Source: Lepidurus packardi (Eukaryota; Arthropoda; Branchiopoda; Notostraca; Triopsidae). Taken from it: a stretch of 64,000 nucleotides of DNA. The DNA is taken from assembly GCA_023053545.1 (NCBI GenBank), contig JAKZAN010000005.1, forward strand, positions 9,486,001 through 9,550,000, written 5' to 3'. The position numbers were made by a program, and so were the translations under genes. The notes under the pieces were generated by a model. The model made no database searches. It was not told where the DNA came from and worked only from the letters and a program-made list of their open reading frames with translations. Below, piece after piece: positions 1-64,000 of this stretch (its first letter is position 1; each line of letters opens with the position of its first letter).

Positions 1-1490
1 TATTCGGGTTGATTGCTTTTTTTGGAACGTCTCATAAATCTTGGGCATCTATTGATACAACTGATTGAGTTAATATGAATTTGAATTTAATAATGTAACT
101 TGAATTTGGAACTTGTTTTTGATCGTGTAACTGGAAGTTTTTCAAATTTTTAGAATTTCAAATTTCCTCAATTGCCAATTCTGTTTACGGAATTTCAAAT
201 TTTGGAGCTTCAGGGGTAGTTTCGGCTAGTGAAGTTATTACTACGAACATCTTCAGGCGGGGGAGGGTGGGAAGTTTTGACAGGAAATTGTACCCAGCCC
301 CTTTAACCCCCGTTGGGTTCGAAGTCTAGTCGGAGTGACTGAACCAAGCCAAATCTATTTTTTTTTTAGGAGAAACGACAGGTTTTCTCTCTTTTTCTAA
401 GGATTTGTCGAGTGCAAGGAAACTTCCGAGTGAGTACACGCACGTGTTTCTCCTGAGGTAGGTTTTTTTCTTTTTATTTATTTCCTGTGGGATTCCCTGT
501 AGCGAATAGCGATATTGCGATGCTGTATATAGCGACACAGCGACGCAATGGTTTACCTCGGATGTGTTTTGAGAAGGCTTGATATGGGGCACAATCAATA
601 CCGCACAATAATCCTTTTGAATGCTGGTTCTGTTTCACTTATTGTAGATTTCGTTCGGTGCTCAGCGAACTTTTTGAATGTATGGACGTGGTTTTCGCGG
701 CGAATTAACTGGTCTACGATAGCAGTTCTTCAGTCTCGCGTTTTAGTGCTTTGTGCTTTCAGGCACTACACGAACACTACTGACGGCAAGGGAAGCAAAA
801 CCACGAAGGAACCTAAAATCCAATGCCAATGCCACCGCGGCTGACAATGTAAAGACTGACGTCCGCCAGGGGCACTTTTCGACGTTTTACGAGTTGTAGT
901 CCGTGTATGAAACTAGATGGCATGAGCTGATTGACAAATACTCTCCTCCCATTTTAAAACTTTTTCGATTTTGAGATTGGGTAGTATTTGGTCCTGATCG
1001 AACAAGGAAATCTTGAGAATTTTCAATGCTTTTTTCGAGTTTTATTGTTTGTTAAGTTGAATTCAAATCGTGTGGGCTTTTTTTTAATGAAACTGGTGGA
1101 CAAGATAACAGTGGTGTTGAAAAGCGAAGAGTTGGGTTTTAAACCAAAGGAATTAGTCGTGATAAACTTGGCCAAAAATGTACAACGACCTCTTGCTTTT
1201 TAACCCTTCCTTCGAGTTTGAAAAAAAAATTGTTGCATTTATTTGACACTTGAATAACGGAATGTTTTGGAATTCCAACCCGTTTCGGTCATCAGGGTCG
1301 AGTGAACCGAATTTCCGGTTCGATATGCAAACTATGACTCATTTTGCACATTAGTCCCAGATTTCCTTTTATTTTTAATTTTTAGTTATTTCAAGGTTCT
1401 TTGTATTTCCTGTTTTATAAAGATGTCCACATCAAAAGGTTGACTAAACGAATTACCAACTTGACAAATCCGACAATCAAGCCCTTGCTA
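1..1490. other. Non-coding sequence downstream of slit
   Basis: AT-rich sequence with poly-T tracts and scattered short open frames. The longest (548-844, plus) shows no domain, signal peptide or credible splice context. I see no gene here. Confidence 0.5.
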
Positions 1491-1525
1491 GGAGTTGATT
1501 GTCGTGTTTGTGGACAATCAACTCC
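1491..1525. repeat. Perfect 13-bp inverted repeat (hairpin)
   Basis: GGAGTTGATTGTC at 1491-1503 is followed by a 9-nt spacer and its exact reverse complement at 1513-1525. A third partial arm, GACAATCAA, lies just upstream at 1472-1480, so two alternative hairpins can form. The function is unknown. Confidence 0.75.
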
Positions 1526-1636
1526 ATTCACGCCCAAAAAAACACCATGGGTTTTCTTTGGACGCGAAATTAATTTATAATTTAAACGGAATTCGTTCTG
1601 TATTTACTACTTAGTGACATTTTTGTGATAGTTATT

Positions 1637-1805
1637 AGTTAGAGCAGTGGTTCGGAAACTTTTTCGTTCGTGGTGCACTAACAGTATCCTTAATTCGCCG
1701 CGACGCCCCGCAGAACATATGCCTATATCTTCCGTGGCGTGCTTCAAGCCCACTGCGGCGCACCAGGGCGCCGCGACGCGCAGTTTGAGAACTACTGAGT
1801 TAGAG
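1637..1805. mobile_element. Non-autonomous hAT-type MITE (153 bp) with 8-bp target duplication
   Basis: The element occupies 1645-1797. Its left end is CAGTGGTTCGGAAACT; its right end, read on the other strand, is CAGTAGTTCTCAAACT, so the terminal inverted repeats match at 13 of 16 bases. It is flanked by the perfect direct repeat AGTTAGAG at 1637-1644 and 1798-1805. An 8-bp target-site duplication with CAGTG-like termini is typical of hAT elements. The interior is GC-rich, with CGCCGCGACGC motifs and no transposase, so it would have depended on a transposase supplied elsewhere. Confidence 0.85.
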
Positions 1806-2298
1806 GAATTTAGACTGCAACTATATGTGCACTTCGAATACAAGCAAAATATAAGCACTAGAAAAACAACGTTGTATCGTCTTGGTTTGTTGGTCTCAAA
1901 CGACTAAAATGGCTGGATGCTTCAATTCTGCTTTTTAGTTCGATCAGCTGCTCCTCTGATCCTTGTCTCCTCCAAGTTGGCCAAAGAAAATAGAAATCCG
2001 TTTGAAAAAATAACTGAAATAATTTAACTACCCCATGCTGGAAAGGTATAAAACCCTCAAGTACTACACATCCAAAATGTAAAAAAGGTCCTAAAAATGG
2101 AAGAATCTAACCAATTAATCGCCGAACTTGCATGCCAAAGACGAAGAAACGACGCTGGATAGACAGCAAGGTATTGTTGAACGCTCTGTACAAGGTAGAT
2201 ACTAGGCAACAAGACTGTGAGAAAATGCGACAAGGACAGAGAGATGAAGAAATAAAAATAGTAAAAAAAAACGTTGAGTATTATTATATACGCAATGG

Positions 2299-2321
2299 AA
2301 TAATAATAATAATAATAATAA
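2299..2321. repeat. (AAT)n microsatellite
   Basis: An uninterrupted run of AAT trinucleotides lies just downstream of the slit stop codon, possibly inside its 3' UTR. Confidence 0.8.
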
Positions 2322-2486
2322 AAAACTTTACGAGTCCATGCAAATAAAAGCTGCTTTCATTGCAAAAAAAATAATCTGCAATGGGAATAATACTATTACA
2401 TTATGGCGAAGAGGTATAGTTTGTGGCAAAAAACCAGCTTGGTATTTCGTACACACCCATTTCATGCGAAAGGGGAAATGCAGTTA

Positions 2487-5400
2487 TTAAACTTTACACT
2501 TGCGAGAGCACCCACATTTGCGCACAATTTCGATCTCCTTATTATAGCGGGTACCGTCATTGCATATTAGTTTGAGTCGCCGCTTCTTCGCACGGCGAGC
2601 TCGGCAGCATTCGTTGCCGCATCCCCCGGAGCAAATCGCATTGCGGATAGGTTTCGTCGAACGACAACCGTGTTCCATGTAGTAATCTCTGTATTGTTCC
2701 TTACGACAAGTTGGACCTATTCATGAAAGCAAAGAAAACAGAGAATTAGATACTACAATTTAATGACTAATAATTTTAGTCCGTTATCTTCAGTTATTAC
2801 TATATCTAGCTGTATATTGCTACATATTTAAGCCTATTTTTACCTTCTTCGCAGTATTTGCCTCCCCAACCTGTGGGACACTTGCAGGAGTACCCTCGAC
2901 CTTCTTTTTTACCCACACATTTGCCTCGGCGACATTTATGGTCACGGCAAGGGTCCATTCGGGCATTATTCTGGGAAATAGACGAATAAATAGTTGATTA
3001 TAAGAATTTAATAGGATATCATTACCGGTTCCGCCGCTATGTAGTTGGCCACCAAATCCGTCTGTTTCTTTGCTTCAGTCTGGGCTTCTTTCTCAGCCTT
3101 AGTCTTTTTGGGCTTTACTTTCACCTCCTTTTCCGGTTCTTTTTCGGGTTCTTCGGACTGACCCGCGCATCCGGGTGAGATTTTATGTTGGCGCGTAGCG
3201 GCTTGCTCAAAGTCAATGAGTTTGCCATTCAACCACATTTCTTTCAAGCATCCTACACAACAGTCCATTAATATCCTTGCTCATTAAGTTTCGGACATTG
3301 ATGTCAAAATTTACCCAGGAAACTGGTTCCGTTTCTCAAATGCCATTGTCTAAGCGCCGACTCAGCAATTTCTCCCGGTACTCCGCCGATATACAAAGGT
3401 GTGTTCACCTTCATGATTTCTTTCTCTCCCTCGTTGATAATCGAGCGTGCTAATCCCTTATTGATGCGCAAAGTGAAATTTTTCTTCAGAGACAATAACT
3501 CGACCACATGGTAGCGACCATCTGCGATGGTTTCATAGCTGAACATGGTAGAAACGGGGTAATTGCCCACGTCATAACTAACCCGAATACGCCCGCGGAA
3601 TAACTCGACCGCCCAATGTTGCTGTTCGCCATTATAAAGCAGAATTCCACTGTCTTGGGTGGTCGAAATAACTAACGTTATATTCACTTCCGGGCGAGAT
3701 TTCAACGCAGGGATTTCAATAAAGCTCGTATTATGCAGTAGACTAACGGTCGTGAGGAATTCACAGCGTTTGCCTGTGTAGCCAGCGGTGCATTTGCACA
3801 AGTAATCCGTAGTTCCGTGAGGTTGGAAGCAGACGCCATTTTGGCAGTCGTGTTGTTGACACGGGGACGTTTGAGGGTAGAGCAAGCTCACCTAATGAAT
3901 AGAATGTTAAACAAACTAATTATATATCCAATTATTTCATAAATAACAGAAAAGATTTGTACCAAAATCTATGAGAAACTTAAAAAAATTATATTTTTTT
4001 ATAAAAATAAAAAATTAAATTTAGAACTACAGTATATACATACGGGAAACTTTTTCTAGAAATATTGAGCTACGTTCGAGTAGTAGAAAATACATTTTGT
4101 AAAAATTCAGAAAATAAAACCTATAAAAAGGTTACAAGTTACATACCATAGGAGAAATTTCGCAGAATTTGCCAGTAAAGTCTGACGGGCATTTACAAGT
4201 ATAGCCATTGTTGCCATCGATACAGGTACCACCATTCTGGCACAAATGATCAACACAATCATCGTTATTGATGCTACAGTTCTGACCGCTGAAGCCCAAG
4301 GGACACTCGCACGTGTAATTGGTTTTGTGGTCAATACAAGGCGCTCCATTTTTGCAAGGATTGAATTCCTTGGTGCAAAACGGGATCATGCGGTCGCAGT
4401 ACTCGCCCATGTAGCCGTCCAAACATTCGCAACGATAACTTTCGATCTGGTCGACACAAGTGGAATTGTTGGCGCATTTATGGTCCACGCAATCATCGAT
4501 ATTCGTTTCACAACGGTCGCCCTCGAATCCATTTGGACAGTGACAACTATTTAGAAAAACAGAATTCAAAAATACAATTAGATTCTATCCTATTAAGCAA
4601 AATTTCCTTCAAATTGTTTCTATAAAAAATTAATTACTTATGGAGTATACTGTTCTTAATTTTTTTTTAAAAAAAGACGTAAATTAAGTTACTTAACATG
4701 TAAAACAAAAGTAAATTAAAAATCTTGCTTGCTAAAAATACTTAATGAAATTTGAATGTAATTTAAATCCACGAAAGTTGAAAATATTTAAGGAAATGAA
4801 TCACGGTTTGTAGTACCTGAATCGACCTTCTTCGAGTAATTTGCAAGTAGCTCCATTACGGCAAGGGTTTCCAAAGCAGGCATCAATGGCCGAGTCGCAC
4901 AATTTGCCATAATAGCCTGGGGCACAGGCACATTCAAAATCTCTTCCTTGAACGGCTCTGCAGGTGGCTCCGTTTTTGCAGGGGAAAGTATAGCATGCAT
5001 CGCATTTTGCCAAAATATCGTTTGGCACTTTGCCTAGAACACAGGAGAGTAAGGATGGAATTCTTGCAAATAAACAGACAGGTTAGTTTACTCTTGCACT
5101 GGAAACTGTCTGGGGCAGATGTTAAGAGCAGCTTGTCTCGTAAAGTGACTGGTTCGGCACATCGAGCAATTCCTGGCTCAACGTAATCACGTTTTACCCA
5201 CTCGGAGAGCCAACGTAATGAACAGTCGCAGTAAAAGGGATTAGCCCCCAGCGCTCTATAAATTGAAATCACGTTTTTTAATTGATAGGATCTTGAAAGA
5301 AAATAATTTGGGATACTCACAAATGGGTGATGGAAAGCAAATCGCGGAAGGTACCGTCACTCAAAAGGGAAACATCGTTTCCGTGCAAGGATCTAATTAG

Positions 5401-8400
5401 ATATACGAATTACATTTGGAAACTAATTTTCGAATTACTTTTGTAATATTTTTTTTATGATTAAATCTTTCTCAATAAGGTTCGATAAATTAAAACGTAC
5501 AAAATTCGGAGAGCGCGTAAATTTGCAAAAGCATCTCGTTGGACGCATTGCAGTTTGTTGTAACTGACGATCCTATCACATAAAGAAAATCGTTCATTTG
5601 AGTTCAAATCAGATGATCAATAAATTCCTTGAGACTTACAATGTCGAGAGCTTGGTTAAATTAGCAAACGTGCTGTTGCTCAAAACTGAGATTTGGTTAT
5701 TGCTTAGATCCCTACAGACAGCGATTATAAGATAACTACTTAAAAGCAATTTCATTTTTGTTTATACAATCTTGTCAAGGAGCTTAGATGATCCAATCGT
5801 TCCGAATGAATAGTTTGGATTTCATTGACATCCAAGTACAATTCGGTGGTTTCAGGCGGGATGTTTTTGGGAATTTCACGCAGTTTTGCGCGACCACATC
5901 TCACGACGGTCCCCGTGCAAATACACTTGGCAGGACAGTAATTGTCACCCAGACAACCTTCATCGTTGCTTTCGCCTAGACAACAGCAAGAACAAGAAGG
6001 ACACATTCTTCGTATTGAAAGGAGTCCGGACTTGAATAGGGAAACAAAAGACAACAGGAAACATAAAGGTGGTATACCAGTACATCGAAAGTCGTAAGAA
6101 GCAATGTCCTGGATGGAAACATCTTTGACTCGGGCTGGAGAGGCGCACTGAGGGTTGGCTGCCAAAATATCTTTGCCTTTTTTCCTCAGCCACTCTCCAA
6201 ACCATGCCAAATGGCAATTACAATGAAAAGGATTGCCTCGCAAGTTACTAAGACAAACAAAATAAAAGATTACGTTATGGTACGTGTGCCAAAGTGGAGC
6301 CAGGATAAAGAATTTGTCCTTCTTACAGCGATGAAAGCGATTTCAATTGGTCAAACGAGCCAGGAACTACACACGTAATAAAGTTGTCTGCCAAGGACCT
6401 GTAAAAGAACAACAAAAATAAAGACGGTTGAAATTGAGAGACAAACACCTTGAGGCCTTGTGCAACTGCAATAATAACTGACATTGAAAAACCGTGCTTA
6501 ATCAAGCTTTTTCGTAAACTTTAATTTTCATACGAAGGTCATGTTTCGAACATTTCCTATAGTTTCTTAAGCTTTGTTACGCTTTTTGTGAGGCCAATAA
6601 ACCGATCTTACTATCACTAAGTGATCTTTCCTAAGAATTCAATGACTTTAAATAACGTTTACGATGCAATTGACGGAAAAAAAGGAACTGTTCATTAACC
6701 CTTGGGCGAAATAAAATGACGCAACATTTTCGCAAGTTACCTTCTTACTTCCCTTATGGGGGAAAAACCCTAAGTTTATATATACCGGGAAGAGTTTGTA
6801 AGAGAAACTATTCTTAAAACCTTGTGATGTCACCCTCGGAGTACTTCTCCCTTTAAAAAAATAAAGCAGATAAGAAAAACACTGACGAAGCAAGACCTCC
6901 CCTTCAAACTAGCGGAAAAAGTAACAAAGCGTATGAACGCTCTTGTAAAATAAACGAGAATAAATAAACAAGGACCAAATTAGCCCGCCTATATCTTTTT
7001 CCATCACCAACCGTTGCATCCTTTTTTTTTTTAAAAAAAAAATAGCTTACAGGGTTTTGAGATTCAAAAGTCCAGCAAACATCTTGTTATGGATCTGCCG
7101 AAGTTGATTTTCCGCCAACAACCTAAGTATTGCAAGTTTATTTAACGATGTAAACAACTGCAATTTGACTTAAAATCGTCTTACAATTCTGTTAATACGT
7201 TGTTGCCTTCAAACACTGCATTTTCCACAACAGTGATCTGGTTTCGGCTCAGGTCTAGCTTTACTAGGCTCGGAAGATCCCGGAATACTTCATCAGCTCT
7301 AACTCTCGTCAATATGTTGTCATTCAGTAATCTGCACAAAGGAGGAGACACATTACATTTCCTTTCGAAACCAAATTTGGTTAATTTTTTCTCATGTGTC
7401 TTTACAAAATGGTGGTATCCAAAGGTAAATCCTTCGGAATGTCACGCAATCCTCTGCCTGAGCAGTCAACAGTTGTTCCTGAGCAAGTACAACTTTCTGG
7501 GCAAGGCTGCGTATCTTCACAATAGGCGTATTCTGATGCTGCATTGTTACCTGTATAGGAAAATAAGTGTCAGTTTTTCTTGACATGGTACGAGGACGAT
7601 TTCCCTATACCAGAACAGCGTGGCGCGTCGTCTAAAAGATTAATTAAACGACGTCGCTGCATCCGTTTGGGTGACTCGCAGCGCGCCCCGGATGTTTCCA
7701 CCGGATACTTCTGTAAGAATTCGGCTAACCAAGTTAAATGACAGTCGCACACGAACGGATTCCGTGCTAGATGTCTGCAAAGAGAATTAGGTTTAACCCA
7801 AAGAAAAGATTTGGTGACGGCTTAGATGACACTTACAAGGTTTGAACAGCGGTTAGACTGTCAAATGTTCCGTTGATTAAGGTTTGTATGCTGTTATCGT
7901 ACAAGGAACTAGAAAAAGAAAGTTGTCAAAACCAGGCTTTGTTACAAAATAAAAGAAAAAAGATATCAGACTTACAGGAGAGTCAGCTTGTGTAGATCAC
8001 GGAATGTATCCTTTCTCACGCAGGTAATTCGGTTGGCATTTAACAAACTATCAAGTTATAAAAAGAGCAATGATAAGTTCAAGGTCGTAAGATAACGTGA
8101 GTCTAATATAACAACGAGTGCGAACAATGGCGGCCGGATGTTAACCACAAAGTTCGCGCCCTTTTACCAAATCTGACACGTGGGTTAAGGAACGTGTGCA
8201 GAAATATTAATGTTTTCCTTACACAACAAATTCACACGAAGAGATACACACAAATGAAAAGCACGGAGATACTATCAAGAATGGCTACGTTATGTAAACA
8301 AGCCCTTAGGGAGAAATACCAGCGTAACAACCAACAATAAAAAGAAGAAATAAGTGAAACATGGAAAAGTACTTACAGTAACTGCAACTCCACAAGTCCA

Positions 8401-11400
8401 TGGAAGATCCCCGTTGGTAGCTCAGTGATTTTATTCCCGTACAAAACTCTAACAAGATGAAACGAAAGGACCGACAAAAGTTTTTGTTAGTGCTTTGAAA
8501 ATGAACGATACGTCGAAACTGCATACTTACAGGGAATTTAGAGTTCTCAAGCCTTGGAAAGCATCTGGAGCAATTTTGGCGATTTGATTATTGCTAAGGT
8601 CACTATCAAGGATATACCCAAGTTTTTAGCGAGTTTAGATTACGTATATGATTAAAACTTACATCCTCTTCAGTTTATTGTAAGCCTTAAAAGCTTTCGG
8701 AGGAATTTCGGTGATTTGATTTTGTTCCAATCGCCTAAAGACATAAAAATGTTACGAGTATTGTCTCTCTCTAACCAAAATAAGTCTCCAAGTTTACAAG
8801 AAAATATAAAAAGCACATTTTTAGGTCCTTGTGAGACTTGGAGTCATTACACTAGTCTTTTTCCAAGATGGCGACATGATCACAGGGAAGCGTGGAGCTA
8901 TTGGAAACGCCGCCATCTTGGAATTGTCCCAGATGACCTAATACAACCTGGAGGAGGCTCACGGGGGGCTTGATTTCTATTAGTATCCCCACAGGCAGCC
9001 TTGCAAAAACTGCAGAATCATATTAGACTTACAGTTCTGTGATACTGTAGGGCAAATATAACGGAATCCGGGTCATAGCCTTGTCTCTGCAGTCCACAAT
9101 TCCATCGGTACATTTGCAGGAAGTGGGACAAGGTGGCTCAACTACGCACTCCCCGGAAGATCGTTCCTGCTGGCCGCCTACGAGCGTTCAAAAGGTTATA
9201 CGAAACCCGCCCCTGAACTGTCACAGTCTTTCTTTTAATTATTCTACCCATCAAAAACTTACCAGCACACTTGAAGTCTGCGTCGCCCAGGTCGGTAATG
9301 ACTTTGCCTTTTAAGGAGAACGGGGCATGGCATCGTGTCAGCAAGCCCATTTTATTATTCCGTCGTAAAAAACGAGCGAGCCAAAGTAAGTTGCAGTCGC
9401 AGACGAATTTGTTGTCTGCCAAGCGCAAAACGCGAAGCTTGCCCAATCCATCAAAGACACTGACACGCAAAAACGCTAGGTTGTTATTATTCAGCGTTAC
9501 AATTTCCAAATCCTTCAATCCTTTTAAGGCGGACTCGTCCACGCATGATATCTGGTTATTATCCAATTGTCTAACAAATCGCCCAGGGGAGATGAACCAT
9601 AAAAAGCGATAAAAAAACGTTTTGTAAACAAAATTGATGGTTTCTGTCTTAACACTTACAAGTTACGGAGTGATAAAAGACCATGGAAAGACCGTTTCCC
9701 CACCACTGTCAGTTGGTTATGGCTTAAATCCCTACACGATAAAAGGGACAAAATGAATTAGCTGACGAAAGAAGCGACATGGCTAAGATTACAGTGTGAA
9801 TAGCAACACTGACTGCTTCCATTTCCTGATCAAAGAGATTATTAGACGTCAGTTTGTCTTTTCGGATTGACTTTTGACAGCAAAACAATGTAAAATGTCC
9901 GTTTCCATAAATTATATATATATAAAAAGATTTACAACATCAATTTTATCGCAAACTTGGCAAACGTTGATCGATTCGACCCCAACTATCTAGATTTGCC
10001 AATCTTTTTTTACCCATATTGAATACGAAGTATTTCTTCCGATTTCTGCATTGACTCTAGTGTCAAATTTACGAATATTTTTCTATTATCCAATATCGAA
10101 TCTACTTCAATTTTTAAGATTAATCGATTTAGCGAGTCCAAGGGTTAAGCTTTCAGGAATTTCAAGACTCGCTGCATGCGAAACCACACATTTTTTATTC
10201 CATACAGGATATGTTAGCTAAGAGAGCCTATTGTTGTGTATTTCTTCAGATATATCGAATCTCTTTGATCTCTTTTTGAGTCTCGTCAATTCCCCGGAAT
10301 TTTTTCTGATGCTATCAAGTTTTGCAATACTATCCAATTCCTTTGAATTCATCACACAAAAATTTCGATCCTCTGGATCATATTTATTTTATTTCCCCTG
10401 TTTTCTTCAATTTCCTCACATTCCCATCGTTTAACGCAGTAGCAAATCTTGGAGAATATTAAACACTTGAGATCTTCTTCGGCTCCCACATTTTATAAAA
10501 AATAAAAAATTTACTCAAGGCGTTGTATTTTACGATATTAAATTCGTTATTTTTTTTATAGATTTTTCCCGAAGGCTATAAAAGCGAGCCCGATAAAAGC
10601 AATACACTTGGCGGCAGCCTTGTTCTATAGTATTAAATTACCCCATAAATTACTAAGGGCAGGAGTTATGTCCATAATCGTCTGTGTGACATGGTACAAA
10701 TCTGTCTATTCTTTACCCCCCTCTTTTAGCTGCCTGAAACAAGGGACAGATCATGAAATACTCTGTTTAATGAGTATAAAGGATATATATCTGCAAGATA
10801 AGAAAAACCCTGGCAGTCCGGGAAAAAAATAAAAGAGTCGAATGTGAGATCCGCCCATTAACAAGGAAAAGGTCGTTCAGAACCTGCAACAGTCATAGGA
10901 AAAGTTCGGCCTGCTACGCGAAATGCTACACTCAGCGCCATAATTCATTGGGTTCCGGGAGGGTTAAGGGGGGCGTTTATCCTTTTTATATTTCTTCTGC
11001 CTCAACCAGAGAAACTCCCTTTGAGTTAAGGCTTTCCTTCACATTCATTTAGTGCCGAAAGCTCTTTCTTATATCTCTTTTCCTAATCCTCCATTCCGAT
11101 CTCGGCGTACAAATGCAAAGCTTAAGTACCCTTAACCATTAAAAAAAAAGGAGAATACCAGCGACATAAAAAAAATCCTCACATTTCATAGAAAACCCCA
11201 TATGGAAGAAAGTGGGAAGTTATAGGAAGGTAGCGTTGGATTTTTCCCGAGAAAATTTAAATATTTTTTTTCTCTAAAATATTTGAAAAGTCTGCTATTC
11301 TAGCACCTATACAAGGCTTCCTCTCGCACCCTCTCGCAGATCAAAGTCCGGTCACGCCGCCCCCCTTTTGGAAACAAATCTCTTAAATTCTCCAACTTGA

Positions 11401-14400
11401 CTTAACAACCCCGCCATCCTAATTAGAGCCGTAACTTGGCCTCAGCCAACATACGGTTACCTCCCAAAAGCTTTCTCAAACCTTCCCCGTAGCTTTCAAG
11501 CAGTGGTTAATTGGGGTTCTTTTCATTTTAACGAGAACTTTGTATGTTTTCCGCTTAAAACCAGGCCTCCGGGCTCGTATATAGTAAAAATAAATTGATT
11601 CTTACCGCCACCTTTATATTTGGCGGCTGACAAACATCCTAGGAAAGGTGTTGCCTAAGCCTTTTGGCCTGGAATCTTTATATATAGTAAGATGCCTTTT
11701 TCAGGTAACATAAATAGTGTTTACGAAACTCAAAAAATAAGCTCCGCCTACGACAAGCATCTCTACAAATTTTGCTACAAAAACTTTTGTTCATTTCCAG
11801 TCATGCTAATTTGAGTTTCTTTTCAATTGTGGTGAAAGAGAGAGGGGGCGGGACATATGTTAACAACGTCCGGACTGCGGAATGTTTTTGTACTATTTTT
11901 GCATTGGTAATACGGTACCTTACCCGATTTAGTGTTTTTCGAATAGCCTCTACTTGACTCCAACTTAATAGGAGTGTTTTAATTTGAAGAACTTAAAATT
12001 TTAACCCAAACGCAAGAAACTAAACTTCAAATTTAAGCAATACTTTGGTAGAAACTTGGAAAATTTAAACTTAGGTAATTACTTGCAAAACATTAAAGTT
12101 AAAGTAGTCAAAGTTTGAATGTCAGTTAGTGAAAGTGATCTTGCTGCCCTTGAATGTTTACTTTGGTTACAAATCAAAGCGTGAACGGGTTTTATCTTCA
12201 ATACATCGTCGATATCCGCAATCTGGGCAGATGGCCAAGCTTTTTTTTTTTAGTAAATTCTGAAAAGCTTGCAAAGTGAACATATCAAGATCCGAATACG
12301 TGTTTTTTATTCAGCGTTACAGTCTTGCAATCTTAATTAAGACTTCTAAGAACACTAATTAATTATTAATTAGGATTGTAATTTATTAAGCTTATTACTT
12401 ATGCTCAGTTTGTAATATTCTTAAGAGTTATAATCCGACTCAGACTTCAACAGCTTTAGCTAGGATTACATTAAGATGACTCAAAATCCACGATGGCTGC
12501 CGACTTTACGGACATCGACGATATTTTGGGAACCTCTGTAGATTTTTGTATCTACTTGAAAAGAAATTGTTGAGAAAATGTAGTTAACCCTAAAACTTGT
12601 AGCGTTTTCTATTTAAAGGAAATTACACGCAATTTAACGGAAGAAAATCTGAACCAACTTTCGGATTGCTGCAGTAATTAGGCCCCTGGGAATGTTCAAA
12701 CGGGGGAACACTCTACAATTTTCGAATTTTTATTTACGGAAAAAGACCTCGTTAGGGTCCCTGTTTGTGTCTGTTGTGTTCCGTACAGCTTTTGGGCCTG
12801 GAGAAAAATATCAGTTATGTTATGTACTACCTCGACTTGAGGAGGTTGGCCCGTTTGACCGGTCCCAAGGACGTCTGAGTGATGGATGGCCCCTTCAAGG
12901 TTTCTTTTTTCCTCCCCCATCATCCTCACGCTTGCTTTCAGATGCCGTGTGGGATAAAACGCATCATGTTTTGAAAAACGCAAAAATATGACAGGTTTCC
13001 CTAACCGGCTTCACCACTTTTGGCACATAGCGACTCCTCTATATCACGTATTACTTATCGACTTATTTAACGTAATCAAGAAATCAGTTTAATTAGCACA
13101 CGTTCGTCAAACACGCACTACCTCGAAAAAAATAAAACTTTTGTATATTTAGTATTATTGCATTAAAGAAGCTTGCGGGGATTGCATAGCGCTGTAGGGT
13201 TTCTTCGCTCCGAAATCAATCTTGCGCTACTAAGGAACCTTTCAACTTGAGAAAATGAAAAAGGAGAGAAATCCATCAAGTGAACAACTGATAACGCTGC
13301 TGACAGGCGCGGAGGAATGCCTTCGTCTCTAAATCTCAATTCTTCTCAATAACCAGACAACCGTGTGTCAAACAGGCCTTTAAACCGTACAAGCAGACGG
13401 TTAAACGGTTGTAATATATGGTTACTATCTCTACAATGTTATTGAAAGTATTTAAAGATTTAAAAAAACAAGAGCGGGTGGCGCCACCTTAGTACGATTG
13501 CCCTCACCTTTTAACAGCAAAGTTATCGATGTAACACAACATTTGGAAACTTTTGCTTACAAGTCTTGGTATCGTGTCCGCCTCCTGGTTTTATAGAACG
13601 TTATCATGACAAGAACGGATCTAGCATGATGGCCGCCAGCTAAGTCACGCTTGTCGAACCTTTTTAACTCATGCTCAGCTTCCTTTTGCCTAGCACGGCT
13701 CGTGGCTCTCCCTCTCTTGCCACCTTTGCGAGTCAAACGCATGGCCTAAGGGCACGAAATGAAATCGCTAGGGAGAAAGCTTCCTTTTTATTTTCTGGTC
13801 TGCTAAGGGTTAATAAGCTGCCAGGGAGGAAGGTTTGCAAGTAGAACCTCAAGTGCTCAGACACATGTGAGGAATTTTGTCAGAAAATCCTCTTGCAATA
13901 CATTTTGAAGTCAAAGGTACTGGGCAAAAGAATTCAGGTTCTTGCTCATTGAGATATACAGGATTAGTTGGGGAGTTAGAGAGCGTGTGAGTGAGCCGAT
14001 GATGGAAAAGCAAACCTAAAGACCTATAACTAAGTCGACAAATTAATTACGCTACATGGCAGCGAAACCGGTTAAGCACGTCATTACACTTGTAGTTTCT
14101 ACAGATTGGCCCATGTTCCTTGTACTCTTAATGACGCTTTGGGAACTTCCTAATTGACAGCGTTCTGTTGACAGAGACGTATATATACTTATGTGGTAGC
14201 TTTGCCATACACACAAACACTTGACAACGCTTACAAGTAGCATTCGTCAACAGGAATAAATAACCTGCCCCTGGCGGGCAACAAAAAACTGTGGTGACAC
14301 GCAAAACAACCATTGCGCTTATACCTTTACGACAGTAGTCATAAAGCGCCTTCAGCGGTTCAACGTTTAGCAATTCGATAGCCATACATACTAACGCTTT

Positions 14401-17400
14401 TCTGTTCTCAGAAACACAAGTGAAAAAAATGAAATTCTCTAGAATAATTCTACTCTAAATTAACTTTTTTTTTAAAGAAAATACAAGCATTCATAAACAA
14501 AAGAACCTAGCATTGATAGACTAATAGTGTAAGGGCGGGAGATGTGAAAGAAAAACTTTTACGAGTTCACAACAGATGGTTTCAGAAGAAAAACAAAACA
14601 GTTCACGAAACGTATAGTTCATCTTACACATATTTTATGGGTCGTTTTATTGTTGTCTGCAGTTTATTGTTCCTTTTTATTTGCTATTTGATTGTTTAAT
14701 TTATAGCCGGGAACATTTATAGATTAGATGTTAGGCCATTTGGATCTTTTATGTCGTTGCCGTTATTTCTTCTTCATTCAACCTCAAGTTGCAACGACAA
14801 ATCTACTTGTACTTTAGTGCTTCTAGTGCCCTACTTTTAGAGCTTTGGGTTGTACTTCTGCTAGTCGTTCAAACTGAATTGACTTGAACTGTATATCACA
14901 GATTGAAATCTATTGTTGAAAGTGAATAGAATAGCCCAAGTTTCACTTGCAGTGTCATGGGAATTACAACTGTATGTTGTTAGCATGTCATCCTGCGTTT
15001 CGTATGTCGAGACTTGCCTTTATAGATTGAAGATAAATATGTTCAGACGCATTAGTAATGTAAGTTCACACGCCTATTGGCCCTAGTTGTCCTTTATAGT
15101 GATGGGGGAGATTTAACCTCGTGTGTGCTGCTGTAATGAAGCCATTTATGACATGGCATATAAGGGCAAGAGCATTGGAGATGGCAATCGATGTGCGCTT
15201 ATTGGTTACCGGGCCCAGGGAGGGCTAGCTTTTGGGGTTTTAATGTTCATAACGGCACACATGGTGTGTCGTGCAGACCTATAAACCCGATCGTAACTTG
15301 ACATGAAAAAGCACTCAATCTATACTCCTTTGCAACACAGTATACTTCCTTCTCTTTCACCTTGCAGCTTCTTAACCTAACACAAGCACTTACACGCGAC
15401 ATACATGCGAAAAATAGGCCTTGGAAACTCGAAACCTTCAACGGATCAATGAAAGTCTTTTCTGTATACAAAACCTAGAATGGAATAAATTGTCAACAAA
15501 ATTCACTACCTTATATGTTAACACACATTTCATTACGGCTTGGAGTGCCGAAATAAACTATATACTCTCATTAACTCATTAAATCTGTTGAAACGATCAA
15601 GCCTCTTTTAAAAAAACAATTCTAAAGACTGAAACGTGTAACGGGTAAAATGGTGTAAGATAAAACAAGCTAAAAGTGAATGCGTCGAAAACCTTGAAAG
15701 AATTTCCACCTTTGAATTATGATCAATAACTCAATTACGCCACACTAATACCTACAAAAAGAACTGTGAGAACCTACGTGATACCACGCAACTTTCATCT
15801 GGGATACTAAAAGACTATTGTCTACATTGGCCCAACTTATTGCATGCAGTATTGCAATCCTTTTAGACAACTAAGATAGAAATAACAAAAAATAAAAAAA
15901 AGCAGGAAAGCAAAAAAAAAAACGAACAAAGGTAAAAGAATAAGTACTTACAATCGTTGCAAACTAGCAGCCCGACTGAAGGTATCATCCAACAAGAATT
16001 GCAAACGGTTGTGGCTCAAACGCCTGGGGCACAAACAAAAATAAACCCAATATGAAACATAGGTATCTACCAAATCAGTTGTTCATGCCTTGTACGAAGT
16101 TGCTAAAAGAGAGAGAGATTGCCCAAGAGGAACATAAGCCAAAAAGTAGGAAAGAAAAATAAAGACTTTGACATTCGCTTCTTCGAGTCCAACAGGTTCA
16201 CATTATACAAATAATAACGCAAGATTTGCTCCCAACCCCTAAAAGAAAATGATAGGGATGAAGCTTTTACATCTCTATGATTTTGCCTATAAAAACATGC
16301 CCGAGCTTGTGTATAGCGGTCTTGTTTCCATATTCATAAGACCACCCAGCCAAAGAAAAATCTTAACGGAGATGTTCAGTGTTGAATAGCAGCATGCATT
16401 AGGAAGCCTTCAAGCAGAGATAAAAGCTACACGATGCTTATCATCTGAACATTTCTTCTCCTCGGAAAAACTTGAATGCCAGGCTCCTTAAGTCATATAT
16501 GTGTGTTGTGTTGTGCTGTCTTGTGTATCAAAGAGAAAATAAAACTGGACAAAGCTTTTGAGAACCTTGCGTCATTTCAAGAACTATAATTCTCCCAAAC
16601 GCATGTCATCTGTCATTTGCAGTTAAGACTTAGCTTGCAGAACTTAACCATGAATCCCTGCATTCATATTCAATTGCTTTACGCAAAATAATTTAAAGTT
16701 TATTACCGTCTTAACTCTTTAAGTACTAGGACTCCTTTTAACTACTATAATTTAAATGTCGTGCAATAAAAAAACTGTATTTAAACTTTTATTGTCTGTT
16801 TAACTAAACATTTTGTAAATGATCTAAACTTAATACTACCTGCAATATACTTTACAACCATATAGTACACTACACATGCTCTTAATAGTAACTATGATCA
16901 CCACTAGAGTGTCCGAATTTCCGTAAATTGTGGACACTAAACAAAATCGTGAATTGAAAAGATCTTTTGGTAAGCAGTAATTTCAATAATCCACAATTTT
17001 TATATAGTTTTGAACGAGGAAAACAATTCTCAACATCTGTTCTATACTGTCAAGAGAAAAGCATACAAAACCCAGAAATTTCGTCGAAAATGAAACTATA
17101 CTTACAGTAAACGGAGTTGGGTAAATGGTTCCAGATCCGCTTCATTGAGTTGCGTTATGTTATTCCCTTCGAGATATCTATACAACACAGAAAAAGGGAA
17201 ACAATTAGGACTTGTATAACGCCACATGGGGAAAGCTTTTCCCTTTACGTATTTATTTGTCCTATGCCCACAAACCTAATTCCAACCACGCCCCTCAACC
17301 CATTAGCATGCGAACACTAAAAGATATCTACTACTCCTTTTACTCTACAAAAAATAAATACAAAATTACATTTCCTCCCTAGATAGGCGCAATAGAATCT

Positions 17401-20400
17401 TTGAAAAGCATGCCATGGGCGGGGCCTCAATTATTTACCTATTGAGTTTTTATTCCATGTCCTGAACCCCATTTAAGCTTGAATAAAACGGTTAATTGCT
17501 TAGGTTCGTCGAGGTTAAACTGTTCTCGTTGAAAAACGTCCTCCCTCACCCAAAACCGATTTTAAACGCGAATTTCCGTACCCGAAAAAAGTATTTCTAG
17601 ATTAGGAAAGCGAGTTTTGAACACTCGTGCCCATTAAACCTGTCTAGGATGATGAACTTGCATGGAGCAGGGCCCAAGCTCCTTCTACGGCATGCTGAGG
17701 CGAGTGGAAAAGTGACTACCTTTCATTTAGTACGCTTTTCTCATCGTATCTTACTCCCACCTTGCTCTTTTCACACTTTAAAAACGTTATAGCGAAAGGT
17801 TCAGACCAAACCCCCCCTTTTCGGGACGTTTTTAATACACTGAAAAAGCTCTGTGTGCCTCTTTCTTTTTGCATACACTATATATCTTCCAGGAAGTTGA
17901 CCTTCAAGGTTCGATTTTCCGAACGTTAGTATATATACAATCTACCTGAAAGCACGTTGTATTGTAGACTGTATCAAAACCCTTCAAAATCTTCAATGTT
18001 TCGTCAAGAACGTTTTTGTACTCGACTTTACAGGAAAGGATGGGGGGTAGGAAGTGAAGACTTTAAGGGTGCTGACAAGACTGACTGATGACCACTGCAA
18101 TTAACATTTACATAGTTTCTGGACAAGAATTTAAGGACGAGCTGTACATACGTTACCCAAAAAATCCTTTAAGGACGGAAAAAAGGGAACGTGTGCTGAC
18201 CTGACGAAAGAGAAGTTGCCCTAATTGCTTTTTTTATCTTTCTTTTCTGTTTCTTTCCCTTTTTTTCTGTGTTTGAAGGGTGTGTACACAAGTGAAGTTA
18301 GTGGCTGTGACGTGAAGATGGATATCGCGGAGTAAAAAGCTTGTTGGAGAAGTGGGTCTGTAATCCTTTAAGTCAGAAAAGAGTCGTTGTAGTTTTCCCT
18401 CTGTTCTAACTTGTATTCGAAAGAGGGGGCCAAGCAGAAAGAGGCTGGCAAACGCATAGGGACACTCTCTACTTCAAGGTATGCTCGTTTGAGCGCTAAC
18501 GGATGAGAACATTCCAGGCAAGTGACATCGCATAAGAAGCTTGTCACTGTCAAACCCTGAGCATGCACCAACGCTATCGGCGACTTCCCCCAGTAACCAT
18601 CTGTAGTGACGGGACTTGACTAACAATAAGGGTATTGGAAGTTTGGGATGTGCGGGTTTCGGTTTAAGGAGAACCGATGTTTCTTGGGGTTCAGCCAGGA
18701 AAAGAGACCCCAAAACTCGTGCAAATTGATTGTTGCTTGTCCAGTAGAGATGGAGAGTTGTACACGCTATCTGAGAACCGCCCTACGATCTCTCGGCTGT
18801 AATACCTTCTGTACAACACTTGGCCAGACACGCCCACATGAAAATGTAACTTTTTAAAAATAACATAAAAAATGCTGACGAGAAGCCTTGAACAGAATTG
18901 GGAAGATTGCAGCTACTCCCTTAAGCCAATGGCGTTTAAAAAGTAGGTAAATAGAAGCCTTCCTCCTTTAATGATTCAACCTGTGCAAGATGCTTCGATA
19001 TTATCGAAGAAAATTGTCAAATTTCAGAGCTTTTCAAACAAGGCACATTGGGGTATGTTTGCTATTTTGAGCGTAGTTGTGCAAGATAGGACATCTGTCA
19101 GACGAAGGTAAAGAAAACGTGTTTTCGAACAATATATTCAGTATTTTTAGTTTATTCAAAAGGCATTTCAGAAAGGGCAAACATTTTGACGTTTTTGGAG
19201 ACAGTTGACATAGCCTAGAGTCAAATGTTTTGAACACGATTTACAATTTTGAATTTCAATTTTGTGGGCAGCTTCTCAAAGCTTTGCGACAAGAAGTTTG
19301 TTATTCCAAGTGACTGGATTTAATTCAATTCAATTCAATTTAACATTCTGCATATCTAAGAAAGTAAAATTTCAAAAGCAAACTCGCTTAAATGGAACGT
19401 TCGAATTTGGGAATAGTAGCTTGGAAGAATACCTATATTACTTCCATGCTTTTGCTTAATACATGCTAAGAAATTTTGAATTTGTGAAACTCAGATCAGA
19501 AATTAAAATCACGGCACCGGATATCGTAAAAGTGTAAGTAACACATCCTCTATGCTTGAGAAATTCGAGCTATAAGAGAGTTCAGTAACGTACCTTCCGG
19601 AAAAAGAATTTCCGAAAAAAAAATGTTGAGCAAAATTCAGTTTCTAGAGTTTCCAAACCTTAGAATAGTGGTTGCAAATACATGGAGCGTTGCCATGGGA
19701 AAAGAATGAAATGCCTACACTCATTATTGGTGACATGTTTTGATTCCTTATACCCTTCGACGTCCTAATAATCTCTTAATTGAATCCATAGTTTTTTGGG
19801 CGACTAAGAGCGGTTCTGTGTTGTTACCTCGCGATAAAAAAATCTCTATAGAAGCTACTTGAGAAGTAAATTGATGGGACTGATAGGAAAACATTGGCTA
19901 TTCTGTGTGAGTTTGCCTCATTTGATCGAAAATGAAACACGATAACGAGTTAGTAAAGGGAAAATCTTGGCTAGAAAGGGAATCTTGCTATAAAGGAATG
20001 TTAATGCTTTGGTAAAGGCCGCGTCCTGAACCCGTCTTTTGACCTACTGCTGGGTGGCTAACGACCCAAACTTCTTGGCAGGCAATGGCGAACGCCAAGA
20101 AAACCCCTCTCGTCTTGGTTCCTCGTTTCTTTTCTTGAAGCTTGTCGACATGGACAAACCCTACTCCGCCTCTTACAGACAAATGACGTCCAGCCACAAA
20201 AGTGGAAACTAAAAAGCAATAAATAAATAGGTAATTAAGGGAGATCCCATAACCTCAAGACCCTCCGCCTATTACACTATAGAACAAGATTTCATCTCGA
20301 GACCTTTGAAATTCCTTTCTTGGGCATAACTTGCCCCTTCTAATCCATTCAACTGTCACAATTCATGTAGCGGCAGACTTGGTTTACTAAACTATGGCTT

Positions 20401-23400
20401 CTTTTTCGCCACAGACACTGTACTACGCAGTCCACATCTATGGGCAAGTATAGTTTCCTACGCAGAGTCTTTTGTACTAGTTGCTCAAACTCTTTGACGA
20501 GCTCTTAGACTCCAATTAACTTTATTTCCCGCCCTATTAAGGTAACGCCATTTTGCTGTATTTTAAGAGCACAAGGGGAGCCGTAGAACAACAATAATTA
20601 ATTAGATGCCATACTGGTGCACAGCGCCTCTACACGCAAGTGCTACCGAGACGGCGCTATCCCGTACGGTTCAGGACAATAAAGCAGTAATTACACGAAA
20701 ACTACTGCATCTGATGGGCCTCAATTCTTTACAAACTCCTCGCCCAGGTCACGCACTACACAATAGCTGTGTTGACAGGTATAGAAAATAGGTTCTACAA
20801 GCGTTAAAACAGGTCAGAAAGGTGACTACAGTGTCCCCGGGTCGAACCGTCGGCGCTGCGAACGTTTTCAAATTAACAAGCCAAGCCTAAATCTTCACCC
20901 TGCGCTGAAACCCTACTGTTTCACTACCCAAAGAGTATCCCCAAAAGCACAGTACCCATTGTGCCCAAAACATACCCAAGAGCGATTACAAGAACAAAAT
21001 GAGATTCTCAAAGCCTGTTTTGAGAAAATTAACGTTGCGGTCGTTTTCTGCTAACGGAAGATAGTATGCCAACACAGTACCCTAGTGTTTGTATACATAA
21101 AGTACCATAACAAACCCAAACGTGAGGAGTTATTCTGAGAAAGCTGAGTTGTCAAAATCAAATCGATCTGACTGCATAACAGGGGAGATCGCACGACTCA
21201 CAGTTGCGCACATAATCAATCCCCAGCGAGTCGACTTGGGGAAAAAACGTCAACTATTCCTTTGTGCAAGCGACCGGGCTGAATTTCGTCCTCCTGTCGA
21301 GTCGGCAAAGGCGTCGTTGAGGAAACGCGCCAGGGAATAGGGAATTGATCTGGGACTATGAGTCGTTTATTTGCATAAGGGATTACGAATAAATGGAGTT
21401 CGTTTAATACAAGATGGGGACTCTTCATCTCTCAGCAAAATCGAACGCCTTGATTAAAAAGGGAGAGGGAGGGGTGCTTCCCTCCGTTTCCAAACTTTCA
21501 AGTACGTATTAGAAGCTTCTCAAGCGTTTTAGACAATGCAGATTTCCAAATGAGTTTCCTTTCCCTCATTTTGCCTCACAAGTTGTATGCAAATTCCCAG
21601 CTTCCTAGAACTCTTTTTAGCCCTCCCTCATTTCAATTAACCTTAGGACCACACACTCTTTCAAACTGTTTGCCAAAAAAAAAAAAAAAATTAGAAAGAA
21701 AAAGCACAAAAAATAAGTTCTCAACTTCTTAATTCCAGGTGAGTTCGTGAAGGTTGAGGCAACAGAGAAGTTATATACAAAGCACGCTCAAACAAGAAAA
21801 GGAAAACGGACGTTTGAAAAAAAAGAGCCATTAGTTTGCGACTAATTAAGGGCATGAATTAGCACTACCTTGTATAATAATGCCGTGTTCGCGCTCTGGC
21901 CACCCATGTTGGAGAAGGCCTTAACGATTTAGCTTTCGGATTCTTTGAAGACAGAACTGGACTGCATTAAATGAGGTAAGTCCGCAAAACCAATTTTTTT
22001 TTTTAGCTTATAGAGCCCGCCAACGCTAATTCCTGAAAGGCTTGTGAAAGAACTACCGAAAGCTTTAGGAGCGCGTGACGTTCCAAGTCCTCGTGTGTGG
22101 GCCCCGTAAGTTTTTTTCTTTTCCCCATGCAGATCATTCGTCTTCCACGAGTGACTTCTTGCATGCTGAAGAAAAACTGCACGGAACTCGGAAAGTTAAT
22201 TCGCTTTGTTTTTGTTTTTTAGCTTTAATCTGCGAAAAGGGTAAAATAAATCAGTGGAAAGGACACCTATAGAGGTATGGAAAAAAAACTTTCTTTTTGT
22301 TAATTATTGGACCCCCAAAGTCTTAAAAAAATATTGTTAAAAAAACACCTGCAGTTTTTGTGCAGTCTAGGTTGAAAGTTTACATTCAGGAAACGCAGTA
22401 TACGAAAGAGTCAATCTGAAAATCAAAGGACTTTCAAGTGTTTTTTTAAAGAAAAAACAAAGAAAACGAGAAAAAAAGAAATAGTGCTGGCCAGGTGGGA
22501 AGATGGTTGTTGTCCTATAAACCAACCGCGAACGAACCGAAGCTGCAGGTGCAAAAAACTGCCTCGAAAGTAGTCTGACACAAAAAAACAAATACGATCG
22601 GGCGATGCTCGAACTATACAACCTGTTCTTTTTATTTCTTTCTCTTATTTTTAATTTTGGGGCCACCAAACAGACTTCCAATGCGTACCGCGTCTCTTGT
22701 ATTGGTTCCAAACCTAAGCCTCGCCCCTTTCCGCAATGTAAACAAAACCACCCTCTTATTTTCTTTTCCTATCCAAAAAACAGTCGTTGCTATACTTTAC
22801 CTATATTTCCCTATATTTAGCATTTTGAGCCTCACCACGCCCTCCTTTTACCCCCCAAATTATGAAATAAAGGACTTTCGACTGTTGGCTTTGGCGGTTT
22901 ATGTACCAAAAAGGGTCAAATTTCCCATGAATTGTAGAGAAAGACAGGGGAACAGGGGACGGCACTAAATTTAAAGATATACCCTGACATGTAGAAAGAT
23001 GTACGAGTCCTTAAGCTCGGCTCTAGCCATTTCTTACAGTGTCACTTTATGCCTTGGGACCATTTAGGTGAGCAATTGTGGACCACGTATCCATAATTTG
23101 TCATGGAAAAGTTTTTTTTTTCTAGTGCGGTATATGACTTGAACCACTTGACAGATTGCTTACTAAACATGGCGAACCATTTTCCCAAAGGGAGCATTCC
23201 ACTTTGAGGAATGCCTGACTATACAGTACATGCTGCAGGTGAACTTTCCATGAAATTGGGTTTGAATGTTTAAAAGTCCAATTGCACGGAAGCAATACAG
23301 GTGTACACGCTCTAGTGTCCCTGTTCTTTTAAGGAAACAAGGGAGAGAGAATACCTGAGCAAGTAGAAGTAAGATTACAACTCTACACTGTATAGACTTG

Positions 23401-26400
23401 GACACCTCTTGAAACGTAACGCGTAAAACAGTGCTCAGTTGTTGGACTCAGTGTCATTAATTTACTCCCTCCGGAAGGTTTACAACTGAACTAGGAGAGA
23501 AGGGGACAAAAGAGCATTTTAGCGTGACAAGCTCGACCACTTGCATTGTCCTTTGCTAGACCTGCAGGGGAAAAGGAGCTACCGTGGAAAAACAAGAAGC
23601 CCTGCCTGAGCACATTAGACATAAAACTTAATCAATAAAACTTGACAGGTTTTACCTCAACAACTTCTTAGACCTTGTCAACCAGAAAACCACTGCCAGA
23701 AGGTTCAAACCAAAACTTACATCTTAACCTTAACCTTGCGTAAACTTCAAGCTCACGAGACCCCCAAAGTAAGGTTCACAGAAGCTAGAACACGATGTAG
23801 TCTTTAAAGTTAGGATGCCAACTGTAACTGATATCTAACGCTAAACCTCCAAAATGTTTCCGGTTTACAACGTAAGAACACGCTGGGACTAATACCGTTC
23901 ATACCACTAGAAACACTGTACTATTACAGTAAAAAGTTTTCATTTAAAATCGGATTTCGAGGAAATTCTCCCTGAAATAGGTAAAAATTACCAACAACAC
24001 GTTCTAGAAGTGTTTAAATTAGGAAATTGTAAGATAACTACATACAATTGTTATAAATAAAAGCTAGTTTCCATTTTCACAGCATAGAAATGAATGTTTA
24101 CTATTTAACGCTAAAACATCCAATGTTCAAATACCAATGGAAACGCTAAAATATCAAATGTTCAATTACAAAATGTCTGTTTGAATGTTGAAATAGCACA
24201 TGTTTAGTGTTGAAAATGAAAGCTCCAAATGTTTTTAATAAGAAAGGGAATACACTAACAGATTTATATGAATTTCCGAGAATCTAAATTGAAAGCTTTA
24301 CAACATTGGTTTTCCCTTAAGCCAGCTGCGACAGACAATGTTGACCGGATTGGGACGTCACGTGTACTATATCCATTGCAAAAAGAAGGGCTACCAAGCG
24401 AAGTAAAACCAAGCAGGGGTAGCGCTCCGGGTTTCAGCTTCGCAATAAAGGAAGCAATTGGTGGCTTGTATTTTTTTGGCGGGATAATACAGTGTCGAGG
24501 AAGACAGGGCTTTCCATTTTCTTCTGCCAAGGCCTGCAAGATAAAATTCTGCTCTTTTTTTTTCTTTCAAAAAAAGAACATGGAACCACAAAATAAAGTC
24601 TGAGAAAAACAGGCCATCAGCAAAAAACAGCCCGCATGTAAGGAATAGCCCGTATGTAAGGAAATGCGCTCTTTAAGGAAGGTATAAAACAGTCTAGAAA
24701 GTGACTAAGGATTTATGAACCACAAAAGTATAATTCTCCATTGACAAATTTCGTGAGAAAACTTGTTTATGGAGGCTTTAGGGAAGACAGCCAAGCATCC
24801 ATCTTTTCGGGGATAAAATGTTGTCGCCACAACCTCGAAGTTGACCAAGAAGTTAACCACCATCACCACCACGAGTCATACCTGGCTTTTGAAACGTCGC
24901 AACTCAGTAATCTGGTCTCAAGGGGCTTTTCCTTCTCTCTCTCTCTCTCTATTTCAATTTGAATGAGATTTGACTTTTTCACTCCCAAGTTGGAAAATGT
25001 TCGTTTCCTCATGCACTTGTCACAAATAGTGGTTCAGCCACAGTCAGCCTTGTGGGGCATATTGAAAGACGTCATAAAAGTTGCTTTATCACGAAGAGAG
25101 GTCCCTTACGGGGTAAAGGAACCATCTGGTCCCTTCAAATGCTGCGTGTGGCGGATAACGACAACAAAAACATACAGATTGTCTGCCCCAAAACCTTTTG
25201 TTTCCTTTAAAAACCTTACTTCCCGATTACCAACCGAGTCCATAGGCTCTCCGGAACCCTATAACTGCACTACTACATGTTGTTCCAGTCTATAACCTCC
25301 TGGAGGCGCCACCAAATACTCTCCTTTCTCCTTAACGTAAGTATTGTCTTTTCTTCTTCAATTAATGCTTGGCTCTAGAAGCTTTCCTTCGTTATATCTT
25401 TCTTTATTTCTAGCGGGGCCTGTAGCCCATTGTACGAACTCAATAAAAGGGAAGTCTCCAATGCTTTTCTCCGTTGGGGGAACATCCCTGATTTGGTTCG
25501 ATTGAGGTTGAAGGGCGTCGCCATTCAAGGGTCCTAGGCGCCTCTTCCTGGCGCCCAATATCTCTCGCCCCCAACACACATCTGCATTCTCCCATATTTT
25601 TTTTATGACAAACTGTTCAAAATCAGTCTCCCCCCTATATTTCAAACTCGGACTCAAACCCTGCCAAACCAAGCTAGAAAAAAAAATCTGGGACCCTAGG
25701 CCATTTCTAACACCCTTCAAAACTTGACTTCCAAAGCGTCCCACCAATTAATTCAGCCAGAAAAAAAGATATTAAACAGGGTAACGTTAACTCTGCTGTA
25801 GGTCTCCCCAAAACAAAGGACACTCTAGCGTGCTCTTGGGAGGAATATCCGGTAGCGTAATACATACCAAACCCCGGTAGACAGTTACTATATATATGAG
25901 GAACCAGCTGAGAGTTTTTTGGTGTTCGGCTTTGGGGAACAAGAGCGAAAGACATAAGAGAGTCAGACGCTAATATGTAACCGGAATTCTTGTAAACCTA
26001 AACTCGTGGAGAGGACCAGTGGAGTGGACGGAAATGCAACAACTTGAAGCAGGAAATATGCAATAAAAAGTCTCAATCCCAAGCACAGCACAGCATACCA
26101 CTCCCGAACTGTTATTAATGGTCGGGGACGGTAGAGAGCGAGGAGTCTATAAAACCTGTGGCTGTTGGCCTTATTTTGCTCACGGCACACACAACACACA
26201 TACAAGAGCATGGATTACGGTATACCCAAACATAATTTAGAAGGGTGTAACGTTTAAACTTTCATGTTGAATGCTGCCTTGTTAGAATCCTTAAGCAGCG
26301 GCTGATGGATGGTTTTTCGTTCCGAACTTTGCTCATTCTCCCTTTTTTCCTTTCACAAGGAGTTATCGTCGAGTCTAGTATCAACTGCAAAGGCCTTTTC

Positions 26401-28155
26401 CTGATTATGTTAGCATATTGCATTAAATCAGCAATTCCTGAGCCTCTAGCCTCTTTCACGTATGACGATATAAACTTTCCATGAGAGAGCTTTTGAGGAC
26501 ATCACATCACCTTCGATGTAGTATTCCACCTCGAGGAATCTTTGACTGGGAGAAATGAAAGAAAGGCTGAGGAAAAAATGGTAGAAAAATAAATACATAA
26601 AAAAGAAAAGGCAGACCAAAAAAAAGAGTCCACTTTTTTGGTAGGAGAAGAAATCACGATTAAGTTCGCCTCTTCAACACGATTCTATAGCCGCATAGCG
26701 TTAGGCCATTTTGATTACATGCCAAGACCCTATAAGACGGGGGGAGGGAGAAGACGACCGGAAAAGATTGCAAGGTCTCTCTCTCTGGCCCCCTTTGCTT
26801 TTTACGTTGTTTAATGTAGCTTTTACGAACGCAGACATACGTTACGATACGCTAGCTTAAAGTTCTTGCATCTTATAGAGGACGCTATTATAGCCCGTGT
26901 CGTATATCGTGCAGAAAGCTATTTCGGGTGGAAGGGAAAGAAAAATCCTTCTCTACCGGTTCACATATAAAAGGCTGCCCTACGTTTAAAAGAACATTAT
27001 TTGGCGACCCGACGCTGATGATTCAGGCTTATATTTCACTCAAAAACGCCTCGTTTCAGCTTAGCCGTCTTTAGCCTAGTCGCTAGTGAATTTATGCTGG
27101 TATTGTAAACAAAGAGGGAGGGGCTTGGAGCATAGACACTTCCTTCACTGACCCCTAGTAGCCGCTTTGGAAAATAAAAAAGATGTTTACTATGCAAGTT
27201 CGAAGCCTAGTTTCTATTTACCTGTCATTGTTAAAGATCTCCAAGAAATTCTTCCAAAGCAAAAAGTAAGGGAGGAGGAGTTTTTGTGTTAAGGCAAGGC
27301 TGAACCTTAGGCAGTGTTAGGGTGTAGTTGAGGATGTAATAGCCAGCAGGCCAGCACCCTTGCCAAATAAATCTTTGTAAAAGTCCTACCAGCTTAATTT
27401 TTTATTTGAAAATGTTCGAAGCCCAAAGTTACTTCCTTCTATCTTTTGCTCGGGTTCCTAGAAAAGGAGGTGGAGCTTAAAGTTAAGCCTGGGCTGGCCA
27501 ATATATTTGAGCAAAACAAAGACAGGTGCCCCACTAAGGCACTTCTGATTACAGCAGATAAGCGAAAACGGTGCAAGGCAATCTGTCAGACGGAGGAGCA
27601 ACTGTTCACTGTTGTAAATTTCATTGTTTTTTGGGGGAGTTTTTTTTTTTAAAAAAAACTGCATACAGCTCCTCCAGCTTTGTTTCCCAACGTTGTGTCT
27701 GTTCCTTTTCGTGAAATTTAACAAAAAGAAGAAGCTAAAAAAGGAGAATTTGGCAGGTTTGGGAATTGGTGGTGGAAAGAAAATAAAAGAGCAAAACCAC
27801 AAGAGTGAGCCCCCTTTGGGCTGGGGTCAGTAACGAGTAACGGGGCAACGTCAAACATTCTAGGAGGCCATAAAACATCTACTCACATTCTCTCTGCATT
27901 GCGGGGTAACCCCGGCGGGAATTCCGTAAGTCCACGACTGGCACAATTGACTGTGGTTCCTTCGCACGTACACAAATGCGCACATGCATCGGTGCTGTCG
28001 CTATTGCCGCTATTTGCACCTGAATTAATCGAAGCAATTTTGCTCGCGCTTTTCGGGGACGACTCGTCCCGTAAAGGTCTGCTTATGCTACTCACGCCCC
28101 CCACCAATTCCAGAAGCAGTAGGGCGATGAGAAACAAAAACCACGCCACTTGCAT
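2487..28155 (-). CDS. slit: Slit, secreted axon-guidance ligand for Robo receptors (complete, 28 coding exons)
   Basis: Secreted repellent ligand for Robo receptors. Exons in transcript order: 28155-27887, 17177-17106, 16023-15952, 9731-9660, 9570-9263, 9177-9033, 8734-8663, 8602-8531, 8448-8377, 8047-7976, 7908-7837, 7774-7611, 7550-7406, 7331-7185, 7122-7051, 6398-6327, 6247-6078, 5975-5768, 5711-5640, 5572-5501, 5392-5321, 5255-5092, 5033-4817, 4546-4147, 3891-3315, 3252-3026, 2970-2844, 2716-2487. Splicing gives 1477 residues plus stop, about the fly length. Domains: signal peptide 1-23; four LRR blocks with cysteine caps (about 62-264, 265-487, 488-689, 690-885); EGF1-2 (886-968, second split by an intron), EGF3-5 (to 1091), EGF6 plus laminin G (1092-1300), a Lys/Glu-rich linker, EGF7 (1362-1401), and a cystine knot ending [11 protein letters not shown]. 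Block 1 has the same LRR count as fly Slit. The start is the only ATG that places the hydrophobic leader at the N terminus. Coding exons are certain; the untranslated ends are not mapped. Confidence 0.97.
8863..8921. repeat. 11-bp inverted repeat carrying GCCAT motifs in a slit intron
   Basis: CCAAGATGGCG at 8863-8873 is the exact reverse complement of CGCCATCTTGG at 8911-8921. Both arms contain the AAGATGGC core bound by YY1/Pleiohomeotic-type zinc fingers. The pair lies in the intron between the cap exon and the first LRR exon of LRR block 2. Regulatory function is only inferred. Confidence 0.6.
9732..15951 (-). other. slit: slit intron 4 (6.2 kb)
   Basis: It separates LRR exon 3 from LRR exon 4, which join in phase 2. 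I find no coding exon or RNA gene. A TAAT/ATTA-rich cluster lies at 12331-12375. Overlapping open frames on both strands at 12692-12991 have no recognisable protein. The size makes it a plausible location for enhancers. Confidence 0.7.
19322..19341. repeat. (AATTC)n short tandem repeat
   Basis: Four consecutive AATTC-type units lie in slit intron 1. Confidence 0.7.
24934..24950. repeat. (TC)n microsatellite
   Basis: About eight TC dinucleotides in slit intron 1. Confidence 0.75.
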
Positions 28156-31100
28156 CGTGAATGAACACACGGGACTGTTTTCTTGATTTCACCACCACAC
28201 CTGGAAGCCCAGTCCAAAGTCCATGTTCCAACTTTGGGTCATATTCTACACATTAGGGGAAAAAATGCCAAATAAATTCACTTTATTAAAAAAATATAGG
28301 ATGGGATTTTAATGAAACATTTCTTAAAAATCAAGTTTTGTTAGAAAGTCTTTTAAATTACAAATTAATATTAATACTATTGATATTAATAATTAATTAA
28401 ATTAATAAATCAAATAAATAAATAAATCAAATTAATATTAATACTATTATTAGTAATTAATATTAATACTATTGTGAACAACAATTCATTTTCATTTGTT
28501 TGCTGCTGATAACATCACTAATTAATAAAAGCATTTACAATATGTGTTAAGTTAAAATAGTAACATAATCTACAGAGGTAAATACTTACATTTATCGATT
28601 TAAAGAATATTATAATAAATTTGTAAATATATTATTTATAGTTAAATACGTTTTTAAACAGAATTCTAATAATAATAATGTTATTCATAAGAAAAAAAAA
28701 ATTACAGCAACTAGAATAAGTTTTTAAATATGCCATTGTATATTTAAAAAATAATAAAAAAAAATACTTATTACTTTATAATATAATGAAATAATATATA
28801 CAAAAAAAGATCTAATAGATTCATTTTAATAAATGAAAAAATTTCGTACTTCTTACGAATTTTTGTAATAACGTAGGTACGCAATAATATTTTTATTTTT
28901 TTGGCGACTGAGTGAAAGTATGTGGAATGGAAATGTATTGGCAAAATCCAGCCAAAAACACTTAAAAGGGGCAGGTTCAAGTGCTCTAATGCTATACCTT
29001 TTCGTTGGGAGATTCTCTCGCCCAAAACTACTATAAAGCTCGCTGATAAGACAAAACCACTGACCGCTTCTACTTGGCATAACTCACCTTTTAGGCTCCA
29101 ACTCAACCCCTCGAAGCAAACAACCTGGTGCCGCCAGTTTTCCGATCAAGCACCCTGGGTAACAAACCCACACCTTTTCGGCTTGAGAAAAGCCAAAAGG
29201 ATGATATGATAAGGGGTATATACCTTTTGCTTTAAGAGAGAGAGAAAGAAAGGCCGAACTAAAATGCATATATATACAATACCATTCTTGAAAGGATTTT
29301 TCACGGACCGAAAAACGGTTAGCTCTTACCTCTATAAGCCGCTATGGTATTTTTTTCGAGCAATTCCAAAACTATTCTCTCTCTGTCTCGCTCTTTTCTT
29401 TTCTCTTTCTTTTCTACACAACACAACTCGCAACTTCTGACTTCCTTCGGCTTAAACGAGAAAGATTATGCAAATAGGCACAGTCGATAGAAGCTTACGT
29501 CAACGAGCACCTTTTCCATCTTTATCATACGGAAAGAAAATAAAAAAAAATCCAAGGAAAATTGAATCTTTTGTTCTTCCAAGTTCAAAATTTGCCTAAT
29601 TCAAGCCATTTTGCTGTTTCATAATTTCCAAATGTCCATAACCTTATTAATTAATATTCTATCTTTTTATAATCCGATCTTTTCCTAACAATCCTGATTT
29701 CTTACTAAATGAAATTCGACTCTAACATCTACTTCAATAAGATTCAATTTTCTGACATTGCGATACTAATTATAAGTTCTACAGTTCTTATTGACATTTT
29801 TCATAATATCAACACATGAAAAGTTAACTTCACTAGAACATTACGGTTAAATTGGCTGAATTTGCTTGATTTTACTTTCCGAACACTTAACTTTCCGAAA
29901 AATAAATAAAAAATCCAACAAAATTCAAGTTATTCTCTAATAACCAAAGCAACAGAATATTTGCGAAGAGTAACAGTCGCAATTTATTGCAATGCGTTAT
30001 TCTGATCCACACTTTGATAAGTTTCGTGTTCAATAAGTCAAGGAATTCCCGAAAGTAAAAGCTTTCATACTCGAATTTTCCTGTTTTCTGAAACTTTTCA
30101 AACTGCCAATAATGATTTACTGATTTTCTAGATAATAAATAAAAAGCGCTGATTATACAGTTTTTGGGCCGTCAATAAACCGTAAGCTTTATGAAGTTAT
30201 GCGGGTCATCTTTAGAGGGGGTTGTTCTGGGGGGCAGGGAGGGGGCTAATAGGGACCTCCCAAACGCTGGAATTGACCATAATGATTACCGGAAACATAC
30301 GGTGCTATACCTACTTTTAAAATGTAGGCTATTGTTAGTCCTTCGGGGTGCACGAATCCTATTCCCAGTTTTTCGCACTTCACAATTTTCTGAAAGTTCT
30401 TTCTTTCTAATTTTTTCTATGGACAAATTCTTGACAATTTTCACTGCAGGCTCAACGATTCTACCACCTCATGTAGAGAGAAACGCTCACGCACGACTGA
30501 GAGAGACAGCCGATAGCAAGTCAGCCAAAAAGGGACCCGGAGCTTTGAAAAGGAGGTCCCACGGTTTTCCCTTCTTGCAGAGCAGCGAAAAATCCTCTCA
30601 GCGAGCGAAACCGGCAACGCACTTCCCCCTTTCTTCTTTAGATCTACGTATCCGTGCAGCGCCAGGTAACACTGAAAAGTTTGAGAAAATCGGAGGCGAT
30701 CCTCACGACAGCCAAATCCTCACGTCACATACATACACTCAAAAGCTATAGTGTTTTCTTGCGTTTGTATGCTATATAACCCCACCTCTCTACTTATAAG
30801 GTTCTCTCTAAGTCTTCTACCACCTAAACAGATACATAGAAGAACCACCTTTTTATTTTTTACCATTTTTTTTTTCAAGTTTCTCGAAGTCCCCTCCTTT
30901 TTCTTCTCTTTATGCAACTTTTTTTGAGCTTATAACTCTGTATTACTTTGGATCTCTGTGTGGTATCTCTCATACGTCCCATACGACACTTTTCAATGTC
31001 TATTCACACAGTATAGCGTCTCCCTAAACTTTTCCACACCACATTCACACAATATCCCCTCATCCAAGCCCCCATCGAAAATCCTTTTATTGATAATCTG

Positions 31101-31469
31101 ATTAAAGCTTTTGGCTTGGCCTGACAAACCTGGAACTGTGTGTGTGCTTCTGTTAAGTTGTAGACTTTTTTTATTTCTCTGTCTAATACACGAACAATAC
31201 AACTGTTTAAAAGGAAGAAAAGAAGTGGAGTTTAGCGAAGGGAGAGCCGCCAAACCTTTTCAGATACTGTCGAAGCCTCATAATTTTCGAGATTTTCCTG
31301 ATCCCTGGAGCCACTCAGTAATCGTAAGTTGCCAACCGTTAAGCACGTACTGGCGGTACTTTAAAAGCTTGCCTATTTGTCACTAAAGAAAAAGTCGTTT
31401 AAATAGGGGGCTTTTCTTTGCTGTTATACTCACACGGAAAAGGGAAAAGGTATAGGTTTTGTATTTTTA
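28156..31469 (-). other. Intergenic region upstream of slit (5' UTR/promoter candidate)
   Basis: It separates the slit start codon from the rccd1 stop codon, both on minus. From 28260 to 28900 it is extremely AT-rich and contains repeated TTAATATTAATACTATT-type units around 28370-28475. From about 30440 to 30720 it becomes more GC-rich and carries, on the minus strand, a TCAGT initiator-like sequence near 30500. That stretch could hold the first non-coding exon of slit, but nothing proves it. The 186-residue open frame at 30191-30751 (plus) has low-complexity composition and no domain. Confidence 0.5.
28370..28475. repeat. AT-rich tandem-like repeat upstream of slit
   Basis: The unit AATTAATATTAATACTATT occurs three times with AAATAAAT spacers, in a stretch that is almost pure A/T. 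Confidence 0.6.
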
Positions 31470-34361
31470 CTAAGATGTTAACCAAAAGGTATTCCAGGAC
31501 GAAGCCATAACACCAGATAATAAGGGCATCGATTGCCGAGTGGGGGCTGACGATGGGCTATAAAAGCCGGTTACCCGAGTTGGACGATCGCGGGACACCA
31601 AATCGCCAAGTCCAAGTTGGCCTTTGCCATTCCAGCCCCATGACCAACCAGATCCGTCCTCTATTTTAGATATTTTTTTTTGGACGAAAAAAAAAAATCA
31701 ACTTTACGAGAAGGAAGCATTAAAAAACACGACAAGGGCAAGAACCAAAGCCGTTATGCATTAGCTGCAAGTAAGTATAATAAAACGTTGAGAACTTGTG
31801 GGTAAGCCTTCCATAAAAACGTTACAAAGTAAACCATAATAATGAGAACAAATACCCGACCATAAATAAAACAAAAAACGAGGGACGACAAGGAAGCCAG
31901 ACGGGCAACGAGACCACATAATAAATACCGAACTTAAAGGTGTTGTTGTAACCAAATTACCCAAAACTGCAGCAGAATGACGCGATCCACAAGCAACCAT
32001 TTTCACAGGTGAGTCGTCCAAACCGAAGGTTTCCAGTAATACCGGTTCGGGTTGAATGTTCACAGTTTTATCCCTATTAAACGTTGACCATTTAAAAGCA
32101 GAACTTCTATTTTCAAAAATATGTTTAAAAAAGCAAGACAGAACGATCCTATAGGGGAAGTTCAAATAGTTAAAGAAAGCAAAGTAGGTATTGTATGTTT
32201 TATGATCTATGGCGGTTTCTTCAATATTAAGAAAGCGTTTGCTAAAAAAAAAGAATCGAACGCCATCTAATGAGCGCCGCACCACACACAACCCAACAAC
32301 CCGTCTTTCCCGCTCCAAGCGCGGTCAAGACGCCAAAACACGAATAGCTCATTCACGCAATGCTGTAGATACTAGCACTGGCTATCCTGCCCATCTGAAA
32401 TGACTACTGCTTGACAGACGCATGTTAAAGTTAGGTTAGGTTAACACTTGGTTATTCTAATGGTTCGAAGCACCCTGTGGCGTAAAAGCAAAATAAGGCT
32501 CTGGTAGGGTTTATTGCGGATCGCTAGGCGCCTCCTACAACCTGGGTAAAATCCACTGTATAGTATCCATAGCATGGCGTGAATGAGCCACTCGTCGCCA
32601 AACAGTATTTTAACTTTACTTTCATTTGTTCATAAAAGTGCGTACGGTAAGATGTTATTATAACATTAACCACTTATGTTCCAATATTAAAAACTCCATT
32701 AATTTCGTACTTTGAAACAGATTGAGCACGAAATTTCACAGTACAGTATCTTATTGATCGCTACATGGACTTTGCAAATTGAGCAATCACATTGCTTTCC
32801 CTTTGTTTATGCTTAGACCAATCCTGCGATTCTAGCCTACTACTACGCTAGGGAAATTTCTTCTAAATTCCTCAGTCAATTAAATGAGCAGGTTATTTAA
32901 TTGAATGACCTGCTCCTTTAGTTGACGAGTTTAGAAGGGATATCGTGTTGAGAACCCTACCTAAGCGTAGAAGTATGCTTCAAATGACAGGATTGGTCTA
33001 TAAAACGAAAAAGCAATGTGATTGGTCAACTTGCAAAGTCCATGTAGCGATCAGTAAGTTCGTAACTACACAGCGGAGAATTAAATAACTGAGAATTCAA
33101 GTTTATTTTCTCGTTAAAGTCATGTTATTTAAGTGTTCAAAGCACTTATGCTAATTACTGACATGATTTAAGGAAGGACGTCAATGTGGAAAGTTATAAA
33201 AAGTTAGGTTAATGCTTACCTGGAATGTTGACAGGCTGCGCAGGGCAAGCCAAGCTGACCACTTTCATTCCATCCCCAGACATACAAATCACCGCTATTA
33301 CTTACGACACACGTGTGCCAGCCTCCACAAGCTACTTTTTCAAGACGAATTCCCTGCAAGCTGTCGATCAGTCTTGGTTGCTCCTCATTAAGCAAAGTGC
33401 CATGCCCCAGCTGCCCTCGACTGTAAAAATACACACAGACAACATTGCAAAAGAAACTTGGATATAGCTTTTAAAAAATTCGCCCAAAAGATGTCTAACC
33501 TTCCACAGCCCCATGAATATACATCTCCAGACTGGGTAATTGCCACAAAATGTTCTTTGCCACAGGCTATGGTACTAACTTTCAGGTTTAAATTCGGAAA
33601 TAAGCACGTTGGAGGGCTCCATATGAATCCTAATTGCATCACGATTACTCACGTTTAAATGGCTGTCTTTTTATGTTACTTTTGAAGAATAAATACCCTG
33701 ATCGTCTAATGCGATTACGTTTCCTTCTTGTCCTATCAAGTCGACAAACTTGGCTTCGGTGTCTGTCATTATTTTCTTCCATTCCCCAAGGTGGTTTTTA
33801 TACAAATTACCCGCTTGGTCGAGTACTATTATCTTGTCCCTGCCAATCACACACTTTGTTATGTTTTAATGTGTGCGTATTAAGATTTTGATTTTAGAAT
33901 CTCACTTTTTCAACTCGCAGACTTTCAGGTAGTTTTAAATCAAGAATTCCTTTATTTTGACTTACGCCGTCAATAAAACCTTGAACGTGTAATGTGGACC
34001 CAGCATTTGAAGCACGTGGAGGTTCTAAACGCAAGTTTACGTATTGAAATTGCTGAGCAAAACGAACTTCCTTATGATAGTTAAAATAAGTTACTTATGT
34101 CTTCCCAAAATAAGCATCGTTTTGAAAAAATATTAATGATTAGTCACCTTCTACAATCAAGGCTGTCCAGGAACAAGCGAGACTCTTCATCCCTCTCTCA
34201 AGGATACATTCATTTTCTTTTTTACTAAAAGGTAGATGAGTAACTTCAGGGTAGATTGTTCTTAGGAGTTCAGGACTGGTGTCGTTCTTAGTGTCTTTCT
34301 TGTCTGTTTTTATTTGTTGACATAAGTAGCCACTCATTAAATACTGTACACGGGAACACAT
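31470..34361 (-). CDS. RCCD1: RCC1-repeat protein, RCCD1 orthologue (complete, 7 exons)
   Basis: Exons in transcript order: 34361-34148, 34066-33906, 33853-33697, 33629-33500, 33420-33220, 32073-31961, 31660-31470. They splice in frame to 388 residues, close to the vertebrate RCCD1 length. The C-terminal half carries RCC1 beta-propeller signatures: [12 protein letters not shown] (about 190-200), GQLGHGT with [11 protein letters not shown] and [12 protein letters not shown] (about 222-280), [11 protein letters not shown] (about 314-324) and [15 protein letters not shown] near 330. The N-terminal SWTALIVE fits the divergent first propeller blade of RCCD1. In mammals RCCD1 binds the KDM8 oxygenase and acts on chromatin; here that is inferred from orthology. 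Acceptor choices in exons 2-4 rest on phase and on keeping conserved frames open. The start codon is the least certain part, and no TATA box is evident. Confidence 0.9.
32757..33052. mobile_element. Foldback element with long inverted arms (about 300 bp) in rccd1 intron 5
   Basis: The left arm begins GATCGCTACATGGACTTTGC at 32757 and the right arm ends with its exact reverse complement at 33052. Similarity continues inward for about 145 bp per arm and includes CAATCACATTGCTTT and GACCAATCCTG on both sides. The centre near 32905 is itself a small hairpin (GAGCAGGT..ACCTGCTC). There is no open reading frame. This is the structure of a foldback MITE. I could not identify target-site duplications with certainty, so the superfamily is unknown. 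Confidence 0.8.
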
Positions 34362-35425
34362 TTTGATCTTATTTATTTAAATTTCAAGAAAATGAAACAC
34401 AGATGGACAATAAAATTACCAATTTTCTTGACACATAACTAATTGTAGCGTTTGGGGAGCTTTTCCGTAGTTTTCAACAATTACATGCTGCCACCTAGCC
34501 ATATCTCCTTTTACTAATATGCGTTTCGGGAGCAAAGGACGGGAATGGAGATGAAAGCTATGCTCTTGAGGGTGGGTCTTAACTTAACCTAACCTAACTC
34601 AATGAGACGTAGAAAGGTTGCTCTATCATTTATGGAGAAGTTCGGACACAACTACATAGCCCCCTATCGGGAGCTACCTAGAAGCTCATAGCAAAACCGT
34701 CTCACCAAACGCTACATTTAGTAGCAGCTCTTTTTTCTTAGTACAACTAAACTGGCTGAGAGCGAGAGAGATCCTCCGGAAGATCCGGTTAGTTTTAGAC
34801 CGGTCTAAAAATGCTACATACAGGTAGAAATATTAACCATGAAGTTAGGTCTAAATTTAAATTATATATAGAGTAATGCACAAAATAAACGCATTATTTC
34901 CCTATGTCGTTTTGTGTTACGGTACATTTACATTCCCCAAGAATGAATTCCCCCCAAAAGTTACTGAATTAATCCGATATTTTCTTATTACTGCTACTTG
35001 AGAAGGTTCTGAACGTCTTATACGCTCCAGAGAAGGGTTTTGGGAATGTTATATCGTTATTGACAACTGAGCAAGGGTTTTATGCTTTATCGGCTTGGGT
35101 AAGGGGTATATATCGTACCTGTCCTTCGGCAAGCTTTCTTTACTATTCAAGCATGCAACAAACCATTTCCGTTACACATGACCTTTTGGCTCCTCTGTCT
35201 TAAGAATTTTTGTCCTGATTAGACCTTGCATGTATGAATCATAAAAAGGCAAATCGTACCTAGGTAGATATTTTTATTAGTTATTATTTGCAATGTATTT
35301 TACAACGGATTTCCACTTTAAAGCGACTTTTGAGAAGTGCGAACCGCAGTGCAGATATACGTGAATTACGAAGCACGTGGGAGTGAGGGGGTCATAAGAA
35401 CACAGAATTTAAAAGGGAAATGAAT
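34362..35425. other. Spacer between rccd1 and the PAN-domain array
   Basis: It contains the 28-codon frame described separately, a short AACCTAACCTAA stretch at 34582 and, on plus, GGTATATAT near 35104. I see no further gene. Confidence 0.5.
34416..34502 (-). CDS. Possible 28-residue upstream ORF of rccd1
   Basis: ATG (34502) to TAA (34416) on the same strand as rccd1 and 54 bp upstream of its start. The product starts MARWQHVIVENYGKAPQTLQ and has balanced composition. Fusion to the rccd1 frame through the nearest GT..AG pair creates a stop, so it is not simply a missing N terminus. It may be a translated upstream ORF, an alternative first exon or chance. Confidence 0.25.
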   Translation of the reverse strand: MARWQHVIVENYGKAPQTLQLVMCQENW

Positions 35426-36213
35426 CTATGGATAAACAGAAAAGTTGTTGGGTCCAAAAAACTGTAAATTGTTAAAAGCAAAGTATCCCTGAAATGACAC
35501 GTGACTCACGATTGAAGTTAAAGAACCTTGTCCTGGACAAATATAATCGACAACAACCCCTTTGGGTTGTGGGTTATCTAGTGTTGGGTCACAGTACGGG
35601 TACATGTTCATATGCCAGTGCATGAAACTTGGGGTAGTTTGGTTTATTCCGAGATCGACATAGACGAGTTGAATTTTAGTTATGGTTACGGGACTGGAAA
35701 AGCTGATTTCAAAATTACCACTGGCCGTATCGCCGGGATAATATTCGCTTTTATAGTACAAGCCCGGGTTATTACAAAACACGTGCTCGGGATTCGAATC
35801 ATTCGAAACTCCCGGACTTCCTGGATTAACAGACGTAAAATTGACTAAGCTCTTGTAAAGTGAAAGCGAGTCAAGCGATGTTAAGAAATTACTTCCTTCA
35901 CTGCCTACCAAGATACACGATGAGTTTGCACCTGTCCAATTCAGATATAAGAGTCGTTAAAAAATATTCTTCCATTTTGCCGTTATATTCATAGGCATTA
36001 AACAAATTTCTTACCTTCCCAATCGACTGTGAAACATCCTGGCGTTTTATCACATAAAGCCATGCAAGCTAGCACTGAAAAAGCAGTCACTTCTACCATT
36101 ATTGTGAAGCAATGAGGGTTAACTTGTCGGTGATAGAGTATTGCCGAAGTATCTGGATAATTAAACGATATTAAAATCAGGGCCAACCCCGTTATATGTA
36201 AGAAGAGCCCCAT
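35426..36213 (-). CDS. Array copy 1: secreted PAN-like + beta-domain protein (two exons)
   Basis: Exons 36213-36015 and 35931-35426 join in phase 1 to give 234 residues. The start is the ATG before a hydrophobic leader (MGLFLHITGLALILISF); an earlier in-frame start would bury that leader. Residues about 25-78 carry the PAN/apple-like spacing C-x3-C-x5-C-x11-C (CMALC..GC..SSC). The remaining 150 residues form a beta-rich domain with the family signatures YYKS, FEISFSSPV, MHWHMN and FQGYFAFNNLQFFG, then end at VYP. Known PAN domains bind proteins or carbohydrate. The second domain resembles a galactose-binding-like sandwich only in general pattern. It is the most diverged intact copy and stands alone at the slit-proximal end. 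Confidence 0.8.
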
Positions 36214-38215
36214 GCTTCCGACGGTATCAGTCTCTGGACAACTGCTATGAAATTCATTCACACCAAAGTACTTCTTGCTGACCAGTTCTGCGCACTAAGC
36301 TTAGAATTGGACATACAGCTGTATTCAGGTCACTGGAAATTGAGGCACGACGCGCATAAGAAGGAACAGTCCCTGAAAATCATAAAAACTGGGAAGGGGA
36401 CCGAATTGGATTCTTGCTTATTAATACTTGCTTATTACACCGACCTGTAAAATATGTTCTTCCAGGACAAAACTTGCGCAACCGAGTTATATAGATTATT
36501 TTTCCGTGTCCTAATTTTCTCCGTTTGTGATTATTATTTGACTTTAGTGTATTGTGTAAATTTATTATACTAGACGACAAGTTCAGTCAAGTTTTGAACA
36601 CGTTGGTCAAGACTAAAGTGTAATGGTTCACAGTATAAAGGTAAACCTAAATTCTGGTCCAGACCACCAAGATGCACTGGGCACAGTGATCGGTAATGTA
36701 TCTTGAAAAGCGAAGTTTAGATTGAACCTTTTATGCGTTAGCGTCTGCTAGTTCGATTTGGAATAAACTTAATAAAATGTGTACCCTTCCAAATATTTGT
36801 GCGGTATTTCGGAGTAACTTGGTCACAAAAATCATACAGATAAGCTATAAAACTGCAGATTGCTTCTTCTATTATGCTGAAATGTTAAATTAGATATGCT
36901 TGACAATAGGCTGTGGGTCAAATACTGGTATACAATTATACTAGGAGAGTACATATAAAGAAGAACCCCGTGTTAGCATCTTGTAAATTGTGTAACTGAA
37001 TAAATCGCAATATGGAATCTCTCATCAATTTCCATTATTGCTGTCAAGCGAAACGAAGTAATGTTGACCCATGGCCTTTGCTCGTTGGCGATGGATTATA
37101 TCGCACGGGGAAGTCGTATAACATTCCAATGTTTCTGTGTAAAAACTCACCTGTTATTCTTGTCATAGAAAGGTGCCTCCGAGTAAGATAGCATGTATAG
37201 GTGGTCGGGATATAATGCTGTCTATCACTCGGAATTGGGAGTAACTGTCGGCCACTTTTAGACAACATCGAGCAACAATGTTTTTTATGTTTTCGAGCAA
37301 CAATGTTTTTTATACACTGCTACACCATACACCATAGTCAATGTTTCTTGGCTGCCATATTGTTTGTTACTAATGGTGTACTTCGATCACTAAGTCTTGC
37401 TGCACATTTTACCTAAAGCTAATTACTGTCGTTCAAGCTTGCGTTAAGGATGAATGCCAGAGTCTGTGGTTATACTAAAGATACAAATTATTAGAACAAC
37501 TAAGATCATGTAAATGGTTAAACTTGACCCTGTGAATTATATTTCGCAAGGTGTAAGCGTTTAAGCTATCATTGACAGCAAAACAAGAGTGAACTCAAAA
37601 CCATAACACTTAAGATTGCGATACTGCACAGAATGGGATAGGTTCATTATTATATTAGGAGGTGAGGGTACAGTTTAACTGCAATTGATTGAATAACTTG
37701 AACTATTGTTTTCTATCCATCATGAAAAGCACTGGACAAGGAAGAATGACAGGAATACATCTATAGGAATTGTATTCGAAACTTACTTATTCGACTCTTC
37801 ATTGGATCTTGCCACTATGGTCCTTGTTTCCTAATGTTCACACGAGATTGTAATTTTCTAGTTAGGGAAGACATTTTAATGTTCGGATATATTTTTGTAA
37901 ATAAATTCAGAATAATTATCCATCTTTATTGATATTACATCTTTCAAGAACATTACTTAGGATGTGCTGGATATTTTAAGCATTGCTGCGTTCAAGTATT
38001 GAAATGCAGCAATGTTATTCCACAGCAGCAATAGCTTGGTAGTAATACGGCATTTTATAGGCAAATAATGTAATTGTAACGTGGATTTCAAAGCAAACTC
38101 ACTATGGGATCACTTCACGAAACCACATAACGGAAGAAAATCCAAACTCACAGCTGAATAAATACAATAGGATCAATCAAATACTATGGATTTTGGAAAC
38201 AACAAGGAAAGCCAA

Positions 38216-38724
38216 TTATGGAAACACGACCAGGTTGTTGAGTCCAACAAATTTTAGGTTATTGAAAGAAAGATACCCTTGGTAAATTACATCGATTGAA
38301 ATGGAATTTACAGCGGGGCTACTGGGGCAATTGAACTGGAGGACAACTCCTGTGGGCCTAGGGGAAGGTGTTGGACATTCACAGTATGGGTAACTGTTCA
38401 AGTGCCAATGCATGAAGCCTGGGACAGTTTGATTTATTATGCCGAGGTCAATATAGGACAGTTGAGTTGCAGTTACAATGACGGGATCCAAGAAGGTAAT
38501 CACAAAACCAAGCGCGTACCCGCTTGCCTCACTATATGCGCTTTTATAGTAAATGGCTGGGTCAGAAGAAAACGCGTTCAGGGGATCGGAATCATTCGAC
38601 ACTCCAAAACTACTAGGTGTAATAGATACGTCAACCTGGCTGGTATAAAATGTTAAGGAGCCGTTCAGCGACGACAAAAGTGTACCACCTCCAGTGTTAA
38701 CAAAGATGCATGGTGGATACGATT
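38216..38724 (-). pseudogene. Array copy 2: exon 2 only, first exon deleted
   Basis: An open exon 2 (169 residues) is nearly identical to exon 2 of copy 4. It has an intact acceptor (TTGCCAG, read on minus), CIFVN, YYKSAY, MHWHLN and YQGYLSFNNL signatures, and ends at VVFP. The exon that should supply the signal peptide and three of the four PAN cysteines is absent. Where copy 4 has exon 1, this copy has short CAGCGATTTCAGCATCGAT-type repeats (38730-38795) and then resumes homology. It is therefore a 5'-truncated copy. It could still be used if spliced to the phase-compatible exon 1 of copy 3 upstream. Confidence 0.8.
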
Positions 38725-38729
38725 CTGGC

Positions 38730-38795
38730 AAGCAGCGATTTCAGCATCGATTTCAGCAGCAGCGATTTCAGCATCGATGTCAGATTTTAGCATTT
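38730..38795. repeat. Short tandem repeat at the exon-1 deletion scar of copy 2
   Basis: GCAGCGATTTCAGCATCGAT-type units occur about three times (with TTTCAGCAGCAGCG variants). They replace the segment that holds exon 1 in the duplicate block, so they mark the deletion junction. Confidence 0.7.
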
Positions 38796-39287
38796 TAATG
38801 GTACTTTGAAACGCACTTTCCTGCTAACGCTTGTCGTGGGAGTAATCATTGCTTTGGGGTCTGCCTTGCCTAATGCTTAGAAGTACTTCGATCAGCACCT
38901 GGAGTCGCATATCGGGTACTTATTACTCTTGGCTATATCCTAGTATTGTCACATGAATTTCCACGTAGAATTATAGTTGTTAGCTTCTCCCCTATTTCTA
39001 CGGAATGAACTGGTGGTTCCGGTAATCGACAACTCTTAACATACGCCTCATGGGCAGCATTCAATTCATAATTTTATTTTATTTCAATCTATTCAATCTG
39101 TAGAGCGGTAGCATTCAATGCTTCTTCATAACTCAGAAAACTCATAACTCATAACTGCAAAACATTTAGAATACGACTTGCTAGTAACAAATCATCACAA
39201 AATTATTATTGACTCAATTTGTAGTGAATCTATTTTGCAAAGAATTAGTGAAGGAGTAAAAAAAACACATGAAAATATAAAGCACAA

Positions 39288-40072
39288 CTATGGAAATAGA
39301 AGGACGTTATTGGTCCCGAAGATTTTCAAACTATTAAAAGCCACATAGCCTTGGAAATATATATGCAATGAAACGGAGCTAACAGCGGGACCTGCAGGAC
39401 AAAGGTAATTGACAGTAATTCCCTTAGGCTGTGGATTATCCAGTTTAGGGTAGCAGTACGGGGTACCGTAATTCATATGCCAGTGCATAGAGGTTGAAGT
39501 AGTTTCGTTTGCATAGACTAACTGAATGTTCGTTACAATTACCGAACGCGAAAAGGTAATCGCAAAACCCGAGGTAGTACTAACCAGTGAAGATCGAAAC
39601 GTGCTCTTGTAATAAGTCATTGGATCAGCGTGAAATGCGAGTTCGGTATGTGAATTACGGTAAACACCCATCACACCCGGCTTGATAACTAAGTCGATTA
39701 AATTGCTACTGTAGAACGCTTGCAAACCATTGAATGACGACAAGAGTGTTGAACCCGTGTTTCCAACCAAGATGCAATGTGAGTTTGTACCTATATTATG
39801 TAAACTTAGCTTTCAACTTATACTTCATAAATCCGGTAATAGCAGCTTTTCTGCACAAATGAAATACATTTCTTACCATTCCAAATGATTGTGTGGCAAT
39901 GCTGAGTTTGGTCGCAAAGAGCCATGCAAACTAGACGTGAGACTGTAATTACTGTTTTCATAATGGTAAAATGATAACTATTTTTTGCTTGGTGATACTG
40001 TTTTGCCCAAGTACTGGAACAAAAAAGTATTTGGAGAGTACATATTTTAACTAACAGAAGTAAGAGCTTCAT
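39288..40072 (-). CDS. Array copy 3: secreted PAN-like + beta-domain protein (two exons)
   Basis: Exons 40072-39877 and 39790-39288 join in phase 1 to give 232 residues. A leucine-rich signal peptide spans 1-23 (ends SSTWA). PAN-like cysteines C-x3-C-x5-C-x11-C occur in CMALCDQTQHC..SHC. The beta-domain carries FAITFSRSVIV, MHWHMN, two cysteines (TPYC, YLC) that may pair, and FQGYVAFNSLKIFG. Its own change is GVYRNSHTE, where the sister copies read GVSNDSHTE. It is the block A partner of copy 5. A TATA-like GTATAAAATAT lies about 115 bp upstream of the start (minus; 40179-40189). Confidence 0.85.
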
Positions 40073-40139
40073 GTCAGTAACTAGAGAATGTTAAAAAAAT
40101 ACTGAAAGAATACTAGTAGTGCTGCTACTCGAAGTCAAT

Positions 40140-40187
40140 GTTCATTGCTGACCTATGCGCATTGCTGTTGGTGTGATATATTTTATA
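40140..40187 (-). promoter_or_regulatory. Putative core promoter of array copy 3
   Basis: Read on minus, TATAAAA (40187-40181) precedes an initiator-like TCAGCAATGAAC (40151-40140). The intervening CAACAGCAATGCGCATAGG is retained upstream of copies 5, 6 and 7 (46069-46101, 47649-47682, 49245-49281). The TATA is kept in copy 5 and lost in copies 6 and 7. The transcription start is not proven. Confidence 0.45.
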
Positions 40188-40213
40188 CAAGGCAAGTTAT
40201 ACAGCCCTTAAAC

Positions 40214-40253
40214 GTCTTCTGGCTGCCCAGGTAGTATAGGGCAGCCAGAAGAC
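40214..40253. repeat. Perfect 15-bp inverted repeat
   Basis: GTCTTCTGGCTGCCC (40214-40228) and its exact reverse complement (40239-40253) are separated by 10 nt. Block B has only the right arm (GGGCAGCCAGAGGAC), so the left arm is new and accompanies a deletion of the intervening sequence. Confidence 0.8.
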
Positions 40254-40318
40254 CCTTCGTATCTGTTATTCATTTGAGTTTTCGACATAGACGAGTTCAA
40301 TTTTAGTTATGGTTACGG

Positions 40319-41110
40319 GCACAGTATAGAGGTTTACACAGTATGGTAACAGGGGTATCCTTCCAATGTTAAGGTTTTCTCACAAATCTCTCGGTCCCAA
40401 GAGGATGTGAGGGTACGAAGGCTTATATGGGGGATGGATTCCCAGACTGTGCCATGTACCCCCATGTAGGCATTCCTAATCTACTAGAAAAAGGGTTCGA
40501 GAAGAGAACAAAACATTCACAAAACGGGGGACTGGTGACCTTTCTCTCGGGCACTCTAGGGAGTTTTGGGCTGACGTGGGGTCCTACCGGCAACGCGCGC
40601 ATTTGAAAGTGTTTTTGGAAAAATACTAAACTTTCAAAAGTTAGTAATATTTAGGAATGGTTGTAAAGTACTAATGTAATGGATAACTCGTATGTAGACA
40701 TAAATAGTCATAACAACACATATAGACATTAATATACATGGGTATTTTATAGTATATGGGGTTAAACCTGTATACTATAAAACACCTATGTATGGGTTGC
40801 AACATAGACTGCCTCCTCGTGGGGCAACCTGTGTAACGTGAAATAGTGTATAATGTGTATACGTGTTGTGCTTTGACCTAGTTAATTCATCTTTTATTTT
40901 AAGCTCACATAGTTTAAAGCAATAGATTTAAATTACGCGCTTTGTAAACTGTCGTGACCTTTTTTGAACTGCACTGGGAGGTTTGCGAATGTACCCTTTC
41001 ATTTTCTGGCCTTTTACCTGAATATTACTCGGGGGACCGAGAAGGTCGTCAGAAAACCTTAACATTGGAAGATAGCCCTGTTAGCATACTGTGAAACCTC
41101 TATACTGTGG
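40319..41110. mobile_element. Non-autonomous DNA element with ~80-bp terminal inverted repeats
   Basis: The left end reads CACAGTATAGAGGTTTACAC and the right end, on the other strand, CACAGTATAGAGGTTTCACA. The arms stay similar for about 80 bp, sharing CCAATGTTAAGGTTTTCT and CTCGGTCCC. The interior has no transposase and contains another palindrome, TTTTATAGTATA..TATACTATAAAA (40744-40782). I find no clear target-site duplication, so I do not assign a superfamily. It sits between the two duplicated blocks. Confidence 0.75.
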
Positions 41111-41124
41111 TTTGGCTCTTCAAT

Positions 41125-41890
41125 CCTCCCCCGAAGAGAGGAAAGTTTCACCGACCTTGGTCAGGACCTTGGACAGTTATTAAACAGAATATCGGATCAA
41201 GTTGTCGGCATTAAAAACACCATTCCGGGTGCAAGAAAAGTTGTGCATATGAACAATTTAAAGAAGGGACCCCTTTTTCAAACTGCCAGGGCAATAACTA
41301 AAACAAGGCACAACGTTGTCAAGTGTGTATTTAAATCAGACAGAATAACTATTCCATCGATGGCCAAGCTGCCACTGAACTGGACAGACCCACACCGAGT
41401 TGCTAGGGCGTGGGCCTTTTATAGGTGACGGAAGGCAATAAACCAACCGTCAGTGAGGAAGAAGGGTTCTGGTGCCATCCGTGTGGTCGGAGACGTAATA
41501 GGGGTCAGTTATACAATCAGGGCAAGGTCCAAAGACAAGGCACAAGTTATATAACTGAGAGAAAGGAAAAGGAGACAAGTGATGGTTGCCAGAGAGCTGG
41601 CCGGGGAAAGTAACATTTGCCAGAGACAAGGGAAATCCATCTAAATGGTCAATATAAGTTTCAACACCCCTAGCTCCGAACTCATCTCATGGGGACCCGC
41701 CAAATCCGGACCATAGACAGACATCATTGGACGGAGGCCCGAGAATGCTAGAGGAAGAAACAGAAGATGATGTGAGAATTCGACGTCGACGCTTGGTCGA
41801 TTGGGAAGGTGGCGATATCCCAATTGAGGATTCAGCGAGAGCACCGTCAGTTGGACACGGTGAAGACAGTTTTGAAAGAGAGCGTTGATT
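41125..41890 (+). pseudogene. Ty3/gypsy-type pol 3' remnant (integrase C terminus), frameshifted
   Basis: In the plus frame FHRPWSGPWTVIKQ (about 41148-41189) is followed, after a one-base frameshift, by ISDQVVGIKNTIPGARKVVH and then MNNLKKG. This is the G-P-W..V-V-H-x-N-x-L-K pattern at the C terminus of Ty3/gypsy integrases. Further on, a charged tail (LEEETEDDVRIRRRRLVDWE, 41750-41888) resembles the basic C-terminal tail of such polyproteins. No reverse transcriptase, protease or LTR is recognisable. It is a dead fragment inserted in the array. Confidence 0.65.
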
Positions 41891-43823
41891 GACAAGGACT
41901 CGGCATCCTCCTGTGCGTTTAGCGTATAATGGGCCTGGGAGACCTGTCTGCTAAGCTATTGTTGTCAATTGATTAACAGAAATTTGAACCTCGACTATCT
42001 ATATAAAGGACTATGCATCGTAAATACAACAGTCTTACGTTAAACCTTGATAACTTTACAGAAATGTTCTTCCTGGACAAAACTTGCGCTACCGAATTAT
42101 TTGGATTATTCGTCCGTGCTCTAATTTTCTCAGTTTGTGATCATTATTTGACTTTTGTGTATTGTGTAAATTTTTTATAGTAGACGACAAGTTCAGTGAA
42201 GTTTTGAACACGTTGGTCAATACTAAAGTAAAGGTTCACAGTTTAAAGGTAAACCTAAATACTGGTCCAGACCACCAAGATGCACTGGGCACAATGATGG
42301 GTAATGTATCTTGAAAAGCTAAGTTTGGATTGAACCTTTTATGCGTTAGCATCTGCTAGTTCGATTTCGAATAAACTTAATAAAATGTGTACCCTTCCAA
42401 ATATTTGTGTGGTATTTCGGAGTAACTTGGTCACAAAAATCATACAGATAAGCTATAAAACTGCAGACTGCTTCTTCTATTATGCTGAAATGCTAAATTA
42501 GATATGCTTGACAATAGGCTGTGGGTCAAATACTGGTATAAAATTATACTAGGAGAGTACATATAAAGAAGAACCCCGTGTTAGCATCTTGTAAATTGTG
42601 TAACTGAATAAATCGCAATGTGGAATGTCTGATCAATTCCCATTATTGCTGTCAAGCGAAGCGAAGTAATGTTGACCCATGGCCTTTGCTCGTTGGCGAT
42701 GGATTATATCGCACAGGGAAGTCGTATAACATTCGAATGTTTCTGTGTAAAAACCCACCTGTTATTCTTGTCACAGAAAGGTGCCCCCGAGTAAGATAGC
42801 ATGTATAGGTGGTCCGGATATATTGCTGTTAATCACTCGGAATTGGGAGTAACTGTCGGCCACTTTTAAACAACATCGAGCAACAATGTTTTTTATGTTT
42901 TCGAGCAACAATTTTTTTTATACACTGCTACACCATACACCGAAGTCAATGTTTCTTGGCTGCCATATTGTTTGTTACTTATGGTGTACTTCGATCACTA
43001 AGTCTTGCTACACATTTTACCTTAAGCTAATTACTGTCGTTCAAGTTTACGTTAAGGATGAATGCCAGAGTCTGTGGTTATACTAAAGATACAAATTATT
43101 AGAACAACTAAGATCATGTAAATGGTTAAACTTGACCCTGTGAATTATATTTCGCAAGGTGTAAGCGTTTAAGCTATCATTGACAGCAAAACAAGAGTGA
43201 ACTCAAAACCATAACACTTAAGATTGCGATACTGCACAGAATGGGATAGGTTCATTATTATATTAGGAGGTGAGGGTACAGTTTAAATGCAATTGATTGA
43301 ATAACTTGAACTATTGTTTTCTATCCATCATGAAAAGCACTGGACAAGGAAGAATGACAGGAATACATCTATAGGAATTGTATTCGAAACTTACTTATTC
43401 GACTCTTCATTGGATCTTGCCACTATGGTCCTTGTTTCCTAATGTTCACACGAGATTGTAATTTTCTAGTTAGGGAAGACATTTTAATGTTCGGATATAT
43501 TTTTGTAAATAAATTCAGAATAATTATCCATCTTTATTGATATTACATCTTTCAAGAGCATTACTTAGGATGTGCTGGATATTTTAAGCATTGCTGCGTT
43601 CAAGTATTGAAATGCAGCAGTGTTATTCCACAGTATCAATCGCATGGTAGTAATAGGGCATTTTATATGCAAAGAATGTAATTGTAACGTGTATTTCAAA
43701 GCAAACTCACTTTGGGATCACTTCACGAAACCACATAACGGAAGAATATCCAAACTCACAGCTGAATAAATACAATAGGATCAATCAAATACTATGGATT
43801 TTGGAAACAACAAGGAAAGCCAA

Positions 43824-44609
43824 TTATGGAAAAATGACCAGGTTGTTGAGTCCAAAAATTTTTAGGTTATTGAAAGAAAGATACCCTTGGTAGTTAGCAT
43901 CGATTGAAATGGAATTGACAGCGGGGTTAATGGGGCAATTGAACTGGAGGACGACTCCTGTGGGCCTAGGGTAAGGTGTTGGACATTCACAGTATGGAGA
44001 AACGTTCAAGTGCCAATGCATGAAGCCTGGGACAGTTTGATTTATTATGCCGAGGTTAATATAGGACAGCTGAATTGCAGTTACAATAGCAGGATCCAAG
44101 AAGGTAATCACAAAACCAAGCGCGTACCCGCTTGTCGCACGATATGCGCTTTTATAGTAAATGGCTGGGTCAGAAGAAAACGCGTTCAGGGGATCGGAAT
44201 CATTCGACACTCCAAAACTACTAGGTGTAATAGATACGTCAACCTGACTGGTATAAAATGGTAAGGAGCCGTTCAGCGACGACAACAGTGTACCGCCTCC
44301 AGTGTTAACAAAGATGCATGGTGGATACGATTCTAGCAAGCAGCAATTTCAGCATCATCACATATATACATATATACATTACGTATATTTTGAAAAAAGC
44401 ATTTGATTACCTCTCCAAATGGTTGTGTGACATCCTGCCGTTTGTTCGCAATGAGCCGTGCAGGTAAAAACCGAAGCACTGGGCACTTCTTTCATCAGGG
44501 TGAAGCGGTACGCCTTATTCGAAAGGCGATACCTCTTTGCCAAAGTACTGGTACAGGAGACCAGCAAGAAAAATGCACATATGTTAATCGGCTGCAAGAG
44601 GAGAGTCAT
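43824..44609 (-). CDS. Array copy 4: secreted PAN-like + beta-domain protein (two exons)
   Basis: Exons 44609-44411 and 44332-43824 join in phase 1 to give 235 residues. It has a signal peptide (MTLLLQPINICAFFLLVSCT), then PAN-like cysteines CTAHCEQTAGC..YPPC with the same C-x3-C-x5-C-x11-C spacing as copies 1 and 3. Its beta-domain belongs to a distinct subfamily with GGGTLLSSLNGS, NQTVPGFMHWHLN, a CECPTPYPRP insert and YQGYLSFNNLKIFG. Copy 2 is its 5'-deleted twin. Of the two, this one keeps the complete gene. Confidence 0.83.
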
Positions 44610-45215
44610 GTTGCCAAGCTAACAGTCTTCGGTTGAATGGTCCACTTATGGTACTTTCTAGTACATGTATTTATTGTTGACAAATATGCGCAGTGGAAGG
44701 GAGTGGCAATACCGGATATGGCATGCTTCTAATGGTAGCGTGAAACGCACTCCTGCTAACACTTCCTGCTAACGCTTGGCGCGGGAGTAAGCATTGCTTT
44801 GGGGGTCAGCCTTGCCTACTGCTTAGAAGTACTTCGATCAGCACCTGGAGTCGTATATCGGGTACTTACTACTCTTGACTATATCCTAGTACCGTCACAT
44901 GAATTTCCACGTAGAATTATAGTTGTTAGCGTCTCCCCTATTTCTACGGAATGAACCGGTGGTTCCGGTAATCGACCACCCTTAACATACGCCTCATGGG
45001 CAGCATTAAATTCATAATTTTATTTTATTTCAATCTATAGAGTGGTAGCATTCAATGCTTCTTCATAACTCAGAAAATAGACGTGCAAAACATATAGAAT
45101 ACGACTTGCTCCTAAGAAATCATCACAAAATTATTAGTGACTCAATTTGTAGTGACTCTATTTTGCGAAGAATTAGTGAAGGAGTAAAAAAATCACATGA
45201 AAATATAAAGCACAA

Positions 45216-46001
45216 CTATGGAAACAAAAGGATGTTATTGGTCCCGAAGATTTTCAAACTATTAAAAGCCACATAGCCTTGGAAATATATATGCAATGAA
45301 ACGGAGCTAACAGCGGGACCTGCAGAACAAAGGTAATTGACAGTAATTCCCTTAGGCTGTGGATCAGCCAGTTCAGGGTTGCAGTACGGGGTACCGTAAT
45401 TCATATGCCAGTGCATAGTGGTTGAATTAGTTTCATTTGCGTAGACTAGCTTAATTTTCGTTACAATTACCGTACGCGAAAAGATAATCGCAAAACCCGA
45501 AGCAGTACTAACCATTGAGGATTGAAACTTGCTCTTGTAATAAGTCATTGGATCAGCGTGAAATGCGAGTTCGGTGTGTGAATCATTGGAAACTCCCATC
45601 ACATTCGGATTGATAACTACGTCGATTAAGTTGCTACTGTAGACCGCTTGCGAACTGTTGAATGACGACAAACGCGTCAAACCTTTGTTGCCAACCAAGA
45701 TGCACCGTGGACTTGTACCTACAATATGTAAACTTAGGCTTCAACTTATGTTTAAGAGATATTTCAAATTATGTTTTTCTAAGGAATTGAAAATAAAGTT
45801 GTTACCATTCCAAATGATTGTATGACACTCCGGAGTTTGGTCGCAAAAAGCCATGCAGAAAAACGGTGAGACTGTATTCACTCTTTTCATAATGGTGAAA
45901 TGATAACTATTATTTGCTTGGTGATACTGTTTTGCCCAAGTACGAGAACCAAAAAGTATTAGGAGAGTACAGGTCTTAAGTAACAGAGGTAAGAGCTCCA
46001 T
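45216..46001 (-). CDS. Array copy 5: secreted PAN-like + beta-domain protein (two exons)
   Basis: Exons 46001-45806 and 45718-45216 join in phase 1 to give 232 residues. It has a signal peptide of 23 residues (ends SRTWA), PAN-like cysteines CMAFCDQTPEC..PRC, and a beta-domain with GVSNDSHTELAFHADPMTYY, FAIIFSRTVIV, MHWHMN and FQGYVAFNSLKIFG. It is the block B partner of copy 3. The two differ by scattered amino-acid changes in both exons, including the PAN loop (PRC for SHC). The promoter-proximal GTATAAAATATG (about 46103-46114) is retained. Confidence 0.85.
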
Positions 46002-46545
46002 GTTAGTAACTAGAAAATCTTAGAAAAATACTGAAAGAATACTTGTAGTGCTTCTACTCGAAGTCAATGTTCTTGCTGACCTATGCGCATTGCTGTTGGT
46101 GTTACATATTTTATACAAGCCAAGTTACACAGCCCTTGAGCTTTGGTGCGTAAAAAAACTGTTTATCAGGTGATAAAAAGACGTCTATAGGGTAAATGAG
46201 GTAACCAGGTAGTACAGGGCAGCCAGAGGACCCTTCGTATCTGTTATTGAGTTGAGTTTTCTCCCTTGTAACCTTAGAACTTATATAGTTCGATAATACA
46301 TAAAGCACATCCTGTTATTCTCAATATGGCTCATGTATCATTCTCATTAAGCATGACTTTCTATCCCCTAGCGTATTTTATTGGGCATAGAAGTCAAACG
46401 CGGTGTATAATAGAACTAATATTCCAGCAATGGCCACAGAGAAAGAACAACAGACAAAATACATTTCAAGTTCAAGTCAAGAATTAATATTGATTGTCGT
46501 AATAGTAAGGTAAAGCGACTCATTTAAAAATATGCACATTGTTTG

Positions 46546-46600
46546 GTCCCATGAGCATAATAAAGCATAGGAAACCAAATATCCAGTAAAACGTGCATAT
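46546..46600 (-). pseudogene. Relic of an exon-2 C terminus of the array family
   Basis: Read on minus, TTTTACTGGATATTTGGTTT with GGACCAAACAATGTG matches the SFTGYLVFNALRLLGPNNV region of copy 8. The same phrase recurs at 48140-48162. These fragments lie about 200-250 bp 3' of copies 6 and 7 and have no surrounding open frame. Confidence 0.55.
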
Positions 46601-46796
46601 CGTGATCAGCATTCAATTCGTGATTAATTTAATTAATTTCTATAATTTAAATTCTTTCATGAAGTCAAATTATAGGCACGGAAAAAAGGGAATTTGACTT
46701 GCTCCAGCAAATCAGCACAAAATCCAGTTAAACTGACTATATTATGAAGCATATCGTGTAAAAGAGTAAAGAATCATACGAAAATATAAAGCACAA

Positions 46797-47581
46797 CTAT
46801 GGAAAGAGTAGGACATTATTGGTTCCGAAGATCTTCAAGTTGTTAAAAGCAAAATATCATACGAAAGTTACATGTAATGACAGGGGATTCACAGCAGGAC
46901 TGGCCGAACAAAGGTAATTTACAGTTATTCACTTAGGCTGTGGATTAGCCCGTTCAGCATAACAGTTCAGGGAGCCGTAATTTATATGCCAGTCCATAGT
47001 GGTTGAAGTAGTTATATTTACAAAGATTAACTGAACTTTCGTTACAATTACGGAACGTGAAAAGGTTATCGCAAAGCCCGTGACAGTACTAAAAGTTGAT
47101 GATTGAAACGCGCTCTTGTAATAAGTCACTGGATCAGCGTGAAATGCGAGTTCGGTATGTGAATCATTGGAAACTCCCATCACATCAGGATTGATAACTA
47201 CGTCGACTAAATTGCTACTGTAGAACGCTTGCGAACCATTGAATGACGACAAAAGTGTTGAACCCGTGTTTCCAACCGAGATGCAATGTGGGTTTGTACC
47301 TATATTATGTAAAGTTAGCTTTCAACTTATACTTAAGAAATCTGGTAGTAGCAGCTTTTCTGCACAAATGAAATACATTTCTTACCATTCCAAATGATTT
47401 TGTGGCAATGCTGAGTTTGGTCGCAAAGAGCCATGCAAACTAGACGTGTGACTGTATTCACTCTTTTCATAATTTTGAAATGATAACTATTATTTGCTTG
47501 GTGATAGTGTTTTGCCCAAGAACGGGAACAAAAAAGTATTAGGAGAGTACATATTTTAACTAACAGAAGTAAGAGCTCCAT
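46797..47581 (-). pseudogene. Array copy 6: premature stop in exon 2
   Basis: Exon 1 (47581-47386) and the start of exon 2 (from 47299) are intact and encode a leader and PAN-like cysteines like those of copy 3. In exon 2 the conserved glycine codon after PQPK is TGA (46929-46931). A second in-frame TGA replaces the glycine of the FQGY motif about 80 bp later. Homology then continues to the normal stop position at 46797. A translated product would be 188 residues and lack the last third of the beta-domain. The TATA box seen upstream of copies 3 and 5 is also missing, so it is probably decaying. Confidence 0.85.
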
Positions 47582-48139
47582 GTCAGTAACTAGAATGTTA
47601 GAAAACTTCTGCAAAAATGCAAGCAGTGTGCTGCTACTCGAAGTCATGTTTATTGCTGACCTATGTGCATTGCAGTTGGTGGCGAAAGAATTTATTGGAG
47701 GCAATTTATACAGCAATCTTGAACATTGGCGCGCGAAAAAAAAAATATGTCTCTGGCCATAAAATGTTGTCCATGGGGTGAAGGAGGAAGGAAGTTATCC
47801 AAGTAGTTCAGTGCAAAGGACCTTTCATACCTGCCATTGATATGAGTTTTCTACCTTAGTAACCTTATAACTTTATGTAGTCCGATAATACATAAAACCA
47901 CATCCGGTTAGGTTTCATTTTATATCGCTCTCTCATATATATGTCGCTCTTATTAAGTCCAAGCATGAATTTCTACCCCAGTGTATTTTATTTGGCAGAA
48001 AAGTCAAAAGCAATGTACAAGAACTTATTGTTCCAACAATGGACACTGAGGATCAACAACAAACTAAATACATTGCAAGTTCAAGTAAAAAATTATTAAT
48101 GATTGCAGGAATAGTAAGGAAAAGCGACTCAAGCGTTGG

Positions 48140-48165
48140 AAGCCAAATATCCAGTAAAACGTCAT
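48140..48165 (-). pseudogene. Second relic of an exon-2 C terminus
   Basis: On minus, ACGTTTTACTGGATATTTGG (48162-48143) matches the relic near 46546 and copy 8. Only about 25 bp is recognisable. Confidence 0.45.
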
Positions 48166-48388
48166 GGGCAGCATTCAAATCGTGATTACTTTGACTGATT
48201 TCAGTAATTTCAATCTGTAAGGTGTGGTAGCATTCTTCAATGCTTCTTCATAAGGTTGAATTATAGACATGAATGATAGGAAACTGACTTGTTCCAAGCA
48301 AATCAGTACACAATCGAGTTATAAGGGACTATATATTATGAAGCATTAGTGTAAAGAGTAAAGAATTATACGAAAAAATAAAGCACAA

Positions 48389-49173
48389 CTATGGAAAGAG
48401 AATGACGTTACTGGTTCCGAAGATTTTCAAGCTGTTAAAAGCAACATAGCCTTGGAACGATAAATGCAGCGAAATGGAGGTCACAGCAGGACTTGCAGCA
48501 CAAAGGTAATTAACAGTAATTTCCTTAGCTTGTGGATCAGCCCGTTCAGCATAACAGTACGGGGTACCGTAATCCATATGCCAGTGCATAGAGGTTGAAG
48601 TAGTTTCATTTGCATAGACTAGCTGAACTTTCGTTACAATTACGGAACGTGAAAAGGTTATCGCAAAGCCCGAGATAGTACTAACCAGTGAAGATTGAAA
48701 CACACTCTTGTAATAAGTCATTGGATCAGCGTGAAATGCGAGTTCGGTATGTGAATCATTGGAAACTCCCATCACATCCGGATTGATAACTACGTCGATT
48801 AAATTGCTACTGTAGAACGCTTGCGAACCATTGAATGACGACAAAAGTGTTGAACCCGTGTTTCCAACCAAGATGCAACGTGGGTTTGTACCTATATTAT
48901 ATAAACTTAGCTTTCAACTTACACTTAAGAAATCCGGTAATAGCAGCTTTTCTGCACAAATGAAATACATTTCTTACCATTCCAAATGATTGTGTGGCAA
49001 TGCTGAGTTAGGTCACAAAGAGCCATGCAGATAAGCTCGGAGGCTGTATTCACTTTTTTCATAATAGTGAAATGATAACTATTACTTGCTTGATGATATT
49101 CTTTTGCCCAATTATGGAAACAAAAAAATATTAGGAGAGTACATATTTTAATTAACAGAGGTAAGAGCTCCAT
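48389..49173 (-). CDS. Array copy 7: secreted PAN-like + beta-domain protein (two exons)
   Basis: Exons 49173-48978 and 48891-48389 join in phase 1 to give 232 residues. It has a signal peptide (MELLPLLIKICTLLIFFCF), PAN-like cysteines CMALCDLTQHC..PRC and the full beta-domain with FAITFSRSVIV, MHWHMDYG, YLCAA and FQGYVAFNSLKIFG, ending at ILFP. It is closely related to copies 3, 5 and 6. The upstream conserved block is present (49245-49281) but no TATA follows it. Confidence 0.84.
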
Positions 49174-49748
49174 GTTAGCAACAAGAGAATCCTCCGAATA
49201 CCTGTGAAACAATGGTAGTATATAGTACTGCTTCTCAAATCAACGTTCATTGCTGGCTTATGCGCAATGCAATTGGGGGTGATTCAAATTATCTCAGACA
49301 AGTTCGACAGCATTATTGATCATGGGTGTGCTAAAAAATGTTAGTTGTTCGGTCTCAGGTGTCCATTGGGGAAAAGAGCTAATCAGCTATAGTACAGCGC
49401 ACGGGACCCTTCGCTTCTATCATTGATTTGGGTTTTCTTCCTAGTAACCTTAAAGCTTGTGTTGTTCGATAATACATAAAACCACATCCGGTTAGGCTGC
49501 AATGTGTCGCAATGTGACCACTGTGGATCTAGCATCAGCTACATACTATTTTCCTTTCTTAACTGAATTGACATATGCTGATGCGCTTTACCTTTTCTGT
49601 ACTCACGCGTGGCTTATTATTAGTTTACAAGTGCAGTGAAATAGTAGTTTACAATAGTGATGTTAACTACAACAATAGTTAAACCTACAGTAAGTTGTGT
49701 TCAACTTAAGCATTACTATTGATTGCGCTAATAGTAACGAAAATGAAT

Positions 49749-50420
49749 TCATGGAAAAATAGTCACATTGTTGGGTCCCAAGAGTCGCAAAGCGTTGAAA
49801 ACCAAATATCCAGTAAAACTTACGTGGTGTGTAATTGCCCTCACGTTAAGCGAAGATAGACATTTAAAAGTGACAACAACTCCCACATGCTTTGTCTGCT
49901 TTTCACTGATTTTGACTACATGGTACCCATGTGCCAGTGCATATACTGGTTGAAGCAGTCTGATTGATGACGAGATCGAGATGGATTAATTGAATGGCAG
50001 TGATGTTTACGGAATGAAAATCTAATGGTAAACCCTAAGTCATATAATATGCTTGAGTTCTGAAACCGACTCTTATAGTAAAAGAGCAACCGCTAGAAAA
50101 GGCATGTTCAGCAGGCAGAAAGCCGCTGGTAGCTCCTCCAGTTACTGATGCCACGGATGATACCACCAGGCTACTATAAAGAAGCACGGAACCGCACGGA
50201 ACTGTTGACCGACGGCTAAACTTTCTTGGTTTGATATGCTACCAAGACATATTTTGGCTGCGTACCTGTTGGTTTAAATCTATCTATTAATTTTTGGTCA
50301 TGTAGGACCTACAAATGTATTACTTTTCCAAGCGAATGCTTAGCACCTAAGAGTTTTGTCACACAAGATCATGCGAATGAAAGCTGAATAATAGTCGTTG
50401 GCTAGCGTTCGATTTGTTCA
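49749..50420 (-). pseudogene. Array copy 8: decayed family member
   Basis: The exon-2 footprint runs from an acceptor-like CAG (exon start at 50265) to 49749 and ends SFTGYLVFNALRLLGPNNVT before a stop. The PAN cysteine near the exon start is lost (KYVLVAYQ for xCILVGN). Several stops and frameshifts interrupt the middle, yet INQTASTS remains recognisable. A PAN-exon relic (about 50330-50410, minus) still reads MILCDKTLRC. It is the oldest visible pseudogene of the array and marks its far end next to ribokinase. Confidence 0.75.
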
Positions 50421-50938
50421 ATGCTAATGCTTAGATAACTGGTTACCAATGCGGGGTGAACTTCTAAGAAAACAACTTGGAGATATAAGGTGTAAGGTGG
50501 TATAAGGAAGGAAAAATAACTGTCATCACTTTCCCCCATTGCGGAGTTTCATTGGAATGACCCATCAAACTGATGGTTAAGACTTGCATCATGTCCACGT
50601 GCCTGCACGGAAATTACACGAGTGTCTTAAGAGATACGCAAATGTAACATGCAAAAAGAGATATAACGGCATGGAAGCAAAAAGGGTCAAGCAGTACAGG
50701 GTACACAGTTTAGGTTAATAGCAACTGATCGAAGTAATATTAAACTAGCTACGGTTCTTACATTGAAGCCCTGTGTATGAATTACGTGCTTTTATCTACC
50801 TGATGTAGACAACCTGATATAGATAGCTTCCTGATATAGACAACTGAAAAGTTCCTTGTAATTCCGGTTCGTATAATTACATTAAAACTTGTATTGCCCA
50901 GTATAATCTATAGTTGAAGTTCGAACTGAATGTAGCAC
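50421..50938. other. Spacer between the array and ribokinase
   Basis: I see no gene. It contains a repeated CTGATATAGA-type phrase near 50812-50840. Confidence 0.5.
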
Positions 50939-53182
<2,244 letters not shown>

Positions 53183-54774
53183 TTTTATGAAAGCAGGGAC
53201 CACTCCAGAACGAAACTTCCTAAAATAAAAATAGAATACATCCAAGAATAGATATGGTTTCCTTACAAAACTTAAACCTTGCAGTGCATTAGTCAATACC
53301 TATAGTTTTTCCTTGTCAAAGTTATGTCCCAACACAGCTAACACCGTTTACAAACAGTTTAGCAAGTTTGACAACACTCAGAAGCCCCGCCTATTTGGCA
53401 GTGACTTCCACTTTGGATTCTTCTCGCTTCTATTTTATGGGAAGGCTGAGTACGTTGAAGTCCTTCTGTGTTGCGAATTCACCAACATATGTCCTTCATA
53501 AATTCCCTCCGCTGAATTTTAGGGCACGGCAAATAGGATTAGTGGCCCCATTTGGAGAAAATAACCCCAAATACCACTTTTCTTCACACTTAACCATTTT
53601 ACCTTATTTCCCGCGCTGCCAGGCGTCTCAAAGCACTCTCCAAATTTGAATCACAAAACCGTTACTGTACTTCCACTTTCCAAAATGCGGATTCAAGTGA
53701 CTTACAGTTTTAAAACATCTGCAAAGGCTTACTCGATTGACTTGCAGACTCCAATTCTAAGCTGGGATTGTATCTGTCATTGTTTTAGCTCGAGATAAAT
53801 ATGATATCTGATAGCCCAATAGATAAAACCGAAACTGTGAGACAAAACTAATAAAAAGTGTTAGGTAAGGTTAACGTCAAGATAAATAAATAACACACAC
53901 ATGGCACTCAAACCTACGTTTATTGCTAATAATAATATAATTCGTAAATTAAAAACACATCAAACTATCACATTCCGTAAAATAAAAAACAGGCATCAAA
54001 TTATAATTTTAAAAAAAAAATATTGGACGATTTACTGCTCCCGTCCGATGAACGGTTCAGCAGCCAGGGCTTCACTGTTGTGATTGCTTAATGGGATGAA
54101 AGTGGATGTCAGTGGAGCTGAAAGGCGTGAAAGTTGTGCACCCTAGACTGTATTGACCTTTAGGGTGCGGGTGAGAGGGTCGTCCTCTTCCCTTCTTTTG
54201 TAGTGAATGTATGAATACGTCAGAAGACGATTGGATATTCGGAAGGAAGCTTTAGGTTACAAATTTCTTCCAAGAATTGCAAAACACACATCGGAACATA
54301 TTTTTTCTTATGCGAGATTTTTTTAAAAAAAGGAAATAATACATAAATTCATCTTCATCCCTACGCAAGAGAAATCGAAGTCCTAAGCCATTTAGTATGC
54401 CGTTTTCCAAGTTTCGGGATGAGTCTTTTCCTGCCTATCCCGGAAACGACATTGGTGCAATGCCGTCGCTGCATAAGCCGCTCGTAAAAAACGGAAGGGT
54501 GGGGAAAATACTTTTCCGGAAAAGTTGTTTTTACACCCGTGAGTAGATGCGACATCCTCTAGGGCAGCGGGTCAGGAGGGAATACAGACATCCTTAAGTC
54601 ATTCGCCAACTTTTACCTTCTGCCATGCATTACAAAATTCCCTTTTTGTTCCGGTACATATGGAAAAGGTGGCAAAGTATCAAAGGCAATTATCGCACGA
54701 AATGACGTGCAGGAATGCAGGATTTTTCGAGATGTGAAAACCTAGAGTAAGACACTTTCTTTACGGGGGACAAT
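53183..54774. other. Divergent intergenic region between ribokinase and the FAS1 gene
   Basis: A 1.6-kb head-to-head spacer. Open frames on both strands are short and featureless. No RNA gene is seen. Confidence 0.5.
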
Positions 54775-54782
54775 TATATAAG
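54775..54782 (+). promoter_or_regulatory. TATA box of the Pro/Tyr-FAS1 gene
   Basis: TATATAAG lies 57-64 bp upstream of the start codon. A transcription start about 30 bp downstream (near 54806) would give a leader of about 33 nt. A strong TATA fits an inducible or stage-specific structural gene. Confidence 0.6.
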
Positions 54783-54838
54783 AGATCGCAGCACGTATAG
54801 GATAAAGACATTATTCTTGCGAGTGTAAGGGCTTGAAC

Positions 54839-57800
54839 ATGTGGCTCGCGTATCTTCTACTGGTGTATTGTGTTAGTTGTGAAGCGGTGCTATCCAAACC
54901 GAGTTCGTACGTGAACGACTGGAAATTGACAGAGAAGGAGAATGTTCGCTCCGTGTCTTCTGGTGAAGGCAACCGAGCGAAGGAAGGTCCTTTCTCGGAC
55001 GTGGTGGTAAACGACGACTATCCAGCAGACCCATCGATTGCCACGACTCAGGATTTAGAGGCCGCGGTCCGCGCACTTTCTTATCCTCAACTCTTTTATG
55101 ACGACTCGAAACAGATTCAGCGGACGGTGCCCGAGACGGCTAACTCAGCAGTTCGTCCCAATAGCACACGCGTTGAGGCTGACCGTAACAGACACCAGAC
55201 GATCGACTTGTCCAACGAAAGTGGGGTAGTGGTCCATCGAGGTAACGATCGCCATTCGCGCACGTCGTTTACCGACAGCCAGGCACCTTTAAGTCGTACG
55301 GGAACCATTGAAGACTCGTATACAAATTCTAATGAACTTGCTGAGGGAACCAAGAAGGGAGAACAATCGCTAAATCCAATCCACGACGCTGACCAACGTA
55401 GTAGTCGTTCGGCTGCTTCAAGGACCTTTAAAGCAGGCGGCGGTCGTTATTACCCACCTGCTAAACCCTCCGTAGGATACGGTGCCCCTAACCCGGTAAC
55501 CCCGTGTCCACAAACTAATCCGGGGGTTTATGCTCCTCCCCGCCCAAAGCCGCCTGTGGTTTACCCTCCACCTCGTCCGCTTCCGACTTATGGAGTGCCG
55601 ACCCTACCCAGCCCGAAACCTGTAGTTTATCCGTCTTACCCGGCTCCGCTACCGGCGCCTTCGCCTGTATTGGTGTTCATACCCCAACCAGCACCTCAAC
55701 AGCAATACCGGCCCCAAGTGATCCAACAGTCTGTCCCTCAAAAGCCCTGGTTGGATGGTTGGCTCAATAAGCCGCATTTCAATCCTCTGGCTTGGAAAGC
55801 ACAAAAGGCTCAACTTATATTGAGTCATTTTAACAAAGGTAACGTTCAGCAAAGACCCCATGTTTATGGGCCACCGCGGCCACCAAAGGGACCATCCCCT
55901 TCGTACGGTGTGCCATTGGAGCCAGCGTATTATAAACCGCATCCTTTACCTTGCTCTCATCCTAATCACCCGTACGACGACCCGTCGGTTGAGTATGTAC
56001 CCAGCAAACCGGTCATTAGCTACCCGTCACCTAGTTACGGCAATCTACCAGTTGAACAAATTACCAGTACACCTACCGTTAACTACCCGTCTCCAAGTTA
56101 TGTTACTCCAGCGAACTACCCTTCCTATGGGTCTTCTGTTTCACCCCAACATATAGCTTATCCCTCCACGAGTTACGTCACTCCAGCTAACTACCCTTCA
56201 CCCCAACCTATAGCTTATCCTTCCACTAGTTACGTCACTCAAGCGAACTACCCTTCATTCGTATCTTCAGTTACACCTCTACCTATAGCCTACCCGTCTC
56301 CTAGTTATGTCACTACGGCCAGCTACCCACCCCATGGGTCTTCAGTTTCACCTTTACCTAATTACCCGTCTCCGAGTTACGTTGCTCCAACCAGCTATGC
56401 TTCTTATGGGTCTTCGATTTCACCCGTTCCTGCAAACTATCCTTCCGTAACGCCCCCTACGTTCCCATCCTTTCCCCCTTACACTCCTTCACCCCAACTT
56501 GCTCCCCAACCTTCATCCTACCCCTCTGAATCCCACTCAGCCGGATACCCATCTGTACCTAGTTCGGGACATAATTCCAAACCGACTTCAACTTATGTCT
56601 TGACCCAGCATTTGGTCTTTCCATCGGTACCTGCTTCAGCACACCCCACAATACCGCAGTACGCATACCCTGCTCCCACAACTGGAACCTATGCTTTTCC
56701 TGGTTACGAAGACCAACCGTACGACGCCTTCGCCGGCCAAGGCAAGGCTATTAACTCGAACTATAAAGAAAACGAGATCTTGACCACTCCCCATACAAAT
56801 GACCCAGAACCCTACCAGACTCCCGGTCCCTTCTACGGTTCTTACGCCGAGCCCTACAAACCGTCTAAACCGCAGCAACATCCGCACTATGAAAGCACCA
56901 CTGCAGCTCCAATAAGCTATAACAATATCCCATTTGCCAACCAACTATACAACTCACACTTTACGACACCTCAGCCCATTTATATCTCAACAACTTCAGC
57001 GCCAGCTTCTTACGCCCCTACCACGCCTCGTTACCTGTCCTCGTTCACAACCATCAAGTATCCACAAACGTCGGCTTCAGTCTACCCGTCGCCTTATAAC
57101 ACACTACCCTTACGTCCCCAAGTAGTCGTTGTAACATCGGGCAGTAAAACCGCTGAACCCACTCCTTTGACCAACTACGGGAATTTCATAGCGCCCAACT
57201 GTTCCAGAGAGAATACGGACACCGTAGGTGCCCATAGCCAATATCCAGCACAGTCAGGGTTTGGAGGGTTTGGACCGTCCTCCTGTGGAGGGTCTTGGAG
57301 AATATTAGGTGCGAGAGACATCGACGATAACTTTCCTATCAATCCAGAACCGATTTACTTACCTCCACACCCGTTCCACCAGCTACCGCAAGTATTCAAC
57401 ACGGTGCGGCCAACAACATCTGCTCCAACGTTCTTTACTGCAGCTCAACCCCATTTCTATCCAGCACCTCCGAACCAGTTCTACACCGCAGCAACCCCAG
57501 TGCCCTTCCCGCACCCAAACAAAAACCATCAGAATGTCCTCATCTTCTCCAGCACGCGCTTACCCGTTGCGCCTCATCCGACGCCGTCGCCCACTTTTTC
57601 TAGTCGTACGCCGGATTTTGACGTACGCACTGCTCCGAAAGGTTCGGCAAACAACGACCAGCAGGTTAAAGCCACCCTCGTCGTCGAGGCGATCCGGGAC
57701 GCACTGCCCTTTCCGCCCATCGCATCTACCCCGAACTCTATCGTGGTAACGACTCCTGCTTCGACTTCAGCCTCCTCCCATCTCCTAGACAGCTTCTTTA

Positions 57801-59202
57801 CGCAACGACCCGTTCTCGAAGGGGAAATTTCGCCTTTCCTCTTCAGTAGAGCGAGCCCTCAAACAGGCCGCACTGTCCCGAATAAGACCATTTCCTCCCT
57901 GCCACTTTCGAACGAGAACATAAAGTTGCAAAACGATATCGATAGCACCAACTCGATTACTGACGAACCGGTTGCCACCCAGGCTCGTCTGCTGACTCGG
58001 GAGCTATCTAACGCCAACCTTCGCGTATTGGCCAAATACTTAGAAAAGGCTGGTCTAATTCCCTTAGTAAACTCATTAGGTAATAAACAGTCGAAAAAAT
58101 AATTAATGAAATTTATTGTAAGTAAAACATTGCCTCACAGAAAGCTTCACAATGTTTGCCCCTTCCAATTTGGCCTTCAACGAGCTGTCGTCCGAGTTTA
58201 ACTTTGAAAACAATATAGACACGCTGCGAGAAACTCTCTTGTACCATATTGTACCTCAGAGATGGAGTGCGAGCGAGTTTGTCAACGACTTGACGCTCCC
58301 TACGTCAGCTGGCTCTGCTCGTCTTCGGCTAAACGTTTACAACACGTCGTCGTCGGCGGTAAAAAGCGTTGATATCCTTAAAACACAAAGCTTGAATAGT
58401 TTTTCTCCTCCCTTTTGCGCTCTTTATTTGCTTTCGGGTGGGCTGGGTTGCTCTGTAGAATACCATAACCGTAAACGGAGCCAGGATGTTGTCGTTCGAT
58501 CTAGAAACCTTGCATGGAGTCGTTCATGTGATCGATAAGGTTCTGACGCCGATTCCAACCCAGACGGTTTTACAACAGCTTGAAAATACGGGTAAGGATC
58601 TCACATTCTGGGTCGGAAGAGATAAAGTCAACTAGATTTTTTATATTGAAAAAAAGGACTGCGTCGTTCGATGCTCGGAACGAGCCTTGCGACGATCCTA
58701 GAAGGTCCCGGACCCATTACCGTCTTCGTCCCATCCCCGGATGTCTTCTTCTCCCTCAGTGACGAAGAGCAAGCGTTGGTTAACAACGCTACTGCGTTTT
58801 CAGGTTTCTCAACCGTTAGCGGGAATTTGATTATACTTTAGATTTTAACTCCGGGGAAATCGTTTAGAAATGCTGTGGTATCACGTTGTCCCCGGCACCC
58901 ATTATTCCGAAGGATTACTCGACGGACAATGGCTGTCCACTGGGAGGAAGGCTGGCGAGCTACAAGTCCAGGTCTCGGCCGATGGGCGACAGCGTAAGTG
59001 AACAGAGACTTTAAACCAAATAAAAACAAAGAAAAGGGAAAAGCGGCTTTTCTCAAGCGTGTAGTTCTTTCCTGCAGGCCGACTGGTGGGCGTTAATGAG
59101 GCAGAGGTTGTGCGCCCGGATGTTACCGCCACGAATGGCGTCCTCCACATCATTAATCGAGTGCTCACGGTAGTGAAGCAGCGGCCTTCGTCATCTACTT
59201 GA
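54839..59202 (+). CDS. Secreted Pro/Tyr-rich protein with two C-terminal FAS1 domains (6 exons)
   Basis: Exons 54839-58079, 58141-58358, 58459-58591, 58657-58803, 58868-58993 and 59078-59202 splice in frame to 1329 residues. The ATG at 54839 precedes a signal peptide (MWLAYLLLVYCVSCEA). Residues 20-190 are charged and end at RSSR (187-190), a possible furin-type site. Residues about 200-970 are Pro/Tyr/Ser-rich, low complexity, with a 20-24-residue YPSPSYVTPANYPS-type repeat at about 390-535. FAS1 domain 1 (about 1050-1197) shows FTMFAPSNLAF, LLYHIVPQ and TVNGARM. FAS1 domain 2 (about 1200-1325) shows ITVFVPSPDVFF, LWYHVVPGTHYSEG and TNGVLHIINRVL. FAS1 modules mediate extracellular adhesion. 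The composition suggests a cuticle or matrix protein, possibly cross-linked through tyrosines; that is inference. The exon 4 acceptor follows an A-rich tract and is the weakest splice. Confidence 0.88.
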
Positions 59203-59383
59203 CAGCCTGTGTAACGGTGAAAAGCGTCCTCAGTTCTTTCGAGGAAGTACAGTATGTTGTGCGGGCCGAAAGTATTTTTGTACAGACAAAAGGCATGATT
59301 CACCCGAACGCAGTCCGCGACACATACGTCACCCTTCTTTTACCTTGACGCTCTCCTTTTTTTTGGGAAATATTCTTGATATA

Positions 59384-59389
59384 AATAAA
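59384..59389 (+). terminator. Poly(A) signal of the Pro/Tyr-FAS1 gene
   Basis: AATAAA about 180 bp after the stop codon; it is the first canonical signal downstream. Confidence 0.6.
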
Positions 59390-60387
59390 ATGAAATCTTA
59401 GTCTGCTATTTTGCAACGTGTGTTTTGGCTTCCGACAGCGACAAAGGAGGGCAAACCTCTACCTTTAAGGGTGTGACACATTTTATTCCTAGTCTAACTG
59501 TTTGTAACTGTGGTAGCGGTTGCCAAATTTCGCGGGCGGGAGAAATTGTGACACGCCATGGACACACACTATGGTCAATGGTCGGCGCATCCAAGGAGGC
59601 CGCGGCCTGGACCTCGGGACGCTAAATCTTCAAAGGCTTGCACACACACACACACAGAAGAAACGAGTACATATCTGCCAAGCAGAGGAGAAAAGCTCGG
59701 CAGTTGTGTTCCTCTTCGTTTGTGTCCGGAGTTCAGTACGCTCAGAGACTTGCGGAGTACGAGGAGGGACAGTCGATAGCTGCTCCGTTGAGGTTCCGAA
59801 AGGGCCCGGAACACCGAAATGGTTTTGAAGCCGTATGTTTGTGTGCCAATTGCTAGTCTGAATTAAGCGTCCGCGGCCAGTTTCGTGTCCGGCGAGGGCT
59901 GTTCTGTAAACACTTGCGCCTTTGCGGTGGTGAGAAAGTGGTCCAGTGTAAGGTCGGGCGGAAAGGATTTTAGTTTATTGTGGCCTGTGTGATTCGCTGC
60001 GGCTGGGGAATAAACTATCTTCGTCCCTTTCTGGCTTCGGGTTGTCAGCACAAGAACTGATCATTTGTTACCAAACACTGACCACGCCGTTTATTTGGAG
60101 TAACGCTACGCATACCTTGAAATTCTTTTGCGGGGAAACTTGAAAAAATGGGGTTCTACTGCAAAGCGGATTCCAGATGCAACTAAGACAGTGGAACCCT
60201 TCCTTGTATTCGTATGACCAGAGAGAAACAGAGGGATTTTGGCAACCCTTCGTCTGGCTCGTACAAGCATAGTGCAGAGTACCTCCTCTTTTTTTTAGTG
60301 TCTTATATATTATTAGAAAGCACCCATAACATCCGAACGACGCAATCTTCCTGGTGAACCAGGGGTTAGGCCCAAATCTAGTCCGCC
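59390..60387. other. Intergenic region / possible 5' UTR of the next gene
   Basis: It is more GC-rich than average and has a short (CA)n run near 59640. Overlapping open frames are present on both strands but I recognise none. The part nearest 60387 may be leader sequence of the downstream gene. Confidence 0.4.
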
Positions 60388-60594
60388 ATGAGTAACCCAA
60401 CCTTCAGCCGTTTGAATTCAAATGTTAGTACGCCGGGGAGTCCAAGCTTAGGCGGGTCCCAAAAACCTAATAACGCAAGGCGCCGATGTAATACCTGTTC
60501 CCATTTCTTCCACAAGAACCCCAAATGGAAGAAATCATTGGGGCATATTGCGTTAGTTATTCTCCTAGCGGGGTATACGGCAGCTGGGGCTTCG
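60388..60594 (+). CDS. First coding exon of a membrane protein (partial; K2P channel possible)
   Basis: The ATG at 60388 opens 69 codons that end in phase 0 at a strong donor (TCG/GTAAGT). A polar Ser/Asn-rich start (MSNPTFSRLNSNVSTPGSPS) is followed by a basic RRRCNTC..KWKK stretch and a single hydrophobic segment, LGHIALVILLAGYTAAGA. A basic cytoplasmic tail entering a first membrane helix with G-Y-T-x-x-G-A resembles the start of two-pore-domain potassium channels, but one exon cannot prove that. No matching second exon is visible before the window ends, so the intron would exceed 3.4 kb. Other multi-pass proteins are possible. Confidence 0.45.
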
Positions 60595-61685
60595 GTAAGT
60601 TTTAGACAACCTTCTTTATTGGATTGTCGCATCGCATGATACGACCGATATGGCCCTTTTTTTTTACCTTGCCGAGCAGTAATTTAGCAGAAGGTGTATA
60701 CCTGGTTCAGTACACGTGTAAAAACCTAAAAAAAAGGTGATTATCGTATGTAATTGGCAGTCAGGATCGGAGCTAATTGAATTGTAAAAAGAAAAAAGAA
60801 TGGTGGTTCATAGATTGTTCAAAGAAATAAAGGTTTTTTTGGCGGACTGAGCTAGGTGGAGAGAGTCGGAGAGAAGTGGAGGAGAGAAAAAAATGTTTTT
60901 TATTGCAGCGAAGAAATGTTCAGAAGCCATGCGAGAAATCTATCCGGGGTAAGGAAGGGGAAAGGGACAGAAAGCCCGGTGTATATGGCTTTCCACACGG
61001 CTCTCTGTGGTTCCCTGGCCCTATCTCAAGTTGTCACATGCAACTAAGCGACCCTTCAGTAATGAGCTTTATATAAATAGTCCACACCACAGTCTTATGC
61101 TCAAACCCATACCAGCCAAAATAGACTTGTCTTAATGACATCTTAGTCAACAATCGTCGAGCACAGACTGGCTAAAAAAGAAGTGTTAGCCGTTGGAATT
61201 TCTACCGAAATATCGCCTGCTGTTGACAAGAGAGAAAAAGGTTCCCAACTAAAAAGAAATGGGGAGACTTTTTAGTGGTTCTAGCTCAAGTAAATACAGC
61301 CTGAGGCGGAACGAAAAAAATGGTCTAATCTTCAGTTTTTGCTTATGATTCTGTTTTGAATCTTTTTTACATACAATATTGCTCCGTATAAATAGAAGAA
61401 ATGTCCTTTCTTATCCTTTAAGCTATAACTAATAGAAAAACGAAAGTTTGTAGAGGATTTTTTGGTTTATTTTTTTCGTTTTGTCAACTGATGTGTATGC
61501 AGAAATTTTGTATCAAACTCACATTTGAGCCCTTTGTTTTATTATATTGCCTCTGGCAATAGGTTTGCTCTAAGTAAACCAATAGGAAAAACAGATTCTA
61601 CCCCATTGCCTGGAGCTATGTTAGAAAAAGCTGATAGAAAAAAACAAGTAATAAAATAATTCGTGAGACTTATTTTTTTTAGTTT

Positions 61686-61743
61686 AAAACGAATATAATT
61701 GATACATAAATAAAATAATTGGTGTACGAATTATATTCGTTTT
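61686..61743. repeat. Perfect 15-bp inverted repeat in AT-rich DNA
   Basis: AAAACGAATATAATT (61686-61700) and its exact reverse complement (61729-61743) are separated by 28 bp. A diverged partial copy of the right arm follows near 61793-61828. Confidence 0.75.
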
Positions 61744-63559
61744 AGAATTATAAATAAAAATATAGGAAATATATATGAAAAATAATATATAAGTAAAATA
61801 ACTTGTGCACTAATTATATTTATTGTATACATATTTTTCTATAAAAATGAAAATTTAACCCCAATTTGGGAATTGACTTTTAGCTAGAAATCTTTGATGA
61901 AATCTAAGAAATTTTATTTTTTGTTTTTATTTTTTATTTTTATTTTTGGGTCATATGATGTTTGCATAATTTGGTCTAACATGGCCCAAATGATGTGTGT
62001 TTGAGATTGGAAGAGAGGAGAGAGAAAAAAAGGAAATATAAATTGCGCGAGATTTTCTCTCTCTTGTAATTCTTTGTTCGTTCGTCTTCGTCGTCAATTT
62101 CGTCGATTTTTCCCCCGCTCCAGTAGTTTGGCAAGGGGTTGTTTATTTTATTAGGGAGAAAAAGCGGCTGGTCATTTGGAGCGATTTGGGCGCTCGATAC
62201 TCAGTGCACATAGGTTTAAATTGTTTTTAATGTAGCGGCAGTATCCCAACGGTTGTAAAACGACAAAGGGCGTGGTTTGGTTTGAGTGTAGCGAAACCGT
62301 TGTCAGAGTGCCGCTGATGGTACCACTCTTGCAGCAAACGTTTTCCAGATTTACAGTTCAATCACTGGTTTTTACACTCGTGTCCCAATTCCTTGACTAC
62401 GCTTAAAACAGGGGGTGTTTTGAAAGTTATGTGTAGTGTTGCTTTGTCTTTAAAGTCAATGGTGCTGAAATAGAAAGATTCGATGCAAAAGACTTCGCTG
62501 GCGAGTGTGAGGGGGGCTGTGTGTTTTATAAAACTGCCGTGAAAATTACGACGGATAAAAGCGAAGCATCACTGCTTTGAAATGGTTCCTTTTGTAAGCG
62601 AGAGAAAGGGGAGAGTAAGGCCTTTCCCATGAATAGGAAGCACGTATAATCACCAGTGCATGTCCTCAGTGTTTATGGAGCTTGCGTTGCTGTCCGGGGC
62701 AAGAAGAACAGACAAAACACCTTTAGGCATTCCGTTATGGAGTATATATAAAACAGGAGTAATTTAAAGGGTGTACTGTATCATCCTCCTCTAAAGAAAA
62801 CACATGTTACAACTGGTGTTGTCGCGTACGAAATAGTTCAAAACGTTTTCCATTGGGATTCATTCCAGTGAGACGTTTTTCTCGCTAGATTCATAACCTC
62901 TTTTTGTACTTTTCCGTTTTAATATTTCATGTTGACTTCGTCAAACCCCATGCCCACGCTAATTAAAGTAGCCAGCAAGTGGAACTTTGTGTTTCTCACA
63001 TTGTTTTGGTGCGAGGATCTGACGTTTTGGAATGTTATAAATCTTCAGAAACATTCAATAAACAGAAACAAGTTAAATTTACTGGAAAACGTGTGGTTTA
63101 GACAGTTCTAGTATGCACTTTTGAGGTGACAGGTAATTGCAACTTTAGAGAGGTGGACAGTTTGTTTCAATGCGAACTTTCAATACTAATCGTAGAGATT
63201 TGTTCCACGGGGAACGAAACTGAACTTTGTTGGTTTGTTGCAAAAGAAACTTTCAGTATTCACCTTAGGGAATTGTTGGAACAGAAACTTTGCTTTTGCA
63301 GTGGAAATTACGATACGTTGACAGCTTACTCCGCATTGGAAACTGTGCAATTATATCTCCGCAACAGCATACATTGGCAAGTGCTTACCAATTTAAGCAA
63401 GGTTCCGTTGTTCATTTTGGTAAATTCGCTTAGATTTATAACTTTCAATGGAACCAGATTTTAAAAGTTTTGAACGTTTGATTAAACGTCCTGTTTTCGA
63501 TTAAGGTGTTAATTTTGGGCTTCATTAAACTTTCAATCAGTGCATTAGATTCAGTAGAT

Positions 63560-63622
63560 GCGTACCCTTAATAAAACGAAACTAACGCAAGGACTTTTAG
63601 TTTCGTTTTATTAAGTGTACGC
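63560..63622. repeat. Long near-perfect hairpin: 26-bp arms, 11-nt loop
   Basis: The arms 63560-63585 and 63597-63622 are reverse complements with one mismatch; the inner 19 bp (CTTAATAAAACGAAACTAA) are perfect. The 63-nt length is within the range of small-RNA hairpin precursors, but it could equally be a foldback-element remnant. No flanking target duplication is evident. Confidence 0.75.
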
Positions 63623-64000
63623 CAAATTGGATTTTTAGAAGCAATTTTGTGGAACATTTTTGTTAAGTTTTCATTTAGTTAAGAGACGACAAAGAAATGG
63701 TCTGGCGCAAGGGGACGAAAGTGACTCCAGAGAAATTAATATAAGAGTTTCCACGGGGATTCTTTTTTATAGGATGACAAGACAAGTAACTGCGCGAGAG
63801 GTGCAAAAGAAAGCTTGTGCTTATGAAGAGTCTGAAATGAAACGTCGCGTTGGACCATGGAAGAGCCTTGGAAGAATGCTATATGGGCCGTTTTCGGTTT
63901 TTGTTTCTTTGGCGGAATTTTTCTTTTGATATTAGGAAAAGGAAATTAGGGTCCCTTCTTTGTCACCTTTTAATTGGCTAATAAAGCCGAAATACGAGCG

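Follow-up and report, generated by a model that had tools for sequence, protein, structure and literature searches.

In known proteins, PAN modules and discoidin-fold domains both mediate adhesion. Full apple domains have an outer (first-sixth) pair of cysteines. The galactose-binding-like superfamily comprises F5/8 type C (discoidin) domains, CBM32, APC10/DOC and the N-domain of galactose oxidase. The F-type lectins (fucolectins) carry the fucose motif H-x24-R-x-D-x4-basic (PMC5712786).

Here, we analyzed a window of 64,000 nucleotides, the whole stretch of Lepidurus packardi DNA under study, in which a tandem gene family is present on the minus strand at 35.4-50.3 kb. Its proteins share the C-x3-C-x5-C-x11-C-[IVL] core with the PAN/apple families (PF00024, PF14295), but they score under the curated cut-offs, mostly lack the outer pair and are split by a phase-1 intron. 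They differ from the galactose-binding-like superfamily in that identity is 5-14% among the matches listed and no copy scanned gave a PF00754 (F5_F8_type_C) row in hmmscan up to E 10, with the HMMER filters applied. They also differ from the F-type lectins, because the fucose motif was found in none of seven proteins, c6 included, even when spacers of 22-30 were allowed. An array of genes combining PAN and discoidin-fold modules was not found among the titles listed in searches of open-licence literature, which does not imply absence in print.

Intact genes, broken copies and relatives

Five genes of the array are intact as spliced two-exon models with products of 232-235 aa. They are c1 (36213-35426, with exon 1 at 36015-36213, intron at 35932-36014 and exon 2 at 35426-35931), c3 (40072-39288, with 39877-40072, 39791-39876 and 39288-39790), c4 (44609-43824, with 44411-44609, 44333-44410 and 43824-44332), c5 (46001-45216, with 45806-46001, 45719-45805 and 45216-45718) and c7 (49173-48389, with 48978-49173, 48892-48977 and 48389-48891). 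Exon 1 of c1 encodes the hydrophobic N-terminus and three PAN cysteines, and exon 2 encodes the last PAN cysteine and the predicted jelly-roll domain. Each of the six copies that have both exons (c1, c3, c4, c5, c6 and c7) shows GT..AG borders and phase 1, and their introns measure 83, 86, 78, 87, 86 and 86 bp, respectively. Exon 2 of the intact genes is 503-509 bp long. These values agree with the original prediction of a phase-1 intron of about 80-85 bp and a second exon of about 167-169 codons. The intron splits the C-x3-C-x5-C-x11-C motif, which is kept in 5/5 intact copies, and thus the last cysteine is encoded by exon 2, as had been proposed. A TATAAA sequence lies 115, 114 and 129 bp upstream of the ATG in c3, c5 and c6, respectively, and none was found within 260 bp upstream of the ATG in c1, c4 and c7.

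Six further pieces, all on the minus strand, are broken or partial. Copy c2 (38216-38724) is an exon 2 with an open frame, without the exon-1 stretch that c4 has alongside (44357-44726). Copy c6 is a pseudogene (exon 1, 47386-47581; intron, 47300-47385; exon 2, 46797-47299) with two in-frame TGA codons; its exon 2 entered the splice models, the dN/dS estimates and the block comparisons one to four bases short at its end. Copy c8 is a frameshifted exon-2 relic at 49752-50280, of which 49752-50010 was delimited by tblastn and the remainder by reading frames. Two exon-1 relics at 36782-36956 and 42390-42564 (67.6% and 68.8% identity to the c7 exon-1 region) are duplicates of each other by self-comparison. 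The last piece is a c1-like exon-2 shard of 38 bp at 40282-40319 (97.4% to 35655-35692), which adjoins an inverted-repeat element. The original prediction of eight copies or relics of one design was right about the array but needs corrections, in that only five copies are intact, c2 has no exon 1, c6 is interrupted by stops, c8 has lost its frame, and there are additional relics and the shard. Likewise, the MHWH and [FY]QGY signatures that had been called constant are each present in 6/7 full-length exon 2s, but c6 has MDWH and a stop at the second site.

The exon-2 identities agree with the three subfamilies that had been proposed, namely c1, c2/c4 and c3/c5/c6/c7. Identity to c7 is 79-82% within its own subfamily and c2 is 90% identical to c4, and the other full-length copies are 41-48% identical to c1. 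We searched the whole 108.6-Mb assembly with exon 2 of c1 (E ≤ 10). Of the nine matches obtained, one was c1 itself and seven were further exons of the array (E 1.8e-41 to 1.2e-5); the ninth was a locus outside the array (E 5.1e-16). This locus, L021, lies outside the window at about 3834.46-3835.28 kb of G000:C5 (exon 2 at G000:C5:3834771-3835277), and is referred to below as the C5 gene. It has two exons, a phase-1 intron of 74 bp and a C-x3-C-x5-C-x12-C motif, and its protein is 26-32% identical to the array proteins. Because it has the same two-exon, phase-1 design, the design is older than the array. With the N-terminal 37 residues of c7 as query, the only matches were exon 1 of c3, c5, c6 and c7. 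No relative was found with the exon-2 alignments in viral contigs (two peptide patterns, 27 stretches tried) or in prokaryote genomes (one pattern, 17 stretches tried). As to the host, one COX1-like copy is nearly open under the invertebrate mitochondrial code, with one stop in 403 codons, and the exact 22-base SL1 sequence, a leader of nematodes, was not present. COX1 and genome features were tentatively read as those of an arthropod, perhaps a branchiopod crustacean; the three best solved COX1 chains listed look mammalian and are uninformative here.

The two modules of the predicted proteins

PAN_1 was matched by hmmscan in c3, c5 and c7 (E 8.4e-4, 8.2e-4 and 1.1e-3) and more weakly in c1, c4 and the C5 gene (E 0.014, 0.094 and 0.1). 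The Pfam gathering scores for PAN (21.4 bits for PF00024, PAN_1; 27 bits for PF14295, PAN_4) were passed by 0/6 spliced proteins, the best being 19.6 bits in c3 and c5, and reversed versions of the six proteins matched no family. The array was also absent from the list of 24 PAN_1 matches of this genome. These 24 matches provided eight loci, and six of them were used as PAN stretches in hhalign; the N-terminal profile aligned to them with the four cysteines in register (E 1.8e-4, probability 49%), and the reversed controls were empty. This supports the earlier suggestion of a PAN-like N-terminus, below the curated cut-offs. After the N-terminal stretch, the cysteine lists show that the outer pair is missing in c3, c4, c5 and c7, and one additional cysteine, Cys35, is found in c1 and in the C5 gene. 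Since the outer pair is missing in most copies, the most fitting name for the N-terminal part is a half PAN/apple module. By comparison with apple domains, disulfides would be expected between its first and fourth cysteines and between its second and third.

In this genome, the strongest PAN genes, at C4:7.166-7.175 Mb, have repeated PAN modules and look like ZP/apical-matrix proteins; we take them to be nompA-like, with the ZP assignment putative. They lend some weight to an explanation that appears considerably less probable than the one we favor, in which the array encodes structural matrix proteins of the cuticle, gut lining, egg coat or resting-egg shell, the modules would make protein-protein contacts and would not sense non-self, and the copies would serve dose and not diversity.

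The array proteins have a hydrophobic N-terminal stretch that looks like a signal peptide, and N-glycosylation sequons occur in every intact copy. The hydrophobic N-terminus, the cysteines and the sequons together suggest that the proteins are probably secreted, in line with the earlier description of a secreted-looking two-domain family. However, a window average of 1.6 is often used as a threshold for membrane segments, and 19-residue windows past residue 30 reach means of 2.04, 1.65 and 1.78 in c1, c3 and c4, so a membrane segment may exist by this crude measure. These later windows lie within either the PAN module or a predicted strand. The N-terminus of the C5 protein is weakly hydrophobic (1.29).

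Structure prediction indicates that the C-terminal domain is probably a galactose-binding-like jelly-roll (discoidin/CBM32/F-lectin fold), because the predicted fold resembles solved members in fold comparison. Built on alignments of 7-8 rows, the models reach a mean pLDDT of only 60-64 and are unreliable over the first ~30 residues of exon 2. Foldseek with the first model found nothing in the PDB at E 0.001 (best 5.7e-3), and the BFVD search gave two matches at E < 0.001, to an uncharacterised siphovirus protein and to a Klosneuvirus collagen-repeat protein. At the sequence level, an hhalign comparison with six of the assembly's own F5/8-type domains was negative (probability 0.5%). A profile search of PDB sequences returned a lone match at E 1, which was dismissed as chance. 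The beta domain that had been proposed is thus a predicted jelly-roll, and the family that could not be named now has a probable fold, although the domain has no sequence match in Pfam.

A disulfide between the PYC and YLC/FNC cysteines of the array copies is likely; in c7 numbering, it would join C178 and C196. A predicted strand contains an H-x-H motif, which reads MHWH in c2 as well as in the intact copies, reads EHFH in the C5 gene and is lost in c6; this motif is a candidate site for a ligand or metal. No ligand site was identified in the array proteins, and we counted this against our best explanation.

Duplication, gene conversion and selection

Self-comparison showed that the array expanded through tandem and block duplication. 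Identity is 95.7% between the c4 block and the c2 block of 2.3 kb and 87.4% between the c5 block and the c3 block of 1.4 kb, and 45097-47912 matches 46690-49496 at 77.6%. We compared exon, intron and flank divergence in six block comparisons. For c3/c7 and c6/c7, divergence is 11-15% in the exons and 28-29% in the flanks but only 5-6% in the intron; for c5/c6, it is 13-18% in the exons and 25% in the flank. In c3/c6, exon 1 differs by 7% and the intron by 6%, and exon 2 by 16.3% against 14.8% in the flank. In c3/c5, the intron differs by 33% and exon 2 by 10%, and exon 1 exceeds the flank (13.8% against 7.0%, p 0.005). For c2/c4, the values are 5.9% in exon 2 and 3.9% in the flank (p 0.06). 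We read this pattern as constraint together with conversion tracts, and conversion confuses these very comparisons. Gene conversion is visible in the array, which is partly homogenised. The c3/c5 exons, at least as diverged as their flank, and c3/c6 exon 2, close to its flank, were counted against our best explanation.

The array could also consist mostly of dead remnants of an old family, with frames kept open by chance or by conversion from one functional gene. The several broken copies and the flank-like evolution of exon 2 in c2/c4 agree with this. However, five two-exon models are intact with conserved splice sites and cysteines, and the exons of c3/c7 and c6/c7 are far less diverged than their flanks, which makes this explanation very improbable.

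The NG86 estimates of exon-2 dN/dS were 0.28-0.54 in 7/7 within-subfamily pairs, the broken c6 and the partial c2 included, whereas dS was saturated between subfamilies. Exon 2 is thus under net purifying selection on average, and NG86 revealed no positive selection in it. In exon 1, c3/c6 is the sole within-subfamily pair above 1 (1.16, on 2.5 synonymous changes), and the remaining five pairs range from 0.38 to 0.78, with c6/c7 at 0.78 on few synonymous changes. Variable residues of c3, c5 and c7 were not enriched outside the predicted strands (15/58 in strands, 29/108 elsewhere, p 1.0).

These results bear on a diversifying recognition locus for pathogen, gamete or self, in which copies are born and die and the binding loops are copy-specific. 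In its favor are a history of tandem birth and death that left six broken or partial pieces, the deep divergence of the subfamilies and the presence of the jelly-roll fold in fucolectins and CBM32, as well as exon 2 of c2/c4, evolving at least as fast as its flank, the faster exon 1 of c3/c5, and the exon-1 ratios of c3/c6 and c6/c7. The low exon-2 ratios and the even spread of variable residues argue against it. Diversifying selection was not shown by the dN/dS, residue or block tests, which counts against an arms-race reading, and we consider such a locus unlikely. For the rapid birth and death that had been suggested, tandem duplication and loss of copies are observed, but rapid adaptive divergence is opposed by the exon-2 ratios, with exon 1 of c3/c6 and c3/c5 as hints the other way. 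The structural matrix explanation accords with the average purifying selection on exon 2, the lack of excess change outside strands and the homogenisation of parts of the array. However, it does not readily account for three subfamilies in one array at only 41-46% whole-protein identity, or for the loss of several copies.

Proposed role and meaning

With moderate confidence, we suggest that the array encodes a small family of secreted, lectin-like or matrix-like adhesive two-domain proteins. A soluble or matrix-bound lectin-like role is favored because both modules are adhesive in known proteins; structural matrix proteins are the main rival and diversifying recognition ranks third. The protein would leave the cell and act, in solution or bound to the matrix, as an adhesive or a lectin-like binder, in which the jelly-roll loops would bind a glycan or another surface ligand and the PAN module would bind a partner protein or glycan. 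Tandem and block duplication built the array, conversion homogenised it in part, and it keeps losing copies while net purifying selection acts on exon 2. A bolder proposal is that these secreted proteins form a lineage-restricted pattern-recognition class, in which a minimal half-apple module joined to a sequence-orphan discoidin-fold domain with a conserved H-x-H strand would give copy-specific glycan recognition from a birth-and-death locus; we regard this as improbable.

The formerly unnamed C-terminal domain now has a probable fold by structure prediction, in a PAN-jelly-roll array family that Pfam profiles miss. If the proteins belong to the matrix, the array would be a routine tandem family. 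If the copies bind different glycans, it would be a compact natural set for the diversification of a lectin-like locus.

Elements and genes in the window

The 38-bp gene shard, a copy-1-like piece of exon 2 within the PAN-jelly-roll array, adjoins an inverted-repeat element of about 0.8 kb (window 40320–41109). This element has 79-bp terminal inverted repeats, 88.6% of which is matched, and is probably a DNA transposon or MITE. On the minus strand at window 3304–9662, ORF translations were read as EGF, laminin-G-like and leucine-rich-repeat ORFs, and their domain order appears to be that of a Slit-type guidance gene. On the plus strand (window 54806–58538), a very long Pro/Tyr-rich ORF precedes another that contains a fasciclin domain (E = 5.4 × 10−13).

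COX1-type sequences in the assembly

COX1-type genes with open frames were found on small contigs (L009–L011, on C52, C214 and C43), which suggests that the assembly contains bacterial contigs. Contig C138, which was grouped with these three, carries five F5/8-type repeats (L034–L038) of equal score, spaced by 426 bases in a single 922-aa frame. There are also many COX1-like pieces, among them those at L012 and L013, scattered over C1, C2, C4, C5, C6, C21 and C38. They are readable only with the mitochondrial code, under which stops persist in several of them; they are probably nuclear copies of mitochondrial DNA.

The PAN_1 cluster on contig C4

Our PAN_1 search of the assembly found strongly matching exons clustered at L060 (G000:C4:7166000-7175900). 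By reading, this cluster looks like a nompA-type ZP/apical-matrix gene.
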